IMG/VR virus record: IMGVR_UViG_3300047510_002062
Location: 1 to 64,000 of that record
DNA: 64,000 nucleotides
Source of the DNA: a virus
Strand: one strand, 5' to 3'
Both the position numbers and the translations under genes were made by a program. Shown here piece after piece: positions 1 through 64,000 of this stretch. The notes under the pieces are model-generated. The model was not told the DNA's origin. It saw only the letters and a program-made list of their open reading frames with translations, and made no database searches. Position 1 is the stretch's first letter. Each line of letters begins with the position of its first letter.

Positions 1-1647
1 GGTTCCTTGATTACCTTGTAATCCTTGAAGACCTTGAACACCTTGATCTCCTTGAAGTCCCTGAAGACCTTGGACTCCCTGAACACCCTGAACTCCTTGA
101 TCTCCTTGAAGTCCTTGAAGTCCTTGAAGTCCTTGGGTTCCCTGATTACCCTGCAATCCTTGAAGACCTTGGGTTCCCTGAACACCTTGATCTCCTTGGA
201 GGCCTTGGGTTCCTTGTTGTCCCTGAACACCTTGAACTCCTTGATTTCCTTGTAATCCTTGAAGACCTTGGGTTCCTTGATTGCCTTGCAATCCTTGTAA
301 TCCCTGAACACCCTGTACTCCTTGAGCACTTTGAACACCTTGATTTCCTTGAACACCTTGATTACCCTGCAATCCTTGTGTTCCTTGTGTTCCTTGGAAA
401 TTACTTAATACTCCTTGTGTTCCTTGTCTACCTTGAAGCCCTTGAGTTCCTTGTGTTCCTTGGAAATTACTTAATACTCCTTGAATTCCTTGCAATCCTT
501 GAGTTCCTTGGGCACTTTGAACACCTTGATTGCCTTGGACTCCTTGGTTACCCTGTAATCCCTGAAGACCTTGTACTCCTTGGTTACCTTGTAGTCCCTG
601 AAGACCTTGGACTCCTTGGTTACCTTGTAATCCTTGAAGACCTTGGACTCCTTGGTTACCTTGAAGACCTTGTAATCCTTGAACTCCTTGGTTACCCTGT
701 AATCCTTGAAGACCTTGTACTCCTTGATCTCCTTGAAGACCTTGTAATCCTTGAACTCCTTGGTTACCCTGTAATCCTTGAAGACCTTGGACACCCTGAA
801 CACCTTGATCTCCTTGAAGACCTTGTAATCCTTGAACTCCTTGGTTACCCTGTAATCCTTGAAGACCTTGGACACCCTGAACACCTTGATCTCCTTGAAG
901 ACCTTGTAATCCTTGAACTCCTTGGTTACCCTGTAATCCTTGAAGACCTTGGACACCCTGAACTCCTTGAGTTCCTTGGAAATTGCTTAAAGGTCCTTGG
1001 AGACCTTGAGTACCCTGTAAAGCAGTTCTCCAAGAAAGAGTTCCATCTCCATTTGAATAAAGAATATCATCTAAATTTCCACCAAATCCATCTTTATCGT
1101 ATACCGTCCCATCTAATTTAAGATCACCTGAAACATGTAATTGTGAGTCTGAATATACAATTGTAGTTCCTACACCAACAGGACCATCGATGTATGCTCC
1201 ACTATAAACTTGAAGTAATTGATCTGCAGTTCCAGTAGTTACTCCAGTCCCTACACCAATAGTTACAGTACCATCTACAAATGTCGTTATTCCAGCAACA
1301 TATAATGTTTCTGTTCTTAATCTTTGAATTGCTGCGTCATCTACAATTTGTCCACCGGTAATTTCTGTAGGACCAGCAAAAAAAGTTCTGGCAGTTACAA
1401 CTCCAGTAAAAAATCCGTCCCCATCAACAAATAATTCTGCTCCAAGTGTATTTGTTGTGGCAATTCCAACTTGATCTCTTACATAAAGACCACCAGAAGA
1501 TATATCTACTTCTTGATATTGTTGATCTGTATTTCCTATGGCAACTTTACCAGCATCAACCGCCAATACTGTTTCATTTTCTGTGTATGAAACAATACCA
1601 ATTTTAATGTTATTTTGACGATTGCTCTGATATCTTTTATTGGCCAT
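1..1647 (-). CDS. collagen-like tail fibre protein (Gly-X-Gln repeats), 3' end outside window
   Basis: The frame opens at ATG 1647-1645 (protein begins [13 protein letters not shown]) and stays open to base 1, so 549 codons are visible and the C-terminus is missing. Residues 1-210 form a non-repetitive head typical of cyanophage fibre proteins (short beta-strand segments such as [16 protein letters not shown]). From about residue 210 the protein is almost pure collagen-like triplets G-X-Q with X mostly L, V, N, T or I. These are broken by a recurrent LSNFQG element (three visible copies). The role is inferred: a trimeric shaft of a tail or whisker fibre acting at the host surface. It follows the 114-aa gene at 1650 by 2 bp and is the third member of a cassette also found at 7628-15159. 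Collagen-like proteins are known in tailed phages; the Gln-rich third position is what I see here. Confidence 0.85.
723..965 (-). repeat. 81-bp tandem repeat inside collagen-like gene
   Basis: The segment starting ttgatctccttgaagacc recurs at about 724, 804-805 and 885-886, giving a period of 81 bp (27 codons, nine G-X-Q triplets) in about three near-identical copies. The near identity at third codon positions suggests recent expansion by slippage or recombination. Confidence 0.8.
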
Positions 1648-1649
1648 TT

Positions 1650-1994
1650 TTAGTTAAGGGTTTCTAATATGCTTCCGACAAACTTCAAATTTCCAGTATT
1701 AAGTGTTGAAGATAAAACCAATTTATCTCCACTTTCCAAAATTAATTTTCCAGTAAAAAGATTCAATGTGTCATTTCCAGAAATTGGAAACTTATTCATT
1801 AATTCTGTATCATTATCCATTCCATTTACAGTTCTTCTATGTAAAACTGTTATATCTTCAGATCCAGTTGCAACATTTGTAACTTGTGCTAAAAGAAAAA
1901 CACCAGTATATCCAACAGGAGCTGTATATACTTCCTGTTCTAAACTTGAAACAACTCTTGTAACTGTTTGGAATACGTTTAATGGTAAAGCCAT
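1650..1994 (-). CDS. small virion protein, paralogue of 10217-10585
   Basis: This 114-aa protein begins [15 protein letters not shown] and has a predicted all-beta pattern ([20 protein letters not shown], then GDKLVLSS near the end). It closely resembles the 122-aa protein at 10217-10585: both have Y.CP/APVG, VTNV, ITVLHRR or TAIHARD, and end ILETLN or VLETAKQ. Both sit directly after a large beta-helix-type protein and directly before a collagen-like protein. A Shine-Dalgarno GGAGGAG lies in the last codons of the upstream gene. The function is unknown. The position suggests a fibre connector or a co-assembled head-like module, which is inference. Confidence 0.75.
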
Positions 1995-1998
1995 TCTT

Positions 1999-4353
1999 TT
2001 AGTCTCCTCCTAATGCTAGAATAAATGGTGTTAAAGTTGCAAATAAACTCTTAGAATAAATATCACCACTAATGGTTCCCGCATTTTGATTAATTACAAT
2101 CCCATCTCCAATTTTGAAATTACCTGCTTGATCAGTGCTTGTAAATACAACTAAACCGCCATTACGAGAATCAGTTTCTTGTTCGGGAATTGGAACACCT
2201 CCATTTTTAGGAAGTGCATTATTAATATTTGGACCAGTACCAATATATTCAAGAGAATGACCAGATGCTAAAACTCTACTTTGCTTAAAAAATGGAACTT
2301 GTGTTCCAACGCCAACTATGTAAGGAAGATTTTCACTAATTGTTATAGTAGTAATTCCCGCTGGAGATACAGAAGTTGCTCTCGTTATAGAATAATATAC
2401 AGGAGTGAGTTCTACAAATACCACTGCAGTATTTATTCCACTTTGCGGAGCACTAACTGTGACTTTTGGAGGAATTCTATATCCTCTACCACTAGAAACT
2501 AATTCAATAGTATCAACAACACCACTTGAATTTATTTCTGCAACTGCTTGCCCAGTAATTCCCCAGGGAACTTCGGGACTTTCAAATGTCAATACTGGTG
2601 GTTGAGTATATCCAGTTCCTCCAGAACCAATAACTACATTTTTAATTTCATAATATAACTCATCAAAATAAACAACTTGACCATCAAAAGGTCTTACAAT
2701 ATTTAATTCAACTGTTCCTCCAGAAGTGTAATAGTGCTTAAATGGTGCTGGACCAACATGTGCAGAAAATACTGTACTTGCAAAAGAAACAGTAGCAACA
2801 CTCAGATCTTCTTCGATTAAAGATGTTGTGACGATACCAACTATGTTATCAATATAACTTTTAACATTTGAACACGAATTTACATTATTATTACTATTTG
2901 TATTTGGATCGGCAATTACATCAAAATTAGTATTAGTCAGCTGATTATTAATAGCAAGTTTCATGTATTCACCTGCTGTTTGGAAAGCAGTTACTGTTTC
3001 CGAAATCTGATTTTCAATACTTTCATCGAGTGTCCCATCATCATTAAAATAAAATTTAAGTGCATTAACTGTTGATTTTACTTTTAAATCTCTAACATCC
3101 TCAGATACATAATCAATAAAGTATCCAATATCTCTCTTACATTTTTCTTGATCTGGATCTGTAAAAGATGGATATTGTACTAATATTTCTGCATAAGCAG
3201 CATCAATAATTTCTTGTCGATTTGATTGAATTAAATTATATGCATCATAATATCTACCTGGAGCAACAATGAACGGTTCAAATACATATCCATAGTTTCC
3301 ACTTGGATACTGTAATTCAGTAACACCTCCATCAGAACTACAAGTGAATCCAAGACCAGAAATTTTTATACTAGATCCAATTTCAAATTGATGTGGAGTA
3401 TTAGTGTATGCAGTTAAAATACCAGTAGTGTGATCATAAATTGCATTGGTAACATTATAAGATGGTGTTGAAATATCAACTACAAAAGTATCCTCATTTA
3501 CCGATGATGATGCTTCTACGATTGTTCCTGTGAATTTATTGGGACCAACTCCATCCGCTATAAGAGCATAATTGCCAAAAGATGAGTTGGAGTTTGTTAG
3601 ATCACAAGCAGCACCAGAACCACAAAAAACTGCAGTATCATTACAAATTGTGAAAAGTGATACTAATTGAGAATAACCCTCATTGGTCATGGAAGCACCA
3701 ACACCATTGGGATTATATTGAGTATATGAGTCAAGAACCATTGATTTTAATGGACCCACTGCATTAAGACCATCAATTTTTAAACCAATAGTATCTGGAA
3801 CAAAATTTGTGCAATTTTGTATGTATGGAGATTGATCAAAATACCCAACAATTTCTGGATTGAATGCAAAAATTGCACCTCCAGGATTTGAAGGTCCAAT
3901 GAATGACATTTCGGTTACATAATTACCATTAGATACCCAAAATAAATCCCCGCTATTCGCACATTGAACTGATACTTCTCTTAAATTATCTCCAACAATA
4001 CTTGTTTGTTCTGGAAGTGCAATTGGATTATCTTCAACATATACTCCTGCACTAACTTTAATAACTGTTCCTTCCTTTGCAGCAGCAACTGCTCCTTTAA
4101 TAGTTGCCTTTGCATCCCCAAGTTTTTTGCCAGTATTATTATCGTTTCCGTCTTTAGTTACGTATAAAACATTTGTTACAGTTGCACCAGCACCAATCCT
4201 AGCAATGTCTGGACTAAACCCAATTCTTTCTCTACGAACATATAATTCCGCATCATTAGTATTCAGGGCTAACTCGCCTAATTGGAGTTGTCCTAAAGAT
4301 GGTTTACTTCCTGGTGTTGTAGATCGCTTGATGCGGATTATCGGTCTTGCCAT
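1999..4353 (-). CDS. virion structural protein, beta-helix/pectate-lyase-like fibre, 784 aa
   Basis: The N-terminus (MARPIIRIKRSTTPGSKPSL then GELALNTNDAELYV) is the short beta module often found at the start of phage receptor-binding proteins. Residues 60-200 contain VTKDGNDNNTG, AGVYVEDNPIALP and MSFIGP, the pattern of right-handed beta-helix proteins (pectate lyase-like). The C-terminal 60 residues contain STDQAGNFKIGDG and end PFILALGGD. The 1522-aa protein at 10591-15159 shares all these blocks (VTQNGDDSNSG, GVYVEENPIIL, STDQAGNFKIGDD, LIIALGR), so the two are paralogues. The last codons, GGA GGA GAC, also form the ribosome binding site for the gene at 1650. No catalytic residues can be assigned. 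It is most likely a fibre or baseplate-periphery protein of the virion. Confidence 0.8.
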   Translation of the reverse strand: MARPIIRIKRSTTPGSKPSLGQLQLGELALNTNDAELYVRRERIGFSPDIARIGAGATVTNVLYVTKDGNDNNTGKKLGDAKATIKGAVAAAKEGTVIKVSAGVYVEDNPIALPEQTSIVGDNLREVSVQCANSGDLFWVSNGNYVTEMSFIGPSNPGGAIFAFNPEIVGYFDQSPYIQNCTNFVPDTIGLKIDGLNAVGPLKSMVLDSYTQYNPNGVGASMTNEGYSQLVSLFTICNDTAVFCGSGAACDLTNSNSSFGNYALIADGVGPNKFTGTIVEASSSVNEDTFVVDISTPSYNVTNAIYDHTTGILTAYTNTPHQFEIGSSIKISGLGFTCSSDGGVTELQYPSGNYGYVFEPFIVAPGRYYDAYNLIQSNRQEIIDAAYAEILVQYPSFTDPDQEKCKRDIGYFIDYVSEDVRDLKVKSTVNALKFYFNDDGTLDESIENQISETVTAFQTAGEYMKLAINNQLTNTNFDVIADPNTNSNNNVNSCSNVKSYIDNIVGIVTTSLIEEDLSVATVSFASTVFSAHVGPAPFKHYYTSGGTVELNIVRPFDGQVVYFDELYYEIKNVVIGSGGTGYTQPPVLTFESPEVPWGITGQAVAEINSSGVVDTIELVSSGRGYRIPPKVTVSAPQSGINTAVVFVELTPVYYSITRATSVSPAGITTITISENLPYIVGVGTQVPFFKQSRVLASGHSLEYIGTGPNINNALPKNGGVPIPEQETDSRNGGLVVFTSTDQAGNFKIGDGIVINQNAGTISGDIYSKSLFATLTPFILALGGD

Positions 4354-4397
4354 TTCAGGTGCAGTTCCCTAATTTCCCGTTAATAGGGAGTTTGTAT

Positions 4398-4405
4398 TAT
4401 TTATT
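4398..4405 (-). promoter_or_regulatory. possible T4-type late promoter (AATAAATA)
   Basis: The minus strand reads AATAAATA, one mismatch from TATAAATA, 45 bp before the start of the 784-aa gene. The genome is AT-rich, so the match alone is weak; its position between two genes is what supports it. Confidence 0.4.
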
Positions 4406-4580
4406 AGAAATCATCAGAGCCATTATCTACGGGAGAACTTCCCTGTAAAGTTATTTGGAGGTCTTCGACTTGTTTTTTTAATTGAATAATTTGGGTTTCA
4501 AGCATGACATTAGCATTAAAAAGATCAAAAGATCTTTGTTGATACATAGAAATCATTGCCTTATAATCTTCTTCAGACAT
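4404..4580 (-). CDS. small coiled-coil protein, 58 aa
   Basis: An ATG at 4580-4578 opens a 58-aa frame (MSEEDYKAMISMYQQRSFDL, then NANVMLETQIIQLKKQVEDL) ending at TAA 4406-4404. Residues 18-45 show heptad-like spacing of L, I, M and V, so a coiled coil is likely. A perfect late promoter TATAAATA sits 24 bp upstream. It lies within the tail-fibre run, between a fibre protein and the 784-aa beta-helix protein, which would suit a trimerising or chaperone role. That is inference; I do not recognise the family. Confidence 0.7.
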   Translation of the reverse strand: MSEEDYKAMISMYQQRSFDLFNANVMLETQIIQLKKQVEDLQITLQGSSPVDNGSDDF

Positions 4581-4603
4581 AATAAAATATATAAACTCTG
4601 TCT

Positions 4604-4611
4604 TATTTATA
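4604..4611 (-). promoter_or_regulatory. T4-type late promoter TATAAATA
   Basis: A perfect TATAAATA on the minus strand, just downstream of the 270-aa gene's stop and 24 bp before the ATG of the 58-aa gene. Confidence 0.75.
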
Positions 4612-4612
4612 A

Positions 4613-5425
4613 TTAGTAAAAACCACCATCTATGCTTATATTTTCAAGAGTTCTTTCTGAGTCTGCACAAGTAATTACTTCAGATTCTCCCACACAATCA
4701 CTTACCCATAATTGACTAATAACAAGTGGGGCATAAACAACTGAAGATGTGTCAATAATTGGATCGTTAACACCAGAACCAAATTCGTTAGTTATTAATG
4801 ATACATTTGAAGATATTCCAATTCTTCCAGTACTATTATCCCAAAAAATGCCAGATCTATATCTTGTTCCTGATTTATAATAATTAAAAAGAACACCCAA
4901 ATCCCACGTAGTATTTGATGGTGTCGATATACTTGAAAACCCGATGTTAAAAATTCTTGCTTGAGTATTAAAAATTTCTGTATTAAAAGTAGCAGATGTT
5001 CCACCTACAGAAATATTTCCACTTAAACTTAAGTCACCGACAACGCTAGCTTCTCCAGTAAAAGTTGGATCTACAATTTCATTAGTCCAAAATAAATTTC
5101 CATCTCCATCGGTAGATAGAATATAATCATTAATTGCTGCTGGTGGAAGATAATATCTAAAAGAAGTTGGAACATTGGATGGTGCTCTCAATCCAATAAA
5201 ATTTGATCCATAATCAGTATCTTCAAATAAATTTACACCTCCACCAGATCCAGAAGATTCTTTTCTCCAGTATCTATCCGATCCAAAGAACCTATTTCCA
5301 AATAATGTACCATCATACCCAATATAAAAGTCTCTGGTATCTGTGGTTATTCCGGGTTCTCCTGGTTTTAATCCAGGTAGATCGGCATAAGCACCTCTTT
5401 TAAATTGAATTTCTGGTGCTGGCAT
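4613..5425 (-). CDS. tail fibre-type structural protein, 270 aa
   Basis: The protein begins MPAPEIQFKRGAYADLPGLK and continues GEPGITTDTRDFYIGYDGT. This is the known N-terminal module of phage receptor-binding proteins (major tropism determinant-like: IQ-KRG, L.pGEP..TDT...yIG). The middle part (GEASVVGDLSLSGNISVGGT) resembles the short beta repeats of cyanophage fibres. The C-terminus, SIDGGFY, is Gly-rich like those of neighbouring genes. Its ribosome binding site GGGGGAGGA is made from the last codons of the upstream 103-aa gene. The role is inferred as an adhesion or fibre protein. Confidence 0.7.
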   Translation of the reverse strand: MPAPEIQFKRGAYADLPGLKPGEPGITTDTRDFYIGYDGTLFGNRFFGSDRYWRKESSGSGGGVNLFEDTDYGSNFIGLRAPSNVPTSFRYYLPPAAINDYILSTDGDGNLFWTNEIVDPTFTGEASVVGDLSLSGNISVGGTSATFNTEIFNTQARIFNIGFSSISTPSNTTWDLGVLFNYYKSGTRYRSGIFWDNSTGRIGISSNVSLITNEFGSGVNDPIIDTSSVVYAPLVISQLWVSDCVGESEVITCADSERTLENISIDGGFY

Positions 5426-5427
5426 GA

Positions 5428-5739
5428 TTAAAATCCTCCCCCATCAACATCGATTCTATCGTCAAGGTCAATATCTAAACGACTAAGAAATTCATCCGCA
5501 TACCCCACTAATCCAGGTTGTCTTGTTTCACGTTCTGCGGCAGAACGAAGAACTTCATCTGGATTTCGTGCAGTCCACTTACCATTAGAAGCATTATACA
5601 TTAATACATACTGATCATATGTCTCGTCACCGTCAAAATCTATTAAATCTGTAAATCTTGCTGGCACTCCTAAACCTCCCGTTTGCACGGTAACTTTAAA
5701 ATCAGATTGAGATCCTAACTTTATATTATAATCTGTCAT
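5428..5739 (-). CDS. small virion-associated protein, 103 aa
   Basis: This protein begins MTDYNIKLGSQSDFKVTVQT, includes ARFTDLIDFDGDETYDQYVL and ends DVDGGGF. It starts inside the end of the upstream gene (ATGA overlap 5736-5739), which indicates translational coupling. The DxDGDE stretch near residue 35 could bind a metal but may only be a loop. It lies between a BppU-like protein and a fibre protein, so a structural role is likely. I do not recognise a named family. Confidence 0.65.
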   Translation of the reverse strand: MTDYNIKLGSQSDFKVTVQTGGLGVPARFTDLIDFDGDETYDQYVLMYNASNGKWTARNPDEVLRSAAERETRQPGLVGYADEFLSRLDIDLDDRIDVDGGGF

Positions 5740-6077
5740 AGTGACACACTATCTGATACAATTGCTGAACCTTCAACGACTTTAATAGTATATCCTGTAT
5801 TATCATCAACTAAAAAAACATCAAAATAGTTTCTTCCAGATGATAACTGTGCAGTTAGAGTCTTATTCATTTGAATAGTCACAGAAGTATCTCCAACATC
5901 TGCAACTAAAGTGGCAGTAAAAGATGTTACTTTTACAGATGTTGGATGCTTTCTTATTTTTGCAACTGGTGTATAGTCTTCAAGAGAAACTGGACCATTA
6001 TCTGGACCTGAAATGTTAAAGGTTGCTCTAAAGTCAGTTCCTTTTTCTATACTAATATTTACAAAAGCAACTGCCAT
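5736..6077 (-). CDS. BppU-like N-terminal domain virion protein, 113 aa
   Basis: The sequence (MAVAFVNISIEKGTDFRATF, then GYTIKVVEGSAIVSDSVSL at the C-terminus) follows the pattern of the small beta-sandwich domain found at the start of some baseplate upper proteins: an N-terminal strand, a KGTDF-like turn, then a strand with DVFLVDDNTG. The assignment is by pattern, not alignment. A late promoter-like CATAAATA lies 20 bp upstream, so this gene probably begins a late transcript that runs through 5739, 5425 and on. Its stop overlaps the next start by 4 bp. It is probably a baseplate or fibre-attachment protein. Confidence 0.6.
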   Translation of the reverse strand: MAVAFVNISIEKGTDFRATFNISGPDNGPVSLEDYTPVAKIRKHPTSVKVTSFTATLVADVGDTSVTIQMNKTLTAQLSSGRNYFDVFLVDDNTGYTIKVVEGSAIVSDSVSL

Positions 6078-6096
6078 AGTCCTAAGGGTTTAGAAC

Positions 6097-6104
6097 TATT
6101 TATG
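6097..6104 (-). promoter_or_regulatory. late promoter-like CATAAATA
   Basis: The minus strand reads CATAAATA, one mismatch from the T4 late consensus, in the 32-bp gap between the 504-aa gene and the 113-aa gene and 20 bp upstream of the latter's ATG. Confidence 0.6.
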
Positions 6105-6109
6105 CTCGA

Positions 6110-7624
6110 TTAAACTGCTCCAGCAACAAATGGAGTGAAGTTGCTTGGGTTAGTTGGAATTCCTACTGCTGCTGGTAAAAATCCTTGATTTAAAAATGGA
6201 AGATCTGATGAATAATTAACAAGTAAGTTATAATAAATGCCAGTTTGTGGTGTAGGACTCCATGCTGGCCATCCCAATGCCAAATTATCTGCAATAGTTT
6301 TTGTTGGATCAAAATCTCTGAATCTTATAGTAACATTTTCTCCATTTATTATTCTTTGTTGAGTTGCAGATGCAGTTCCAACAGTTCTTGTTCCTCCGTA
6401 CTCTCTAATAATAAATTGATTTCTTGCGATGAAAAGAATTCTTACATGCCCACATCCTCCTTTTCCAGATTGTGGTTGCTCGGTATTTCCACCGTCTGCT
6501 CCACCTCCACCTCCTCCATACTCTCCACCATCTCCACGAAAAGTATTGGAAAACAAAGGATCATCTAAAGATGCAGTATATCCTCTTTTTCCATTTCCAA
6601 TACTATTACTTGTTGGATAAGTGGAGACATTAGTGATTAAGTATTGAGCTTTAGAAACTACTTCAGATCCAGTTGCTCTTCCATCTGCACCGAAAGAACC
6701 TCCTTGTCCTCCAGCACTATAATAAGTTAAATCATAATCAACATCTGCGCCATCAAATCCATATCCCCCAGGAAGTCCATTTGGACCTATTCCCCAATAT
6801 ACTCCTGTTCCTCCTCCACCACCTCCAGCATTTCCTCCACCACCATTTCCAAACATTCCCCCGCCGCCGCCACCAGCAGATCCTTTAGTTGAACGTCTCA
6901 ATGGAGTACCCAATGCGTTACTACTTTCTTGAGCACCAAGGCCCCCATCACCGTTATATCCACCGGCTCCACCGCCACCACCATCTTGTCCACCTCCGAC
7001 TCCTCCACCAGCACCGCCATGACCACCATTTCCTCCACCAACTGTTCCCCAAGGATAGAGACCATATGCTGTTCCTTTTCCTCCAGAAGTACCTACTCCT
7101 GCGGTCTCTCTAGCAGGCGTTTGTCCAAGATTTGGTTCGGTAAGAAGAGCTCCGTTATCTGGTCTTATTCTTACAGTATCGGAGACATATCCATCCCAGC
7201 CACCACCTTCTGCTATCACAATTACAGTTCCACCAATTCCAGACCTAGCAGGAACATTGGCATTATTATTTGAAGCAATATAACTATGTTGTCCTGGTCT
7301 TCCCCACAATGCCTGTCCACCAGAAGGTACGACTGCTCCAGGTTGAGCAGTACCTCCAAGACCGGCTTTAATCCTTAAAGTTTCTCCTGGTACTACGACT
7401 AATCCATTTACCCATCGAAGTGCTCCACCACCACCGCCAGCTCTTTCAGTCTGGTTTCCACCAACACCACCAGATCCACCCCCACCTATACAAATTGCGG
7501 AGATACTTGTAATTCCAGCAGGAACTACCCATTCATATTCAGTAGAACTACAAGCAAAACTTACTTCACCAATAATTGGGAATTTCGTTGTATCAAGTAA
7601 ATAACCAATACCACCTTGATCCAT
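6110..7624 (-). CDS. glycine-rich adhesin-like tail protein, 504 aa
   Basis: Residues 20-75 have the start typical of glycine-rich phage and bacterial surface domains (WVVPAGITSISAICIGGGGS). Residues 40-400 are dense in Gly runs (GGGGGGMFGNGGGGN, GGNAGGGGGGTGVYWG), recalling the polyglycine layers of the T-even adhesin gp38 (polyglycine type II sandwich). The C-terminal 100 residues are non-repetitive (GTRTVGTASATQQRII, then WPAWSPTPQTGIYYNLL). It is probably a receptor-binding tip, although I see no direct homology to gp38. The ribosome binding site AAGGAGG lies in the final codons of the upstream collagen-like gene. It sits just after that collagen-like shaft, which suits a shaft-plus-tip pair. 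Confidence 0.7.
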   Translation of the reverse strand: MDQGGIGYLLDTTKFPIIGEVSFACSSTEYEWVVPAGITSISAICIGGGGSGGVGGNQTERAGGGGGALRWVNGLVVVPGETLRIKAGLGGTAQPGAVVPSGGQALWGRPGQHSYIASNNNANVPARSGIGGTVIVIAEGGGWDGYVSDTVRIRPDNGALLTEPNLGQTPARETAGVGTSGGKGTAYGLYPWGTVGGGNGGHGGAGGGVGGGQDGGGGGAGGYNGDGGLGAQESSNALGTPLRRSTKGSAGGGGGGMFGNGGGGNAGGGGGGTGVYWGIGPNGLPGGYGFDGADVDYDLTYYSAGGQGGSFGADGRATGSEVVSKAQYLITNVSTYPTSNSIGNGKRGYTASLDDPLFSNTFRGDGGEYGGGGGGADGGNTEQPQSGKGGCGHVRILFIARNQFIIREYGGTRTVGTASATQQRIINGENVTIRFRDFDPTKTIADNLALGWPAWSPTPQTGIYYNLLVNYSSDLPFLNQGFLPAAVGIPTNPSNFTPFVAGAV

Positions 7625-7627
7625 ACA

Positions 7628-10204
7628 TCAACCTCCTTGGAATTTGGAATAGTATATAATTGCTTTTAATCCCTTTGTTCCTGTTGAAACTCCAACAATA
7701 TCAAATCTTATTTTATCATTTCTATTAATTATAAGTTCCGGATTACTTCCACTATTATCTGCTAAAGTATAATTAAAACTCTTATTATCTTCACTACTAT
7801 ATCCACCAACAGGAATATTTGCTACAGCATTATTTGCATAAAGACTTGTCCATCCAGCAGCAACTGCAGGGTTTGCAAATCTTGCATTATATAAGACATT
7901 TACTGAGGTAATACCAACAATTCCTGGTTGAGAAACTGAAATTGATGGTGCTTCTGTGATCTTAAATGCAAATGGTGCTCTAAATGTTACAACACTTGTC
8001 CCTACACCTACATTAGTAAACTCATCTCCCAATGCAACAATTAAAGATGTTTCGGAATTTCCACCTTGAACACCTTGAAGTCCTTGGACTCCTTGATTTC
8101 CTTGTAATCCTTGAAGACCTTGTACACCCTGTCTACCTTGAGCACCAACAAGAGAAAATACTACAAAGAAAGTATCCTCATCAGTAAATGCTGTTGAACC
8201 TCCTGCTATTTGTGATACATTATAAAGTCTAAATCCTACTTGGTTTCCACTAGTTACTAAAGTATTGATAAAATAAGATTTAAAGACAGAAGTATCTCCA
8301 ACTTTAGAGAACGTAATGATTGCTTTTTGTGGGTTACTAACTGCTTCTACGGCATTTAAAATTCCCTCAATAGAATTATTTTGAATGTCATTTTCATCTA
8401 TTGAAAGTACTGTAGCACTTGCTAAAGCAGCATTGTTAACTTTAAAATATCCAACTCCACCATTGTCAGTACCTGTTGGATTATTGGTAACAGTTGGAGG
8501 AGAAGCTGTACTAATATTAGTAGTATTATCAAATTTATATGTACCACCCAATTGTTTAGCAGCAGAAACTCCTTGAGTTCCTTGCAATCCTTGAACACCT
8601 TGAACACCTTGAGTACCTTGAGCCCCCTGTGCTCCTTGGAGACCTTGTATGCTAATGTCGCCAACATTAACCCAAGTAGTACCATCTGCCTGAAGTACCC
8701 AAAGATCATTATTTGTACTGTCAATGACACCATTTCCTGGTTGAGCTCCTTCAAGTAATCCACCAGGACCCGTTAGGGTATTTAAATATGAAGAACCACC
8801 TTGACCACCTACATTTGCGATAGATTCAATAATAATAATTGATGTTCCAATAAGACCCTGAGTTCCTTGAACACCTTGATTTCCTTGTTGTCCTTGAACA
8901 CCTTGAGTTCCCTGAGAACTTTGAACACCTTGATGTCCTTGGAGACCTTGGGTTCCTTGTCTTCCTTGACCACCTTGAACTCCTTGCTGTCCCTGAACAC
9001 CTTGTACTCCTTGAGCACCTTGAATACCTTGAACACCTTGGGCAGATCCAGCAAATCCTTGAAGACCTTGATTTCCTTGGAAATTACTTAAAACACCTTG
9101 TACTCCTTGCGTTCCTTGAAGTCCCTGAACACCCTGAGAAGTTCCAGAAAAACCTTGAAGTCCTTGTCTTCCTTGATTACCTTGATTGCCTTGTACCCCT
9201 TGCGCTCCTTGAATACCTTGATATCCTTGAACACCTTGTACTCCCTGTGATCCTTGGAAATTACTTAATACTCCTTGAATTCCTTGAAGGCCTTGAACAC
9301 CTTGAGATGATCCTGGGAATCCTTGAACACCTTGAACTCCTTGAAGACCTTGAAGACCTTGAATACCTTGGAATCCTTGCCCACCTTGAATACCTTGATT
9401 TCCCTGCATTCCTTGGAAATTACTTAGTGCTCCTTGAAGACCTTGAAGACCTTGAAGACCTTGAGCACCTTGGTTTACAGCAATTCCATCAATACCTTGA
9501 GTACCTTGATTTGCTATTCCTTGAACTCCTTGGAGTCCTTGGACTCCTTGTCTACCTTGAGTTCCTTGGAAGTTACTAAGTGGACCTTGAAGACCCTGGA
9601 ATCCTTGATTACTAGTTCCCTGATTACCTTGAAGTCCCTGAACACCTTGAACTCCCTGTTTTCCTTGAGTTCCTTGTTGTGCTTGAATTCCTTGAGTTCC
9701 TTGTTGACCTTGAACTCCTTGAACACCTTGGGTTCCCTGCCCACTAGAAGTACCTTGAGTTCCCTGAAAATTACTTAAAGCACCTTGAAGTCCTTGAAGT
9801 CCCTGAAGACCTTGAACTCCCTGATTTCCTTGAAGACCTTGAGTTCCTTGAGTTCCTTGGAAATTGCTAAGAGCTCCTTGAGTTCCTTGGCGTCCTTGCA
9901 TTCCTTGAACGCCTTGCAACCCCTGCATTCCTTGAGATCCTTGAAGACCTTGAATGCCATCAGTATCCAAATCAAATGGATCAATCCAATATCTTTTAGG
10001 ATCTCCTGGCCTAGTTGCTAAAACAAATGTAGTATTTGGAAGACCTAAACCTGGAGGATTGTTTCCAGTAGACGCAATACCAACTAAAGGATCGCCAAGA
10101 TGCGGTTCAGTTTGGTCTAAACCAATCCAATCGTATCTATCACTGGTAATACCAGTGGCATCTCTTCTTCCGGCCCTTCCCGAATTGTATCTATTACGTG
10201 CCAT
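7628..10204 (-). CDS. collagen-like tail fibre protein, 858 aa
   Basis: Residues 1-85 are a unique head (MARNRYNSGRAGRRDATGIT, similar in style to [11 protein letters not shown] at 1-1647). Residues 85-460 are G-X-Q triplets interrupted six times by LSNFQG preceded by A, P or V. Two non-collagen inserts follow (about 460-530 and 560-690), then short triplet runs, then a C-terminal beta domain of about 120 residues ending YYSKFQGG. The repeat body contains almost no proline, so stability cannot rest on hydroxyproline. It is expected to form a trimeric shaft in the virion. It follows the 122-aa gene by 12 bp, and its own last codons make the Shine-Dalgarno for the glycine-rich protein. Confidence 0.85.
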   Translation of the reverse strand: MARNRYNSGRAGRRDATGITSDRYDWIGLDQTEPHLGDPLVGIASTGNNPPGLGLPNTTFVLATRPGDPKRYWIDPFDLDTDGIQGLQGSQGMQGLQGVQGMQGRQGTQGALSNFQGTQGTQGLQGNQGVQGLQGLQGLQGALSNFQGTQGTSSGQGTQGVQGVQGQQGTQGIQAQQGTQGKQGVQGVQGLQGNQGTSNQGFQGLQGPLSNFQGTQGRQGVQGLQGVQGIANQGTQGIDGIAVNQGAQGLQGLQGLQGALSNFQGMQGNQGIQGGQGFQGIQGLQGLQGVQGVQGFPGSSQGVQGLQGIQGVLSNFQGSQGVQGVQGYQGIQGAQGVQGNQGNQGRQGLQGFSGTSQGVQGLQGTQGVQGVLSNFQGNQGLQGFAGSAQGVQGIQGAQGVQGVQGQQGVQGGQGRQGTQGLQGHQGVQSSQGTQGVQGQQGNQGVQGTQGLIGTSIIIIESIANVGGQGGSSYLNTLTGPGGLLEGAQPGNGVIDSTNNDLWVLQADGTTWVNVGDISIQGLQGAQGAQGTQGVQGVQGLQGTQGVSAAKQLGGTYKFDNTTNISTASPPTVTNNPTGTDNGGVGYFKVNNAALASATVLSIDENDIQNNSIEGILNAVEAVSNPQKAIITFSKVGDTSVFKSYFINTLVTSGNQVGFRLYNVSQIAGGSTAFTDEDTFFVVFSLVGAQGRQGVQGLQGLQGNQGVQGLQGVQGGNSETSLIVALGDEFTNVGVGTSVVTFRAPFAFKITEAPSISVSQPGIVGITSVNVLYNARFANPAVAAGWTSLYANNAVANIPVGGYSSEDNKSFNYTLADNSGSNPELIINRNDKIRFDIVGVSTGTKGLKAIIYYSKFQGG

Positions 10205-10216
10205 TTAATTTAAAAA

Positions 10217-10585
10217 TTACTGTTTAGCAGTTTCTAATACGCTTAAAATTCCTTCCAATTTCCAATTTTCGGATGCGGAAATGTAAAGAATATCATTTGT
10301 TTCCATTGCAAGTCTTCCGTCACCAACAATATTATATCCATCATTTTGTGGAATTGGAACACCATTTGCAAGTTTAAAACTTACAACTCCTGTTATTGGA
10401 TCAGGATCTCTTGCATGTATTGCAGTCACAGTAGCAACTCCAATACTGTTTCCTGTAGAAACATTAGTAATTTGCCAGTTAATAATAATACTAGCAACAC
10501 CAATAGGACAAGTATAAATGCCAACATTACTAGTTGTAATTCTTGTTCTAATTGTTCTAAATTTATTAAGTGCAATTGCTGCCAT
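10217..10585 (-). CDS. small virion protein, paralogue of 1650-1994
   Basis: This 122-aa protein begins MAAIALNKFRTIRTRITTSN. It has an all-beta pattern and the core VGIYTCPIGVASIIINWQIT, followed by TAIHARDPD and a C-terminal ILSVLETAKQ. The last ten residues and the order of motifs match the 114-aa protein at 1650-1994. It is placed between the 1522-aa beta-helix protein (5 bp upstream) and the collagen-like protein, so it is the middle gene of the duplicated cassette. The function is unknown; a structural connector is plausible. Confidence 0.75.
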   Translation of the reverse strand: MAAIALNKFRTIRTRITTSNVGIYTCPIGVASIIINWQITNVSTGNSIGVATVTAIHARDPDPITGVVSFKLANGVPIPQNDGYNIVGDGRLAMETNDILYISASENWKLEGILSVLETAKQ

Positions 10586-10590
10586 TTTTT

Positions 10591-13500
10591 TTACCTACCT
10601 AATGCGATAATAAGTGGTGTTACTGTTTGTAATAAACTTTGACTAAATGCTCTACCAGTAATAGTTCCAGTCACCTGATTAATTGTTAAATCATCACCAA
10701 TTTTAAAGTTACCTGCTTGGTCAGTGCTTGTATAAACTACAATACCACCATCTTCTTGGACAACCTCATTTTCTTGAATTACAACTCCACCCAATGCGGG
10801 CTTTGCCTTATTTATGTCATTTCCAGACCCAACCCATTCAAATGAGTGAGATGATGTGATTTGAAGACTTACTCTAGAAATATAAACGGGAGTATCTCTT
10901 TCTAATTCAATATTCAAATTTTCAGAAAGAACCACTGTTGAAATTCCAGTTATTCCATTATTCCATGGTAAAGATGCACTTTCAAGATAATAATAAATTG
11001 GTGCCATAATAGCTTGTGCAGTTGCTTGAGTTCCTCCAGGTGGTGGAGGATCAATAGTTACAACAGGAACACCTCTATATTGACTACCATCACTAATTAC
11101 GTCTATAGATGTAATTTTTCCAGTTACTGGATCAACATTTACGCTTCCTTCAGCACGAATTCCCCTAGAATCTTCTGGTGGTTCATCTACAATAACATTT
11201 GGTGGAACTAATGCACTATATCCACTTCCACCATTTGTCACTTCCAATCTATCAACTCTCTTAAACAATTCTCCAAAGTAAATTGCTATTCCATCATAAG
11301 GTCTGTATGTACCAACACCAGCGATAACAACCGTGTCTTGTTCGACTTCAGCATTTTCTGCTACAAATCCAGTCAAATGATAAATTGATTTCGTTTTTTC
11401 ATCACCAACACCTTTAGAAACAAGACCCAATCTTCCAAAAGATGAGTTTGAGTTTGTCAGGTCGCATTGCCCACCTTCACCAGTATAAATTGCAATATCA
11501 TCACAAATAGTAAAAATTGACACCAACTGAGAATATGCACCATTGGTAATAGAAACTCCTATACCTCCTTGATTGTATTGTGTATAAGAGTCAACACTCA
11601 TTGTTCCTGTCACACCAATATCATCTTTAAATCCAGGTTCTGCATCAAATCCATCAACTCTCATTCCTGTGCTCTTACCAACAAAATTGGTACAGTTTCT
11701 AATATATGGACCTTGAGTAATTGGTCCAACACCTGGAGAATATGGAGGAATAATATATCCACTTGGCCCGATATAAGTGTGTCCAATTGTAGAAACACCA
11801 ACTTGTAAAGTAAATGTATCACTCTTTGGAGATTTGGTAATAACTCCTCCATCATTATAAGTTACATTTCTTACTGTTCCTCCAGAAACATATGTGTGTG
11901 GGAAAGGTCCAACGCCTGTGTTTATTGTGAAAGTATTTCCACTAACTTCATATACCTTAAATACAAATCCAAATTTACCTGTTGGATAAATTGGAGTTGT
12001 TTGTGCTCCACTACTACACTCAAATTCAAAATCTCTAATTTCAACAAGATCATCAACTGCAACAGTAAAGTTTGGATCCGCTACTGTTATGGTTGTAACT
12101 CCAGTAGTGTGTGTATATTGACAATTTGTTGCATTATATAATCTATCAGTAATTACATCAATAACAGTAAAATCTTCTCCGTAATATTTCCCATTAAATT
12201 CAGTCTGAACTGCTTGATTTGGAAATACTGCTTGACCCCCTGTTGAACAAGAATAGAGCAAGTCTCTAATTGTAACAATATCTCCTCTAGCAATACTTGC
12301 ACCTGGGGCAGTGATAGTTACAATTCCTGTAGATGCAGTATAAGGTGCGTCTAAAACATTAAATGTCCTATCAATTACATATCCACCTCTTTCATAAGTA
12401 TGTGGTAACGAAGATACTCCAACGTTTAATGTATAATCATCTCCATTAACACCATCTACATAAAATCTGTATCCATAAGTTCCGGATGGAAATACTTGTT
12501 CAATAGTAGGACCTCCAGAATTGCAAGAGAAGATTAAATCTTTTATTTCTATTCGGTCACCCTTTCTTGCATTGAGTCCAGGAACTGTAATAATTGCTCT
12601 TCCAAGAATATTATCATATGTGGCACCAGTTACATTTTTAACATTACTGAATGGTATTCCTTGTCCTCTATTTCCAGGGAATGAAGTTGTAATTCCATTT
12701 GATATTCCATCATTGAGAATCGTTGTTACAACTCCAACTAAACTCCTTAAACTTGAAATAACGTTTTTACAACCAGCAATAGATTCATTTAATCCCTGTG
12801 GATAAAATGAATCGCATCCCAAAGAGGGGTCTTTTTGAATAGCAATATCTTTAACTTGTGAATTTGTGTGGTTAAATATTGCCTTTCTTTCTATCATTCC
12901 AGAAGCATAATTAGAAGGAGGTCCATTTGGATCCGTAAAATTAATAACATCTCCAGAATGGTAATGTGCAATAGTAGAAGGACCTACTAATACTTCAAAA
13001 GTATTTGGATTGGCACTGAAAAATGCATCATCTTGTGGGAGTTGGAATACACAAAATGTGTTTCCATAATAAACTCCACTTACTCCATTAGTTTGATTAA
13101 CTTCATCTGGGAATATTGCAGTACTAAATCCACCACCACTATCGCATCCAAATACTAAATCTTTAAAATAAATAGGATCTCCTGGTCTTATATCTGCAGT
13201 TTCTACACTGACCGGTGCTTCTGTATTCATGTCTCCAATAAATACAGTTACAATTCCACAATGATTATCGTATGTTGCATCAAGAACTTTATATCTAGAT
13301 TGTGTTACTCCAATCCCTGCTGCTCTAGCATCAAGGTCCCCATAACAATTGTTATTAACAACTGATCTAGCAATTTCCCAAGAGTGATCTAAAGTTGCTA
13401 TTGTTTGTTCAACTTCTCCTGGATTTTTTAATATTTCTGGAATAAGATCAAAAGCAGTTGCTTCAACTCCAAGTCCTGTAATATTAAAGTATGCCTTTCC

Positions 13501-15159
13501 TGCTCTAATTGATTCACTATTTCCACCTCTTGTAGCATCAAATATTATTCTCTTCCAAATATCTTTAATATCATCTACACAGTCATCGAAAACATCTAAA
13601 TTTACACCAAATACCGTACTTATTCCTGCAAGATACTGCGGTCCAGAAGGAGCACCAACATTTATTTCCGCTTGAATAGTATCTGTAACGATAGTGATGT
13701 TGTCTTCAAATGTTTGTATTACATCATCACAATCCCCTGGAAGCGGTTCATATGATAAGTTTTGATATATTCCTCTATTACCAAATAAGTTACTATTTAC
13801 AAAGGTTGTAGTGCCAAATCCAACTGCAGAAGCAGATGTTGACCAATCTTGATTGTTTATAATATGTGTTGCAATTCCTATTGCAAAATCCAGAGCATCT
13901 ACAGTTGCCTGTGCTACACTGTTTCCATTTGGATCTGCGGCATTAATATGAAGAAGAACTCCAGTATCTTGATCGAAATAAGATTTTGCTGCTCCGATGC
14001 ATCTTTTATTGCTAGCTGCTTTTAAATCGTTTGTAGCTGCTCTAAGGACATCTTTAATATCGTCTTCACAATTTACTGGTGCTATTGGATTTCCATTATC
14101 ATCTACAATTACAAATGCTGCACTATTTGACCCAAGATATCCAATAGATCCGTTGCCAACATTTCTTGCTGTCAAAAATCCTACAGTTTCTGCTGCAATG
14201 TAATCAATATTTTCATTTATTTTTTTAGCAGCATCTTGTTCCAGGTGATTACCAGCAAATCCACTATATCCACTATGTAACCATTCGACAGATTCTCTTG
14301 CAATAAAATCAAGATTGAATCTAATCATTCTAGCGGCATCAAAATAACGATCTTCTTTTGTGCCAAGAAGTTTTTCAAGTGCAACCATTGCTGCACCATC
14401 TCTTGAATCTGGTCCTATAAAACTTAAGTCTGTAACATGACAACCATTGTTCACATAAAACATATCCTTTTCAGGAAATTTTGGTGTAACAACAATATTT
14501 CTCAGTTCTGTACCTTCTACAGATACCAATTCATTAAGAATAATTGGGTTTTCTTCTACATAAACACCTGGATATATTTTGATAGTATCTCTTGTTAATG
14601 CTACAGATGCTGCTGCTTTAATTGTTCTTTTTGCATCTGCTTCACTAAGTCCACTATTAGAATCATCTCCATTCTGAGTTACAAATACTGTTTTTCCGAC
14701 TGGAGCAAAGGAACTAATTTCAACAATACCTTTTCCTGGTTGTTCAGTTGCTGTAATTTCAATACCTGTTCCTGCAACTATTTGAGTTACAATTCCAGAC
14801 AGGGGGGATCCATCACCAGAAATCTCACCAAAAGAAAGTCTTCCTAATACATCTGCATCTGCATTTACATCAAGAAACCCATTAACTGTTGCAGTATTAT
14901 TAATTAATAAGTTATTTGCTTCTAAATTATTAAAATCTGCAAGACCACTTACGTTTAAATTCCCAGTATTTGTGGTAGCAACATTTATGGTGCCTACCGA
15001 TAACTGAGGATTTATAATAGCATTACCGATTACATGAAGTTCTGCTTCAGGTTGAGTTATACCAATACCGACTCTTTGAGTGTCAGTATCAGCATAAAGT
15101 AAATCGGTACTTACCTCAAGACCATTTCTAACAACGAAATTCTTATTTACTGAGGCCAT
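10591..15159 (-). CDS. large virion structural protein with beta-helix segments, 1522 aa
   Basis: The N-terminus (residues 1-150) carries short fibre-type repeats (VRNGLEVSTDLLYADTDTQR, GNLNVSGLADF). Residues 155-250 hold a pectate lyase-like block (VTQNGDDSNSG, GVYVEENPIIL, VTDLSFIGP). Residues about 640-1100 contain at least four copies of an approximately 100-aa unit with I.I.DL.YSC.SGG, FP.G.YGY.F and LPHTY..GG. The end mirrors the 784-aa protein (STDQAGNFKIGDD, PLIIALGR). It is a paralogue of 1999-4353 expanded by internal repeats. A perfect late promoter lies 36 bp upstream. It is inferred to be a fibre or baseplate-periphery protein. Confidence 0.8.
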   Translation of the reverse strand: MASVNKNFVVRNGLEVSTDLLYADTDTQRVGIGITQPEAELHVIGNAIINPQLSVGTINVATTNTGNLNVSGLADFNNLEANNLLINNTATVNGFLDVNADADVLGRLSFGEISGDGSPLSGIVTQIVAGTGIEITATEQPGKGIVEISSFAPVGKTVFVTQNGDDSNSGLSEADAKRTIKAAASVALTRDTIKIYPGVYVEENPIILNELVSVEGTELRNIVVTPKFPEKDMFYVNNGCHVTDLSFIGPDSRDGAAMVALEKLLGTKEDRYFDAARMIRFNLDFIARESVEWLHSGYSGFAGNHLEQDAAKKINENIDYIAAETVGFLTARNVGNGSIGYLGSNSAAFVIVDDNGNPIAPVNCEDDIKDVLRAATNDLKAASNKRCIGAAKSYFDQDTGVLLHINAADPNGNSVAQATVDALDFAIGIATHIINNQDWSTSASAVGFGTTTFVNSNLFGNRGIYQNLSYEPLPGDCDDVIQTFEDNITIVTDTIQAEINVGAPSGPQYLAGISTVFGVNLDVFDDCVDDIKDIWKRIIFDATRGGNSESIRAGKAYFNITGLGVEATAFDLIPEILKNPGEVEQTIATLDHSWEIARSVVNNNCYGDLDARAAGIGVTQSRYKVLDATYDNHCGIVTVFIGDMNTEAPVSVETADIRPGDPIYFKDLVFGCDSGGGFSTAIFPDEVNQTNGVSGVYYGNTFCVFQLPQDDAFFSANPNTFEVLVGPSTIAHYHSGDVINFTDPNGPPSNYASGMIERKAIFNHTNSQVKDIAIQKDPSLGCDSFYPQGLNESIAGCKNVISSLRSLVGVVTTILNDGISNGITTSFPGNRGQGIPFSNVKNVTGATYDNILGRAIITVPGLNARKGDRIEIKDLIFSCNSGGPTIEQVFPSGTYGYRFYVDGVNGDDYTLNVGVSSLPHTYERGGYVIDRTFNVLDAPYTASTGIVTITAPGASIARGDIVTIRDLLYSCSTGGQAVFPNQAVQTEFNGKYYGEDFTVIDVITDRLYNATNCQYTHTTGVTTITVADPNFTVAVDDLVEIRDFEFECSSGAQTTPIYPTGKFGFVFKVYEVSGNTFTINTGVGPFPHTYVSGGTVRNVTYNDGGVITKSPKSDTFTLQVGVSTIGHTYIGPSGYIIPPYSPGVGPITQGPYIRNCTNFVGKSTGMRVDGFDAEPGFKDDIGVTGTMSVDSYTQYNQGGIGVSITNGAYSQLVSIFTICDDIAIYTGEGGQCDLTNSNSSFGRLGLVSKGVGDEKTKSIYHLTGFVAENAEVEQDTVVIAGVGTYRPYDGIAIYFGELFKRVDRLEVTNGGSGYSALVPPNVIVDEPPEDSRGIRAEGSVNVDPVTGKITSIDVISDGSQYRGVPVVTIDPPPPGGTQATAQAIMAPIYYYLESASLPWNNGITGISTVVLSENLNIELERDTPVYISRVSLQITSSHSFEWVGSGNDINKAKPALGGVVIQENEVVQEDGGIVVYTSTDQAGNFKIGDDLTINQVTGTITGRAFSQSLLQTVTPLIIALGR

Positions 15160-15194
15160 GGGTTTCCCTATCCACCCTACTCTAGTTCTTTACT

Positions 15195-15202
15195 TATTTA
15201 TA
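15195..15202 (-). promoter_or_regulatory. T4-type late promoter TATAAATA
   Basis: A perfect TATAAATA on the minus strand in the 47-bp gap between the 3134-aa and 1522-aa genes, placed to start a late transcript of the 1522-aa gene and the fibre genes after it. Confidence 0.8.
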
Positions 15203-15206
15203 AATG

Positions 15207-18200
15207 TTAAGAACTTAGCTGTCCTGCAATGAATGAAGATATTGCTTTTGCTAAAGCAACTCTGTTGTCAATTCTTGGAGATCCTCCTGGTTTTATTGTG
15301 TAAGCAGTACCGTCTACAGCAAGAATAAATCTTGTTGCTACAACATCACTATCACCACCTGGTTCAGGATTTTCATCATTCACTCCTCTATTACCATAAA
15401 CAATTGGATAATTTAAATTAGACCAAGTTCCCAATCCAGATTCCCAAGACCCATTGAGATTAGAAGTTGTCCAAATTGTTGTTGCTCCCTGATCCACTCG
15501 CATTCCCTGACAATTTTCCATAAACAATTCCCAATATGTTTTTCCATTGGGACTAATTGTACCCATAGTAATTGGATTGCCAAAGTCATCCAATAATGGA
15601 ATAGCTCTTGTTCCCGTTCCAGCTTCAAATTCAGTTATAGTTGCTTGAGATACTACAAACCCACCTGGAAGAGTTTCTGCTATACCCTTTCCACCAACAT
15701 CAATAGTATTTGGTCCAACTATAAAAGAAGTTCCCGCAAGGCCTGGATTTGTGTTTGGTGATATTAAAGTATTTCTATCGAAGATTTTAGTATTTTCAAT
15801 ATAAATTCTTTCCCCTGGAACAAAAGAATGAATACCATTTGTTCTAATTAAAATTGGTTCTTCTGCTCTTACTATAAGAAAATCAACAATATCTGATAAA
15901 TTATCATTTAAAGTGGCATTTTTATTTGACGTCTGTATAACTAACTGATCGTGCCCATCTCCAAAGCAGAATGAATACCAAAGACCGTTATCTGGATTTC
16001 TGTATCCAGATCCTCCAGTGCCTGGAATTGTTGCTCCGTTCCCCGATATTGGACCATTATAAGTAGCATCTCCAGGTATCTCTATTACTTCTGAAAATGT
16101 TTGATTTCTTCCTGCAGCAACTTCAAAATCTGTTCCTGCATTTGCATTACTATATACACCCAACACTGTAAATCCATAACCGACTATCGTATAATCCGTA
16201 TAAGGTTCTTTTCTTAATCCGGGAAATTTAACACCAGAATAACCAGGTTCAATGCGACTTAAGATATAAACTGTATCACCAGTTTTAATACCTTGTAAGG
16301 GTTGTTCATCATCAGTTTCATCCGATCTTAAAGTTATTGTAGCAATTCCACTATTGCCATTTGTATCATAAATTATATTAGATTCTCCACCATTATCTGT
16401 TGTAGCGTCAGCACCTCTAGTTCCATACGCAAATATTTCAAATATTTCCGCTTTCTTATCAATATCTCCATATTGAAATACTCTACTGGATTTTACTACT
16501 CCACCTCTGTTTGCCTTCGCAAGAGTAAGCATATCATGAGTTTGCTTAAGTTCTCCTTGACCAGGAGGAGGAGAAGTAAATTTAAGTGTTCCATTCAATC
16601 TCCAAGTTTCTTCAAGTCCTATTGGTTTTGATACTTCTTGTCCAGGAATTGAAGGACTTTGGTATATTGTTGTTATTCCTGAATTTTTTAATCCAGATCC
16701 GTCAGAAGAAATACCAACGTAAGTAAATCCAGTTCCAACGATTGCTCCATTAACACCTACCGATTCGATTGTAATAATTAAATCATTATCTGGAGATTTT
16801 CCTCCCAATTGACTGCCTTGAATTAAGATACTCTCGTTTGGTTGATAGAATTGTCCTCCAGTTGCAAGAGTCACTTGACTATATGTTGTAAAACCTAGCG
16901 TAGAACTATATTCACCTCTTCTAATAACGTTAAATGCTGCTCCAGATCCGTCTCCAATTGCTTGTTGAAGCGCAAAAGTTCTTGGATCATAATCTAATGC
17001 TGAGTCTGGATCATTTGAGCCTACAGTTCCAGGTGTAGTTAATTCTAATGAATTAATTGCACCACCAGTTTGTGTGGAACTTACTCTTACGACTAAATTA
17101 TTATCTGGACTTATTCCATTAAATGTAGTTCCAGAAACTACAAATTGTTCGTTTTCTCTAAAATTAGCTCCTCTAGATGTATATGCCTGTATAACATATT
17201 GTTCTGCACTTCTTCTTACGGTAATACCAGCATTTCTAGTTACAGATCGTGTAAATGTTCCGGTTTGAGGAGTAAAGTTATAATTTCTAGTTCCATCCCC
17301 ATCAGTTAATGGTGAAGGATATGGGGTACTTAATCTAACTTCACTGGGACTTAATACTTCGGAAACTGTTCTCGATCCATTGAAATTTGTAGTACCGGAA
17401 ATTGTTAAGGTATCGCCAACCAATAAAGCATGATTTTGATTGAAAAGACTTCCACTTACTGTAAGTCTTGGTCCAACACCGATCTTAACATAATATCCAT
17501 CAACATCAGTTACTGTATAATCGGAATTTATGCCAGCAGCAAGTGCTGTAGTTGTATTTAATGGAGAAGATCGAACTGCAAATCTTTCTGAATCTATTAT
17601 TTCAGAAACAAAATAGTCTCCACCATAACTTGCTTGAAGTGAATTATTATTAGTATTAATGAATACCGCAGTCACTCCAACATCAGATTGAGTAAAACCA
17701 TGAGAAGATGTTCTAACAACTCTATCGGAATTGGCAAGTCCTACTCTGAAATTAACGTCCGAAGGTACAAATATGTTATTTGAAGGGTTTCGCGCATTGA
17801 TTAATTGTAAAGAATATGTAGAACCAGTTGTTAGTAATTTAGCATCATAAAAACCAGATTGGAATTGAGTTGTAGAAATTACATCAAGAGGAACATTATT
17901 TCCAATTTGGAACTTTGTATTATTTAAACCAAGTTTTTCTGCTTCAACGTTATTAAATCTGATTATTGGATCAACATTTCTCAATCCTCCAGTATAACCA
18001 AATCCAGAATTATTGAATACTGTAGAATAATTAGCAGGGTTTGTAGCATTTGTCAATCCCAATAATACTGGATTTACTCCATTGTTTCTATAAACTTTAA
18101 TGGTAACATCTTGTGGACTGAATGGTTGATTAGATCCAACAATTCTCAATTCAGATCCATCAACAATGCCAGTTGGTAAAGAAGTTTGACTTAATGTTGC

Positions 18201-21200
18201 AATCGCTGGATATCCAGGATATCCAAGAACTCCAGAAGTACTTATTTGAGTGTAATCTTTAGTCTCATCACTCACGGGTCCGTTTGAAAGTTCGACTATA
18301 TTTGCACTGAGAACACTAACAGTATATGTACCATTAAAATTCGCTGGTGAACTACTTTGAACTGTGATACTTTGCCCATTTACAAGATTATGTGAATTAG
18401 CACGAACTCTTAATTTGGAATTATTAAGTCCAACAATTCCCCCAGATCCTTGATTGTATCCATCAAATGTAGATGGTTCAGTTGGAATTATTCCAAATCT
18501 ATATGGAGATGTATTTGTTGCCCAAGTAACTGTATATGTACCATTATAATTAGAATTTGTAGCATTTTGAATTTTTACACTGTCTCCAACTCTTATTGCC
18601 GAGGTAATTGTTGATTCATTTATTCCCACTTGATCCTTATCATAAGTTACTGTCACGCCTTGATTTCTCAATGCAATATAAATTGGATCTCCACTATTTA
18701 AAATTGCTTGAGTGAAATCTGTACCAACTCCAGAGTTATTGTTTAATCTAAATCTATTATTGTCGATTTTTGTGATAACATATGATCCATTAAAGAATGA
18801 ATTTCCTTCAATTTTTACCGTTTGTGCAGTTTGGAACGGATGATTTATTGATGTAACTGTTGCTGGATAGTTTAAAAGACCTGCAACTCCTCCAGTTGCA
18901 TTTGCATCATTAAAATCATTAACAAAAACATTTAATGTTGTGCCATTCAGATAAAAACTTGTTGAGTTGATGACAGTTACTACAAATGGATTACCAAAAG
19001 TATCATAGTTGAATATTCCAACATTTCCTACAGAACCTTGGATTTTAACTTGATCATTAGTAACAAACGGATGAGATCCATTTGTTGTTACTATAGCATC
19101 TCTTATTAAACCGCTTATTCCACCAGAACCAACCAATCCAAAATTTGTGGAATTGACGGAAACATCATTTCCAGCAAATATGTATGGGTCAGAATTATTA
19201 ATTATTTCACTAACTACTGTAATAGTATCTGAAGTAAAATTGCCACCAAATTGAGTTTGAATATTTTGGATTCCTATTTGATCTCCAACTTGATAAACAA
19301 TTGGATTTTGAAGTCTTACTAGTAATCTAGAACCAATTAATCCAACAGTTCCTCCTATTCCTGGATTTGTATAGTCTGATCCAGTATCTATAGGATTTGC
19401 CCCAGAAGTTAATAGCAGTAATTGATTAGAAGAAATAATGCGAGCACTTTGAATTGTTCCTTCTAAATTGGATTTTGTTGAATTTAATCCTTGTAATTTA
19501 ACAGAAATTGTTTGACCAACATTTCCAAATAGAGGTGATCTAAACAAATTACCAAAGGCATTATTTGTAAAATTAATAAATGGCAATAAATTTCTAACTC
19601 CAAGATTTCCGGTCTCTCCCGATGAGAAGTTTGTTGAAGTAGTTGAATTATAAGCACTAGTTAAAGTTAATGTATTTCCACTTATAGATCCAACAGTATA
19701 CGATAAACCATTAAAGTTTGTTGTTCCATATACATCAAATTGTGATCCAGGACTAAATGTAAATCCAGAAGGTGTAATAGTACCATGAGTAACAAGTAAG
19801 GGAGATCCAACTCTTCCAGAAATAGTTGATGCATTAACATTCAAAGAACTAGAATATTGAATTGGATTTGCCGTAGATTGATTTCTGAAACTTTCAGATC
19901 CAAGAAGAATTCTTGTGCTATCTAAAATTACAGCATTTGTATAAACTTGATTAAAAAACGTTCCTGGAGAATTTTGTATTTTTAATTGAATAGTAGAATT
20001 TGGAGATCCAAAAACACTAGTATTGGTTACAGTTGCAATTCCAGAACTAGTGTGAATTCCTATTTTACCAGATGTTCCAGGTGTTACAAGTTGTGTTGGT
20101 GTTTGATTTTCCTTCAAAGTAAAAGCATATGGTTCTGTAATAGCAGATTTAATCCCGACAATTACGTATCCATCATTATAAATTGAAGAATTTCCTGTAA
20201 TACCAAACGCAGTAATCCCCATTCCAACTTCAAGAGGATATGCTGTTATTGAAGCAGATGCAATACCACTTAAATTTAGTTTATTTCCAGAATTTGTAAT
20301 TAAGTCTGCTGCTGTAGGTACAATATTAGTTACAGAATTTGCAAGTCTAAAGGTATTAATTCCTGCCTGTGCTACTCTCCAAGTTCCGTTGTAAACACTA
20401 TTTTCATTTCCACTTATCGAAACCAATTCTCCATTATTAAATCCATGAGAAGGTGCATCAACAATTGGAATAAATCTTTCAATAATATAATAACCGCTGT
20501 TAAATCCAAAAGGAACATTACTTCCTTGACGTGCAAAATTAAAACTAAATCTATCAATACCACCTCTTACATCCGTGACAGTTAATCCATATCCAGTATT
20601 AGTATAGTCAAATACTGTTCCCGTTTCAAAGATATATACAACATCTCCATTAATTAAATAATCTGTTAAGGAAATATCGTCAGAACCAGGTTGCAAAATA
20701 CGAACTTCATAACTAGCAATTATTCCATTAATATTATTTTCAGCAAAAGTATTTGTGTAATCAAGTAAATATGGATTTTTAACTGTACCTGCATTTAAAT
20801 TATATGCAATACTTGTAATTCCAACGGATTTAATTGTGGCAGGAATTACTAATTCCAACTCTGCTTGATCATATCCAACCGTTGATCCTGCGCCAATAGA
20901 GGTATTGGTGTAAAACCCTACAGAAGATGTATCATTCACATAGAAAGAAACATTTGGAACTAATTCTGCACCAACTGTCAAAACTGTAGATCCCCATGCA
21001 GAATATGATGGATTATTAATTCCTCTAATAATAATTTGATCCCCTTCACTAAAAGTGTGATTTCCAGATGTTTGAAGAACTGCCGTTCCTATAGCAACAT
21101 TTGATGGACCATCAACAACCGGACCGTTATCTGTAACGATTAAAGATCCGCTTACAAATGATAGTGCTCCTGGAGGAGGACTATCTCCTACTGGAATTGT

Positions 21201-24200
21201 AAATTGTATTACTCCAGGAGAAGGTTGACTTATACTTATTACTGTATATGATCCATTAATGAAAGAATAAGCAGAATCAACACCAGTAATTAATATGTCA
21301 AAAGGAGTAGTAACCTGATTATTTGCAAATACTCCATTGGTATCATTTATAGTAATGGTTGTATTAGTACTACCAATATCAAGTCCTGATATTGCAAATT
21401 GATCTGGATATGCAATAGAACTGATTTGGAAAGCAGTATAACCAATACTTACAATATTGGGAGATGTATATCCAATTGAGGTTACAGAAGAAGAGGAATA
21501 ACCAATACTTGTAATAGTTGCCCCAGTATATGCGACACCAGTTATAGATCCGTGAGTATAAGCAGCACCAACAATTGGATTTGTAGTGTATGAAATGCCG
21601 ACAATTTGAGCGGAAGAATATGCAATGCCAACTGTATTTGACTCATCAATAGCAGTATATGCAATTCCTGCAATTGAATAAGAACTATATGCTATTCCTG
21701 TAATTGATGTGTTTGTATAACCAATTGAAGTAATGCTTACATGAGTATAAGCAATTCCAGAAGAAGTTCCATTCCTATAAGATATACTAGATATGGGTGT
21801 ATTATCATATCTTATATTAATTGGTCTGGGACTGAAAGTAGTTAGATTTACAGGATAATCAATATAATTTGTTGGTGTTCCAGTATTAGAATTTAGGGAG
21901 GAATTCACAATAGATCCATTTGCATCTACTGAGGTTATATTAATTACTAGATCATTATTTGAACTTCCTGGTGTTCCGTCAACACCATCCAATTGACCTC
22001 CTTTAACTCTTACGATATCTCCATCGTTATATCCACTTCCAGCATTAGTAACAGTGTATGTGTATGAACCAGTTCCTTTTTGAACACTAATTGATCCTGC
22101 GGTAACACCACCATATTGATAATTTATTCCTTGCCTATTTGAATAAACATCCTCAACAAGAGAATCAATTCTGAATACAACTGATCCAGAAACAGTATCT
22201 TCTCCAACTAAAGATGCGTCGATATTAATTATATCTCCAATTCTATATCCAGTACCTTCAAATCCTGGAACTACACTTATTGTATATCTATCATTTAATT
22301 TACCAATTGAAAAACTTGCTCCAGTTGATACTGTGTTTGTAGTTGGATTTCCAAATGAATCTAATCTACTTTGATTTGGAAATTGAGTAACTAAAGGATT
22401 ATCATCATCATGAACACCGTAATTTTCAATTTTGAAATGGGAAGCAAATCTCCAATTACCTCCCGCAAAAGTTCCAGGATCTGATGAAAGTTGTATTTCA
22501 GAAAATTCATGCTTATTTAATTTAACATATTTGTATGAAGCTGGACTTATGCTGTTTACAAATACTGCATCGTAAGTTTCTCCATTAACTTCATCTGAAT
22601 CATAATTTGATATACCAATAACTCTAATATTTCTATATACAAGTTCTTCTTGAAGTGTTCTTGTGACATTTGTTACTGGTGGTGGGAAAAATGGGGATCC
22701 TTCCTCCCAAACTTTAGTACCACCAAAGAAAAATCCATCTCCAGATAATTGCCAAGTATCAGGTGTAACCTCTGTACGACGGAATAAAAGTCTTAATGAA
22801 CTTGGATTCTCCGATCCAGATCCGGTAGTAGCAAACTCAAGATCTCCATCAGCTGGGAATGTAGGGTCTCCACCACCAATTTGTGGATTTCCCATAATAA
22901 TTCTAAATGGATAAAATCTACCTGCTGTAAGTTGAACATTTGCTGTACTTTCTGCAGTATAAACTGCTGTCCTCTGAGATTTGTTGCTATTGTTATCTGA
23001 TTCTCTAATAGCATATCTAAGAGAAGAACTGGATGGACATAATATATTTGCTGTGGTATCTCTCCAGTTGTTGTATACATTATCAACACTAGTTTGATTT
23101 ATTTGTCCTGTGAGTGGATCATCTGAAGCAATCCATAAAAAACTAGCTCCAATACTTTGTAATCTAAATCTATAAGTTCCACTAACTAAAGGTTGAAAAT
23201 ATCCAAGAGCCATCGCACTATAGTCTTGAATATCCGATCTAAATCTATCAATAAATTGAACTGGTCCCCAAAATCCACCTTTTTCTGTATTTGTAATGTT
23301 TCTAAATCTATCAAATCTATTTGGGCTTTTAACAATACTTACATCTTTATATCCTGATCCAGATGGTCCAGTTGAACTTGGATTTGATGGGTTTGGTGGA
23401 TTTGTATATCCAGCCAATCTAGTTGCCGGAGTAAAATATGTTCTATTGACTACTTCTGTTCCCCCCAAATTTGTAATTCCCAGTATTCCTTGAGTAGAAT
23501 CTCCAAAATTACCACCCTGCTCAGTTCCATTAACATACCAGTTGCAACCTGGATCATCTCTAAGGTTACCCGTACTTTGAGTTCCTAAAGTTAATGGCAC
23601 AGCAAGAGAATTAAAAAATTCTCTAAATTCCTCTGATGAAAATTCAGATCCAGATATTTGAACACCATTGGTAAATGATGCTCCTACGCCAGCAGCTCCG
23701 TTTTGATTAAGAGTACTTTCATAATATCCACGATACCTTCTAAAATAAAATCCAGGTTCATTAAATGTATATTTTGAAGTAGTATATCCAACAAAGTTTT
23801 TTGTACTAACTGCAATTCCAACACCAGACGCATTTATCAATGATGGAGAAGTATTTTCCTGTTCATTTGATGCTGTTATAAAATATGTTGGAATATTTCT
23901 TCTTTGAATGCTATCTAAATATCTTCCTATTTTTGCATTACCAACTCTTCCTTCAGTTATATTTGTAGCAACTTGAGAAGAATCACTATAGTATAAAGAA
24001 AAAATTGTTCCATGAACATCTTCTGAATATATTCCTGGAGAATTTGAATTTGTTTCTAAATCTACAACTCTATTATTGACACCAAATGATGCATTTGCTG
24101 TTCTATAAAGTTGTTGAAATCTGGTTGGGGTAGTATTATTTGGAAGATATGTTCCCTCATCCACATCAATATAATTATTTGACCAGGTATTTTTGAATTT

Positions 24201-24611
24201 ATAATACTGATCAAAAGTGGCATCTCCAAGAATCATATAAGGTTGAAATTCAAGAATTTCTGAGCCAGATCCAACTATAGACTGTGTAGTTCCTTTTGAC
24301 CTCAGTGTTTGATCTACATAAGTATATAAATTTGGAGAATCTGAAAGACCAACTTTTTTTGAAATTAATTCTTTATGTAGAAATGCCGGGAAAATACCGT
24401 CATAAAACATTGTCAATGTGGATCCAGCACCAATTTGTGTACCGGTAAATTGTGTTGTTCTTGCATCATTATAATCAACTAATCCATCTGAGGCTAAATT
24501 CATAGAGTAAGAAATATCACTATGAAATACAATATTAACTCCTTCGGAAAACAAATTTCCTTTAAAAAGAATAGGACAAAGGTTAGCTACAGAAGAACCG
24601 TAAAATGCCAT
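15207..24611 (-). CDS. giant virion structural protein with PA14-like domain, 3134 aa
   Basis: This is the largest gene of the window. Residues about 445-600 look like a PA14/GLEYA-type carbohydrate-binding domain (ALGYFQPLVSGTYRFRLQSI, FLWIASDDPLTG, and later VQLTAGRFYPFRIIMGNP). Residues about 940-1065 are a run of roughly twelve decapeptides of the form GIAYT..SIT. From about 1100 to 2350 there are many copies of a beta unit of about 80 residues with G..V.I.G...FNG.Y.V..I..N.F.L, similar to the FCCH-like repeats annotated in other phages. The C-terminal region (after 2550) is unique, with IYENTKIFDRNTLI and GKTYWELFMENCQGMRVDQG. It is probably a long, multi-domain fibre that binds cell-surface glycans. 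The binding role is inferred from the PA14-like domain. Confidence 0.8.
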   Translation of the reverse strand: MAFYGSSVANLCPILFKGNLFSEGVNIVFHSDISYSMNLASDGLVDYNDARTTQFTGTQIGAGSTLTMFYDGIFPAFLHKELISKKVGLSDSPNLYTYVDQTLRSKGTTQSIVGSGSEILEFQPYMILGDATFDQYYKFKNTWSNNYIDVDEGTYLPNNTTPTRFQQLYRTANASFGVNNRVVDLETNSNSPGIYSEDVHGTIFSLYYSDSSQVATNITEGRVGNAKIGRYLDSIQRRNIPTYFITASNEQENTSPSLINASGVGIAVSTKNFVGYTTSKYTFNEPGFYFRRYRGYYESTLNQNGAAGVGASFTNGVQISGSEFSSEEFREFFNSLAVPLTLGTQSTGNLRDDPGCNWYVNGTEQGGNFGDSTQGILGITNLGGTEVVNRTYFTPATRLAGYTNPPNPSNPSSTGPSGSGYKDVSIVKSPNRFDRFRNITNTEKGGFWGPVQFIDRFRSDIQDYSAMALGYFQPLVSGTYRFRLQSIGASFLWIASDDPLTGQINQTSVDNVYNNWRDTTANILCPSSSSLRYAIRESDNNSNKSQRTAVYTAESTANVQLTAGRFYPFRIIMGNPQIGGGDPTFPADGDLEFATTGSGSENPSSLRLLFRRTEVTPDTWQLSGDGFFFGGTKVWEEGSPFFPPPVTNVTRTLQEELVYRNIRVIGISNYDSDEVNGETYDAVFVNSISPASYKYVKLNKHEFSEIQLSSDPGTFAGGNWRFASHFKIENYGVHDDDNPLVTQFPNQSRLDSFGNPTTNTVSTGASFSIGKLNDRYTISVVPGFEGTGYRIGDIINIDASLVGEDTVSGSVVFRIDSLVEDVYSNRQGINYQYGGVTAGSISVQKGTGSYTYTVTNAGSGYNDGDIVRVKGGQLDGVDGTPGSSNNDLVINITSVDANGSIVNSSLNSNTGTPTNYIDYPVNLTTFSPRPINIRYDNTPISSISYRNGTSSGIAYTHVSITSIGYTNTSITGIAYSSYSIAGIAYTAIDESNTVGIAYSSAQIVGISYTTNPIVGAAYTHGSITGVAYTGATITSIGYSSSSVTSIGYTSPNIVSIGYTAFQISSIAYPDQFAISGLDIGSTNTTITINDTNGVFANNQVTTPFDILITGVDSAYSFINGSYTVISISQPSPGVIQFTIPVGDSPPPGALSFVSGSLIVTDNGPVVDGPSNVAIGTAVLQTSGNHTFSEGDQIIIRGINNPSYSAWGSTVLTVGAELVPNVSFYVNDTSSVGFYTNTSIGAGSTVGYDQAELELVIPATIKSVGITSIAYNLNAGTVKNPYLLDYTNTFAENNINGIIASYEVRILQPGSDDISLTDYLINGDVVYIFETGTVFDYTNTGYGLTVTDVRGGIDRFSFNFARQGSNVPFGFNSGYYIIERFIPIVDAPSHGFNNGELVSISGNENSVYNGTWRVAQAGINTFRLANSVTNIVPTAADLITNSGNKLNLSGIASASITAYPLEVGMGITAFGITGNSSIYNDGYVIVGIKSAITEPYAFTLKENQTPTQLVTPGTSGKIGIHTSSGIATVTNTSVFGSPNSTIQLKIQNSPGTFFNQVYTNAVILDSTRILLGSESFRNQSTANPIQYSSSLNVNASTISGRVGSPLLVTHGTITPSGFTFSPGSQFDVYGTTNFNGLSYTVGSISGNTLTLTSAYNSTTSTNFSSGETGNLGVRNLLPFINFTNNAFGNLFRSPLFGNVGQTISVKLQGLNSTKSNLEGTIQSARIISSNQLLLLTSGANPIDTGSDYTNPGIGGTVGLIGSRLLVRLQNPIVYQVGDQIGIQNIQTQFGGNFTSDTITVVSEIINNSDPYIFAGNDVSVNSTNFGLVGSGGISGLIRDAIVTTNGSHPFVTNDQVKIQGSVGNVGIFNYDTFGNPFVVTVINSTSFYLNGTTLNVFVNDFNDANATGGVAGLLNYPATVTSINHPFQTAQTVKIEGNSFFNGSYVITKIDNNRFRLNNNSGVGTDFTQAILNSGDPIYIALRNQGVTVTYDKDQVGINESTITSAIRVGDSVKIQNATNSNYNGTYTVTWATNTSPYRFGIIPTEPSTFDGYNQGSGGIVGLNNSKLRVRANSHNLVNGQSITVQSSSPANFNGTYTVSVLSANIVELSNGPVSDETKDYTQISTSGVLGYPGYPAIATLSQTSLPTGIVDGSELRIVGSNQPFSPQDVTIKVYRNNGVNPVLLGLTNATNPANYSTVFNNSGFGYTGGLRNVDPIIRFNNVEAEKLGLNNTKFQIGNNVPLDVISTTQFQSGFYDAKLLTTGSTYSLQLINARNPSNNIFVPSDVNFRVGLANSDRVVRTSSHGFTQSDVGVTAVFINTNNNSLQASYGGDYFVSEIIDSERFAVRSSPLNTTTALAAGINSDYTVTDVDGYYVKIGVGPRLTVSGSLFNQNHALLVGDTLTISGTTNFNGSRTVSEVLSPSEVRLSTPYPSPLTDGDGTRNYNFTPQTGTFTRSVTRNAGITVRRSAEQYVIQAYTSRGANFRENEQFVVSGTTFNGISPDNNLVVRVSSTQTGGAINSLELTTPGTVGSNDPDSALDYDPRTFALQQAIGDGSGAAFNVIRRGEYSSTLGFTTYSQVTLATGGQFYQPNESILIQGSQLGGKSPDNDLIITIESVGVNGAIVGTGFTYVGISSDGSGLKNSGITTIYQSPSIPGQEVSKPIGLEETWRLNGTLKFTSPPPGQGELKQTHDMLTLAKANRGGVVKSSRVFQYGDIDKKAEIFEIFAYGTRGADATTDNGGESNIIYDTNGNSGIATITLRSDETDDEQPLQGIKTGDTVYILSRIEPGYSGVKFPGLRKEPYTDYTIVGYGFTVLGVYSNANAGTDFEVAAGRNQTFSEVIEIPGDATYNGPISGNGATIPGTGGSGYRNPDNGLWYSFCFGDGHDQLVIQTSNKNATLNDNLSDIVDFLIVRAEEPILIRTNGIHSFVPGERIYIENTKIFDRNTLISPNTNPGLAGTSFIVGPNTIDVGGKGIAETLPGGFVVSQATITEFEAGTGTRAIPLLDDFGNPITMGTISPNGKTYWELFMENCQGMRVDQGATTIWTTSNLNGSWESGLGTWSNLNYPIVYGNRGVNDENPEPGGDSDVVATRFILAVDGTAYTIKPGGSPRIDNRVALAKAISSFIAGQLSS
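21421..21790 (-). repeat. decapeptide-coding repeat (GIAYT...SI), about 12 copies
   Basis: The encoded segment repeats units such as TSIGYTNTSI, TGIAYSSYSI, VGAAYTHGSI, TGVAYTGATI and TSIGYTSPNI with a period of 10 residues (30 bp), apart from one longer unit. The strict I-G-x-A/x-Y-T/S spacing suggests a beta-solenoid or stacked hairpins. Confidence 0.75.
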
Positions 24612-24642
24612 TTTATTTTATTATATACTTTATCTATTGAGG

Positions 24643-24650
24643 TATTTATA
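24643..24650 (-). promoter_or_regulatory. T4-type late promoter TATAAATA overlapping a stop codon
   Basis: A perfect TATAAATA on the minus strand. It includes the TAA stop (24648-24646) of the 2135-aa gene and lies 31 bp before the 3134-aa gene's ATG. Confidence 0.8.
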
Positions 24651-27600
24651 CGTAAGAACCAAAGACACCCAACACTTTTGCAGTTGATGAACTTGAGAAA
24701 CTTCCACTACTATCACAGAAGAATGTGAATCCAACTACAAATTCTCCAGAAGTACCGGATGAAGTTACAGAACTAGTTCCATTTAACCATCTAATGTTTG
24801 AACTAGGAATTGTAAATGTTGTTCCTCCAACAGTTATTTGTAATTTTGAAGGAATTCCTGTTGGGCTAGATGGAGAAGATATAACCAATGTGTAGTTATA
24901 TGTTCTATTTGGTGTATTTGGAACATTTGTTATATTTAATGTATCAATTGTAGTAGTAAAATTACTATCTCTTCTTGAAACAGGTCCATTTCTAAAGTCA
25001 ACAGTTACAACATTAGAAGTCACAGTAAATGATGTATTTACAATATCAGATATTTGACTAAACGTTGATATGCCAGTTACTTGTGCTCCATTGTTAATAT
25101 TGAAAGAAGTTCCTCTTAAAGTATTAACAAGTCCTTCAAAATATGCACCATCTCTACCGATATTGCCAGTAGACATCAACTGAGTTGCAGCTGCACGTAT
25201 TTGGGAGTAATTATTACTATCAGTTCCAGTAACTGTTTCTCTTACCGGAATAGTATTTCTAGTTGTTGATCCAGAGGTAAATGTTGCAGCATATTCTGTT
25301 CTAGGTAGGAAGTTATTTACAAAGTTTGAATTTAAATTATTTACCAGTGTGGCATTTGCAACTTGAATTGGAGCAGTTGTTTTATCTGCTGGCAAAGTGG
25401 ATTTTAAAATACCACCTTCTACCAATCCATTACATCTAAAATCGAGTCTAAATCCAGTAGCAGTACTTCCAAGTTCCCATTTCGGTTTAGCAGCACCTGG
25501 ACTTACCGCAGGTTCTATGTATAATTCAGTATCTTCACCAGTTCTAGAAAACTCTAATACATTTGTTATACCGGCATACCATTGCCACCCATAACCAACA
25601 TCACTTAATGGAACACTATTCCATAATTTATTTACACCAACTCTTCCTACTGCAAAGTCAACTGAAGTTGAAGAAAGTTTATTATCATATATTATTCTAG
25701 TTCCAGTAGTTCTATTGGTAAATGTTGGAGCACCAGTTCCAATTACGGGATCTGCTCCAGCAACACCAAAATTCACCGGTACAATTGGGGATCTATAAAC
25801 AACAGTTGCGACACCGACAACTGTGTTTGGAAGACTTGTAGGTGGATATTGAACATTAATCGAAACACCAAAACCAACTGGATCTCCAACAAATTTAATA
25901 ACTGGGTTTGCTACTTTTTGTCCATTAAAGTCTGCAGGAATACCTGAACTGAGATCTGGTATGGTTTGACTAAGAGATCCTGTAGCGACACCAATTTGGT
26001 TAAGAGCAGCACTACTTTGTGTAAATGTTACTGTTGTAAGACCGGAATTTTGATTTGTTTGAGCACTCACAACAATTCCAGATCCTTGGAATCTTAATTC
26101 TCTAGTTATTGCTCTTGTAATAGATCCTGCTGTTACATCTACACCATACAAACTATCATTAATCCATCCAAATCCTTGCCACTTGGATTGATTATCTAAA
26201 GGATCTACAACATATATCCATCCAGCATTTTCTCCTAATTCTGGAGTTCCATTTAAAACAATGTCTCCAATATTGGCAGATTTTGTTGGTCTAGTTGAAG
26301 AAACTGTTATTTCTCTAGATACTTCTAATTCTCCTCTAATACCTGCCTTTCTAAATTCAATACCATCTTCAGCAGTTGAAGTTATTTTTTCATTAAAGAT
26401 TGTAGGTCCACCAAATTCAGAAATAAGTTTTGAATTTGGACCTCCATTTACCTTTATAGATCTATTAATGACAACTTCTTCTGGAGTTAATAAATTATAT
26501 CCTCCCTCAGAAACTAATTCTAATGGAACTTCACCAGAAACAGTTGGTATTGGAGCATCATATATTTGATCCTTTCCGTTACTGGTTATTTTTCTATTAT
26601 TATTATAAAAATCTCCATCACTATTCATTGCGGAATATAAAATTGTTCCGCCATTAATCTTTGTGGATTGTGATAGAATTTCTTCTTGTGGCGTCAAAAC
26701 TCTATCTTGTCTTTCTGGTAAAGCAGTTGAATAATTACCTGGACCATAACCAAGGTATTCAAAAGTATGCCCAGAAGCACGAATGATTGAATTTCTTCTA
26801 GATTCTGTAGGTAATACTTTAATTCTTCTAACTAATGAGTTCTTTACGTGTAAATCACGTCTAGTTCCCATTAATGCTCTTTCAACTACTAAAGAATTTG
26901 ATATGATTGTTGATTTTATTCTAACTATTTCATTATCAATTAAAAGATAATCTCCTATATTTAAACCCACTGATGAATTCAAAACAAGAGGAGCACTTCC
27001 AGTTGCTTGCAAATCAGTCTGAACTATTCCAACGTATTTGTCAAAATTATAAAGTAATCTTGAAGATTTAAATTCATTATCTCCAGAAACAGATCCTCTA
27101 TTTGCTGTGTTAAATGGTAAAATTGCCTTTATTGTTCCTGTAGTTACTGGTGTTGTACTGGATTTACCCATATCAACACGAACAGAAGTTAAATTATTAT
27201 TTAAATTAGTAACAAAGAAGTTTTCTTTATTGTTAAAGAAGTTGTCAGTAGCACCATAAAGTATTATACTTGATCCCACTCTGAATGGATGACTAGTACT
27301 AAATCCAATAGTTCCAATTCCAGTAGATGGTGTATATTCAATACTAGAAACTGGAACTTCTAATCCAGTTATAATAGCAATAGAATTATTAGTACTTCCA
27401 CTTACGGATCTTTTAAATGTTGATATAGATTTTGCAGATATTACATCTATTTCTTTTGTTTTTCCAGTATCAATTTTATCAATTATATAATAACCATTAT
27501 AATCTTCAATATTTCCTCTATGTGAGCTTATTCCACTTACTCTAATTGAAAAACCTTTACTATTGTTTATGGCATTTACTGATAAACGAGCAGTATTTGA

Positions 27601-30600
27601 TGGAACAAATGTAACTGCTGTTGAAATGCCCACAGGAGTTAATGTATTTCCAATACCATAAGCTGATCCTGGATTTTGTACTGCAATTTCAGATATTTGT
27701 CCTGATTGAACACGAACAACACAAGTTGCATCAGATCCAGTTGTAGATCCAGCAGCACCAACTAAAGAAACATTATAGTACAATCCATCTACATAATTTG
27801 ATCCTTGATTATTGATCGTTAATCTAGTTACTCCATTTAAATTGTGATCAATATTTGTTATTATTTTATGTGTAGTCGCTGTTGTAGATTGAATATCGGA
27901 AATACTAAAACCTAAATCAAAATCCGCAAATCCTTTAGCCAGAGTTTCTCTGGTTATGCTTCTTCTTGGGTCATTGACAGAGACTTGACCAATTGGATCT
28001 GGTAACGCAATGGATAAAGATCCAGATGGATTGGGATCGGGATTATCTCTATTTAATTGAGGATAGAGATTTTGAATTGGTTGTGAAAAAGATAACTCTC
28101 TAAATGGAGTTACATTAGGATTATTAGACGCATTTACTACTGTAAGGTGATAAATTCCATCCTGTCTATCTTTTTCATAAGGTTGTATTTCTTCGGATTT
28201 GAAGATTTGATATGTGGTTCTAAGACGTTTGTTAATATATCTTGGAAGATCATTTGGACTTCTTGAATTTGTATTATTATTAAAAGTTCCAGGATTTGAA
28301 ATCAATAAGTAAGTAAATTGTCTTGAACTTGTTACATCAAAAACTGTAAAAGTTCCATTGAATCCCCTATCGTCATCACCGAGTAAATTATTTGTACTTA
28401 TGACATTTTTAATTTCAACTTCATTACCAACTTTTAAATTATGTGGCAATTCTGTAGTTATGGTTACCAAATTAGATTGCCATTGTGCATTTAAAATATA
28501 TCTAAAATTCCTTACTTGAGTTGGATTATCAATAGTGACAATACTCAATGGAAAATATTTCGATAGTTCAGTAGAATCACTTGCATTAGTACTTGAAGAA
28601 TCTTGAAGAATATAACTATCAATTGGTGGTCTACATGTTAATACATTTTCTTTTGGTATTACATATCTAAACTTATAAAGTTTATCATCATTTGATCTTG
28701 TATCTTGCTTTCTTTTAATATATGTTTTTGGAGTAGCACTTCCAATTTTTTTAACTGGTGTGGCATTATATAATGTAAGTAATTTCGGAAATATTGTATT
28801 TGTAACCTGATTTACTGTTACATACCAGTTTGTTCTATCACTGTCCCACAAAATAGGACTTCCTGGTTCTCCTGGAGATTTATCAATTACTCTACTTATA
28901 AAGTCAATTATACCACCCTTATCATTTAAAACTACTTCTTTTACTTGGTTTACCGCATCATCTTGAGTTCTTGCAAGTTTTATAGTTCTTAGCAGGTTTC
29001 CAGTGTTTTGATAAACATAATAAATTCTTCCAATTTCCAATCCATCAGGTAAAGGACCACTTACTGGAATTGGTATTACTGATTCTCCAGAACCAAATGT
29101 ATGTTCAGTGTCGAATTCAATAATATTATTTGTTATGGAATTAATACCTGTAATACTATTTCTACCAACTCTGTATATTTTTTCTCCCTGAATATTTGCA
29201 TTACCAGCACCTACTGTATTGCTGAATACAACTTCTGCAGTATAGACATCCGTGGATTGAAGATCTGGATCAGTTATATTAACAAAAAGTTTTTCAGTCT
29301 TCGATCCTCCAACTTTATATCCATTCAGAATGATATTTGGCGGATTGTTAAAATCATTTTCATTTAAAAGATATAATCTTGTAGAGTTATTCGCTTCTAC
29401 AGTTTTTGTAACATCTATTGGTAAAAATTCAATGGTTTCTTCTTCAGTTTCAATATCTCTTGGTGTTACAATACTCGTAATATAACCACAATCATCTCTT
29501 ATAAATGCTTCATCCCTAAAACCACTGGATACAAGAGATTTTGCACCAAAGTTTGAGTTGGAGTTTGTAATTGAGTGATCACCACCGGATTCTGCAAGAA
29601 AATGATTTGCAAATCCAATCGCAAAAACAGAAACTAACTGTAAGAATGCATTATTAGACGCCTTAATATGATAGTTTTCATAACTTGGTCTAAATCTAGA
29701 TCTTGAGTTGGTATGGGCGTTAAATTCACCAATTACATAAGTTCCCGTAGTGGTATCATATCTCGCAAAAGCATTGTCATCTTTTTGCAATCCAATACCA
29801 GTGTATTGGGCAACCACCATACTTCTAAATCCAGTTGCCTTACTTCCATCAGCATGTAAACCGCACATTCCATACACTGATCTAAGAGAACAGTTGAAAA
29901 CATATGGTGATGCAGAACTTACAGTATCTACTGTAATATTTACGGTTCCACCTGATGCATTTGGATTAATTTCTTGAGGTACAGATCCTACAATATATTT
30001 GAAAGTAAAATTATCAACTACTTCAGCAACTGCAAATTGTCCAGAATATCCTGGCTCTGAAATTCCATTAATTTGTATTGGAGTATCTACACTAAGTTGT
30101 TCAACACGTTCATCTAATATAACTGTTATTTCCGTTGTTCCAACAATACCATTTCCAGATCTAATTGTTCCAATTCCTACTTCTAGGCCTTTTGATCCTA
30201 CTACTCGGTATTCGTCAACTACTGGTTCGATATCAACATCAACTGAGGGGAAATCTGGAGATATTGGTCTTCCAACTCCCAATCCATAAACTAATCCGAT
30301 TTTTTGATAGTACATCTCCAAATCGGTAAATTCCGATTCAAAGATATTATTTTCAAAAGAATCCGGTACAAATTCGTCTTGAATTTTTACAGGATTTAAA
30401 CCATCCGCATATTCAAAAACAGTTAATTTGTGGTGAGAAAAATTTGGAACCGTTAAGTTTGCAGTATAGTCCCTATATACAAGTCCGTTTGGATCTCCAT
30501 CAAGAATAGTAAATTGCCAAAAATAACATCCACCAGTTACTCTAAAAAGAGCAGTTCTTTCAATGTCATCATTAGTTGGACTGGGAACATAAAGAGGTCT

Positions 30601-31053
30601 GACCTTAGTTTTTCTAAGGTCCATACCAACGATAGATGTACCTCTAGGAACTATGACACCACCAAAAACACTATTTACTTTATATAAGTCATTAGTAGTG
30701 TCAAAAACATCAAAATTGGATTGAAAATCCCACTCTAAAACCTGAGTAAGTTCTGTTCCACCTCTTGTTAAATATTGATCTTGAGATATCGGAATATATC
30801 CAGGTCTATTATCAATATAGTGTTCTCCTGGATATAATAAAATTGTGGTTTTAAGGAATCTATCGTTCTTCTTTCCTCTCTGATAAGAAAATCTAGCTGC
30901 TTCAATTAAAGCTCTCTGAATAGTCTTAAAGGGTCTTGTTAAAGAATTACCCTGATTTTCCACACTATCTGTGGAATCAAGACTATTTGGATCTACATAA
31001 ATGATATTTCCCTTAACATTCTTCAGAAAGTTGCTTAATCTAGAGAGACCCAT
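24646..31053 (-). CDS. large virion structural protein, 2135 aa
   Basis: Begins MGLSRLSNFLKNVKGNIIYV. The first 350 residues include TRPFKTIQRALIEAARFSYQ, LYPGEHYIDNRPGYIP and GGVIVPRGTSIVGMDLRKTK, which is a pectate lyase-like beta-helix start shared with the 784- and 1522-aa proteins in style. Around residues 480-540 it has QLVSVFAIGFANHFLAESGG followed by SITNSNSNFG, a motif also seen in both paralogues (DLTNSNSSFG). The middle carries FNGTFTVFDVT-type beta units like those of the 3134-aa protein. Proteins of this type are conserved among T4-like cyanophages as virion structural proteins. The exact position in the virion is unknown. The nearest promoter candidate is weak (ACTAAATA at 31085-31092). 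Confidence 0.8.
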   Translation of the reverse strand: MGLSRLSNFLKNVKGNIIYVDPNSLDSTDSVENQGNSLTRPFKTIQRALIEAARFSYQRGKKNDRFLKTTILLYPGEHYIDNRPGYIPISQDQYLTRGGTELTQVLEWDFQSNFDVFDTTNDLYKVNSVFGGVIVPRGTSIVGMDLRKTKVRPLYVPSPTNDDIERTALFRVTGGCYFWQFTILDGDPNGLVYRDYTANLTVPNFSHHKLTVFEYADGLNPVKIQDEFVPDSFENNIFESEFTDLEMYYQKIGLVYGLGVGRPISPDFPSVDVDIEPVVDEYRVVGSKGLEVGIGTIRSGNGIVGTTEITVILDERVEQLSVDTPIQINGISEPGYSGQFAVAEVVDNFTFKYIVGSVPQEINPNASGGTVNITVDTVSSASPYVFNCSLRSVYGMCGLHADGSKATGFRSMVVAQYTGIGLQKDDNAFARYDTTTGTYVIGEFNAHTNSRSRFRPSYENYHIKASNNAFLQLVSVFAIGFANHFLAESGGDHSITNSNSNFGAKSLVSSGFRDEAFIRDDCGYITSIVTPRDIETEEETIEFLPIDVTKTVEANNSTRLYLLNENDFNNPPNIILNGYKVGGSKTEKLFVNITDPDLQSTDVYTAEVVFSNTVGAGNANIQGEKIYRVGRNSITGINSITNNIIEFDTEHTFGSGESVIPIPVSGPLPDGLEIGRIYYVYQNTGNLLRTIKLARTQDDAVNQVKEVVLNDKGGIIDFISRVIDKSPGEPGSPILWDSDRTNWYVTVNQVTNTIFPKLLTLYNATPVKKIGSATPKTYIKRKQDTRSNDDKLYKFRYVIPKENVLTCRPPIDSYILQDSSSTNASDSTELSKYFPLSIVTIDNPTQVRNFRYILNAQWQSNLVTITTELPHNLKVGNEVEIKNVISTNNLLGDDDRGFNGTFTVFDVTSSRQFTYLLISNPGTFNNNTNSRSPNDLPRYINKRLRTTYQIFKSEEIQPYEKDRQDGIYHLTVVNASNNPNVTPFRELSFSQPIQNLYPQLNRDNPDPNPSGSLSIALPDPIGQVSVNDPRRSITRETLAKGFADFDLGFSISDIQSTTATTHKIITNIDHNLNGVTRLTINNQGSNYVDGLYYNVSLVGAAGSTTGSDATCVVRVQSGQISEIAVQNPGSAYGIGNTLTPVGISTAVTFVPSNTARLSVNAINNSKGFSIRVSGISSHRGNIEDYNGYYIIDKIDTGKTKEIDVISAKSISTFKRSVSGSTNNSIAIITGLEVPVSSIEYTPSTGIGTIGFSTSHPFRVGSSIILYGATDNFFNNKENFFVTNLNNNLTSVRVDMGKSSTTPVTTGTIKAILPFNTANRGSVSGDNEFKSSRLLYNFDKYVGIVQTDLQATGSAPLVLNSSVGLNIGDYLLIDNEIVRIKSTIISNSLVVERALMGTRRDLHVKNSLVRRIKVLPTESRRNSIIRASGHTFEYLGYGPGNYSTALPERQDRVLTPQEEILSQSTKINGGTILYSAMNSDGDFYNNNRKITSNGKDQIYDAPIPTVSGEVPLELVSEGGYNLLTPEEVVINRSIKVNGGPNSKLISEFGGPTIFNEKITSTAEDGIEFRKAGIRGELEVSREITVSSTRPTKSANIGDIVLNGTPELGENAGWIYVVDPLDNQSKWQGFGWINDSLYGVDVTAGSITRAITRELRFQGSGIVVSAQTNQNSGLTTVTFTQSSAALNQIGVATGSLSQTIPDLSSGIPADFNGQKVANPVIKFVGDPVGFGVSINVQYPPTSLPNTVVGVATVVYRSPIVPVNFGVAGADPVIGTGAPTFTNRTTGTRIIYDNKLSSTSVDFAVGRVGVNKLWNSVPLSDVGYGWQWYAGITNVLEFSRTGEDTELYIEPAVSPGAAKPKWELGSTATGFRLDFRCNGLVEGGILKSTLPADKTTAPIQVANATLVNNLNSNFVNNFLPRTEYAATFTSGSTTRNTIPVRETVTGTDSNNYSQIRAAATQLMSTGNIGRDGAYFEGLVNTLRGTSFNINNGAQVTGISTFSQISDIVNTSFTVTSNVVTVDFRNGPVSRRDSNFTTTIDTLNITNVPNTPNRTYNYTLVISSPSSPTGIPSKLQITVGGTTFTIPSSNIRWLNGTSSVTSSGTSGEFVVGFTFFCDSSGSFSSSSTAKVLGVFGSYV

Positions 31054-31069
31054 TGTATTAACGTACTCG

Positions 31070-31099
31070 GTTTTCGTTACTGATTATTTAGTCGAAAAC
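31070..31099 (-). promoter_or_regulatory. inverted repeat enclosing a degenerate late promoter
   Basis: The arms gttttcg (31070-31076) and cgaaaac (31093-31099) pair perfectly over 7 bp around a 16-nt loop. The loop and the start of the right arm's side hold ACTAAATA (31085-31092, minus strand), six of eight matches to the late consensus. It lies just before the 2135-aa gene. It could be a weak promoter, a processing site or chance. Confidence 0.3.
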
Positions 31100-31110
31100 A
31101 AAATACAATT

Positions 31111-31245
31111 TTATTCTTTTTTCATTAAATATTCAACAGTGTTTGCAATATCTTGCATTGCTTCTCTCAAGTCTTCTCTTTGACCAGTTTCTTGTTTAGA
31201 TATTGGTCTCCTATCATCTACAAGAGACCATCTCCATAAATTCAT
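31111..31245 (-). CDS. small hypothetical protein, 44 aa
   Basis: The frame from ATG 31245-31243 to TAA 31113-31111 encodes MNLWRWSLVDDRRPISKQET followed by GQREDLREAMQDIANTVEYL and MKKE. The composition (charged, helical C-terminal half) looks like a real small phage protein, and it fills the space between the tRNA genes and the 2135-aa gene. The ribosome binding site is weak. I know no family for it. Confidence 0.5.
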   Translation of the reverse strand: MNLWRWSLVDDRRPISKQETGQREDLREAMQDIANTVEYLMKKE

Positions 31246-31292
31246 ATTTTTACAATACCAGAGATTTATTTTCATATATTTTCTTAATTAAG

Positions 31293-31366
31293 TCGGGATG
31301 ATAGGATTTGAACCTACGGCCCCTCGCTCCCAAAGCGAGTGCTCTACCAAACTGAGCTACATCCCG
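31293..31366 (-). tRNA. tRNA-Pro (TGG)
   Basis: The minus strand folds as a complete 74-nt cloverleaf: acceptor CGGGATG/CATCCCG, D-arm GCTCAGTTTGGTAGAGC, anticodon stem CTCGC/GCGAG with loop TTTGGGA (anticodon TGG), T-arm with GGTTCAAATCC, and discriminator A. CCA is not encoded. The CGG start is typical of bacterial tRNA-Pro. Its 5' end directly abuts the CCA of tRNA-Thr, so one cut would release both ends. Confidence 0.95.
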
Positions 31367-31441
31367 TGGAGCCCCCTATCGGATTTGAACCGATGACCAA
31401 CGGTTTACAAAACCGTTGCTCTACCACTGAGCTAAAGAGGC
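31367..31441 (-). tRNA. tRNA-Thr (TGT), CCA encoded
   Basis: The cloverleaf body is 31441-31370 (72 nt). Acceptor GCCTCTT pairs with AGGGGGC using G-U pairs, the D-arm is GCTCAGTGGTAGAGC, and the anticodon stem ACGGT/ACCGT encloses loop TTTGTAA (anticodon TGT). The discriminator is T and the next three bases, 31369-31367, are an encoded CCA. It is the first tRNA downstream of a strong promoter at 31531-31559. Confidence 0.93.
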
Positions 31442-31445
31442 AATT

Positions 31446-31485
31446 GGGGGGCATCCGTATAAACTGGATCTTTTGTACTCCCCCC
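31446..31485 (-). other. structured leader before tRNA-Thr (G6/C6 stem)
   Basis: The runs gggggg (31446-31451) and cccccc (31480-31485) pair around an inner hairpin atcc (31453-31456)/ggat (31466-31469). Further upstream in the same leader are two more perfect inverted repeats: ttgtgt (31486-31491)/acacaa (31504-31509) and caactg (31508-31513)/cagttg (31518-31523). The three hairpins lie between the promoter and tRNA-Thr, and could guide processing or protect the 5' end. Confidence 0.5.
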
Positions 31486-31530
31486 TTGTGTCTTAGGAGA
31501 TAAACACAACTGAATTGCAGTTGCTTAAGT

Positions 31531-31559
31531 ATCATAGTATATATTCAAAAATTTGTCAA
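31531..31559 (-). promoter_or_regulatory. sigma70-type promoter for tRNA-Thr/Pro
   Basis: Minus strand: TTGACA (31559-31554), a 17-bp spacer, then TATGAT (31536-31531). This is a full -35 consensus and 5 of 6 at the -10 box. It points at the tRNA-Thr and tRNA-Pro genes and lies just after the stop of the 99-aa gene. Confidence 0.85.
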
Positions 31560-31563
31560 GCCA

Positions 31564-31863
31564 TTAATCTTTTGGAATTAATTCTGGTCTATCAACTAAA
31601 ACTGGAAAAAGGCATGGATGAACTTCTTCCATTATTAAGTAAGAAGATGATCTATGAAGTTCAGCAGGAGTATAAATTTTTCCGTTTTGATGCTTATCTG
31701 CATTAGCAATTAAAGTTGGGTCCCAAACACTAATCTCTGGTATATCATCAAATGTGTAAGGATAACCTTCAATAAAATACATTTTAACAATGTATTTGCT
31801 AGATCCAGGTTCAGATGGATCATACCAACACCAATCCATGCTAACACTATATTTGTGAGACAT
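31564..31863 (-). CDS. hypothetical protein, 99 aa
   Basis: I place the start at ATG 31863 (MSHKYSVSMDWCWYDPSEPG) because AGAGG lies 5 nt upstream of it; an in-frame ATG at 31881 has no such site. The protein has many aromatic and acidic residues (IEGYPYTFDDIPEISVWDPT) and ends DRPELIPKD. A near-consensus late promoter, GATAAATA, lies 26 bp upstream. I recognise no family. It sits between tRNA genes and is probably a late-expressed accessory protein. Confidence 0.65.
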   Translation of the reverse strand: MSHKYSVSMDWCWYDPSEPGSSKYIVKMYFIEGYPYTFDDIPEISVWDPTLIANADKHQNGKIYTPAELHRSSSYLIMEEVHPCLFPVLVDRPELIPKD

Positions 31864-31888
31864 AAAAACCTCTGTCAGCATATGAAAA

Positions 31889-31896
31889 TATTTATC
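31889..31896 (-). promoter_or_regulatory. late promoter-like GATAAATA
   Basis: The minus strand reads GATAAATA, one mismatch from TATAAATA, 26 bp upstream of the preferred ATG of the 99-aa gene. Confidence 0.55.
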
Positions 31897-31983
31897 GGGG
31901 GTTTTGATCGATTTTTTTGGCGGGATTTTTTACGACCCTAAAGTGATTTTAAAAGTTGATTTTTGTTGAAGTTTTTGTAAGAA

Positions 31984-32066
31984 TAGGACGAGGGGGACTT
32001 GAACCCCCACAGGCAATGCCCGACAGATTTTAAGTCTGGTGTGTCTACCGATTCCACCACCGTCCC
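31984..32066 (-). tRNA. tRNA-Leu (TAA)
   Basis: An 83-nt type II tRNA on the minus strand. Acceptor GGGACGG/TCGTCCT has terminal G-U pairs, the D-arm is GTGGAATCGGTAGACAC, and the anticodon loop CTTAAAA carries TAA. The long variable arm is CGGGCATTGCCTG, the T-arm GGGGGTTCAAGTCCCCC and the discriminator A. CCA is not encoded. Its own promoter lies at 32080-32108. Confidence 0.95.
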
Positions 32067-32079
32067 GTGTTGTAAGACA

Positions 32080-32108
32080 ATCATAGCAGGTCTTGCTTGG
32101 ATTGTCAA
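32080..32108 (-). promoter_or_regulatory. sigma70-type promoter for tRNA-Leu(TAA)
   Basis: Minus strand: TTGACA (32108-32103), a 17-bp spacer, TATGAT (32085-32080). The -35 box begins 2 nt after the 3' end of tRNA-Leu(CAA), so the promoter is packed between two tRNA genes. Confidence 0.85.
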
Positions 32109-32109
32109 G

Positions 32110-32190
32110 TGCCCCTGGTCAGATTTGAACTGACAAACCCGTAGGCGGTTGATTTTGAGTCAACTGTGTTTACCATTTCACCACAGAGGC
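32110..32190 (-). tRNA. tRNA-Leu (CAA)
   Basis: An 81-nt type II tRNA: acceptor GCCTCTG/CAGGGGC, anticodon stem GTTGA/TCAAC with loop CTCAAAA (anticodon CAA), long variable arm, T-arm GTCAGTTCAAATCTGAC, discriminator A. CCA is not encoded. Together with the TAA isoacceptor it covers the A/T-rich leucine codons that this AT-rich genome would favour. Confidence 0.93.
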
Positions 32191-32194
32191 AAGG

Positions 32195-32267
32195 TGCTCC
32201 TTGAGGGGATCGAACCCACCTGATACCGATTATGAGTCGGGTGCTTTCACCAGATAGCTAAAGGAGC
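32195..32267 (-). tRNA. tRNA with CAT anticodon (probably Met)
   Basis: A 73-nt cloverleaf: acceptor GCTCCTT/AAGGAGC, anticodon loop CTCATAA (CAT), T-arm with GGGTTCGATCCCC, discriminator A. The outer pair of the anticodon stem is C-T and the second pair of the T stem is T-T, so two mismatches are visible. Elongator Met is the simplest reading. A lysidine-modified Ile tRNA is possible and cannot be excluded from sequence alone. Confidence 0.85.
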
Positions 32268-32271
32268 GAAA

Positions 32272-32290
32272 ATACTCGGAAACCGAGTAT
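32272..32290 (-). terminator. hairpin between 63-aa gene and tRNA-Met
   Basis: A perfect 8-bp stem, atactcgg/ccgagtat, with a 3-nt loop is followed on the minus strand by TTTT. It lies 6 bp after the stop of the 63-aa gene and 4 bp before the tRNA 5' end. The short U-run suggests a weak terminator or a processing hairpin for the tRNA transcript. Confidence 0.55.
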
Positions 32291-32296
32291 GTAAAT

Positions 32297-32488
32297 TCAA
32301 TCCGAATAAGTGGGAGGATTGTACTTCAGGTATTCAAAGAAAGTCAATTTCATTTCTTTTTGAGTCATACCACAATGCTTTGCTGCTCCTGGAAGAGTCA
32401 TTTTGCAATTAAATAATGCTTCGTTTGCTTCTTTCACATTTTGCGGTGTGGTTTTTACCATAGTTTCTTTTAAACTTTTGTAATCCAT
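32297..32488 (-). CDS. hypothetical protein, 63 aa
   Basis: Begins MDYKSLKETMVKTTPQNVKE and continues AALFNCKMTLPGAAKHCGMT-like with QKEMKLTFFEYLKYNPP at the end (the exact segment is EALFNCKMTLPGAAKHCGMT). GAAKHCGMTQKEMK resembles a helix-turn-helix recognition segment, so DNA binding is possible. This small early-type gene lies 5 bp after the 77-codon frame at 32494. I know no characterised homologue. Confidence 0.6.
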   Translation of the reverse strand: MDYKSLKETMVKTTPQNVKEANEALFNCKMTLPGAAKHCGMTQKEMKLTFFEYLKYNPPTYSD

Positions 32489-32493
32489 TAATT

Positions 32494-32679
32494 TTACTCT
32501 TGCAATTCAAATTCTTCAAATTGATCAACAGATACTTCATGTTCACCCGCAACAAGATACCAATGCTTACCGTCTTCACGAATGCCAAGATACTTCATTT
32601 GATCCTCGGCAAATACATTCTCACGCATTGCGGCTTGAATTTTATGATGAATCAATTCACTCTTCGATGGAACCTTCAT
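32494..32679 (-). CDS. hypothetical protein, about 61 aa
   Basis: The frame is open from 32727, but the ATG at 32679 (MKVPSKSELIHHKIQAAMRE) is the better start because it limits overlap with the upstream gene to 23 bp. The remainder (NVFAEDQMKYLGIREDGKHW, then YLVAGEHEVSVDQFEEFELQ) is acidic with an alternating strand pattern. Function unknown. It lies in the small early operon that starts at 32845. Confidence 0.6.
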   Translation of the reverse strand: MKVPSKSELIHHKIQAAMRENVFAEDQMKYLGIREDGKHWYLVAGEHEVSVDQFEEFELQE

Positions 32680-32845
32680 TATATTCAAAAGTGACAGGGA
32701 TTTCAAGAAGTTTTGCTCTTGCCACACACTCTACCATATTCCAATAGAGTTCTCCACTCATGGGGAAATGAAGATCAGTGAAATACGATGCCATGTCTTC
32801 TTGGAGTTCTACAAGGTCTTGTGCGGTCTGTTCTGCTATTTGCAT
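32657..32845 (-). CDS. hypothetical protein, 62 aa
   Basis: Begins MQIAEQTAQDLVELQEDMAS and ends VTFEYNEGSIEE. It is acidic, with a helical N-terminal half. It is the first gene of a three-gene early operon behind the promoter at 32872-32900, with a leader of only about 20 nt. No clear Shine-Dalgarno is visible. The family is not recognised. Confidence 0.6.
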   Translation of the reverse strand: MQIAEQTAQDLVELQEDMASYFTDLHFPMSGELYWNMVECVARAKLLEIPVTFEYNEGSIEE

Positions 32846-32850
32846 TCAGT

Positions 32851-32892
32851 GTGGTTTCAGTGGACCTACATAGTGTACCGCATTGAAACCAC
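32851..32892. promoter_or_regulatory. 9-bp inverted repeat around the early promoter
   Basis: gtggtttca (32851-32859) and tgaaaccac (32884-32892) are perfect inverted copies, 24 bp apart. They flank the -10 box of the promoter at 32872-32900: one arm lies in the transcribed leader, the other between -35 and -10. This is an operator-like arrangement, or a hairpin at the 5' end of the divergent gene at 32908. Confidence 0.5.
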
Positions 32893-32900
32893 GTTGTCAA
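32872..32900 (-). promoter_or_regulatory. sigma70-type promoter for small early operon
   Basis: Minus strand: TTGACA (32900-32895), a 17-bp spacer, TACACT (32877-32872). The -35 box is perfect and the -10 is 4 of 6. It points at the genes 32845, 32679 and 32488. Confidence 0.7.
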
Positions 32901-32907
32901 CCCCCCT

Positions 32908-33789
32908 ATGAAAGTCGCACTGATTCTCGCTGGACACATGAGAGACTGGGAAACCTGCCTCCCAATCATTAAAAAGGAAATACTCAATAAGTATAATCCT
33001 GATGTATATATTTCATCATTTGATCATAATTTAGACAATATTCGTCAATATGAACATGATGGTATTGAATATATTGACAATAGGGAACATGAAACTGAGA
33101 GTATTGACATCAAAAAAGTATTAGACTGTTATAATCCGAAAAAATATATCTTTAGAACTAATAATTATGAGTTAAATTTTCAGTTTAATAACATAGTAAC
33201 TGAAAGAATTCCAAGAGAATGGGCAAAAAGAAATATTCAGAGTTGGGAAACAGTATACCATTCATTACAAATCATAGATCTAAACGAATATGATATTATT
33301 ATTAGAACAAGACCAGACATTTCAATAAGAAATTTAAATCTCATACAAAATGAGAATTTGGTATTTCCAGATTTGTGCATAGATCCTGGTCCATGTACTA
33401 TAAATGAAGGATTACACCCCAATTTTGTGTATGGAAATCCAAAATACATGAAAAAATATCTTGAAATTTACACTAAACTTCAAGATATGCATTCAAAAGG
33501 TATGACAGACATTTCTGTTAAAGAAATGACATTAAGGGATTATGTCAATAATTACATAGGAATAGAAAATATTGCTATAGACGAAAATATAGAATGGAAA
33601 TATGATGACACTGAATGGTCAAATAATCTAAAAAAAGTTCATGAATTAATTCTTCTTGATAATCCACAAGGATGGTTTGACATGAATGAAATCAATCAAG
33701 AAGAATATGATTCTATAATGAAAGCCATTGAGATGGATGCGTTGATCCCTGATGATGCATGTAATGATCAGGATGTAGAGTTACTCTAA
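32908..33789 (+). CDS. possible glycosyltransferase-type protein, 293 aa
   Basis: Begins MKVALILAGHMRDWETCLPI. This recalls proteins starting ALxxSGQxR that are annotated as sugar-transfer or DUF7796-like proteins in large viruses and cyanophages. A second match is YDIIIRTRPDISI at about 130-143, and WFDMNEI lies near the end. It is the only plus-strand gene between 1 and 54845. It has no visible Shine-Dalgarno, and it overlaps the convergent 2OG oxygenase gene by 77 bp at its 3' end. The very Asn/Ile-rich composition and its strand suggest later acquisition. A role in modifying surface sugars is inference; the family call is by motif memory only. Confidence 0.5.
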   Translation: MKVALILAGHMRDWETCLPIIKKEILNKYNPDVYISSFDHNLDNIRQYEHDGIEYIDNREHETESIDIKKVLDCYNPKKYIFRTNNYELNFQFNNIVTERIPREWAKRNIQSWETVYHSLQIIDLNEYDIIIRTRPDISIRNLNLIQNENLVFPDLCIDPGPCTINEGLHPNFVYGNPKYMKKYLEIYTKLQDMHSKGMTDISVKEMTLRDYVNNYIGIENIAIDENIEWKYDDTEWSNNLKKVHELILLDNPQGWFDMNEINQEEYDSIMKAIEMDALIPDDACNDQDVELL

Positions 33790-34393
33790 CATCTCCAGCA
33801 ACAACAATTCGTTCGTCTGCTCTTTCTACATATTGCTGAGTAAAATGCCCAATATTACTTGGGAAAATCACAACCGTTCCTTCATATGGAGTAATAGTAT
33901 AAACATTGCAATTATATTTGTTATATCCTGTAATTAAATTAAATTGCTCGGCAGTTTCAAATAAACCCCTCATACATTCATTTTTATTATCACCCTGAAC
34001 AGAAACACAAAATTTATCTGAAGTTTCATCCGTTTTAAGATAATACACAAAACTCAAATTAGATTCGTTGTGTGTATGTGGAGACACTGAGGGAGTTTCA
34101 TTATCTCCATGATAACCAACCCAAGTCTTTACAACATGATAAGACAACTTATTATAGTCAACAGAGAGAGCATTAAAATATCCATCAATATTTCTTTTTA
34201 ATTCAGAAAAGAAATCAGAATAATCTTCATTTAAGTGTGCAAATATTTTGCCAGAACATTCTGGACTTTCAAATGAATATCCATTAAACCAATAATCCCG
34301 AAGAGCGTTAATATTTTTTTGTTTAAATTCTTCGTGGCAAGTTATTGTACCTTGGTATACAATTAACGGACAAACCTCATGTATCCTCTCCAT
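33713..34393 (-). CDS. 2OG-Fe(II) oxygenase, 226 aa
   Basis: The sequence fits the 2OG-Fe(II) oxygenase type common in T4-like cyanophages (2OG-FeII_Oxy_5-like). PHTHNESNLSFVYYL at 105-119 supplies the first metal-binding part (H106, H108). GTVVIFPSNIGH at 172-183 supplies the distal His (H183), followed by R195 (ERADERIVVAG), the expected 2-oxoglutarate anchor. The reaction would be oxidative hydroxylation of a protein or small molecule; the substrate is unknown. It overlaps the upstream fibre gene by 17 bp, so it is co-transcribed with fibre or spike genes. The 3' end overlaps the plus-strand gene by 77 bp. Confidence 0.8.
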   Translation of the reverse strand: MERIHEVCPLIVYQGTITCHEEFKQKNINALRDYWFNGYSFESPECSGKIFAHLNEDYSDFFSELKRNIDGYFNALSVDYNKLSYHVVKTWVGYHGDNETPSVSPHTHNESNLSFVYYLKTDETSDKFCVSVQGDNKNECMRGLFETAEQFNLITGYNKYNCNVYTITPYEGTVVIFPSNIGHFTQQYVERADERIVVAGDVRVTLHPDHYMHHQGSTHPSQWLSL

Positions 34394-35039
34394 AAAATAT
34401 CAAACCTTCATTAACAGTGCTATTACTATTATCGCCTGGATAGTCCATTACTGTCAAGCCTTGATATTCTGGGATATTCTTTTCCACATCAATTCTTTCT
34501 GCCATAATTTGATAATAACATTTTATTGGTCCACCTAGATTGTTTTTAATAACTACTCTTGTTCCCCACTGAATAGTTTCCACAAATAACTCTTGATATA
34601 TTCCAAATGGTGTCAAAGTAATATTGATTGTTTCTAAGTCAACCAATTTTGGCCAATAATCAGGAAGTTTAATGATGTTTCCTTCCGTTAACTTCCCCTT
34701 TATATAAACATCAGCATCTGGTCCTTCTAAACATACATGCCTTAATCTATGCCCATCTTTTGTGGGGTGAGGAATATCAAAACTTTTTTTAGCATTCCAA
34801 ACACAAGATCTTGTTGATAAAGTGCCTGAACATCCCAACAACCATCTTACATCATTTACTAAAATTCTATCATGCCAATAAATTGGACAAGGATCTGGAA
34901 AAGGAGCGACACTTCTATTATAATCATTGGTGAATGGCAATACTGGTCTTGCAAAAGCACCATATGGAACCGATCCAAATCTATTTGGCCTACAATTTGT
35001 TTTAGCAATAGTTCTTGGTGCTGGTGGAATATAAGTCAT
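34377..35039 (-). CDS. virion fibre protein with conserved C-terminal domain, 220 aa
   Basis: Residues 85-205 contain a domain also present in the next gene: KKSFDIPHPTKDGHRLRHVC, GPDADVYIKGKLTE, LPDYWPKLVDLETINITLTP and PIKCYYQIMAERID. This domain occurs at the C-termini of many phage fibre-type proteins. The first 80 residues are Pro-rich (MTYIPPAPRTIAKTNC, then RPVLPFTNDYNRSVAPFPDP). It is a paralogue of 35042-35872 with a shorter N-terminal region. It starts 2 bp after that gene's stop, so the pair arose by tandem duplication and is co-expressed. Confidence 0.7.
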   Translation of the reverse strand: MTYIPPAPRTIAKTNCRPNRFGSVPYGAFARPVLPFTNDYNRSVAPFPDPCPIYWHDRILVNDVRWLLGCSGTLSTRSCVWNAKKSFDIPHPTKDGHRLRHVCLEGPDADVYIKGKLTEGNIIKLPDYWPKLVDLETINITLTPFGIYQELFVETIQWGTRVVIKNNLGGPIKCYYQIMAERIDVEKNIPEYQGLTVMDYPGDNSNSTVNEGLIFYGEDT

Positions 35040-35041
35040 AA

Positions 35042-35872
35042 TTATGCTCTCTTAAGGTTTTCTATGTTTTTTTCATCGGATTCGCGTTTATCATACGTCC
35101 ACCCAACGATTGAGTACTCCGAGTTATCTCCAGGATAATCTTCTGGACTATACCCTCTATATTCTGGCACTAATTTTTCTCCATCCTTTCTTTCACCATA
35201 AATGTGATAAAAGCAATCAATGGGCATATTTCCTTTAGATTGAAGATATATTTTATTCTTATCAATTCTTTTTACAACCACATCTTGATGTGATCCAACC
35301 GGAGTAAGATTTACCGTAATTGTTCTATGGTCAACAAGTCCTTCCCAATAATCTGGAAGGTCAATATGATCTTTATTAATTCTTCCTCTAACATATACAT
35401 CATTGTATGGAGATTCCGGACATGTATGCCGCAGTCTCCATCCTTGTTTGGTTGGATGCTTAATGTCAAAGTTCTTTTTAAGGGATAAAATATGAGCACC
35501 ACAACGAGAAACAACTTCGCCTTGAGCAACTATATTAAATCCAGCAACAACATTTCCAGCAACATCAAGATTTCCATAAAATCCACTACTCCCTTGAACT
35601 GCAAGAGAGTATGGGTTATTAATACAAGGTCCTCCCCAACATAAGCATCCTGGGGCAAATGTTGGAGGGGAATCTAAGTTTGTGTTGGGTCCGATCATTA
35701 CTGTTGCCCATGGCAATGGACCCCAAGTAAATGCATTTCCAAAAATGGATGGTCCTTCGATATAACTAGAACCTCTTATCTTTGCTGGCCCAAGAAGAAG
35801 AGGTACTGCAGGCCATCCAGCACCAACAGCAAGAGAATGTGATACTGTAAGGTCATCAGTTGCGTATGCCAT
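35042..35872 (-). CDS. virion fibre protein with conserved C-terminal domain, 276 aa
   Basis: The N-terminal 120 residues have beta-strand repeats (VSHSLAVGAGW, GNLDVAGNVVAGFNIVAQGE). The C-terminal domain (residues 125-260) has LKKNFDIKHPTKQGWRLRHT, LPDYWEGLVDHRTITVNLTP and PIDCFYHIYGERKDGEKLVP, matching the 220-aa protein downstream. The role is inferred as a trimeric fibre or spike at the baseplate, given the gp5-like gene and beta-helical spike upstream. Confidence 0.7.
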   Translation of the reverse strand: MAYATDDLTVSHSLAVGAGWPAVPLLLGPAKIRGSSYIEGPSIFGNAFTWGPLPWATVMIGPNTNLDSPPTFAPGCLCWGGPCINNPYSLAVQGSSGFYGNLDVAGNVVAGFNIVAQGEVVSRCGAHILSLKKNFDIKHPTKQGWRLRHTCPESPYNDVYVRGRINKDHIDLPDYWEGLVDHRTITVNLTPVGSHQDVVVKRIDKNKIYLQSKGNMPIDCFYHIYGERKDGEKLVPEYRGYSPEDYPGDNSEYSIVGWTYDKRESDEKNIENLKRA

Positions 35873-35878
35873 AGTTTA

Positions 35879-36544
35879 TTAGAACAAAGAGAAATTATTT
35901 TTTAATAACATTGTTACAGTTGTAATTGGATTCAGTTTATCTGGTTTCCAATTTGATGCTGCACTTAAAGAGGATACAAAATTACCAACGAAATTCAATG
36001 AGGTATTGGATGCTATATTTATTGTTTTAGGACAAAATATTGTTATACCTTTTTGTGCCTTGACATCGAAATTTCCGGTTTTAATATTTACAGATTCATT
36101 TGAATCTAAATTGATAGTTCCTCTAGTAAGATCAGGACCTTCTGCTCTTATATCTATGTCCATTGCAGACATCCTAATTCTTCCTTTGGGAGCACGAATA
36201 ACTATGTCTCCATTTTCGGCAAGCAGAAAAAATCCAACACCAGGCCAGTTATTTAATGGACTTGAATTTGTTTTTCCTGCATGTTCGGACGCACACCAGA
36301 TTTGATATGGACCTGGACAACGATTTGATGTCCACCCTTGACGAGGACCATCGATATCCATGGTCATATAATGAGATGAATGGTCTGCTGCTTGTAGAAA
36401 AACACCAGACGTACAATCAGCATCTATACTACCATTAAGACCCAAATGCAAATGTCCAAATTCAATTTGGCCTTGCCTATTACCATATACTAAATGTTCT
36501 GAATTTGCTTTTTTTCCGCCAGAAGATTGTTTTTTTGTAAGCAT
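35879..36544 (-). CDS. beta-helical spike-type protein, 221 aa
   Basis: Residues 105-185 repeat short strands (NGDIVIRAPKGRIRMSAMDI, DSNESVNIKTGNFDVKAQKG, ITIFCPKTINIASNTSLNFV) like the C-terminal beta-helix of T4 gp5 and VgrG spikes. The N-terminus (MLTKKQSSGGKKANSEHLVY) is basic. It is immediately downstream of the large gp5-like gene (8 bp), so it may supply the membrane-piercing needle separately. I see no PAAR motif. Confidence 0.65.
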   Translation of the reverse strand: MLTKKQSSGGKKANSEHLVYGNRQGQIEFGHLHLGLNGSIDADCTSGVFLQAADHSSHYMTMDIDGPRQGWTSNRCPGPYQIWCASEHAGKTNSSPLNNWPGVGFFLLAENGDIVIRAPKGRIRMSAMDIDIRAEGPDLTRGTINLDSNESVNIKTGNFDVKAQKGITIFCPKTINIASNTSLNFVGNFVSSLSAASNWKPDKLNPITTVTMLLKNNFSLF

Positions 36545-36552
36545 TTTCTTAA

Positions 36553-39500
36553 TTAACTCCTTTTAATTTTACCAACACAATCTATCACTTCAATTAACTT
36601 TGCCCCTTCTGGAATCGTGTCTTGGGTCTCAGAAAGATCTCCAAATCTTTGGACTCCAAATACTGGAATAATTATAGCATTTATTCCAGTATTACTTTTT
36701 AATGTAATTTTTGGTCTTTCCAAAAATCCAATTCCAGGATTAACTATATTTACTGTAATCAATTTACCAAAGTCATTGAAGACTGGCTCCAATACTGCAC
36801 CATTACTGGGTTGAATATGTATTTTATCTTCGGGGGAGTAATTTATTCCAGAATTTCCAATTAAAATATCGTTAATTTTTAATACAGCAGGGTATGATCC
36901 ATCGGAAGATGATGGGTAATTAATATCTGTTCCGGTTATGCCATCTTTAACATCTCCAGGATTATAAGTTGGTGTTGTCAAAGTCCCTGGATTTTCAATC
37001 AAAATACCTTCTTCCAATCCAAGTCCAGTAAATCTTTGCAATTCATTTCCAAAATTATCATAAACACCAACATCAGTACCGGGAGGTAAAAATACTAAGT
37101 CACCTGTGTTGACATTTACTGCAGTATTTGGGCGATAGAAATTATATCCAATATCCGGAGTTAAGACAATAGTTCCATCTCTATCTGAAATTTTTACTCC
37201 ATTTGAATATATTGATCCATCTGGACGATTTAGATATCCAGTTCCAGAGTCAACTACAATAATTTCTTGAACTGGAGATCCACCTGGTCCTGAGAATGTT
37301 CCACTTCCAGTATTTCCATTAGACTGCGATCCAACATCAAAAGCAGATACTACCGCAGATCCAGAAGAAGTTAAAGGAACATCTCCAACAAGTGCTTTAC
37401 TATTGTCCTGATTACCTCCAACAACTAGAGGAACACCTACTCCACCAGTAGTTACTTTATATGGTCCAACAGTAACCACTGCGTCATTTACTTTTAAAAC
37501 TTGCTCTCCAGGATTAATATTTTCTTTTATCAATAAAATATTTCCTCCTCTTCCTCCAGTTGTTACTGGATTTCCATCTATTGTTGCTTGGACACCATTA
37601 GCAATTACTGGAGAACCTCCAACTGCGCCAACTTTTACAAAAGAAACTGCAACTTTTTGATTATTTCCAGATTCTATAGTTCCAGTTCCGTCACCATTTA
37701 CGTTGACTTTATCTCCAGATTTGGAAGAAATGTCTCCAGTAAAATCTTCATTATTGTCATTGTCATCTACTGGGAAATTAACTTTATCAGCAGTAAAAAT
37801 TCCTTCCCCAACAAAAGTTCCGTTTCTTATAATGCCAGTTCCCACAAAAGTACCTGTTCCTTTTCCGGATAAATTATTATCAAATCCAGAAAATCTACCT
37901 TCAAGAGATAATTCTTTATCATTTTCATCTTTAAAAATTATTGCTCCAGCTCCTTGAAATCTACCTTCGTGATAATTACCTCTGCCAGTAAACAAACCTT
38001 CATATGGACCCTTTATAATATTGATATCATTAATATTAAATAATGGTTTATCTATTATAACTTGTATTACTTTTCCGCCAGTTGAATTATTCATCTCCTT
38101 AGAGGTGACTAGAACATCACCTCCATCTCCTCCAACAGTAACCTTTGTACCTCCCACAGAATTCCATAACAATGGACCAGCAGTAGTTATTATAGGTTGC
38201 CCAGGTCCACCTATGCATACATAATCGCCATCTGAAGTTGGACCAATGGTTAATAATTTTCCTCTATGCTCTAATAGACTATTACTGTTTATAGTACATA
38301 CAGTTAATGGAGTTCCTCCACTTCCACCAATGTATACATTTGATCCAGAATATAAAAGATCTTCACCAATTCCAGATTCTTTTGCCCCTTCTGGTAGTAA
38401 ATCATAGAATTGATTGTCTATTGGTTTTGCATTAATTTTTAATACAGAAGCTTTAGTAGTAGTATCCTTGAAATTTTCATCATTTAATTCATCTTGGGGA
38501 GCTCTACTAGTGTCTCCTCCAGATCCACCAAAGAAAGTTTTATCATCTTCTAATCTAGCATAAAGAACTGCTCCACTACCTGGTCCTTCATTATCTAACA
38601 CTACTGTTGGTGAAGATGTATATCCCGTTCCTCCATCAATAATATCAAATCCAAGGATATCTCCAGAATCTGATATTATTGCATTAGCAATAGCTCCAAT
38701 TCCACCACCACCTATAAATTTAACTTTAGGTGGTTTAGCAACTTTTGGTTTAGTGTTGCAACTATTGACTCCAATACCGCTAAAAGATGCACTCTTTATA
38801 GCACCTGAAAGATCTGGTACTTGGAAGTCAAAAGATCCATCCCCATACCAAAAATTCCACCCATCACCAGCAGAACAATCCGCATCTTCATCGCATGTTA
38901 AAAATGCAATAATACCTAAAATCGCACTCAACGCATTAAAAATTCCACTAAGAATTCCGCTAACAGATCCTAAAACACCATCAACCACACTTGTTATTGC
39001 AGAAAGTCCTTGAGTTATTGGTCCGAGTATTCCTCCCAATAAACTTGCCATAAAACTTTGTGCAGCACAAAATGCAGCATCTACACCGCCAAGAATTTTA
39101 TTAACTAAACTTGTAAGTAAATTTAAAATGGCACTGAATAATCCCTTGATCAATTTATTAAATACACATGCAAGTATATCAAGTATAAGTTGCATTATTT
39201 CATTTGTAACTGAAGTGTTATTTGGGGGAATGAGTGATTGTAATGGTAGGACCACGAATTTATTCAATAAATTCTCAGCAAATCCTCTCATTTTATCAAT
39301 AACACCCTTCATAAAATCTGCTATTAGTAATGCAGCATCTTGAATAAGTGAATTCAATCCTGTCAATACATCACTTACCTGTCCAGCAAATGTTCCAATT
39401 GCCGATTTTACCTTGGTAATAAATGCTTGTATATCTTGAATGACTTTTAATATACCTTTAAGAGCTCCGCCTCCCCTAACATCACATTCATATGTTTTTG

Positions 39501-40110
39501 GGACATAATGAGTTCTTTGTTCCTTTGGTATATCAATGTCTCTTACATCAAGAACATAGTTACCTCCAGCAGATTCGCTTAGGGGATTATCCCCATCTGG
39601 ACCCTCTGCTAACATGTTCTTATTGCCAAATTGTTTTGCTCCACCTAGTCCATTTCCACCTGTCCTAGGAACAAATCCTTTATCTGGATCATTTCCAAAT
39701 AATCTAGTTTGAGCATGATTTGGAAGAGTTCCAAAAATAATAGGTTCAGTTGCTTCTATTCCATCCTTATAAAATCCAAAAACATAATTTCCCTGTCTTA
39801 AGTTTGGTGTTTGAACGGATCCGGCGTGTCCACTACCAGCAGTAACTGGCATAGACACTTCTGCCATATAAAGTTCTTCATCCTTTGTAGTCTTTTCATC
39901 ATTTTTTTCTTCAAGTTCTCTTCCAAAGATTCTTACTTTATATCGATATCCATATCCTTGAAAGTCATCTCTGGTTCTTAAACTATGAAGTCCATCTTCT
40001 CTAGCATGGTTTTGGACCCATGTAGTTTCATCAACAATTTGCCCAAACCACATGAAGGCGAGATTTACTCCACTAGTATCAGTATTAAATAAAGAACCTT
40101 GACTTGACAT
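36553..40110 (-). CDS. 5: gp5-like baseplate hub/spike protein, 1185 aa
   Basis: Residues 45-165 look like the OB-fold of gp5 (GYRYKVRIFGRELEEKN, MPVTAGSG, LRQGNYVFGFYKDGIEATEP, IIFGTL). No T4-lysozyme domain is visible. Residues about 215-425 are long hydrophobic and amphipathic helices (VLTGLNSLIQDAALLIADFM, LLGGILGPITQGLSAITSVV), unusual for a spike. Residues about 690-760 have MORN-like units (FTGRGNYHEGRFQGAGAIIF, GTGTFVGTGIIRNGTFVGEG). The rest is beta-rich with GGTGYTSSPTVVL-type strands. It is twice the size of T4 gp5 (575 aa). The peptidoglycan-degrading role seems to have moved to the upstream long tail proteins. Confidence 0.75.
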   Translation of the reverse strand: MSSQGSLFNTDTSGVNLAFMWFGQIVDETTWVQNHAREDGLHSLRTRDDFQGYGYRYKVRIFGRELEEKNDEKTTKDEELYMAEVSMPVTAGSGHAGSVQTPNLRQGNYVFGFYKDGIEATEPIIFGTLPNHAQTRLFGNDPDKGFVPRTGGNGLGGAKQFGNKNMLAEGPDGDNPLSESAGGNYVLDVRDIDIPKEQRTHYVPKTYECDVRGGGALKGILKVIQDIQAFITKVKSAIGTFAGQVSDVLTGLNSLIQDAALLIADFMKGVIDKMRGFAENLLNKFVVLPLQSLIPPNNTSVTNEIMQLILDILACVFNKLIKGLFSAILNLLTSLVNKILGGVDAAFCAAQSFMASLLGGILGPITQGLSAITSVVDGVLGSVSGILSGIFNALSAILGIIAFLTCDEDADCSAGDGWNFWYGDGSFDFQVPDLSGAIKSASFSGIGVNSCNTKPKVAKPPKVKFIGGGGIGAIANAIISDSGDILGFDIIDGGTGYTSSPTVVLDNEGPGSGAVLYARLEDDKTFFGGSGGDTSRAPQDELNDENFKDTTTKASVLKINAKPIDNQFYDLLPEGAKESGIGEDLLYSGSNVYIGGSGGTPLTVCTINSNSLLEHRGKLLTIGPTSDGDYVCIGGPGQPIITTAGPLLWNSVGGTKVTVGGDGGDVLVTSKEMNNSTGGKVIQVIIDKPLFNINDINIIKGPYEGLFTGRGNYHEGRFQGAGAIIFKDENDKELSLEGRFSGFDNNLSGKGTGTFVGTGIIRNGTFVGEGIFTADKVNFPVDDNDNNEDFTGDISSKSGDKVNVNGDGTGTIESGNNQKVAVSFVKVGAVGGSPVIANGVQATIDGNPVTTGGRGGNILLIKENINPGEQVLKVNDAVVTVGPYKVTTGGVGVPLVVGGNQDNSKALVGDVPLTSSGSAVVSAFDVGSQSNGNTGSGTFSGPGGSPVQEIIVVDSGTGYLNRPDGSIYSNGVKISDRDGTIVLTPDIGYNFYRPNTAVNVNTGDLVFLPPGTDVGVYDNFGNELQRFTGLGLEEGILIENPGTLTTPTYNPGDVKDGITGTDINYPSSSDGSYPAVLKINDILIGNSGINYSPEDKIHIQPSNGAVLEPVFNDFGKLITVNIVNPGIGFLERPKITLKSNTGINAIIIPVFGVQRFGDLSETQDTIPEGAKLIEVIDCVGKIKRS

Positions 40111-40115
40111 AAGTA

Positions 40116-40325
40116 TTATTCGTAAATTTTACATTCAATTGCATCTGGATTATCTTCACAATATAATTCCAATCCAGTGGGGTCATGATGATCTTCTGGA
40201 TGATTCTTTTGATATCTTTCAAGTTGCTCCAATTCACCTTCAATATGACGACGTTGCTGTGGTGAAGTTGTAGGATCTTCAAGAATTTGTTTATCTACAT
40301 TAATGTGTGTTTCGATGTTTTCCAT
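40116..40325 (-). CDS. conserved small cyanophage protein, 69 aa
   Basis: Begins MENIETHINVDKQILEDPTT and ends LELYCEDNPDAIECKIYE. This C-terminal pattern, LE-CxxNPDxxECxxY, recurs in T4-like cyanophage genomes next to baseplate genes. The middle (QQRRHIEGELEQLERYQKNH) is a helical segment. AGAGGAAC upstream of the ATG supports the start. The two cysteines could pair or bind metal. It lies between the gp27-like and gp5-like genes. No function is known to me. Confidence 0.75.
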   Translation of the reverse strand: MENIETHINVDKQILEDPTTSPQQRRHIEGELEQLERYQKNHPEDHHDPTGLELYCEDNPDAIECKIYE

Positions 40326-40340
40326 TTGTTCCTCTTAAAA

Positions 40341-41684
40341 TTATTTTCTCCCTATGGAATCTCTTATTAAACACAAAGAAGTATAATTAGCTTTAGGAGT
40401 TATTCTATGACAGAGATCCATTATCATATATAGTCCACTTTTATTCTTACTTGGTCTTTGAACCTTAGCGGATCCAATTTCTGGGAAATCGACCATAATC
40501 ATATCTCCAACATGAAGAGCAAAATCAAGTGGAATAATAATTGTCAATCTTACAGTTCCTAATTGATTATATCTATTTGTCGCTTGCCTCAATATTTCAT
40601 TCATTTCAAAATTTATTTCTTTTGATTCTTTCTTTTGCTCTCCCCAAGTTCTTCCAGTAGGTAAATTACCAGTGTCAAACATTTTTTGTGTTTCTCTGGT
40701 AACCTTTTCTTGGAAATTTAAGTCAGTTGCAACTTTCCAGAATTCTTTTCCACCGTTATTTGTTATTAAATTTTGAGAAATATAATTAAACTCTTCTTTT
40801 CCATATGCATTATCAAATGGATTAAAGGATTCAAGTTGCCTTTGGAATAATGATCCAGAAATCAAATGATCATCCAAGTTAATGCTAGTTATTTCCAAGT
40901 GATTAATTATCTTAGCATCATATCCTGGTGGAATTTCATTGACATTGGTTGAAATGTATTTTCTAACTGGAGGTTGACTGAATAAAATATCAACTGATTT
41001 AAAATAAAATCCTCCAGGAGTTCCATCGGTTCCTCTAGCAATTTCATAAAACAAATAACCCGCTAAAATTCCTTGTCCACCAATACCTTCGGGAACTGTT
41101 CTCTTTGCTAACCAATTTATTTTATGAAATGGTTTTTCTCTACCACCCAGAAAATTAAAATCATTTTTGGATGGATCAACAAAAACTGATTTTGGTGTTT
41201 TTATGCAGTCATCTTTTAAGATAGAATAGACATTATCAGATATTTTTCTTTCATATTTTTTAGTGACTCTACTTTCTAAAGTATGATTCACCATTGATTC
41301 CTTTGAATAAAACCAAGTATCTATAGTTGTTGCTGTAGTTCTTCCATCATTCATTGCCTCCCTTGCATTATTTGAAGTTCTTAATTCGTATGCACCTTTA
41401 AAAATTAATTTCTGAAATTTATTCTTAAAGAATTGCCTAACGACTAATTCTGTTTTTTCACCAACACTATTATTAAATCCAGCCTCGGACAAAGCTTTTC
41501 CACCACCATATCCAGTATCAACATACTTCACATTTACTCTGACAGTAGAATCAAAGATACTTTCGTATATCATTAAAGAAGTCACACCTTCTCTAATGTC
41601 AACAGTTTCTCCAGAATAATTTGATGTTATCTCAAATAAATCTATCTGAGCTTCACCACCTGCCGCTGCTGAATTTACACCCAT
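40341..41684 (-). CDS. 27: gp27-like baseplate hub protein, 447 aa
   Basis: Length and position match T4 gp27 (391 aa), the trimeric hub that holds gp5. Near the C-terminus it has VRLTIIIPLDFALHVGDMIM and YMIMDLCHRITPKANYTSLC, the late beta-barrel pattern of hub proteins. The N-terminal part has VDIREGVTSLMIYESIFDST. It starts 1 bp after the stop of the 1971-aa protein and is followed by gp5-like. The name rests on order and pattern, so the certainty is moderate. Confidence 0.65.
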   Translation of the reverse strand: MGVNSAAAGGEAQIDLFEITSNYSGETVDIREGVTSLMIYESIFDSTVRVNVKYVDTGYGGGKALSEAGFNNSVGEKTELVVRQFFKNKFQKLIFKGAYELRTSNNAREAMNDGRTTATTIDTWFYSKESMVNHTLESRVTKKYERKISDNVYSILKDDCIKTPKSVFVDPSKNDFNFLGGREKPFHKINWLAKRTVPEGIGGQGILAGYLFYEIARGTDGTPGGFYFKSVDILFSQPPVRKYISTNVNEIPPGYDAKIINHLEITSINLDDHLISGSLFQRQLESFNPFDNAYGKEEFNYISQNLITNNGGKEFWKVATDLNFQEKVTRETQKMFDTGNLPTGRTWGEQKKESKEINFEMNEILRQATNRYNQLGTVRLTIIIPLDFALHVGDMIMVDFPEIGSAKVQRPSKNKSGLYMIMDLCHRITPKANYTSLCLIRDSIGRK

Positions 41685-41685
41685 T

Positions 41686-44600
41686 TTACTGTCTTCTTAA
41701 CATATATGAGTTGTCTGGTGTTCTACTTGCTGAGTCTAAAGACACTCTGTTTCCAGGTTCTTTTATTTTAACTTCTCTAATGACTTCAATTTCTTGGAAT
41801 ATAATCATAGGTACATCATTTTCTCTCTCATAGGAAGCAAATTCATCTACCTTTCTACTATTTATTGGTTGTGTTTTAAGATTCTCTCCAACCAATCCAC
41901 CATCCTGCATTCCCACCCATTTTCTGGGGTCATACCAAGCTCTATTTGGTTTTGCCGATGCTTTTGGTTTTGCTGCTGGTGCCTTTGGTTTTGCTGCTGG
42001 TGCCTTTGGTTTTGCTGAGGTTGTTGGCATTGTTGCAGCAGATGCGGGAGCAGATCCAGTCAATATATTTAAAACAGTATTTCCAATTTTCCCAAAAGTA
42101 TCTTTAACAGAACTGATCATTCCAGAATCTTTTGGTTTTGGATTCCATTTTTTACCATCCCAAACAACAGGTTTATTTGATATAACAGATTCTGTACCAA
42201 TTGGTCTTTTTTTTGCAAGTTCTGCTTGTGCTTTTTGTTCCTCTCTTCTTTTTGCAGTTACTTTTGCACCTTCTCCACCCAATAATGAATTAACAAATTT
42301 ATTAAAAATAGGTCCTGGATCACCACCATCAACTGCATTAACGTGGAAAGATACGTGATCATACACTCCACCTTGCATACTATCGCTGGATCCCGAAGCC
42401 CCTTGCCATCCCACAACTGTTCCTGGTGGAATTTTTTCACCATTTTTGAATTTTTTAAATGGTTTATTTCCATGTCCCATCATAACTTCAAACATTTTTC
42501 CACTTCTAGGATCCCTATAAAAATAAGATCCAACATTTCCAAATCCAGCAGAACCTTCTGCACCTTTATAAACTCTTCTTTGAGTACCATCGACATCTAT
42601 AGATTTTCTTCCAGCATTTCTTCCTCCAGGAATTTTATCCAAATATATTAATTCATATGGGAAAGAAATTTCTACACCTCTATTTCCGTATGGTCCTTCC
42701 TTTGCATTATCATTAAAACTTTTTCCAATTTCACCACGTCTTCCAAATAACTCAAGGTCAGCACCAGTATCTTGGCCATCAGTATTAGGAACACCCAATC
42801 TTCCATACCTCTTATCTTTTGTTGATCCAGCAATTTGTTGGTCTTTTTCAACATCGCCCGGATCTCCACCAGATTCTATAGGTCTTTCTTTACTATCTTG
42901 TGGTTTTTCTTTTATTGCCTTATTTCTTGCTGCAAAATTTGCTGCTAAAGCATCAGTATATTTTGTTCCTTTTGTTCCAAATCCATCAGCACCAACCTGA
43001 CCAGTCCTTATCCAGTTTTCCGCACCACCCATTCCTTGGTTATGGGCATATCCAAGAATTTGTAATTTTCTTTCAGGAGATGCCTTTGCATATGTTGGAT
43101 TACGCATCAAATACTTATGATTTGCCATAGTAAATGCAGCAAACATTTGCTCTTGAAGTGCTGGATTTGATCTAAATGCAGATCTAGATGAAGAGTTGTG
43201 TCCAGGATCTGGTATTCCCAAAATTCTAGCCGCGTCAGTTTTTGCAGCTGCACCTAGTTGATATCTTCCATCATAATGGTCGCCGCTTCCTCCAGAAATA
43301 TTATATGAACCTTTAGATTCTATATGTGCAATTGTGTTTCTGAAGATATCCCAATCTTCAGAACTAACTCCCATTTCTTCGTATAATTTATGATCCAATT
43401 TAATAGCACCTTTTGCCATAGGGGCAGCAGGTCTAAAATCAGTTGGACCTCTAGATCTTTGACTTCCAGGAATTAATGGTTCTGTTGGTTCTGCCTCAAC
43501 ATCTACTGGGCGATAACTACCACCAGATCCACCACCACCTGATGGAGAACTACCTCCTGCGCCACCACCTGATGGAGAACCACCCCCACCACCAGAAGAA
43601 CCTCCCCTATAATCAGTCACGGATTCCATTGTAAAATCGGAAGACATTGTTGCTAAAGTATCTGCTCCAGAATCTTTATCCTCACCCTTATAATCAAAGT
43701 GTCCTCCATGAGATCCTGGATAGTCATTTACAACCCATCCATACTTTCTTCCTTTTTGTCTCATCCATGTTTGAGATGAACCATGAATATCTAAAGCATT
43801 ACCACCTAAGTGATTTGAATTTGGAACTCCACCAACTTTTCTATTATGAGATTCACTTCTCTTACCACTTGCAACGTCAGATCCTTTAACAACCCCCTTA
43901 GAATCCTGGATCATTTCGCCAAATGCGGTTATTCCCCCCTTAGAAAGAATTAAAGGTCTTCCATTAGCATCAGTAACTCCTTTAATTGCGAATCCACTTC
44001 CAGTTTGAGGATGACTTGCTGGTGTTACTTGTACTCTTTGCTTCTTACCATTTTCTTTTTCTTCCTCATTTTGTTGAGATTCTTCAGTTTTTGTTTCTTG
44101 TTGTTTATTGAATTTTTCTAAATTTTCTGTAGTTTTTTGGGAAGAGTCCCTTATTTGAGTTGGAGATTTAGGATCTTCTTCTTTAGAATATTGATCTGTA
44201 TTTGGTTGAACAAATGCTCTACCTTTAACAGATTCACTAATTCTGGAGATTAAATCTGGTGCCACTTTAGATAAAGTAACTTTATTTTCTATGGAGTTTA
44301 AACTTGCAAAAAAGTCAACTCCCAAAAGATTAACAGTATCTGCATCAATAACAAATTCATTTTTATGAATTTTTACCAAACCTTCTTTATTAACTAAACC
44401 GCCATGGAATCTAGATTTAGTTTCAACATGTAAATGAGTTGGATGACTATATGCACCTGGACCACTTTTTTGACCATCTTTATAAAATCCCCAATTATCA
44501 TGAATCAACATTTTAACTGCAGGATTTTTTTGAAGAGCTGATGCAACTTGACCATATCTCCCAGGATATCCAGAAGTCCAATCTGTAACATCAATTGCTC

Positions 44601-47600
44601 TTCCTTCATAATGACCTCTACCACTATGAACATTGCTTACAAATCCTTTACCTGGGGTATATGATCCGCCAGATGGTACGGGATTTTTAGTAAAATCCGG
44701 ATGCTCTGCAACAGCAAACTTTTGTGATACTAAGTTCTTGCCAATATCGACAATACTTCCTCCCGAACCAGAAACTTTATCTTTAGGTTTATTTTTATCA
44801 TTAGGAGATGTAGATCTAGGATTTGGTCCTTTATATGATTCTTCTCTTTTTGCTTTTGATTCTTGAGCTTGTGCCGTTTGAGCCTGACCCAAATAACCTT
44901 TATATTTTGCCTCCAAATCGGAATACTTTTTAACTGGTTGCCCATAAGCACTAACTCCATTCATATTTGGGAGAGATGCCCAAACACCAGAGATCTTTGC
45001 AATAAGTTGCCTATTAATAGGACCATTAATTTCTGCATCACTTAATTTTGCTTGACCTTTCATATATCCAGCAATAGCCATTTTATCCTGATTTTCAGGA
45101 GTAAATAATGCTTTAGATGGATCCAATCCAGCTCTTGCAGCAAATACTTCTGGTGTCATCATTTGATATGCACCAACAGCAGCAGAAGTATATCTGCCAT
45201 AAGTTGCTGCTCCAGATTTTAATCTTTTCTTTTGTTCAGCAACAACTTGATTGATAGTCATCTTGGAAAGATCCATATCGGTCCTTCCGCCAAACCAAGT
45301 GTTATAACCTTGTGGTCCAGAAGTTCCTTCTGCCCATCTTATAGTATTAAGAAGTGCTTTTGCATTGGGAGTCAATCCACCCAATCCTCCACCTCCCCCA
45401 CCGCCGCCTGATGGAGCACCGGATGGAGAACTTGTTCCTCCTCCAGATGGAGAATCATATCTTGGATCATATCCACTTCTTGCTTCAGGATCTCTATCTC
45501 TAACATCACCACCTCCATTAATCGATGCTAAATTGAATTCAAGATCCATTATTTTTTTTCTGATGTCTGTTATGGCATCATTAGAACCTTTTTCAATAGA
45601 TAGTGCTACTACGTTTCTAAGTTCTTCTGTAGATTTTTCAGAGATGGCACCAATGACAGATTGAGTTGTTGGGATTCCACCAGAAGTAAATTTTTGTACT
45701 TCTTTTGCTTTATCTGATATATCAGTAATATTTTTTACATTAGATAAAGATTGTCCAATGTAAACTATCTTTTCTGCTAATCTATTATAAGAAGGTTTAT
45801 CTGGTTTTTGACCCATTGCAATATCAACAGAAATACCCATCAATTCACCAACGAAAGGTATTTTCTTAAGTGTTTTTGAAGTTTCTTTTAAAGAATCTAA
45901 TGCCAACCCAGAAACTTGTTGATTACTATTTTGATTACTATTTTGATTTTGAGACGTTGAAGAATCATCGTCACCACCTCCAAAAAGGGAAGACCACCAA
46001 GACTTTGATTTAGTTTCTTGCTTTTTATTTCCAGATTCATCTTGTCCCGAAGTTGGAAATAGTATGTTTATTTTTGCTGCACCACCAACATCTTTACCTT
46101 CTACAGTGTCCTGTATTTTTCCTTTTTTGGGTGGATCTATTTTTTCGTTTTTAATTTCATCAACATTTCCTCCAAGTTCATATTTTCTAACAATTCCACC
46201 TCTATAATTTCCTGGAATAGCAGGAGTTTGTGGCTGAGATACTTTGTCGGCACCAGTGACTTTATCTGCAATTTTACCTGCCGCCCAAGCACCGCCAGCA
46301 GCACCTATAACCCCACCAAGAATGCCACCAATAAGAGTTCCTGGCCCAGGAAATATACTTCCAATTGCTGCGCCTATTGCGGCTCCACCTTTAGCACCAG
46401 CCCATGCCCCACCAACACCAGCAGCAGTTCCAGCACCCGCTTGGAGATTATTTTGACCTGATGCCTTTCTCCCCATAAAATCAGTTGCTGCCGTAGCAAT
46501 CAATGCTATTGGTCCAGCAGCTTTTCCTAAAAATTTACCAGCACCAGATACTAATTTACCTCCACTTTTTCCAGCAACTTTTATTCCAATTCTAGTTAAT
46601 GCTCTACCACCACCGCGAGCAAAAACTCCACCAGTTGCTTTATTTGCTAATCCTTTTACACCTTTAGTTACTCCCCTAACAAAATTACCACCCCTCTTTC
46701 CAGCAAGTTTTATTGCTGTCCTTTGAATTGCTCTACCAGTACCTCTTCTAAATACTCCCCCAGTCTTTTGTGCTGCTCTACCTGCAGCATCTTTAATCTT
46801 ATCTTTTCCCTTTCCTTTTTTTAAAAAATCAAGAACATTAAATCCCGCATCACCAGCAAGCATTGCTGCAAGTAACGCAAGATCCATCATCATGTTAAAT
46901 TTTTGAGTGAATTTTTGAATATCTTCTTCAGATCTTGCCCCGCTCACAATGGCAAGAGTTTTTGTAAGACCATTAACTAGTCTTATTCCACCAGATACGA
47001 ATGTGGTTAATACATTTGCTACTCCACCAAAAAATTCTAAAATTACTGGGACTGCTTTGGAAACTTGCCCTATTACATTGCCAATGGCTGGTAAAAATGG
47101 AATTATATTTTTATACAACCAATTCATGAAGTTCCAAAATATAAACCTCTTTATGAAATCAAAAACTCCAAACTGAGGAGTTTGTAATCCCATAAATTTA
47201 AAACCTCTGGATCCTGAAGATGGTTTTTCACCTTTCAATCTTTTTTCTTTTTTAGAATATCTTCCCCTCTCTTCTTCTTTTCTTTTTTTATCTTCTTCAT
47301 TTTTTTGAAAAACAAATGATTCTTTTAATACAGAATCTATTTTTATTACTTTCTGCTCAATAGATTTTACTAAGTTTAGTAAGGAATCATTACTCGTTGA
47401 CTTTCCAAAAGAAATTGATTTTGATCTTACTGTTATTCCGCCCCCGGAAGATACTTGATTACTATATGGATTATTTTTTTTCTTTACCAGAGTATTACTT
47501 CCTTTAGATGAAGTAGCAGGAATAGTTTTATTATCCTGAGAGACAACAATTTGATTATTTTGCTTATTATCTGCACCAAGAAACTTAGTTAACGTTAACA

Positions 47601-47601
47601 T
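41686..47601 (-). CDS. long tail protein with five cell-wall hydrolase-type domains, 1971 aa
   Basis: Residues 70-125 are a charged coiled coil. 143-220 are hydrophobic helices and 365-455 a Gly/Ala-rich membrane-like segment. Then follow: about 745-905, a GH104/lambda-lysozyme-like domain (TIRWAEGTSG with the catalytic-type Glu, AAVGAYQMM, WASLPN); 960-1070, an M15-type peptidase (GHYEGRAIDV, HPTHLHVE); 1204-1310, a second M15 domain (SNHLGGNALDIHG, HGGHFDY); 1400-1555, a lysozyme/SLT-like domain (IAHIESKGSYN, DGRYQLG); 1655-1785, an M23-like fold (MMGHG, IPPGTVVGWQG, DHVSFHVN) whose usual HxH is altered. Its N-terminal layout resembles the 1788-aa protein upstream. GGGAGG gives a strong ribosome binding site. 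It is probably ejected or tip-associated and opens the wall. Confidence 0.75.
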   Translation of the reverse strand: MLTLTKFLGADNKQNNQIVVSQDNKTIPATSSKGSNTLVKKKNNPYSNQVSSGGGITVRSKSISFGKSTSNDSLLNLVKSIEQKVIKIDSVLKESFVFQKNEEDKKRKEEERGRYSKKEKRLKGEKPSSGSRGFKFMGLQTPQFGVFDFIKRFIFWNFMNWLYKNIIPFLPAIGNVIGQVSKAVPVILEFFGGVANVLTTFVSGGIRLVNGLTKTLAIVSGARSEEDIQKFTQKFNMMMDLALLAAMLAGDAGFNVLDFLKKGKGKDKIKDAAGRAAQKTGGVFRRGTGRAIQRTAIKLAGKRGGNFVRGVTKGVKGLANKATGGVFARGGGRALTRIGIKVAGKSGGKLVSGAGKFLGKAAGPIALIATAATDFMGRKASGQNNLQAGAGTAAGVGGAWAGAKGGAAIGAAIGSIFPGPGTLIGGILGGVIGAAGGAWAAGKIADKVTGADKVSQPQTPAIPGNYRGGIVRKYELGGNVDEIKNEKIDPPKKGKIQDTVEGKDVGGAAKINILFPTSGQDESGNKKQETKSKSWWSSLFGGGDDDSSTSQNQNSNQNSNQQVSGLALDSLKETSKTLKKIPFVGELMGISVDIAMGQKPDKPSYNRLAEKIVYIGQSLSNVKNITDISDKAKEVQKFTSGGIPTTQSVIGAISEKSTEELRNVVALSIEKGSNDAITDIRKKIMDLEFNLASINGGGDVRDRDPEARSGYDPRYDSPSGGGTSSPSGAPSGGGGGGGGLGGLTPNAKALLNTIRWAEGTSGPQGYNTWFGGRTDMDLSKMTINQVVAEQKKRLKSGAATYGRYTSAAVGAYQMMTPEVFAARAGLDPSKALFTPENQDKMAIAGYMKGQAKLSDAEINGPINRQLIAKISGVWASLPNMNGVSAYGQPVKKYSDLEAKYKGYLGQAQTAQAQESKAKREESYKGPNPRSTSPNDKNKPKDKVSGSGGSIVDIGKNLVSQKFAVAEHPDFTKNPVPSGGSYTPGKGFVSNVHSGRGHYEGRAIDVTDWTSGYPGRYGQVASALQKNPAVKMLIHDNWGFYKDGQKSGPGAYSHPTHLHVETKSRFHGGLVNKEGLVKIHKNEFVIDADTVNLLGVDFFASLNSIENKVTLSKVAPDLISRISESVKGRAFVQPNTDQYSKEEDPKSPTQIRDSSQKTTENLEKFNKQQETKTEESQQNEEEKENGKKQRVQVTPASHPQTGSGFAIKGVTDANGRPLILSKGGITAFGEMIQDSKGVVKGSDVASGKRSESHNRKVGGVPNSNHLGGNALDIHGSSQTWMRQKGRKYGWVVNDYPGSHGGHFDYKGEDKDSGADTLATMSSDFTMESVTDYRGGSSGGGGGSPSGGGAGGSSPSGGGGSGGSYRPVDVEAEPTEPLIPGSQRSRGPTDFRPAAPMAKGAIKLDHKLYEEMGVSSEDWDIFRNTIAHIESKGSYNISGGSGDHYDGRYQLGAAAKTDAARILGIPDPGHNSSSRSAFRSNPALQEQMFAAFTMANHKYLMRNPTYAKASPERKLQILGYAHNQGMGGAENWIRTGQVGADGFGTKGTKYTDALAANFAARNKAIKEKPQDSKERPIESGGDPGDVEKDQQIAGSTKDKRYGRLGVPNTDGQDTGADLELFGRRGEIGKSFNDNAKEGPYGNRGVEISFPYELIYLDKIPGGRNAGRKSIDVDGTQRRVYKGAEGSAGFGNVGSYFYRDPRSGKMFEVMMGHGNKPFKKFKNGEKIPPGTVVGWQGASGSSDSMQGGVYDHVSFHVNAVDGGDPGPIFNKFVNSLLGGEGAKVTAKRREEQKAQAELAKKRPIGTESVISNKPVVWDGKKWNPKPKDSGMISSVKDTFGKIGNTVLNILTGSAPASAATMPTTSAKPKAPAAKPKAPAAKPKASAKPNRAWYDPRKWVGMQDGGLVGENLKTQPINSRKVDEFASYERENDVPMIIFQEIEVIREVKIKEPGNRVSLDSASRTPDNSYMLRRQ

Positions 47602-47620
47602 TTTTCTTTACCTCCCTCTC

Positions 47621-50600
47621 TTAAAACGGTGAAACAATGCCATAAGTATCTTGAATGCGTTGCCTTTCAGTAACAGCACTAGGATTAGTGCAAAGTGGAT
47701 CAAACATAACTTCTTTCTGACCGGCTTTTTGCCCACCACCTCCAGAAGCATTTCCTCCAGATTTGATTGGTGGAAGTTTTACAATTCCACCTTTACCTTC
47801 AGAGGGTTTTTCGTATGGTTTGATTCTGTTACCTATAGTATTTAAAGTTTTTCCAAGTTTTGCTGGAGAAGAATTGCTATCTGTGGAACCAACTATACTA
47901 TCAAAGAATACTTTTCCAAGTCTATCTACACTATCCTTTGGAATTACATATTCTCCAGGTTGTAATGCTGTAAATTGCCTATCAGCAGTTCCTCCTGGAA
48001 TATCAACTCCAGAATTTTCCATTACTAATCCTTTAGTAAACAATGACGAGAAATTCATTCCTGTATTGAACCCTCTTAATCCATATGCTTCTCCAAGTCT
48101 ACCTTGACGTTCCAATGAATTGGATCTCATTCCACGAAGTTGGTTTAGCCTATCGTCAATGGATTCTTTTTTATTAATATTCAAATTAAGATTTGGATTA
48201 AATGCAAGTGATGAATTATTCTTTATTTTACTTGAATCGAAATTGGATTTTATACTTGGAATATTCAATCCAAGATTTACATTGTATGGATTTACTTTAT
48301 TTGAATCCGCTTCCTTTAATTTATTTTGATTTAAATTAATATTTGGATTAAATTCTATAGCAGTATTGGATTTGTTCGATAACTGTGAAAAATTAACTCC
48401 TGATCCAAATGCTCTTAGACCATATGCCTCCCCAAGTCTACCTTGACGTTCCAGTGAATTAGACCTCATTCCACGAAGTTGATTCAATGAATCATTGATA
48501 GATTCTTTTTTACTTGCATTTTTATTGTCATTTAAATTTATACTTGGATTAAATGCAACATTTGTGTCTATTGAACTTTTTGGTTTATTATTGAATAATG
48601 AGATCCAATCTATCTGAGAATTAAATAACTTGGATGGACCCTCTTCTTTCGCTTTAATTGATGCTTCTACTACTCGCTTCTCAACTTCCTGAGGTGACAA
48701 TCCCTCTAATCTTGCTCGTTCTCTTGCTGCTCTTGCTGCAGCATAAACATGAGGCATTGATGCGGCCGTTTTTGTTGGATCTAACGCAAATGAAGACTTT
48801 TTATTACTACCGGTCAAATTGTTTAAATTAAATGCAAGATTGGTATTATTCTTAGATTTATTCAAATCATAAGTTGTAGTATTATTTAATGGTTTTATTC
48901 CAACTCCTGTATTAACTGAACTACCAAATGATTTTTTTGAAATAGAAGAAAAATCTACTCCAGTCCCAAATCCTCTCAATCCATATGCTTCCCCAAGTCT
49001 ACCCTGACGTTCTAATGAATTAGCTCTCATTCCACGAAGTTCATTTAGTGTATCAGAAATTGAAGATTTTTTCTTAGGATTTAAATTAACATTTGGATTA
49101 AATGCAAAAGATGTATTATTTTGGATTTTACTTGAATCAAAATTAGATTTTATGCTTGGAATATTCAATCCAAGATTGACTGGTTTTTTAAACACATCAT
49201 TAGTCAATCCTTCTTTCACTGGAGATGAATTGCTATCTGTAGATCCAACAATATGATCAAAAAATCCCTTTCCAAGTCTATCTACACTATCCTTTGGAAT
49301 TACATATTCTCCAGGTTGTAATGCTGTCAGTTGCTTGTCAGCAGTGCCACCGGGAATATTCAATCCGGTATTCTCTTTTATAAGTCCACTTGGGAAAAAT
49401 GAAGTCGATCTGGTTCCAATCTTTCTTGAAGTTTCTGTGACTCTTGGTCTTTTTGGTTTTCTTCCAAATAAATTAGAAAGAGGAGAAAATAAATTTCTTG
49501 CTCTTCCTCCTAATGAACGCATACCTTCACCAAGATTTCTGAATGGTTCGTTGAAATCTACATTTCTCTCTTGCAATGTTGGTATATTTACATCAATTCC
49601 GTATCTATCCTTAAGATATCTATCTGGATTTTGAATATTTAATCTCCCTCCGCCAAAATTTACTAAACCACCATCTTGCAATCCTTGTACTCCGGTTTTT
49701 GATGAGAATTCTCCTTCATATTTTTGCTCTGCATATTTTTTTAAGGAAGGTATGGAAACATCAATGTCACCAGGATGAGATATTGGTTTTACATCGATTA
49801 AACTTCCGGCTAACTTAAGTTGTTTAGATTTTGTTCTTCCACTAGTGGCAGCAGATGCTGGTTGAGAAATCAAATTCAATAATCCATTAAATGCATTAGA
49901 TGCAAATTTTTTAGCACCCTTTACAAGTCCCCCGCCCTGCTTTCCAATCCATCCTCTAGGATCAATCGCCCACCTTTTGGGAGAAGGTGGTGCTGGTTTT
50001 GATCCTGCAGGTCTTGATGCTGGTTTTGATCCTGCGGATGCTGGAGGAGCAAAGAAATTTCCAATAGATGACATTGCCCTTGAGGCAATATTCATAATTG
50101 GATTTCCCTGTGCTGGTTTTGATGTTGGTTTTGGTGCTGCTGGACCAAACCCAGTTCCATAATTTACTCCACCAGATAATCCCTGGATTCTTCTTAAATT
50201 ATCCTGAGTTTCTGCAAGATGATTATATCCACCATTGATATTGTATGTAAATGCCTCACTATCACCTCGCTTTGCCATATCAGCAAAACTTACACCAAAT
50301 GTTTTCTCTCTATCTTCAAGATAATATATTGTTGAAAGTGCTTGAACTCTAGGATCAGTTGCTAAAAGATCTGGATTTTTTACTACATCTATTCCCTTAT
50401 ATCCATTTTTTGCCAACCATTTATTCAATCCCTCATAATGAGTTCTTCCGGTTAATTGAATTGCTCCCCTTCCACGGAAATTATATCCATCATCAAATCC
50501 TTTATTACCTAAATCTTTTCTATTTCCATAACCTTCTCCAAAATAATAATATCCCTCCTTCCCCTTCGGATCTCTTGAATCCGAATTATACATTTCTTTC

Positions 50601-52987
50601 GCTCTACTAAAGTTTTGAGATTCCACAAGTAACCTTGCGGTCAATTGATCCATGAATTTCTTATCACCCCATCCTTTCTCTTTAAATCTTCCAGTTTGAA
50701 GCATTCTATAAAGAAGTGGAATAGACTTTGCAAGTGTTGGATCAAATTTATGATTTGGATCTCCTGATATTTTTCTTCCAAGATTTAATACAGGAGTACC
50801 TCCAGCAATTCCACCATTGGAGAATCCATGAATTATTCCACCATTAGAAAATCCTGGGAGACTTTTTCCTCCTTTTGTTTTTATGTTATCGCTATCAACC
50901 TTTTGTGGTTTTCTTTTTGAAAGCCATGCTGGAATATTAATTCCAAATTTATTGTATATACTCTGCTGAACATCTGGAGATAAAATTGCCTCTCCTCTTT
51001 TAACAGCAATTGTAGTTGGACTTCCTATATTTGAAGATGATCCACTTAATGCCCCAGTTACTCCTCCAGTTAATGCACCAATTGGACCTCCAAGTGCCCC
51101 ACCAACACCCACACCAGACATTGCCTTCATGAGAAGACTTTGATCTTTTTCAGTTAATATGGCATCACCTATGTTCGCCTTTATTAACGTATCATCCTTT
51201 CCTGCACCAGTGATTGGTACACCATCTCCTGAAGATATTCTATCAACTACTCCACCAATATTGAATGAACTAGTTTTTGAAGCATCTTTTGATTGCTTTT
51301 CAACTTCTGGTCCTGTTTTTTGTAGGATTAAATTTGCTAATCCAGGAAGACCACCCATTTGAATGAACTTTGGATCTTTATCAAGACCACTCGTTTCAAC
51401 TTCTCTAGTAGCTTGATTAAACTGATCCTTTACTTTAGAATCTTTAAGTAATCCAGATCCTAATATGGATCCAATACCACCCAATCCACCCAAAGATGCC
51501 GCTATTGGCAATGAACTTAAATTGGAAGAAATGTCTCCAGCAGTTTCTAATCCCCTTTTTCCAAGAGAAAGTCCCAAACCAATAGGACTATATTTCAATG
51601 CATTGAGTGCTAACCCACCTATACCCCTAAAAGCACCACCAGCAGTTTTTGATATTCCCGAAGATGCAAATTCTGTAGTTTTTTGTAAATTTTGAAATCC
51701 CTGTTTTCCAACCTTTAGTGCTAATCCTAACGGAGAATACTCAAGAGTTTTTCCAACACCTTCTTTTGCTGCATCAAAAACTCCAGGAGTAATTTTACCA
51801 AGATTTTCAGCACCAAATTTTCCGGCTTTGAACATCAATCCCAAAGGACTGTATTCAAATGCTTTTCCTATAGAACCAGCTATTCCACCTTTTTCAAATT
51901 TTTCAGTTGGTTCTGAAGGAAGGTTTGGTAATTCTGTGTTTGGTGGTGCCTCTGTGTCCCCCGAAGATGACTTTTCTCCAGGCATTAAAGATTTACCGAC
52001 TGCTACTGCTCCTAGTCCCAATCCAGCAAGGGCAGCTATTTTTCCTTTGGCACCCAGTTTACCTATGACGGGAATTAATTTTTTAGCAATAACAACTGCC
52101 ATTTTGGCAGTCCATACCCCCAACTTTACAGTAAATCTAGTTATAAATCTACCAATCGATGTACCAAAAGCAAGCCAAGACCCAACCAACAAAACCCAAT
52201 GATCACGAAGAAACATTATAATGTCTACGACTTTCTTTTGATTATTTGGATCACTGAACCATTCGCTGAACATTTTAAATGCTTTAGCAGCAAACATCCA
52301 GAAAAGAAAGTTTTTAATTCGTTGGAATAGTTGTTGTAATGGAGATAATGCTTTCTCTGCTGCTTTTATTATTATTGGCGTATCTTTCTTTTCAGAAGAA
52401 ACACTTTCCATTTCATCTTCTTTAGATTCCGCTCTAGATCTTTCTGAAGATCTTCTAGAACTGTCGGCGGATTTTCTTTGAAATGCTAGTTGATTTTCTA
52501 GTGTCGTTAAAATGGATCCTACAGTTTTGTCGATATTTTTTAAGATCGACAATAGAGAATCCGACTTTGGTTTTGGTTCCTCTGTTTTTGTTTGATCTTC
52601 TACTGTAGTCTTTGAGGTTTTATAAGTTCCCGTTCCTACAAGACTTTTTACTGGCTTAACATCATTATTACTTTTTCTTTTATTATTGTCAACAAACTTA
52701 GATATATTTGTTACTTTAGTGGGATCTATTGGATCCCTTTTAACTTTCTTTTTCTTTTTAGAAGTTTTAAAAACAGTTTCTTTTTTTACCCCTTTTACTC
52801 TCTTAAGTTCTTCTGTTATTCTTTGCGTATCATCAGAAGAATACTTTGATTCGTTCATTCTAGCAGCAACTGCTGCTTCTCTTAATGCTCTAAAATAATC
52901 TTCCCAAGACAATTCGTAATCATCTTGAAGACCCAACAAGTCAATAATATTCTGTTCAATTACTTGACTTGTTGGGTTAGAATCCAT
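47621..52987 (-). CDS. tape-measure-position tail protein with GH19-like domain, 1788 aa
   Basis: It directly follows the gp26/gp51-like pair, where a tape measure gene is expected. Residues 130-215 are a Ser/Lys-rich coiled region. 222-340 are hydrophobic (NFLFWMFAAKAFKMFSEWFS). 375-480 hold three EYSPLGL..K.GK units. 750-940 is a GH19-type glycosidase domain (RGRGAIQLTGRTHYEGLNKW, NPDLLATDPRVQALS). The C-terminal third has three copies of LRGMRSNSLERQGRLGEAYG and two of TALQPGEYVIPKDSVDRLGK. The GEYVIPKD motif is typical of phage tape-measure ends. It is partly paralogous to the 1971-aa protein. It overlaps the upstream 61-aa gene by 11 bp. Confidence 0.75.
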   Translation of the reverse strand: MDSNPTSQVIEQNIIDLLGLQDDYELSWEDYFRALREAAVAARMNESKYSSDDTQRITEELKRVKGVKKETVFKTSKKKKKVKRDPIDPTKVTNISKFVDNNKRKSNNDVKPVKSLVGTGTYKTSKTTVEDQTKTEEPKPKSDSLLSILKNIDKTVGSILTTLENQLAFQRKSADSSRRSSERSRAESKEDEMESVSSEKKDTPIIIKAAEKALSPLQQLFQRIKNFLFWMFAAKAFKMFSEWFSDPNNQKKVVDIIMFLRDHWVLLVGSWLAFGTSIGRFITRFTVKLGVWTAKMAVVIAKKLIPVIGKLGAKGKIAALAGLGLGAVAVGKSLMPGEKSSSGDTEAPPNTELPNLPSEPTEKFEKGGIAGSIGKAFEYSPLGLMFKAGKFGAENLGKITPGVFDAAKEGVGKTLEYSPLGLALKVGKQGFQNLQKTTEFASSGISKTAGGAFRGIGGLALNALKYSPIGLGLSLGKRGLETAGDISSNLSSLPIAASLGGLGGIGSILGSGLLKDSKVKDQFNQATREVETSGLDKDPKFIQMGGLPGLANLILQKTGPEVEKQSKDASKTSSFNIGGVVDRISSGDGVPITGAGKDDTLIKANIGDAILTEKDQSLLMKAMSGVGVGGALGGPIGALTGGVTGALSGSSSNIGSPTTIAVKRGEAILSPDVQQSIYNKFGINIPAWLSKRKPQKVDSDNIKTKGGKSLPGFSNGGIIHGFSNGGIAGGTPVLNLGRKISGDPNHKFDPTLAKSIPLLYRMLQTGRFKEKGWGDKKFMDQLTARLLVESQNFSRAKEMYNSDSRDPKGKEGYYYFGEGYGNRKDLGNKGFDDGYNFRGRGAIQLTGRTHYEGLNKWLAKNGYKGIDVVKNPDLLATDPRVQALSTIYYLEDREKTFGVSFADMAKRGDSEAFTYNINGGYNHLAETQDNLRRIQGLSGGVNYGTGFGPAAPKPTSKPAQGNPIMNIASRAMSSIGNFFAPPASAGSKPASRPAGSKPAPPSPKRWAIDPRGWIGKQGGGLVKGAKKFASNAFNGLLNLISQPASAATSGRTKSKQLKLAGSLIDVKPISHPGDIDVSIPSLKKYAEQKYEGEFSSKTGVQGLQDGGLVNFGGGRLNIQNPDRYLKDRYGIDVNIPTLQERNVDFNEPFRNLGEGMRSLGGRARNLFSPLSNLFGRKPKRPRVTETSRKIGTRSTSFFPSGLIKENTGLNIPGGTADKQLTALQPGEYVIPKDSVDRLGKGFFDHIVGSTDSNSSPVKEGLTNDVFKKPVNLGLNIPSIKSNFDSSKIQNNTSFAFNPNVNLNPKKKSSISDTLNELRGMRANSLERQGRLGEAYGLRGFGTGVDFSSISKKSFGSSVNTGVGIKPLNNTTTYDLNKSKNNTNLAFNLNNLTGSNKKSSFALDPTKTAASMPHVYAAARAARERARLEGLSPQEVEKRVVEASIKAKEEGPSKLFNSQIDWISLFNNKPKSSIDTNVAFNPSINLNDNKNASKKESINDSLNQLRGMRSNSLERQGRLGEAYGLRAFGSGVNFSQLSNKSNTAIEFNPNINLNQNKLKEADSNKVNPYNVNLGLNIPSIKSNFDSSKIKNNSSLAFNPNLNLNINKKESIDDRLNQLRGMRSNSLERQGRLGEAYGLRGFNTGMNFSSLFTKGLVMENSGVDIPGGTADRQFTALQPGEYVIPKDSVDRLGKVFFDSIVGSTDSNSSPAKLGKTLNTIGNRIKPYEKPSEGKGGIVKLPPIKSGGNASGGGGQKAGQKEVMFDPLCTNPSAVTERQRIQDTYGIVSPF
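47860..49400 (-). repeat. internal repeats in the 1788-aa gene
   Basis: Three copies encoding LRGMR.NSLERQGRLGEAYG lie near 48060-48160, 48395-48500 and 48965-49070. Two copies of the TALQPGEYVIPKDSVDRLGK block lie near 47870-48000 and 49230-49380. The nucleotide sequences are nearly identical, which points to recent duplication within the gene. Confidence 0.8.
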
Positions 52988-53162
52988 TTTTACTTGCTGC
53001 TTTACGTTTTAGTTCTTCATCTTCTAAGTGCTGTTCTAATAACATCACGTAAATATCCCTTTCCCAAGGCATCATATTTTCAATTTCTGTCAATGAATAT
53101 TTATGGAACTGCATTAAAGCAAAATTTAATCGGAAATAATTTTCCATGTCCATGTGGGACAT
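52977..53162 (-). CDS. 51: gp51-like tail assembly protein, 61 aa, probably also made as -1 frameshift fusion
   Basis: Begins MSHMDMENYFRLNFALMQFH, continues KYSLTEIENMMPWERDIYVM, and ends LKRKAASKNGF. It is all helical with a central MPWERDIYV, the kind of motif seen in C-terminal parts of tail assembly chaperones. Its ATG lies 2 nt after the TAG of the gp26-like gene, and its frame is -1 to that gene. The upstream slippery site would fuse it to gp26 as a protein of about 304 aa. Independent start at M1, or at M4 behind AGGA, is possible too. The gp51 name comes from gene order in T4-like phages and is tentative. Confidence 0.6.
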   Translation of the reverse strand: MSHMDMENYFRLNFALMQFHKYSLTEIENMMPWERDIYVMLLEQHLEDEELKRKAASKNGF

Positions 53163-53191
53163 TCCTATCCGAAAAAAGAAGAAAGACCTTC
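53145..53191 (-). promoter_or_regulatory. candidate programmed -1 frameshift signal
   Basis: Minus strand, in order: GAAGG (53191-53187, Shine-Dalgarno-like), 9 nt, slippery T TTT TTC (53177-53171) in the gp26 frame, 8 nt including the TAG stop, then a perfect hairpin ATGTCC-cacat-GGACAT (53162-53146). A -1 slip reads CGG ATA GGA ATG and enters the 61-aa frame without a stop. Confidence 0.65.
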
Positions 53192-53890
53192 AAGTACTAC
53201 TTCAGATTCTACACCAGTATTTGGATTCTTGATTTTCATTGTATGTGCAAGTTTTGGCATTGTTTCAAAGAATTTTTCAATTTGCTTAAATTGAATTGAA
53301 TTCATTTGATCTAGAAAATCTACCAATTCTTTTTTAGATACATCAGAAGAATCCCACACTTCCTCCTCATTGTAAATTTTATCGATACAAGAAGCGATTA
53401 GTTCAAATGATTGATCTACATTGGCACTATCTTGATTAATGTCAAAATTATTTTTAATGAATTGCTCCAATGATGGATACTTCATTTCCATCATTAAATG
53501 ATCATCTAATTTAATTTTGTTGTCATGGGCATCATCAACTAAAACATTAATATCATTAATTGCGATTGAAACTGGAACTTCAGTTATTCCATCATCGGGA
53601 CAAATGATATTAATATCAACAACTTCACCAACAGACTTTGCTCTAATGTTTAAGAACAAATACTCAATGTCAAAGGTTGGTAAATTTTCTACTTTCATAT
53701 TTTTGGGACTTTCAATACAATTCTTAATTACCTGTTTTACTGCATTGGTAATTTCTTTTGTATCTTCAGTCTCCATTGCTAAAACTAAAAGTTTCTCTTC
53801 CTTCACCAAAAACGGTCTGTACTTAATTTTCTGTTTTGTTGATGGAAGAATTAATTCATAATGGGGTGTTGAAATTTTAGGTAATGGCAT
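53165..53890 (-). CDS. 26: gp26-like baseplate hub/assembly protein, 241 aa
   Basis: Begins MPLPKISTPHYELILPSTKQ, followed by KIKYRPFLVKEEKLLVLAME. This is the conserved start of the T4_baseplate (gp26) family. It is 241 aa against about 208 in T4. The C-terminal part (DFLDQMNSIQFKQIEKFFET) is helical and ends GLSSFFG at a slippery sequence. A perfect late promoter lies 26 bp upstream. It precedes the 61-aa gene and the tape-measure-position protein. That order matches chaperone-then-tape-measure in other tailed phages and supports a chaperone role. Confidence 0.85.
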   Translation of the reverse strand: MPLPKISTPHYELILPSTKQKIKYRPFLVKEEKLLVLAMETEDTKEITNAVKQVIKNCIESPKNMKVENLPTFDIEYLFLNIRAKSVGEVVDINIICPDDGITEVPVSIAINDINVLVDDAHDNKIKLDDHLMMEMKYPSLEQFIKNNFDINQDSANVDQSFELIASCIDKIYNEEEVWDSSDVSKKELVDFLDQMNSIQFKQIEKFFETMPKLAHTMKIKNPNTGVESEVVLEGLSSFFG

Positions 53891-53915
53891 AACTATTTGT
53901 CCAATTCAGATGTTT

Positions 53916-53923
53916 TATTTATA
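53916..53923 (-). promoter_or_regulatory. T4-type late promoter TATAAATA
   Basis: A perfect TATAAATA on the minus strand in the 50-bp gap between gp54 and gp26, 26 bp before the gp26 ATG. It would drive the long hub operon from gp26 to the fibre genes. Confidence 0.8.
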
Positions 53924-53940
53924 CTATGTATACGGTTTTT

Positions 53941-54813
53941 TTATCTAGTCGTTCCACTTAAAAATGGTACATTGGAAAGAGACGGATTAATATTGTCTTT
54001 AAATTTCTTAAAGGAATCTCCAAAATTTTCTCCTTCCGATCCAGCAAAAAAGTTAAATGCAGATAATGGATCATTGTATATATTGTTTGATTTTAATGCA
54101 CCAAAGGGACCAAAATATTTTCTCTCCGCTATGTACCTAGTATATGCGAAAGAAACTGTACATTTTAAAACCTGAGCTTGATCATAAGAAACTGGCATCG
54201 CAGATATTGCGAGAGGATATGCCTGACAAAATTTATATTCAATATAAGTGCCCATTGATCCAACGTAATGTGTTTTATTTCCGGGTTCAAATTTATTAAT
54301 GTATATGTCAGTTTGATAATATTTTGGAAATGCTACTCGGTAAAAATAGTTTCTTGCATCCGCCCCTGGTCTATCTTTAACTGGATCTCTAGATTCTTGA
54401 ACTACGCTATTGATCCAATTTTCAAAAAATTGAAGTATCACATGACTTTTTCCACCGTCAGCACCAAAATCATCTACATAAAAACTAAAGTCTGCCCTAT
54501 CTTCATATATTTTTCTGTAGGCATGTCTTTCAGTAACACCAGTAAAATCATCTTTAATTTCATTAGTCGCTAACTGTGTTCCAGGAAGACTTGCTTCATG
54601 GCACATATACATCAAATTTTCTTCTAATCTGTCTCCCTTATAATCAACTTTACGAAGACCCCTTTGGGCGGCAATCCATTCTCTAGATTTTTGACTTGGA
54701 TAAAACCAACACTGAAAATGGGAAGTGCGAGATACCTTACCAAGTATATTTCTTACAGCACGATGTAGATTACCAGTTTCGTGTCTTGGTGCTGGTGCTC
54801 CGTTATTTGCCAT
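53941..54813 (-). CDS. 54: gp54-like baseplate-tail tube initiator, 290 aa
   Basis: Length (T4 gp54 is 320 aa) and motifs fit: RTSHFQCWFYPSQKSREWIA in the N-terminal part, RADFSFYVDDFGADGGKSHV in the middle, and the tube-type strand PVSYDQAQVLKCTVSFAYTR near 235-255. gp54 sits on the dome of the baseplate and nucleates tube polymerisation together with gp48. The gp48 gene is only 525 bp away on the other strand. gp54 is transcribed divergently from gp4. I see no late promoter with proper spacing for it; the palindromic TATTTATAAATG overlaps its start. Confidence 0.75.
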   Translation of the reverse strand: MANNGAPAPRHETGNLHRAVRNILGKVSRTSHFQCWFYPSQKSREWIAAQRGLRKVDYKGDRLEENLMYMCHEASLPGTQLATNEIKDDFTGVTERHAYRKIYEDRADFSFYVDDFGADGGKSHVILQFFENWINSVVQESRDPVKDRPGADARNYFYRVAFPKYYQTDIYINKFEPGNKTHYVGSMGTYIEYKFCQAYPLAISAMPVSYDQAQVLKCTVSFAYTRYIAERKYFGPFGALKSNNIYNDPLSAFNFFAGSEGENFGDSFKKFKDNINPSLSNVPFLSGTTR

Positions 54814-54814
54814 T

Positions 54815-54822
54815 TATAAATA
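54815..54822 (+). promoter_or_regulatory. T4-type late promoter TATAAATA for gp4
   Basis: A perfect TATAAATA on the plus strand in the 32-bp divergent gap, 24 bp before the gp4 ATG. On the minus strand the same palindromic stretch reads TATAAATG, running into the gp54 start. Confidence 0.75.
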
Positions 54823-54845
54823 CGTAAAAATCTCCTATACTATGT

Positions 54846-55304
54846 ATGCAAAGAAGAGAAGGAAAATATCATCAAGGTAAATTTAATCCAAGAAATCCAG
54901 AAAAGTATAAAGGTAAAGATGTAAGAAATATAGTTTATAGATCTTCTTGGGAATTGAAATTTATGAAATGGTGTGATCGAGAAGAAAATATTTTAGAATG
55001 GGGTAGTGAAGAGTTCTTTATTCCATACTATGATCCAACTACAAAAAAAGTTAGAAGATATTTTCCAGATTTTTATATGAAAGTTAAAGATAAAGAAGAT
55101 AATATTCAAAGGTATGTTGTTGAAGTAAAACCAAAAAATCAAGTATTAAAACCACAAAGAACATCCAGAAAAAAAGAAAAAACATTTTTGACTGAAGTGT
55201 TAACCTGGGAAAAAAATCAAGCAAAATGGAAAGCTGCAAGAGATTTTTGTGAGGATAGGATGATTAAATTTTCAATAATAACAGAAGATCAATTAGGGTT
55301 ATAA
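54846..55304 (+). CDS. 4: gp4-like head completion protein (nuclease fold), 152 aa
   Basis: The sequence has a PD-(D/E)XK-like layout: YRSSWELKFMKWCD (E36), then FFIPYYDPTTKKVRRYFPDF (P74-D75), then YVVEVKPKNQ (E93-K95). This is the conserved pattern of T4 gp4 (also called gp50) head completion proteins, about 150 aa long. It acts on filled heads before tails join. It is transcribed from a late promoter and followed by gp48 and gp53 on the same strand. Confidence 0.85.
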   Translation: MQRREGKYHQGKFNPRNPEKYKGKDVRNIVYRSSWELKFMKWCDREENILEWGSEEFFIPYYDPTTKKVRRYFPDFYMKVKDKEDNIQRYVVEVKPKNQVLKPQRTSRKKEKTFLTEVLTWEKNQAKWKAARDFCEDRMIKFSIITEDQLGL

Positions 55305-55307
55305 ATA
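55300..55307 (+). promoter_or_regulatory. T4-type late promoter TATAAATA overlapping gp4 stop
   Basis: A perfect TATAAATA on the plus strand that includes the TAA stop (55302-55304) of gp4, 31 bp before the gp48 ATG. Confidence 0.8.
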
Positions 55308-55337
55308 TTCTTATGCGAACACAGTCTGTATAAGTAG

Positions 55338-56555
55338 ATGGCACCACCAGTAGGTTGGAGTAAAAATAGTGATGGATCTTATACATCACCAATAGTTAGT
55401 TCAGGTGGTGTAAAAACAAAACTAGTTACCACTTTAGATGGAAGTCAAAAAATTACAAATGAAAGCGGAACTGTAATTTTTGAAAGAAATCTTGGAGATA
55501 CAAAGTGGAATACTAAAAATAATGATCTAGCAAAGCAAATTACAGACTCTTCCGATGTTCAAAATATTGCAAATGGATCTAGTTATAAATTAATACAATC
55601 TGAAGGAAGTACTGATCAAAAAAACAAAGCAAATTCTTCTGAAGCATTTAAATCAAATAAGAATAAAGTATTTGATAATAGTGAATTTAAAGAAGACGCA
55701 TATAAAGCAGAACCTCCAGCAAATCCAGGACAAGTTGCGAAAGGTGGGGGAAGATTTCAGTATCCAGTTACTATGACAGATGCTCAAGATAAAATAAGAT
55801 TTACCGCTGTTGAAATAGTACCCGGTGAAAAAAGCACATATGTTCAAAAAGATACTTCAATATACATTGCAGTTCAAGCACCCATACAAGATACTAATAC
55901 TGTAAAATGGGGAGAGAACACTCAAAATGCTATTCAAGAAGGTGGATTAGAACTTGCAAGAGCAACAGGAAACGCAGATGCAAGCGCAGTTGCAAAGGCA
56001 ACACAACAGTATGCGGAGCAAATGAAGGCAAGTAGTGCAGAATTTGCAGAATATGCTCTTGGTCAGGCAGTAGGAGTTCCAGATGCTTTCACACGATCAA
56101 CAGGAAAAATATTAAACCCAAACCTAGAATTATTATTTCAAGGACCTCAATTGAGATCTTTTCAAATGTCATTCAAAATGAGTGCAAGAGATGCAGCAGA
56201 AGCGGCAATTGTAAAGGGGATCATAAGATATTTTAAATACCATATGTCAGTTAGAAAAGATGGTGGTGGTGTATTTTTAAAATCACCGCATGTTTTTACT
56301 ATTCAATATTTAAAAGGAGTAAATATACATCAATCGATAGGATTAATAAGCCCTAAAGTATCTGGAAAAACTAGAGCGGCAGCATTACTATCTTGCAATG
56401 TAGATTACACCCCGCTTGGGACATATATAACTTTTGATGATGAAGAAGCGACTATGGTTTCATATACCATTAACTTGCAATTCCAAGAAATAGAAGTGGT
56501 TTACAACACTGATTATCTTGAAGGAGAGGGAGCAAACCATTCAATAGGTTACTAA
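55338..56555 (+). CDS. 48: gp48-like baseplate tail tube cap, 405 aa
   Basis: The C-terminal half carries the gp48 signature: NPNLELLFQGPQLRSFQMSF, SARDAAEAAIVKGIIRYFKY, FLKSPHVFTIQYLKG and DYTPLGTYITFDDEEATMVS (T4 gp48, 364 aa). The N-terminal 120 residues are low-complexity and hydrophilic. With gp54 it forms the platform from which the tail tube grows. The stop is 1 bp before the gp53 ATG, so the two are coupled. Confidence 0.85.
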   Translation: MAPPVGWSKNSDGSYTSPIVSSGGVKTKLVTTLDGSQKITNESGTVIFERNLGDTKWNTKNNDLAKQITDSSDVQNIANGSSYKLIQSEGSTDQKNKANSSEAFKSNKNKVFDNSEFKEDAYKAEPPANPGQVAKGGGRFQYPVTMTDAQDKIRFTAVEIVPGEKSTYVQKDTSIYIAVQAPIQDTNTVKWGENTQNAIQEGGLELARATGNADASAVAKATQQYAEQMKASSAEFAEYALGQAVGVPDAFTRSTGKILNPNLELLFQGPQLRSFQMSFKMSARDAAEAAIVKGIIRYFKYHMSVRKDGGGVFLKSPHVFTIQYLKGVNIHQSIGLISPKVSGKTRAAALLSCNVDYTPLGTYITFDDEEATMVSYTINLQFQEIEVVYNTDYLEGEGANHSIGY

Positions 56556-56556
56556 T

Positions 56557-57354
56557 ATGTCAGACTTAAGTTACTTTAGATTCATACCAGATTTTGAATA
56601 TGTCACTAGAGGACCAAACAAAGAAAATTCTTTTGATTTCACAAAAGTAAAAAATTTCTTTGTTAGAGGAAAAATAAGAGATGACATTTACAAAGAAATA
56701 ACAGTATTTGATCGTTACATTATTGAAGGTAACGATAGACCAGATACTGTTGCATATAAACTCTATGAAGATCCAAATTTAGATTGGGTAGTTTTATTAG
56801 TAAATAACATCTTAGATGTCTATTCAGAATGGCCTTTAGATGATCAGCAATTTGAATCTTATTTACTTGAAAAATATGGTTCTTATTCAAAGATATATGA
56901 AACAAGATACTATGAAACAAAGGAAATAAAGTCCGAAGACGGAACCATTTTAATACCTGCCGGATTAAAAGTTTCAAGTCAATACATAGACAACAATAAA
57001 ACAATATTCATTCGTAGAAGTCTTGGATTCCCAGAACTCAATTCAAACGTAGAGCAATTTGAAATTGTGGAAGTACCAAATCCAAATTACTTAACATTAA
57101 TTCCAACATTCTTTACTTACTTTGATTCTCTATCAGGTAAAGAGATCACATATAATGACGTAATAAAAGAAGTATCAAATTATGAGTATGAAGTTAAATT
57201 GAATTCAAAAAAGAGACAGATCTTCGTTTTAAAAAAAGAATATCTTAATGTTATTCTGGATCAAATGGAAGAAAATTTACAATACAAAAAAGGATCCAAA
57301 CAATATGTGTCTGAATCCTTAAAGAGAGCATCTACTGTAGAGTTTGAAGATTAA
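56557..57354 (+). CDS. 53: gp53-like baseplate wedge subunit, 265 aa
   Basis: The N-terminal half shows the gp53 pattern: MSDLSYFRFIPDFEYVTRGP, FDRYIIEGNDRPDTVAYKLY, EDPNLDWVVLLVNNILDVYS and EWPLDDQQFESYLLEKYGSY. T4 gp53 is 196 aa; this one has a C-terminal extension after about residue 200 (EVSNYEYEVKLNSKKRQIFV). It joins the six wedges around the hub. Its stop directly abuts that of gp32 on the other strand, with no gap and no visible terminator. Confidence 0.85.
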   Translation: MSDLSYFRFIPDFEYVTRGPNKENSFDFTKVKNFFVRGKIRDDIYKEITVFDRYIIEGNDRPDTVAYKLYEDPNLDWVVLLVNNILDVYSEWPLDDQQFESYLLEKYGSYSKIYETRYYETKEIKSEDGTILIPAGLKVSSQYIDNNKTIFIRRSLGFPELNSNVEQFEIVEVPNPNYLTLIPTFFTYFDSLSGKEITYNDVIKEVSNYEYEVKLNSKKRQIFVLKKEYLNVILDQMEENLQYKKGSKQYVSESLKRASTVEFED

Positions 57355-58314
57355 TCAATCATCAAGAAGATCTTGGAACTTCTTCATGTAATCATCTTCT
57401 TCCTCGTCATCGTCATCTTTAGTTTCTGCTGGTTTAGAGAAAGACTTACTCTTTTTGTAAGAATTTTCAAGTTCCTTTAGAACTTCTTCTTCAGAAGATT
57501 TGCTGGAAGAATAAGTTTCCTCAAGGGACTCTTCTTCGTCTTGAGTAGAACTCTTAGGTGCTGGTTTGTTGATGCCAAGCACGTAGTTAAGACGTTTTTG
57601 AAGTTCTTCGTAGGACTTGAATTGATCTGGAGCAGTTACAGCAGCAAGAGAATACTCTTTCTTCCAAATTGCTTCCATTGCATCATCATCATCCAGGAGA
57701 GGACTGGGAGTATCAAATTCAGATTTATCGTAGTTCCAGTAACCTTCGACTTTACGAATCTTCAGTCGGAAGTTTGCTCCTTGCCAGAAATCAAAAGGAT
57801 TGATGGGTTCTTCATCTTCAAATTCTGGTTGCATTGCATTCAGGATCTTATCAAAGATCTTTTTGCCATACTTGAAGAGAAATACTTTACCTTCATTCTC
57901 TGGGGCAGCAGGATCCTTAATAACGTAAACATTGCTGTAGTAAGAAAGTTTACGCTTACTTTGGTTCCTTACAAATTTTTGTCCTTCGGAACCCTCACCT
58001 TCCTGCCAACGTTCACGATTATATTCGGCAAGAGGATCTGCTTTACCAATAGTGGTAAGAGAATTCTCAATGTACCATCCACCAGGACCTTTGAATCCAT
58101 GATGCCACATTTTAACCCAAGGAAGTTCTTCATCCCCAGGAGCAGGAAGGAATCGAATGATAGCAGAACCAACACCATCTTTGCCCATGGTTGGTTTCCA
58201 CAGACGATCATCTGCACTGCTGTTACCGCTATTCAGTTTCTCAACTTCTTGAACGAGTTTAGAAGTCAGGGAACCAAGGTTAGATTGTTTTTTAAGTTTA
58301 GAAAAGTCGGCCAT
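57355..58314 (-). CDS. 32: gp32 single-stranded DNA-binding protein, 319 aa
   Basis: The start MADFSKLKKQSNLGSLTSKL is the basic N-terminal cooperativity region. The core has MWHHGFKGPGGWYIENSLTT (residues 69-88), SYYSNVYVIKDPAAPENEGK and VFLFKYGKKIFDKI. The C-terminus is the expected acidic tail ending QDLLDD. It contains no cysteine, so the zinc site of T4 gp32 (one His, three Cys) cannot form. It coats ssDNA in replication, recombination and repair and recruits gp59. It has its own sigma70-type promoter at 58354-58382 and follows the gp33-gp59 genes as in T4. Confidence 0.95.
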   Translation of the reverse strand: MADFSKLKKQSNLGSLTSKLVQEVEKLNSGNSSADDRLWKPTMGKDGVGSAIIRFLPAPGDEELPWVKMWHHGFKGPGGWYIENSLTTIGKADPLAEYNRERWQEGEGSEGQKFVRNQSKRKLSYYSNVYVIKDPAAPENEGKVFLFKYGKKIFDKILNAMQPEFEDEEPINPFDFWQGANFRLKIRKVEGYWNYDKSEFDTPSPLLDDDDAMEAIWKKEYSLAAVTAPDQFKSYEELQKRLNYVLGINKPAPKSSTQDEEESLEETYSSSKSSEEEVLKELENSYKKSKSFSKPAETKDDDDEEEDDYMKKFQDLLDD

Positions 58315-58353
58315 GTGTTTTGTATTCGTTGTATTTGGCTTTTGGACCTCTTT

Positions 58354-58382
58354 ATCCTACCAGAGGCAAGAAGGGATGTCAA
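58354..58382 (-). promoter_or_regulatory. sigma70-type promoter for gp32
   Basis: Minus strand: TTGACA (58382-58377), a 17-bp spacer, TAGGAT (58359-58354). The -35 box overlaps the last codons of the 110-aa gene, and the leader before the gp32 ATG is about 35 nt. Confidence 0.75.
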
Positions 58383-58711
58383 GCCCGATCCAAAAATTCT
58401 TTCATAGTCTTCACAGTTTCTTCCATACTTTGAAATATAACATTGATGTCAATATTTTCTGGAAGTCCCATTAGTCTTGCTTGATCCCTGATACCACGTT
58501 TCCATTCTTGGGCTTCTGGATCATCGGACAAACGAATTCTAGTGTATAGAATTTTTTGCTTATTTAAAAATTTTTCAAGAAGAGAAATATAAAATTTCTG
58601 CTCTTCTTTAGTCATACGAGCAATACTCCAAAGATCTTTATTAATATCTTCCCAGAGCATTGTGATCTCCGTCATTTCTGCTCGCACAATTTCTGAATCA
58701 AAAAAACTCAT
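58379..58711 (-). CDS. conserved hypothetical between gp59 and gp32, 110 aa
   Basis: Begins MSFFDSEIVRAEMTEITMLW and continues ARMTKEEQKFYISLLEKFLN; it ends SMEETVKTMKEFLDRA. It is all helical and acidic. Its start overlaps the gp59 stop (ATGA, 58708-58711). It is placed inside the gp33-gp59-gp32 replication and late-transcription cluster, so a role in replisome loading or late transcription is plausible, but I cannot name a function. Confidence 0.75.
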   Translation of the reverse strand: MSFFDSEIVRAEMTEITMLWEDINKDLWSIARMTKEEQKFYISLLEKFLNKQKILYTRIRLSDDPEAQEWKRGIRDQARLMGLPENIDINVIFQSMEETVKTMKEFLDRA

Positions 58712-59295
58712 GATACAAACTCCTTAACAATATTTTTATACTTCTCAACATCTATGTATAAGAATGGTGAGTATTTTTTTATTTTCATAGATGTAAATTC
58801 CCATATTGGATCAATTAATTTTTTATCATAAGTCTCAGTAAAATGCAATAGTTTGTCAAAAACTGTTAGTGTTTCTAATGAAATTTTACTAGAAAGATAA
58901 AGTTTTATTATCTTTGGATGTTTAGTTCCTTCAATTTTAAATGAAGAGAAATCATTTTCAGAAAATACCAAACTAGATTCATCTTTGAACAAATATGTTA
59001 AAGATTGAATTCGTTTTTGCCATTTTAAATAATTAGATTCCCCATTTTTTATAATTTCACCAATCCAAAGTGTTTGAGGGTCTGAAGAGAGGGCAAAATT
59101 TGCAACAAAAAAATTCTTTATTTCCTCATCGGTTTTGGTTCTAGACATTTTTTCAAACCAAAATCTATCTTTTCTTTTATAAAAAGATTGCAATGAGGCC
59201 TTTACATGACCATTGTATTTGTGAAAGTCGTATTTTTTTTGTGTAAAGTGATTTTTGATTGCAATATATGTCCTATAACAATCTAGTGGGTTCAA
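58708..59295 (-). CDS. 59: gp59 helicase loader, 195 aa
   Basis: The N-terminal part (MNPLDCYRTYIAIKNHFTQK, then KYDFHKYNGHVKASLQSFYK, RKDRFWFEKMSR) is the conserved beginning of T4 gp59 (217 aa). It loads the gp41 helicase on gp32-coated forked DNA. It is translationally coupled to gp33 upstream (ATGA overlap 59292-59295) and to the 110-aa gene downstream. The rest is Lys- and aromatic-rich, which suits DNA binding. Confidence 0.9.
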   Translation of the reverse strand: MNPLDCYRTYIAIKNHFTQKKYDFHKYNGHVKASLQSFYKRKDRFWFEKMSRTKTDEEIKNFFVANFALSSDPQTLWIGEIIKNGESNYLKWQKRIQSLTYLFKDESSLVFSENDFSSFKIEGTKHPKIIKLYLSSKISLETLTVFDKLLHFTETYDKKLIDPIWEFTSMKIKKYSPFLYIDVEKYKNIVKEFVS

Positions 59296-59588
59296 AATAC
59301 TAATCTTGCTCTTGAAGTTTTTTTGAGGAAATTTAATTCAATTGCCTCACATTTAATTTTTTCTTTTAATGGTTTAGATAGTAACTTTGGAACAGACTCC
59401 AAATCAATTTTATTTTTATCACAGAAAAAAATAATTGCATCAATATAAGAACATTTCTCTTGCTGAACAGTAATTTCTATTTCCTGTGCAAATCTAGATG
59501 GGCAATAAAATTTCTCCTTTAAGATTTTATTAAGTTCTTTTTTTATTTCTTGGTCCATAAAAATATCTGGTAAAACTTTAATTGCCAT
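59292..59588 (-). CDS. 33: gp33 late transcription coactivator, about 98 aa
   Basis: The middle matches gp33 in T4-like phages: YCPSRFAQEIEITVQQEKCS followed by YIDAIIFFCDKNKIDLESVP, then KLLSKPLKEKIKCEAIELNF and a hydrophobic tail RARLVF. In T4, gp33 bridges RNA polymerase and the sliding clamp at late promoters, and the C-terminal hydrophobic end is the clamp-binding part. I prefer the ATG at 59588 (MAIKVLPDIFMD), which has AGGTGA 6 nt upstream, over the ATG at 59594. It overlaps the nuclease gene by about 11 bp. Confidence 0.8.
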   Translation of the reverse strand: MAIKVLPDIFMDQEIKKELNKILKEKFYCPSRFAQEIEITVQQEKCSYIDAIIFFCDKNKIDLESVPKLLSKPLKEKIKCEAIELNFLKKTSRARLVF

Positions 59589-60276
59589 AATCATTCACCT
59601 TGTCAGAAACAAATTTTTTAATATACTTAATCAAAAGTTTGAAGTATTTTTTCTTATCATATTCTTCATACACTTTTAAATTTCCATCTCTACATGCCAT
59701 AATAATGACAAATTTATTGACGGAAAGACCTGTCAACTCATGTAACATACAAGCATATGCACAGCATTGAACAAAATAATCCTCAATCCACTCCCGTGGT
59801 TTTGGTTTTTTACTTGTTTTAAAGTCGATTATCGCTAATTCTGGTATACCTGATTCCCCAGTATATTCTGCTATGCAATCAGTTGTTCCTGCAATACCAA
59901 GTGTGGAACTATAAAGAGATCCTTCAAGAGTGTAAATATTATTTATATTATTTAAAGCAGGTACTGCAATCTGAAATAACATTTCGGACATAGGTAATAC
60001 ATCCGAATTACAATCCATATTTTTAAGATACTGTTCAGTCAATGTATGCATGTCAGTACCAATGGAAGTGGATTCTTTACAAATCCGATTTGCTTCCTTT
60101 TCCCCTACTCGTTCTCTCCATTCAGAAAACTTTTCCTTATTATAATGACTGGTGACAGAAGTGATCGACACCAGCCTTTGTAAGTTTTCATTTCCTGGAA
60201 TTTTATAATATCGAATGCCATCTATATGTTCCCTTACCATTCTAGGGAACTCCAAATCAAGGTGTGTGAATTTCAA
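59578..60276 (-). CDS. PD-(D/E)XK exonuclease, 232 aa
   Basis: The motifs follow the RecB/MGME1-type nuclease order: SIGTDMH (71-77, the GxxxH element), LEGSLYSSTLGIAGTTDCIA (E118, D133), AIIDFKTSKKP (D151, K153) and FVQCCAYACML (Q170, Y174). All catalytic-type residues are present. It probably degrades DNA (host genome recycling or recombination). The start overlaps the PhoH stop (ATGA, 60273-60276). It lies upstream of gp33 in the same early or middle operon. Confidence 0.8.
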   Translation of the reverse strand: MKFTHLDLEFPRMVREHIDGIRYYKIPGNENLQRLVSITSVTSHYNKEKFSEWRERVGEKEANRICKESTSIGTDMHTLTEQYLKNMDCNSDVLPMSEMLFQIAVPALNNINNIYTLEGSLYSSTLGIAGTTDCIAEYTGESGIPELAIIDFKTSKKPKPREWIEDYFVQCCAYACMLHELTGLSVNKFVIIMACRDGNLKVYEEYDKKKYFKLLIKYIKKFVSDKVNDYGN

Positions 60277-61034
60277 AGGTCAAGCTCCGTTTTACAAGTT
60301 AAATACTCTTTTACAAATCCAGATCTTACAATATCTTCAACTTCAAAATGAACCATTTCTACTGAAGGCATAACTTGCAAAATCCTCATAAAGTCATGGA
60401 TGCCACTCTTTTCATACTGTTTAGTGAGATCACTTTGCTTGGTGTCACCACAGAACATAATCTTAGAGTTTTTACCAACCCTTGTAATTATACTATCAAG
60501 TTCATGAAAATTCAAGTTTTGAAATTCATCTACAATAATGATGGCATTTTCAAAGGTAGTTCCACGAATAAAAGATGTTGACCAAAAACTAATTGTTCCT
60601 TGAGTTTTTAAATTTGAATATAACATTTCTTGTGCTGCTTCATCAGGAACATCAAACATCGCTTTCATCATATTCTTATAAGGAATTTGATAAAGGTCTG
60701 CCTTATCATCATGAGTTCCTGGGAGGAATCCAATTTCTCTTGTTGGAACTAAAGATCTTACAAGATAGATTTTTTCATAAGGAGTCCTATCATCAAGAAC
60801 ATCACAAAGAGCATTATAGATCGTGATAAATGTTTTTCCTGTTCCTGCCGCACCATAAGCAACTAAAGATTTATCATCATCATATAAAGTGAATAATCTT
60901 TCTTGATTATCGGTTAAGGGGTAAATGTCCTTTAAAAGATCTAAGCTAATAGGTTTTTTCCTTCTGAGTTGTTTTGGCGTAAGTCCCACACCTACTTGAG
61001 ACTCTGGATTTCCCCTCTTCCTTCCTCTTGGCAT
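60273..61034 (-). CDS. phoH: PhoH-like P-loop ATPase, 253 aa
   Basis: AGAGGAAA, 4 nt upstream, supports the ATG at 61034 (MPRGRKRGNPESQVGVGLTP) rather than the longer frame from 61085. Walker A is GAAGTGKT (61-68), Walker B IIIVDEFQN (about 165-173), then ITRVGKNSKIMFCGDTKQSD, the sensor region typical of PhoH and helicase-like ATPases. PhoH is common in marine phages. It is linked by name to phosphate starvation, but its biochemical role there is unproven; RNA or DNA helicase activity is likely. It is coupled to the downstream nuclease. Confidence 0.92.
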   Translation of the reverse strand: MPRGRKRGNPESQVGVGLTPKQLRRKKPISLDLLKDIYPLTDNQERLFTLYDDDKSLVAYGAAGTGKTFITIYNALCDVLDDRTPYEKIYLVRSLVPTREIGFLPGTHDDKADLYQIPYKNMMKAMFDVPDEAAQEMLYSNLKTQGTISFWSTSFIRGTTFENAIIIVDEFQNLNFHELDSIITRVGKNSKIMFCGDTKQSDLTKQYEKSGIHDFMRILQVMPSVEMVHFEVEDIVRSGFVKEYLTCKTELDL

Positions 61035-61044
61035 AAGATTTCCT

Positions 61045-61296
61045 CTAAAATTTAATGTTGTTTTTTGATCCAGCAGATTTTGCACTTTTTTTCAGCACAT
61101 CATTCCATCCAGGATGAGTTTTTCCCATCTTATCTCGCCACTCTCCGACTTCTCCAGAACCTGGACAAGTGGAAGGATCTGACCAATCCCGATCCCAATC
61201 GGGATTATCTTTTTTCCATTGATCCCAATCATGAACACTGAGAACGACTTCCTTCTGTTCCCCAGTTTCTCTGTTAATTACAGGATATGTTGCCAT
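61045..61296 (-). CDS. conserved small acidic protein, 83 aa
   Basis: Begins MATYPVINRETGEQKEVVLS, followed by VHDWDQWKKDNPDWDRDWSD and GEVGEWRDKMGKTHPGWNDV. The layout (YPVINxETGE, W..W..DNPDW, GWNDVL) recalls small proteins of T4-like cyanophages that resemble the FmdB zinc-ribbon family. Only one cysteine remains here, so no zinc ribbon can form. It lies between ThyX and PhoH. A possible late element AATAAATA is at 61318-61325. Function unknown. Confidence 0.7.
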   Translation of the reverse strand: MATYPVINRETGEQKEVVLSVHDWDQWKKDNPDWDRDWSDPSTCPGSGEVGEWRDKMGKTHPGWNDVLKKSAKSAGSKNNIKF

Positions 61297-61320
61297 AGTT
61301 TAAAATAATGTGTATATTAT

Positions 61321-61956
61321 TTATTTCCATTCCAGTGCTTCTGCCACTGTGGGAAATTGTTCAACAAAAATGTTCTTACATTCATTTGCAATATCCATGT
61401 GTTCTTTCTGAGTTCCATGACCAGAACGCAGTTGAATATAATGAATCCAAGAACGACATGATCCACTCATATAAAGACGAGTAGGAGTCGCAAGTGGGAG
61501 AACAAAACGAGCACATTCTTTTGCAATGCCATCATCAAGCATAGATTGATACAAATTCATAGCATATTTAAAATGATCTTGCATCAACATTTGATATTTT
61601 TGAACTACAAAGGGATCGATATCATCAATAGAATTTTGACGATTCTTTGTATCTTGACGACGAAGTTCTGGAACAGGGATAGTTTCACCAAGTAAAGAAG
61701 AATCTGCATACCTTTGAGAAAATTCTTGGTATGTAAAAGACCTATGACGAAGAATTTGTGCCGCAAGTCCCCTGGTAGTTTCAATCTCAAGGGTCATGAA
61801 CGCTTGCTCAAAGACGCTCCAGTGTTGATGATTTACGCAATACTTGAGAAGACCCGCAACCTTTGGATTCTCTTGGTTAGAGGGGTTACTGACACGGGCA
61901 ACGTAACCCATAGTTTTTTCTGCATCTGGAGTGACACTAATTAAACGAACATTCAT
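61321..61956 (-). CDS. thyX: flavin-dependent thymidylate synthase ThyX, 211 aa
   Basis: The ThyX signature RHRX7S is present as RHRSFTYQEFS (70-80). YVARVSNP (18-25) and RSWIHYIQLRSGHGTQKEHM near 168-187 (the C-terminal active-site region) also match. ThyX makes dTMP from dUMP using methylene-tetrahydrofolate and FAD, supplying nucleotides for phage DNA synthesis. The length is normal for the family. Its ATG overlaps the upstream stop (61953-61956), so it is coupled to the 60-aa gene. Confidence 0.95.
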   Translation of the reverse strand: MNVRLISVTPDAEKTMGYVARVSNPSNQENPKVAGLLKYCVNHQHWSVFEQAFMTLEIETTRGLAAQILRHRSFTYQEFSQRYADSSLLGETIPVPELRRQDTKNRQNSIDDIDPFVVQKYQMLMQDHFKYAMNLYQSMLDDGIAKECARFVLPLATPTRLYMSGSCRSWIHYIQLRSGHGTQKEHMDIANECKNIFVEQFPTVAEALEWK

Positions 61957-62135
61957 TCTTCAATCTCCCTTTTAAATTGCTTCCTAACTTTTTTAACTTC
62001 TTTCAATTCATCTTTAATTAGTTTGTATGCATCCTCAGGAGTAATTCTCCTAGACATTTCCATAGCAGTTATAACTTCCACCCTAGTTCCAAAGTGCTTG
62101 AGAGCTTCTTCAAATGAATTTAAATTTTCGTACAT
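61953..62135 (-). CDS. conserved small hypothetical, 60 aa
   Basis: I place the start at ATG 62135 (MYENLNSFEEALKHFGTRVE), which follows the upstream stop directly (TAAAATG) and has GGATGGA as ribosome binding site. The frame is open further up to 62177, but that part overlaps the previous gene. The protein is helical and charged (ITPEDAYKLIKDELKEVKKV). Family unknown. It is co-transcribed with ThyX. Confidence 0.7.
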   Translation of the reverse strand: MYENLNSFEEALKHFGTRVEVITAMEMSRRITPEDAYKLIKDELKEVKKVRKQFKREIEE

Positions 62136-62136
62136 T

Positions 62137-62325
62137 TTAATTCCATCCATCGGGTTCGTAATATTCAACGTCATCACTATCTTCTATGGGAAGTGATGAA
62201 AAACTTTCAGTAACATTGAATTCTTTACCATTTAATTTATCTTTAATATCATCGAGCAACATTTTTTGCTCTTCCATCAGGAATTCAATTCTCTTTACTA
62301 TGTTGCCAATATCTTGGAGTGCCAT
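62137..62325 (-). CDS. small acidic helical protein, 62 aa
   Basis: Begins MALQDIGNIVKRIEFLMEEQ and ends DSDDVEYYEPDGWN. The first 32 residues look like a coiled coil; the C-terminus is acidic. It is the first gene after the promoter at 62348-62376 and starts the ThyX-PhoH-gp33-gp59 operon. No function is known to me. Confidence 0.7.
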   Translation of the reverse strand: MALQDIGNIVKRIEFLMEEQKMLLDDIKDKLNGKEFNVTESFSSLPIEDSDDVEYYEPDGWN

Positions 62326-62347
62326 AATTCATAGAAACTACCATATC

Positions 62348-62376
62348 ATTTTACACAAAAAAAGTGGGGGTGTCAA
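62348..62376 (-). promoter_or_regulatory. sigma70-type promoter for the ThyX/PhoH operon
   Basis: Minus strand: TTGACA (62376-62371), a 17-bp spacer, TAAAAT (62353-62348). The -35 box lies in the loop of the terminator hairpin at 62364-62385 and contains the TGA stop of the upstream gene. The T-run of the terminator forms part of the spacer. Confidence 0.8.
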
Positions 62377-62385
62377 GACCCCCAC
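62357..62385 (-). terminator. rho-independent terminator
   Basis: An 8-bp stem gtgggggt/acccccac (62364-62371, 62378-62385) encloses a 6-nt loop and is followed on the minus strand by seven T (62363-62357). On the plus strand the stem is followed by ATAG then TTTTTT, so it may also work in the other direction. Confidence 0.9.
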
Positions 62386-62566
62386 ATAGTTTTTTCTAAC
62401 CATTCGATCATTGTAATTTCATAACATGACCAATATTTTACTCCCCTGTAAGTGCATAGATAACAAGCTGGTTTTCGGTCATCAAATTGAATGTAATGAT
62501 ATCTAACGTTATTATCGGACACTTCGCATAACGAATTATTTACTTTTTTTGATTGAACCAGTTCAT
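62373..62566 (-). CDS. small cysteine-rich protein read through a -1 frameshift (64 aa) or frameshifted gene
   Basis: The ATG at 62566 overlaps the previous stop (ATGA) and has GAGGT upstream. It encodes MNWFNQKK and then meets TAA. The codons before the stop form A AAA AAG (62549-62543), the classic slippery heptamer. A -1 slip continues as VNNSLCEVSDNNVRYHYIQF, DDRKPACYLCTYRGVKYWSC and ends EKTMWGS at TGA 62375-62373, giving 64 aa. The -1 frame has four Cys and a CTYRGVKYW motif like cyanobacterial DUF4278 proteins. The -1 frame itself has no ATG. An indel in the 7-A run, real or from sequencing, would give the same picture. Confidence 0.5.
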
Positions 62567-62694
62567 TTTTTTGATACCTCGCAGTGTCCTGCCATGCAGA
62601 GTTGTGCTTTATGTAACTTCTCTTCTTTTTGTTTCTTCTCTTTAATCAATTGAAGAGCATTAAAAACATTAGTTGTTTTTGTTGCGACAGTCAT
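62563..62694 (-). CDS. small hypothetical, 43 aa
   Basis: Encodes MTVATKTTNVFNALQLIKEK followed by KQKEEKLHKAQLCMAGHCEV and SKK. A strong AGGAG lies 7 nt before the ATG. It is helical and Lys-rich. The ATGA overlap couples it to the next gene. It lies in the early transcript from the promoter at 62966-62994. Confidence 0.65.
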   Translation of the reverse strand: MTVATKTTNVFNALQLIKEKKQKEEKLHKAQLCMAGHCEVSKK

Positions 62695-62730
62695 AATAAT
62701 ACTCCTAAAGTAATAAGGTTTACTGTTGTA

Positions 62731-62753
62731 ATCCCGTTCCTTCAGTCGGCTTT
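62731..62753 (-). repeat. leader repeat, copy 2 (upstream of the 43-aa gene)
   Basis: The plus strand atcccgttccttcagtcggc closely matches the gatccgttccgagtcggct at 62903-62921. Each copy lies between a small gene and the element upstream of it (AGCCGACT then GGAACGG on the minus strand). It overlaps the stop of the 50-aa gene. Confidence 0.5.
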
Positions 62754-62894
62754 TGCGTCTATTTTACACTCCTTTGGAGATATTTGCTTTACTTCCCAAA
62801 CCAAATCATTTTTAATTTGTTTTGGTAGGGGATGAGCATTTACCCTAGAAACTATCAATTGTGCTTGTAAGCAAGTTAGTATGAGTGCTTCCAT
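62742..62894 (-). CDS. small hypothetical, 50 aa
   Basis: Encodes MEALILTCLQAQLIVSRVNA followed by HPLPKQIKNDLVWEVKQISP and KECKIDAKAD. The hydrophobic start could be a short signal or membrane segment. It is the first gene after the promoter at 62966-62994. Its 5' leader contains a 9-bp hairpin. It resembles small early proteins of cyanophages in style, but I cannot name it. Confidence 0.6.
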   Translation of the reverse strand: MEALILTCLQAQLIVSRVNAHPLPKQIKNDLVWEVKQISPKECKIDAKAD

Positions 62895-62902
62895 AGATGA
62901 AC

Positions 62903-62921
62903 GATCCGTTCCGAGTCGGCT
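62903..62921 (-). repeat. leader repeat, copy 1 (upstream of the 50-aa gene)
   Basis: The plus strand gatccgttccgagtcggct resembles the stretch at 62731-62753 (a 2-3 bp insertion and one change). It lies 9 nt before the 50-aa start and just downstream of the leader hairpin. Confidence 0.5.
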
Positions 62922-62929
62922 TACTTGCG

Positions 62930-62951
62930 TTCGCTATTTGCGAATAGCGAA
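62930..62951 (-). promoter_or_regulatory. 9-bp hairpin in 5' leader
   Basis: ttcgctatt (62930-62938) pairs perfectly with aatagcgaa (62943-62951) around a 4-nt loop. It begins about 8 nt after the predicted start of transcription from 62966. It could stabilise the mRNA or act as a protein-binding site. Confidence 0.6.
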
Positions 62952-62965
62952 TGAACGACTGGTAT

Positions 62966-62994
62966 ATCATACCAAAAATATTTATTGATGTCAA
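62966..62994 (-). promoter_or_regulatory. sigma70-type promoter for small early genes, with late-like element in spacer
   Basis: Minus strand: TTGACA (62994-62989), a 17-bp spacer, TATGAT (62971-62966). The spacer contains AATAAATA (62986-62979), a late promoter-like octamer. The palindrome ggtat-atc-atacc (62961-62973) covers the -10 box and could be an operator. Confidence 0.8.
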
Positions 62995-63015
62995 GTTGTA
63001 TAATGTGATACATTT

Positions 63016-63219
63016 TTAAATTTCTTTATCTTTTAAATATTCATCCATCAATTCTTGAATGATATCTTTTCTTCCATCAATCTTATTAACTACGTGTAGA
63101 TTAGATTTTCTAAATTTTCTAAGTTTTTTATATTTTTTAATGAGTTTTGCCACCTCATCTTCTCTTATAATCGAGTTCAATTTCTGCTCTAATTCAGACT
63201 CTTTTTTAAATCCACTCAT
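63016..63219 (-). CDS. small basic helical protein, 67 aa
   Basis: Begins MSGFKKESELEQKLNSIIRE and ends DIIQELMDEYLKDKEI. It is very rich in Lys and Glu, with KKYKKLRKFRKSN in the middle, so nucleic acid binding is possible. Its ATG overlaps the upstream stop (63216-63219). It lies just before the promoter at 62966. Confidence 0.6.
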   Translation of the reverse strand: MSGFKKESELEQKLNSIIREDEVAKLIKKYKKLRKFRKSNLHVVNKIDGRKDIIQELMDEYLKDKEI

Positions 63220-63530
63220 TTTTTCTTATTCTCATCTTTATTTTTGGATTGATATCCCCACATTTTTGGACTTACTGTCCCATATCCCCAATCAATATGT
63301 TCGATCACTTCCTTACCAAATTTATCATAATAAAGATCAAACACTTTAGATCTTGTACCTTGACATAAATCTCTATAAACTTGTCCATCAAGTCTATATC
63401 TTATAATATAAGCATTATTTGGCCAAGATTTATCTTTAAGTTGATCCATTGTTGCCCGTTCCAAAAGAATGCGGCATCCATATTTTGGAGGTAGATTTTG
63501 TTTTTCGTCTGAAGACCAACCGTCTGTCAT
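63216..63530 (-). CDS. conserved hypothetical, 104 aa
   Basis: Begins MTDGWSSDEKQNLPPKYGCR and continues ILLERATMDQLKDKSWPNNA then YIIRYRLDGQVYRDLCQGTR. It is beta-rich in the middle with a Lys/Asn-rich tail (NKDENKKK). GAGGT upstream of the ATG supports the start. A two-gene coupling with the 67-aa protein follows. No family name can be given. Confidence 0.65.
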   Translation of the reverse strand: MTDGWSSDEKQNLPPKYGCRILLERATMDQLKDKSWPNNAYIIRYRLDGQVYRDLCQGTRSKVFDLYYDKFGKEVIEHIDWGYGTVSPKMWGYQSKNKDENKKK

Positions 63531-63551
63531 TTAATATACCTCAATATATTA

Positions 63552-64000
63552 TCAATTACCAGGTCCTCTGCCACCCCATGTAATTTCTGGATATGCCTGA
63601 GAAACAAGTTCTTGTGTTATTTTATATTTATCTTGAAGTCTTTTATCCTTAATAAGAACCATAATTTCCGCCTCAAGAGGATGAAGTCCACGGAGCATAT
63701 TGATATACATGGTTTCTTTTCTTAATTTAGAAACTCTATTGTTTCCACCTTCACAAAAAATATAAAAGTTTTGATACTCTTTACGGATAGAGGTTTTATT
63801 TTTTTCTTCTACAAAATCCTCAGTTCCATAATAACCACTGCTCTTAAGTCCATCATTCTTTGCTTTACTATTAATCAGATCAGTTAAGTTTCCACCAACT
63901 GAGGTTTGCTCATCTGTATCCGCATAAGGAACATCACCTGGAGGTAATACAGAACGAACACTCTGATCAAAATTCATAATCAGAATAGTAATTAATGCTG
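63552..64000 (-). CDS. DUF6433-like protein, 5' end outside window
   Basis: The frame is open from the stop at 63552 through the ATG at 63977 to the edge of the window, and no ribosome binding site precedes that ATG. The true start therefore lies outside. NFDQSVRSVLPPGDVPYADT is followed by YQNFYIFCEGGNNRVSKLRK, MYINMLRGLHPLEAEIMVLI and KYKITQELVSQAYPEITWGG. This matches my memory of DUF6433 proteins of T4-like cyanophages (an LPxGxxPY element and LVxxAxPEI end). Function unknown. It probably belongs to the same early or middle transcript as the genes at 63530 and 63219. Confidence 0.65.
   Translation of the reverse strand, partial: ALITILIMNFDQSVRSVLPPGDVPYADTDEQTSVGGNLTDLINSKAKNDGLKSSGYYGTEDFVEEKNKTSIRKEYQNFYIFCEGGNNRVSKLRKETMYINMLRGLHPLEAEIMVLIKDKRLQDKYKITQELVSQAYPEITWGGRGPGN

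Follow-up and report, generated by a model that had tools for sequence, protein, structure and literature searches.

A predicted tail-hub protein of a T4-like cyanophage with five hydrolase-type domains, one of them degenerate

The window analysed here comprises positions 1 to 64,000 (64,000 nucleotides) of the IMG/VR virus record IMGVR_UViG_3300047510_002062, which stems from an uncultivated T4-like cyanophage, and all features given with coordinates below lie on its minus strand. At its centre is an ORF of 1971 aa (41686–47601), open throughout all 1971 codons, for a multi-hydrolase protein of the putative tail hub that we term X2. Directly upstream lies a 1788-aa paralogue, X1 (47621–52987), which has an N-terminal module in common with X2. 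Downstream follow a 447-aa tail protein at the T4 gp27 position (40341–41684; PHROG 350 at 5e-54), whose HMM matches S-CREM2 gp210 and which served as marker gene for phage comparison, and a gp5-like spike/hub protein (36553–40110; PHROG 1922 at 1e-63). The gene order in the window is gp32-gp53-gp48-gp4-gp26-X1-X2-tail protein-gp5, and its hub part agrees with that of the cultured Kyanoviridae S-RIM50, S-SM2, S-WAM1, RN05-S, S-CREM2 and S-N03. X1 and X2 thus form the tandem pair, flanked by gp26/gp51 and the gp27-position tail protein, that is the Kyanoviridae arrangement. A megablast of positions 30000–54000 against phage records returned little beyond tRNA genes, an NCBIfam search of X1 and X2 gave no match, and a sheath gene was not found within the 67.7-kb fragment.

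X1 carries a GH19-like (chitinase/muramidase) domain at residues 771–940 (50168–50677), which matches PHROG 181 at 6e-20 and PHROG 14712 'chitinase' at 2e-18; its match to Pfam Glyco_hydro_19 lies below the Pfam cut-off. Neither the paralogue with a GH19 domain of its own nor the cassette exchange among phages and the outlying domain number described below had been part of the original prediction.

The module common to both proteins (iterated HMM, E 1e-24 for X2 and 2e-27 for X1) occupies residues 79–198 of X2 (47008–47367) and consists of a charged coiled-coil-like stretch and, after it, a hydrophobic segment of the form FIxxFxxWNFxNWL. It is followed by an Ala/Gly-rich hydrophobic region (residues 250–480; 46162–46854) with a tape-measure match to PHROG 794 at 1e-10, which may be compositional. 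Residues 60–480 matched no cultured phage in tblastn, for which this scaffold is too diverged. A short EFVIDxDTVxLLGxxFF motif lies after the second enzyme-like domain (residues 1083–1105; 44287–44355); it is also found in the related phages L001 and L052, and its X1 version reads GEYVIPKDSVDRLG.

The PHROG 794 match and the Ala/Gly-rich and hydrophobic segments raise the question of whether X1 and X2 are tape measure proteins in place of T4 gp29, with passenger hydrolases of the kind known from siphophage tape measures. The annotated stretches name no other tape measure, the locus adjoins T4 hub genes, and lengths vary in the expected direction, from 1565/1456 aa for X1/X2 of S-CREM2 with its 418-nm tail to 933/722 aa for S-N03 with 138 nm. 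However, this tail-length comparison involves two isolates, with cassette number and repeats as confounders, and the X proteins in our census range from about 450 aa to more than 2200 aa, mostly in step with cassette content. Moreover, the N-module profile gave no sequence match to T4 gp29, nor to gp27, gp28 or gp51, distant homology being still possible. Taken together, a tape-measure function appears possible and somewhat short of probable. S-CREM2 gp124 (2668 aa) was also considered as a tape measure, since its length would suit the 418-nm tail, and was rejected: its start looks baseplate- or fibre-like, and S-N03, with its 138-nm tail, has a structural protein of about 2476 aa in a comparable place.

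Behind the scaffold, the original prediction had placed a GH104-like glycosidase, two M15-type peptidases, a lysozyme/SLT-like domain and an M23-like fold, naming profile searches and structure prediction as the way to check them. All five were recovered in this order near the predicted positions, and the first four keep catalytic-type residues, as had been proposed; profile or structure matches outside PHROG were obtained for cassettes 1, 3 and 4, cassette 2 was matched convincingly by PHROG only, and cassette 5 is the weakest-supported of the five blocks. Cassette 1 (residues 745–905; 44887–45369) is, by profile comparison, a GH104 domain of the lambda-lysozyme type, predicted to cleave glycan: its profile, built from 24 relatives, gives E 1.7e-12 with lambda lysozyme (1am7) and 1.2e-11 with the hub protein of cyanophage A-1(L) (8kea), and the catalytic-type E758 does not vary among the aligned sequences. 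Cassette 2 (residues 950–1070; 44392–44754) matches PHROG 35997 at E 3e-48 and gave nothing convincing against Pfam, an M15 match included. H997, D1004, H1053, H1056 and H1058, which make up an H-x6-D plus HxxHxH-type zinc site, are invariant in 17 relatives. Since its best solved-structure match, the Sonic hedgehog N-domain, is weak (E 0.02 over 25 residues) and covers the zinc motif only, the assignment as a putative M15/hedgehog-like (LAS) zinc peptidase rests mainly on the motif. Cassette 3 (residues 1192–1310; 43672–44028) matches Pfam Peptidase_M15_3 at 3e-7, above the Pfam cut-off, as well as the M15 structures 4ox3 (1.2e-8) and 1lbu (5e-8), and keeps H1264, D1271 and H1301 (H-x6-D plus the C-terminal His zinc ligand), which identifies it as a predicted peptidase M15 domain.

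Cassette 4 (residues 1400–1558; 42928–43404) matches PHROG 5867 'endolysin' at 6e-61. Its SLT profile found no convincing sequence match in Pfam or the PDB, and the latter result led us to fold the domain with AlphaFold2. The model (pLDDT 93) matches GH23 lytic transglycosylases, best of all MltE (Z 13.7, 2.7 A over 142 residues), and the E-S motif E1428-S1429 is invariant in 38 sequences. As modelled, cassette 4 is a GH23-type lytic transglycosylase with E1428 as its catalytic-type residue.

The fifth cassette (residues 1612–1790; 42232–42768) is M23-like and degenerate. It had been predicted to have lost the HxH motif, which proved true, and the loss is wider: compared with canonical M23 domains, N1640 and E1644 stand in place of the H and D of HxxxD, and HxH has S1751 as its last residue, so that both motifs and all three zinc ligands are gone, while H1710 and H1749 are still present. 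Its Pfam search gave no match, the AlphaFold2 model is unusable (pLDDT 43), and the hhalign probability is 65%. These three results would also suit an unrelated beta-rich domain with no M23 relative. On the other hand, the best blastp match outside the L001 copy (E 1.5e-4) and most of the weaker ones fall on M23 domains and in register, both catalytic motifs align collinearly with M23, and none of 4041 scored shuffles came up to its profile score for the canonical M23 domains of cyanophages. Taken with hhalign, this is moderate sequence evidence for an M23 relative. We therefore regard an unrelated domain as distinctly unlikely. A search of 84,980 prokaryote genomes, at the sensitivity chosen, found no relative of cassette 5, phage records gave none beyond a weak Mycobacterium phage match (E 0.2), and IMG/VR holds the L001/L002 copies only. 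In sister phage L001 it is 94% identical, with dN/dS about 0.08. Judged by its missing ligands, cassette 5 is probably not an enzyme, and most likely it binds peptidoglycan or positions the other domains rather than cutting.

To place the number of domains in context, we counted recognised domains in 134 distinct complete X1/X2 proteins. Most have none (43), one (62) or two (25), one has three, one (the window X2) has five and two relatives have six, so that 131 of the 134 carry 0–3; this census is biased, as its loci had been fetched with these same cassettes, and its domain library is incomplete, the Pfam Glucosaminidase domain of S-RIM50 X2 being absent from the models. With the same reservations, the idea that five domains are commonplace was rejected by these counts. 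The three mega-proteins with five, six and six domains form one clade, and the closest pair is unlike in most cassettes: the window phage and its sister L001, with 75% identical tail proteins and a clade support of 0.99, have only M15b and the M23-like cassette in common. Conversely, the GH104, M15b and SLT cassettes are 70–78% identical, and M15a 60–65%, to copies in phages whose tail protein is only 17–33% identical. Values of dS were 0.50–0.66 for M15b, M23-like, Ami2 and GH19 cassettes versus 0.9–1.5 for scaffold segments; for the SLT cassette shared with L052 dS was 0.94, not below some scaffold values. This pattern suggests that cassettes have been swapped in and out during evolution, and part of the difference in identity could come from enzyme domains that evolve more slowly than the hub scaffold.

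Such exchange might leave by-products, with just one or two cassettes active and the others carried as neutral passengers. The degenerate cassette 5 demonstrates that loss of an active site is tolerated, and most relatives get by with 0–2 recognised domains. Yet catalytic or zinc residues are retained in all four other domains, and dN/dS was about 0.08–0.17 in the cassettes compared, the degenerate one included, which makes neutral passengers an unlikely explanation. More speculatively, and on balance doubtfully, X2 might be a cartridge holder: its conserved hub scaffold would offer about six slots, and a rapid turnover of different peptidoglycan-cleaving enzymes in these would follow the wall chemistry of the host. 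Two slots would stay, M15b in all three mega-proteins and the zinc-less M23 pseudo-enzyme in two; strong purifying selection would preserve the latter as a module that binds peptidoglycan or activates enzymes. Work of this kind is done in bacteria by degenerate LytM factors such as EnvC and NlpD.

Evidence on where such proteins reside comes from S-CREM2, in which the proteins at the X1 and X2 positions, gp208 and gp209, are abundant in virions (73 and 71 peptides) and were suggested to be packaged in the capsid (PMC10665884). In our searches gp208 gave matches at 7.5e-9 to the common N module and at 3.5e-15 to GH19, and gp209 one at 8.8e-19 to GH104. The N module was not detected in gp209 by HMM, so that gene order and cassette type are what support its orthology to X2. 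For X2, four predicted peptidoglycan-cleaving domains with kept catalytic residues in a protein of the hub cluster are the mark of a virion-associated lysin. We consider it very probable that X1 and X2 are paired virion-associated lysins of the tail hub, typical of T4-like cyanophages of the Kyanoviridae type, with X2 as the second member, and that a scaffold carries cassettes acting at entry. Virion presence is known for the S-CREM2 counterparts, whereas a place of X2 in the hub, rather than in the tube lumen or capsid, and its role at entry are inferred; this explanation and a tape-measure function are compatible, not mutually exclusive. Relatives of X2 are annotated 'endolysin', in PHROG and RefSeq names alike, and the SLT cassette is also found in stand-alone ORFs of 221–385 aa (L097–L112 and others), as might be expected of a lysis endolysin acting from within late in infection. 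The fixed place in the hub gene cluster, the fused scaffold, the detection of the S-CREM2 proteins in virions and a separate gene annotated endolysin elsewhere in S-N03 all argue against this role, which we regard as highly improbable.

As a virion-associated lysin, X2 would be anchored in the tail hub by its fast-evolving N-terminal scaffold of coiled coil, hydrophobic and Ala/Gly-rich segments. The string of independent hydrolase cassettes behind it, separated by linkers, would reach the wall on tail contraction and cut locally, GH104 and GH23 in the glycan strands and the two M15-type domains in the stem peptides, while X1 would contribute its GH19 glycan hydrolase; these cuts could let the tube or DNA channel pass the peptidoglycan. 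The five to six X2 cassettes would have been built up in this lineage, apparently via recombination with hub/lysin genes of other cyanophages. The first four cassettes probably work as cell-wall cutters. The proposed digestion of several bond types would cover two classes, glycan strand and stem peptide, and probably does not extend to the fifth domain. That several hydrolases would act during injection gains from the S-CREM2 virion proteins and from the A-1(L) hub, in which lysozyme, endoglucanase and peptidase domains occur together and two are lytic, single domains lysing host cells in vitro (PMC10966104); for the window phage this activity is predicted from sequence.

A further proposal, that the lysozyme function had moved from gp5 into X2, agrees with a gp5-like spike in which no Pfam lysozyme domain is recognisable, and would apply to other phages as well. 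In S-SM2, S-WAM1 and RN05-S, too, the gp5-like protein has no recognisable lysozyme domain, whereas T4 gp5 shows one as positive control, and all three phages have hydrolase cassettes in X1/X2. Several enzymes per hub and a gp5 without lysozyme domain look general in phages of this type, and the outlier feature of the window X2 is the number of its domains, not their presence.

The closest known counterparts are the Kyanoviridae pairs S-CREM2 gp208/gp209, S-RIM50 gp009/gp010 and S-SM2 SSM2_012/013, which like X1/X2 are consecutive before the gp27-position protein and gp5 and share with the window the N module and/or GH104, GH19, M15a, M15b and Ami2 cassettes. These proteins have about 720–1565 aa and fewer cassettes each, in contrast to the 1971 aa and five cassettes, one degenerate, of the window X2. 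The A-1(L) hub protein gp15 (8kea), whose lysozyme is matched by the X2 GH104 profile, is likewise a cyanophage hub with several hydrolase domains per chain. With 899 aa it bears three domains around the hub barrel itself (PMC10966104), whereas X2 is separate from the gp27-position protein and has another scaffold and more domains. The T4 tail lysozyme gp5 is similar in its presumed local cutting of peptidoglycan by the tail hub at entry; its one GH24 domain sits inside the spike, where the window phage and three cultured relatives show none. Tape-measure and tail-associated lysins (SP-beta CwlP, TM4 Tmp, Tal proteins) also carry muralytic domains on a large tail protein, to our knowledge with one or two catalytic domains and mostly in phages of Gram-positive hosts.

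While T4 crosses the wall with one spike lysozyme domain, in the T4-like cyanophages examined two further putative hub proteins bear hydrolases of other kinds. Public labels such as 'endolysin' or 'hypothetical' are misleading for proteins of the X1/X2 type, the S-CREM2 pair being part of the virion. If its identity is confirmed, a dead M23-like domain that a phage hub retains through strong purifying selection would parallel the degenerate LytM factors of bacteria. Finally, hydrolase combinations that differ between close relatives offer a natural series in which entry enzymes may be compared with cyanobacterial wall chemistry and host range.

The reading frame of X2, the 1971-aa multi-hydrolase tail protein (41686-47601, minus strand), is real, with all 1971 codons open, and lies beside its upstream paralogue X1 (47621-52987, minus strand). 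The record, from an uncultivated virus, is 67.7 kb long, and the window takes up its first 64 kb. Around X2 are gp26 (53165-53890), the group gp32, gp53, gp48 cap and gp4 (54846-58314), a gp5-like spike and, in the position of gp27, a tail protein of 447 aa, and this hub-gene order is the same as in the cultured T4-like cyanophages S-RIM50, S-SM2, S-WAM1, RN05-S, S-CREM2 and S-N03. Elsewhere, the window carries a cluster of five tRNAs (Pro, Thr, two Leu, Met; 31292-32267, minus strand), the Pro tRNA being up to 99% identical to copies in cultured Synechococcus phages. Two large fibre-type proteins (10591-15159 and 1999-4353, minus strand) share the C-terminal PHROG families 17885 and 3442, which suggests duplicated tail-fibre tips.

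The five wall-hydrolase-type domains of the original prediction were confirmed, the fifth being weaker than the other four. The GH104 cassette (residues 745-905) matched lambda lysozyme in a profile search (1.7e-12), its profile also matched the A-1(L) hub (1.2e-11), and E758 is invariant in the alignment. In M15a (residues 950-1070; 44392-44754, minus strand), H997, D1004, H1053, H1056 and H1058 are invariant and form part of a zinc motif, HYEGRAIDVT ... HxxHLH; the best solved relative by profile search is the Sonic hedgehog N-domain (E 0.02), and the match covers HYEGRAIDVT, a likeness expected for the LAS superfamily. M15b (residues 1192-1310) matched Pfam M15_3 (3e-7) and M15 carboxypeptidase structures (1e-8). 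For the SLT cassette (residues 1400-1558; E1428 invariant), neither PDB nor Pfam gave a trustworthy sequence match; its predicted structure (pLDDT 93) superimposes on MltE over 142 residues with Z 13.7.

Residues 1612-1790 were assigned with moderate confidence to an M23-like domain: none of 4041 scored shuffles reached its profile score, and both the best blastp match (1.5e-4) and most of the weaker ones are M23 domains. A collinear alignment shows all three zinc ligands replaced (N1640/E1644/S1751) and H1710 and H1749 still present, while 13 other cyanophage M23 domains keep HxxxD and HLH. Between the window and its sister phage L001 the domain is 94% identical (dN 0.04, dS 0.50), and the adjoining C-terminal tail only 32%. 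Judged by these comparisons, the degenerate domain is under constraint and probably has a non-catalytic function, because a neutral wreck would not show such conservation. Degenerate M23 folds with non-catalytic roles are known in bacteria (PMC9662197).

Among 134 distinct complete X proteins scanned with HMMs built here, 43 contain no recognised domain, 62 one, 25 two and one three, compared with five in the window and six in L001 and L052, counts that are lower bounds and, because searches with these very cassettes supplied the sample, not population frequencies. L001 X2 combines amidase-2, SleB-like, M23, M15b, GH24 and degenerate M23, several of them backed by Pfam (E 1e-5 to 1e-14). L052 X2 (ORF 2901-9542) has amidase-2, GH104, M15b and SLT; its count also includes a block without family and one labelled NlpC-like from its sequence only. 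Of two blocks in the cassette 2 and cassette 5 regions of L052 X2 (residues 1256-1375 and 1906-2072), one has several His/Asp motifs and no relatives in the set, and is a possible metallopeptidase; the other matches PHROG 13530 and looks NlpC/CHAP-like.

Phylogeny of the tail protein next to X2 groups the three mega-protein phages in one clade (support 1.0), with window and L001 as sisters (0.99; tail protein 75% identical). Nevertheless, M15b and the M23-like domain are all that the X2 proteins of these sisters have in common; their other cassettes belong to different families. Conversely, the window GH104 is 72-78% identical to X1 GH104 in phages that have a tail protein 31-33% identical to the window's; for SLT and proteins of other phages the values are 69-74% at a tail-protein identity of 20-32%, and for M15b and X1 domains 67-70% at 19-33%. 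dS is 0.50-0.66 in M15b, M23-like, Ami2 and GH19 versus 0.9-1.5 in scaffold segments; for SLT (window/L052) it is 0.94, no lower than in some scaffold segments. Unequal evolution rates cannot explain why close sisters carry enzymes of different families in the matching part of the protein. The simplest account is that cyanophages, recombining with one another, have repeatedly acquired and replaced cassettes; domain mosaicism is documented for phage lysins in general (PMC10684548).

X1 and X2 have in common an N-terminal module of ∼120 residues, and X1 carries a GH19-type domain (residues 771-940). The C-terminal third of X1 contains three copies of an LNxLRGMRxNSLERQGRLGEAYGLRxF-like sequence and two of GEYVIPKDSVDRLGKxFFDxIVGSTDSNSSP. 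In the window, L001 and L052, both X1 and X2 repeat a short motif, (G/N)E(F/Y)V(I/V)xxD(T/S)Vxxx(G)xxFF (X2 residues 1083-1105; 44287-44355 in the window), behind cassettes or close to the C-terminus; it may serve anchoring or docking. The S-CREM2 proteins at the X1/X2 positions, gp208 (1565 aa) and gp209 (1456 aa; the pair at L177:6484-15555), are annotated 'endolysin (virion protein)'; in purified virions, 73 peptides of gp208 and 71 of gp209 were detected (PMC10665884). gp208 matches the N-module and GH19 models and gp209 the GH104 model; a model search detected no N module in gp209, so that position and cassette are the basis for its orthology to X2. Visual inspection also shows amidase-3-like and CHAP-like stretches in gp208 beside GH19, and in gp209 a GH24-like stretch in addition to GH104 and to a long region of QQTNGSVAP/QQSMGSV repeats; if these stretches count, the pair would hold ∼5 hydrolases in a phage whose tail is 418 nm long.

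The original interpretation, in which X2 could digest the cyanobacterial wall during injection and may have taken over the lysozyme function of the spike, is supported in part. In one Pfam scan, T4 gp5 as positive control gave Phage_lysozyme (1.3e-12), and the gp5-like proteins encoded by the window, S-SM2, S-WAM1 and RN05-S gave no such match; lack of the domain is therefore common to several such phages and not peculiar to this one. Most likely, the X1/X2 pair would be located in or near the hub, and sheath contraction would bring the cassettes to the periplasm to cut a hole in the peptidoglycan, with GH104, GH23 and GH19 predicted to cleave glycan strands and the M15 domains stem peptides. 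Lytic activity has been shown for two A-1(L) hub domains (PMC10966104). X1/X2 may additionally act as a tape measure: they have hydrophobic and Ala/Gly-rich stretches, and across two data points tail length rises with X1/X2 length, from 138 nm (933/722 aa) to 418 nm (1565/1456 aa); a search with the N-module profile found no sequence link to gp29. Public records name Kyanoviridae X1/X2 proteins 'endolysin', 'TolA protein', 'lysozyme murein', 'transglycosylase' or 'hypothetical protein', names that mislead, the S-CREM2 pair being a virion component.

Follow-up and report, generated by a model that had tools for sequence, protein, structure and literature searches.

Comparative evidence for a programmed -1 ribosomal frameshift predicted to join gp26-like and gp51-like proteins in the tail assembly chaperone of a T4-like cyanobacterial phage

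The window analysed here, a 64,000-nucleotide part of a 67.7-kb virus record, comes from a T4-like virus of the cyanobacterial-phage type. Its minus strand carries, in this order, the genes for a tail tube protein, a gp26-like protein and a gp51-like protein, and a 1788-aa ORF (Table 1). The first of these was recognized as a tail tube gene by its matches to PF23849 and phrog_45, while the position and size of the 1788-aa ORF suggest that it encodes the tape measure, giving the gene order tail tube, tail assembly chaperone (TAC), tape measure. The 1788-aa ORF and the gp51-like ORF overlap by 11 nt. A stretch resembling GH19 chitinases and endolysins was also observed within the ORF in tape-measure position (residues about 784-934; phrog_181, E=5.7e-20).

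Table 1. Features of the gp26-like/gp51-like junction and neighbouring genes (window coordinates).
Feature	Coordinates	Strand	Basis or remarks
Tail tube protein, 290 aa	53941..54813	-	PF23849 E=7.7e-15; phrog_45 E=5.6e-29; directly upstream of gp26-like gene
gp26-like gene, 241 aa, predicted short tail assembly chaperone (TAC-N)	53165..53890	-	PF12322 T4_baseplate E=6.6e-75; phrog_150 E=4.1e-81
Slippery heptamer T TTT TTC (TTTTTTC)	53171..53177	-	Sequence; homologous junctions
Zero-frame TAG stop, one codon past heptamer	53165..53167	-	Sequence
Hairpin ATGTCC-CACAT-GGACAT, 6 bp, 8 nt past heptamer, likely stimulator	53146..53162	-	Fold -6.8 kcal/mol; comparison
GAAGG, SD-like, 9 nt upstream of heptamer	53187..53191	-	Sequence
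Open stretch in -1 frame; post-heptamer part is the predicted C-terminal domain of the long chaperone (TAC-C)	52977..53189	-	phrog_634 E=8.7e-27
gp51-like ATG-initiated ORF, 61 aa	52977..53162	-	ORF in -1 frame
1788-aa ORF in tape-measure position	47621..52987	-	Position, length, phrog_35029 match

The gp26-like gene ends in TCT TCT TTT TTC GGA TAG, where T TTT TTC has the X XXY YYZ form in the phase of the zero frame. A first-pass annotation of the window had predicted a programmed -1 frameshift at this place, and its description of the site was accurate: the in-frame heptamer near the TAG was right to the base, and the distances given for GAAGG and the hairpin were all exact. It had also predicted that a -1 slip would bypass the stop and give a fusion of about 304 aa, and the computed translation of a slip at the heptamer is 304 aa long. 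An ATG is present 2 nt past the stop (TAG GA ATG).

Wider homologue searches yielded 263 distinct homologous junctions, and 229 distinct heptamer-anchored ones were analysed further. The in-phase T TTT TTN was kept in 250 of the 263, the exceptions being Ackermannviridae-like phages and T4. All 80 of the closest IMG/VR loci end with [T] TTT TTC, one codon and a stop, and the relative frame of their gp51-like part is always the same. Elsewhere in the same genes an in-phase T TTT TT is found at 18 among 52,590 other codon positions. The heptamer variants (n = 229) were U6C (213), U6U (9) and U6A (7), and changes from Phe to Leu use TTA, which leaves U UUU UUA intact. The first Phe codon is TTT in every one of 273 gp26 genes, and the second is TTC in 256/266 Phe codons, while at other conserved Phe columns of gp26 the share of the major codon ranges from 52% to 94%. 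The codon preceding Phe-Phe ends in T in 273/273 genes, where 173 were expected, although its amino acid varies (AGT, TCT, AAT, GAT, GCT, ACT, GGT and CAT were seen). This fixed codon choice indicates that conservation acts on the bases, beyond the residues. The position of the stop shifts among the 229 junctions (0, 1, 2, 3 or 8 codons past the heptamer), whereas the heptamer and the -1 frame do not move. In four junctions (L303, L323, L337 and L277) the stop is displaced well downstream, 31 nt from the heptamer start in three of them, with heptamer and -1 frame kept and a longer overlap. Conservation of the heptamer and of the -1 offset across relatives, proposed in the first-pass annotation as a check, thus extends over hundreds of junctions.

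Past the stop, the -1 frame is a conserved open coding frame: the extension counted from the heptamer is 59-75 codons long in all 229 junctions, while a -1 reading begun at an arbitrary point in gp26 stays open for at least 50 codons in just 0.5% of cases. The alternative named in the first-pass annotation was termination-reinitiation (translational coupling), by which ribosomes would stop at the TAG and restart at the nearby ATG to make a separate 61-aa gp51-like protein. The TAG GA ATG spacing in the window phage fits this, as do the usual annotation of gp51 as a gene of its own and the -1-frame ATG that 154/229 junctions have between the heptamer and the core. As a general explanation, however, coupling fails: in 52 of the 229 junctions the open -1 stretch has no ATG, GTG or TTG up to the conserved core, and a further 21 offer only GTG or TTG. 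Normal initiation of a stand-alone gp51 is impossible in those 52, where only a slip could make the gp51 part. The isolates without a start codon include S-SSM4 and LPCS28, and the public records of S-SSM4, ACG-2014d and S-WAM2 carry no annotated gene in the gp51 region. Coupling also leaves unexplained the conserved heptamer, the T-ending preceding codon and the movable stop, and does not account for the gp26-like domain carried by T4 gp51. We consider it very improbable as the explanation of this junction, although in the window phage the ATG after the stop could also allow a separate 61-aa protein.

RNA folding was compared with a null obtained by synonymous resampling of the -1-frame codons. 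Over the 229 junctions, the mean minimum free energy (MFE) of the first 36 nt past the slip codon was -7.48 kcal/mol, vs -3.65 kcal/mol in the synonymous null, and the next two control windows downstream had no excess folding over it. A plain count of stems of at least 5 bp did not separate the data from the null (157/229 vs 0.66) and was uninformative, so the analysis relied on MFE compared with the resampled null. In the window's group a 5-bp stem was 84.9% paired in the closest loci and 73.8% paired overall, with lower values at every slid register; phylogenetic dependence was controlled in this comparison by register sliding and control windows only. Alternative pairings of the stem include GGTCC/GGACC, GATCC/GGATC and GGTTC/GAACC, and a GCCCTC/GAGGGC stem occupies a similar place in the Prochlorococcus P-HM1 group. 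The single hairpin of the window is unexceptional alone (z = -0.69), so its support comes from the comparison across junctions. By this comparison of sequences, the hairpin structure is under selection, with a covarying stem, and would stimulate frameshifting. The SD-like GAAGG was not retained as an independent conserved stimulator, since its contribution could not be separated from coding: it was present in 96.5% of observed sequences vs 94.9% under synonymous resampling, being largely forced by conserved Glu-Gly codons.

Two further explanations were weighed. Transcriptional slippage on the run of six Ts would produce a mixed mRNA pool, part of it with an altered frame. The run is there, but efficient slippage runs are usually longer than six, and slippage would need neither the single reading phase kept in 250/263 junctions nor a selected hairpin at ribosomal spacing, which leaves it a negligible probability. 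The chance that these are two independent adjacent genes, with heptamer and frame as by-products of protein conservation, is equally minute: Phe-Phe is conserved in itself, but its synonymous codons are more fixed than expected, and the -1 frame stays open where starts are absent.

The comparative evidence, all of it drawn from sequence, makes programmed -1 ribosomal frameshifting very likely, and we hold with high confidence that the gene is a tail assembly chaperone expressed in this way. The conserved heptamer, the constant offset and the start-less junctions support this reading of the first-pass annotation. Most ribosomes would terminate at the TAG and release gp26 (TAC-N, 241 aa). With help from the hairpin downstream, a minority would slip: tRNA-Phe held on TTT and TTC would move back one base onto TTT TTT, and translation would continue in the -1 frame through the gp51-like domain to give the 304-aa gp26-51 (TAC-NC). 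The slip product is predicted to carry an FFRIG junction peptide, and in S-SSM4 the predicted junction peptide would span SFFRVALLHTNL. On the model of lambda gpG/gpGT, the product of the following tape-measure gene would be coated by the short form, and the long form would recruit tail tube protein, whose gene lies directly upstream. The occurrence of the slip, its efficiency and the chaperone role are inferred.

The first-pass annotation held that relatives keeping both proteins but lacking a slippery heptamer would count against a frameshift. In a narrow sense such relatives exist, namely T4, whose gp51 is the fused protein encoded directly, and the Ackermannviridae-like phages, but neither undermines the reading for the window's clade. 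In the Ackermannviridae-like phages (CBA120, 3M, EspM4VN, Ds16CZ, YX22, Bue1, VP-1, Vibrio K357 and K452) the gp51 domain is kept in the -1 frame, and [ACG]TT TT[CT] (NTT TTY) replaces the heptamer; the Kuttervirus site reads ATT TTC. Several of these junctions have an overlapping ATG, while in Kuttervirus CBA120 and Miltonvirus 3M no ATG or other start codon was found near the junction. At an NTT TTY site good re-pairing would be open to the P-site tRNA alone, and a slip there, if true, would be an unusual frameshift signal; we know of no description of this mode. Tentatively, and with somewhat less than even confidence, we propose three possible routes to the long form of PF12322 proteins: slipping at U6N with a covarying hairpin, in the window's clade and in several further T4-like groups; slipping at a reduced NTT TTY site, in the Ackermannviridae-like phages; and separate genes, in T4.

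T4 gp51 and Aeromonas phage 25 gp51 are each encoded in one frame. In both, PF12322 is joined to a C-terminal part that has a phrog_634 match and can be aligned with the 61-aa protein. T4-type gp51 therefore holds both parts in one frame, and T4 genes 26 and 51 encode the two forms that the slip would yield here. A short and a long form sharing the N-terminal domain are thus found in both cases, through the predicted frameshift here and through a one-frame gp51 in the T4 type, and we infer that gp26 is the short (TAC-N) and gp26-51 the long (TAC-NC) tail assembly chaperone. The predicted model of gp26 had a pLDDT of 86.6, and its highest-probability PDB match was the HK97 tail assembly chaperone 2ob9, a weak and non-significant match (probability 0.87, E 0.65). 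Its close viral matches were other gp26 proteins, and a sequence search for a relative of solved structure found none. Separately, T4 gp26 weakly matches the T4 gp28 family (phrog_1140, E 9e-4; T4 locus 6-539 (-), 2459-3085 (+)), a kinship of gp28 with the gp26 family that neither profile comparison nor Pfam reproduced.

Several public records give gp51 as a stand-alone gene or leave it unannotated. In Aeromonas phage Ah1, which we take to be a relative of Aeh1, gp51 is present at 1426-2372: gp26 there has a -1 extension, past GAT TTT TTC GAC TGA, that is left unannotated. Sullivan et al. (2010, PMC3037559) described cyanophage gp51 as lacking the first ~200 residues and reported no gp51 in Aeh1. 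A frameshift would explain the truncated cyanophage protein, about 20% of T4 gp51, its N-terminus being supplied by gp26, and would likewise explain the 'missing' gp51 of Aeh1.

A frameshifted T4-like TAC is already known in kind, and the finding is correct. The abstract of an earlier study reportedly describes frameshifting as conserved across several T4-like groups, with T4 relying on genes 26 and 51. The first-pass annotation, which knew of no such case for T4-type gp26/gp51, had missed this work, in which the tail assembly chaperones of T4-like phages were identified (Vladimirov, Gautam & Davidson 2022, Virology 566:9-15, pmid 34826709). The protein family, gp26/gp51, is the same as ours; PMC12846349 cites the study for slippery poly-T sequences in the TAC-N genes of T4-like phages, and PMC10885494 cites it for the separate encoding of the short and the long form in some of these phages. 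Relative to the study as these papers represent it, the present analysis adds the loss of start codons, the covariation in the hairpin, the U6A and U6U variants, and the exception formed by the Ackermannviridae-like phages.

The slippery heptamer of lambda gpG/gpGT differs from that of the window, but the arrangement is alike, with the tail tube before, the tape measure after and the same one-base slip back before a stop. Lambda G-GT frameshifting was considered widely conserved in long-tailed phages except T4 (Atkins et al. 2016, PMC5009743). T4 has the same two protein forms, PF12322 alone and PF12322 with a C-terminal domain, but each has a gene of its own, the two being divergently oriented, and no frameshift is involved; its gp51 is required, yet absent from the particle (review PMC3004832). 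The TAC of Vandenendeviridae and Andersonviridae (PMC12846349) is likewise that of a myovirus; its poly-T slippery site is conserved and the -1 frame is open over 200 bp, but its motif is GTTTTT and it belongs to another phage group.
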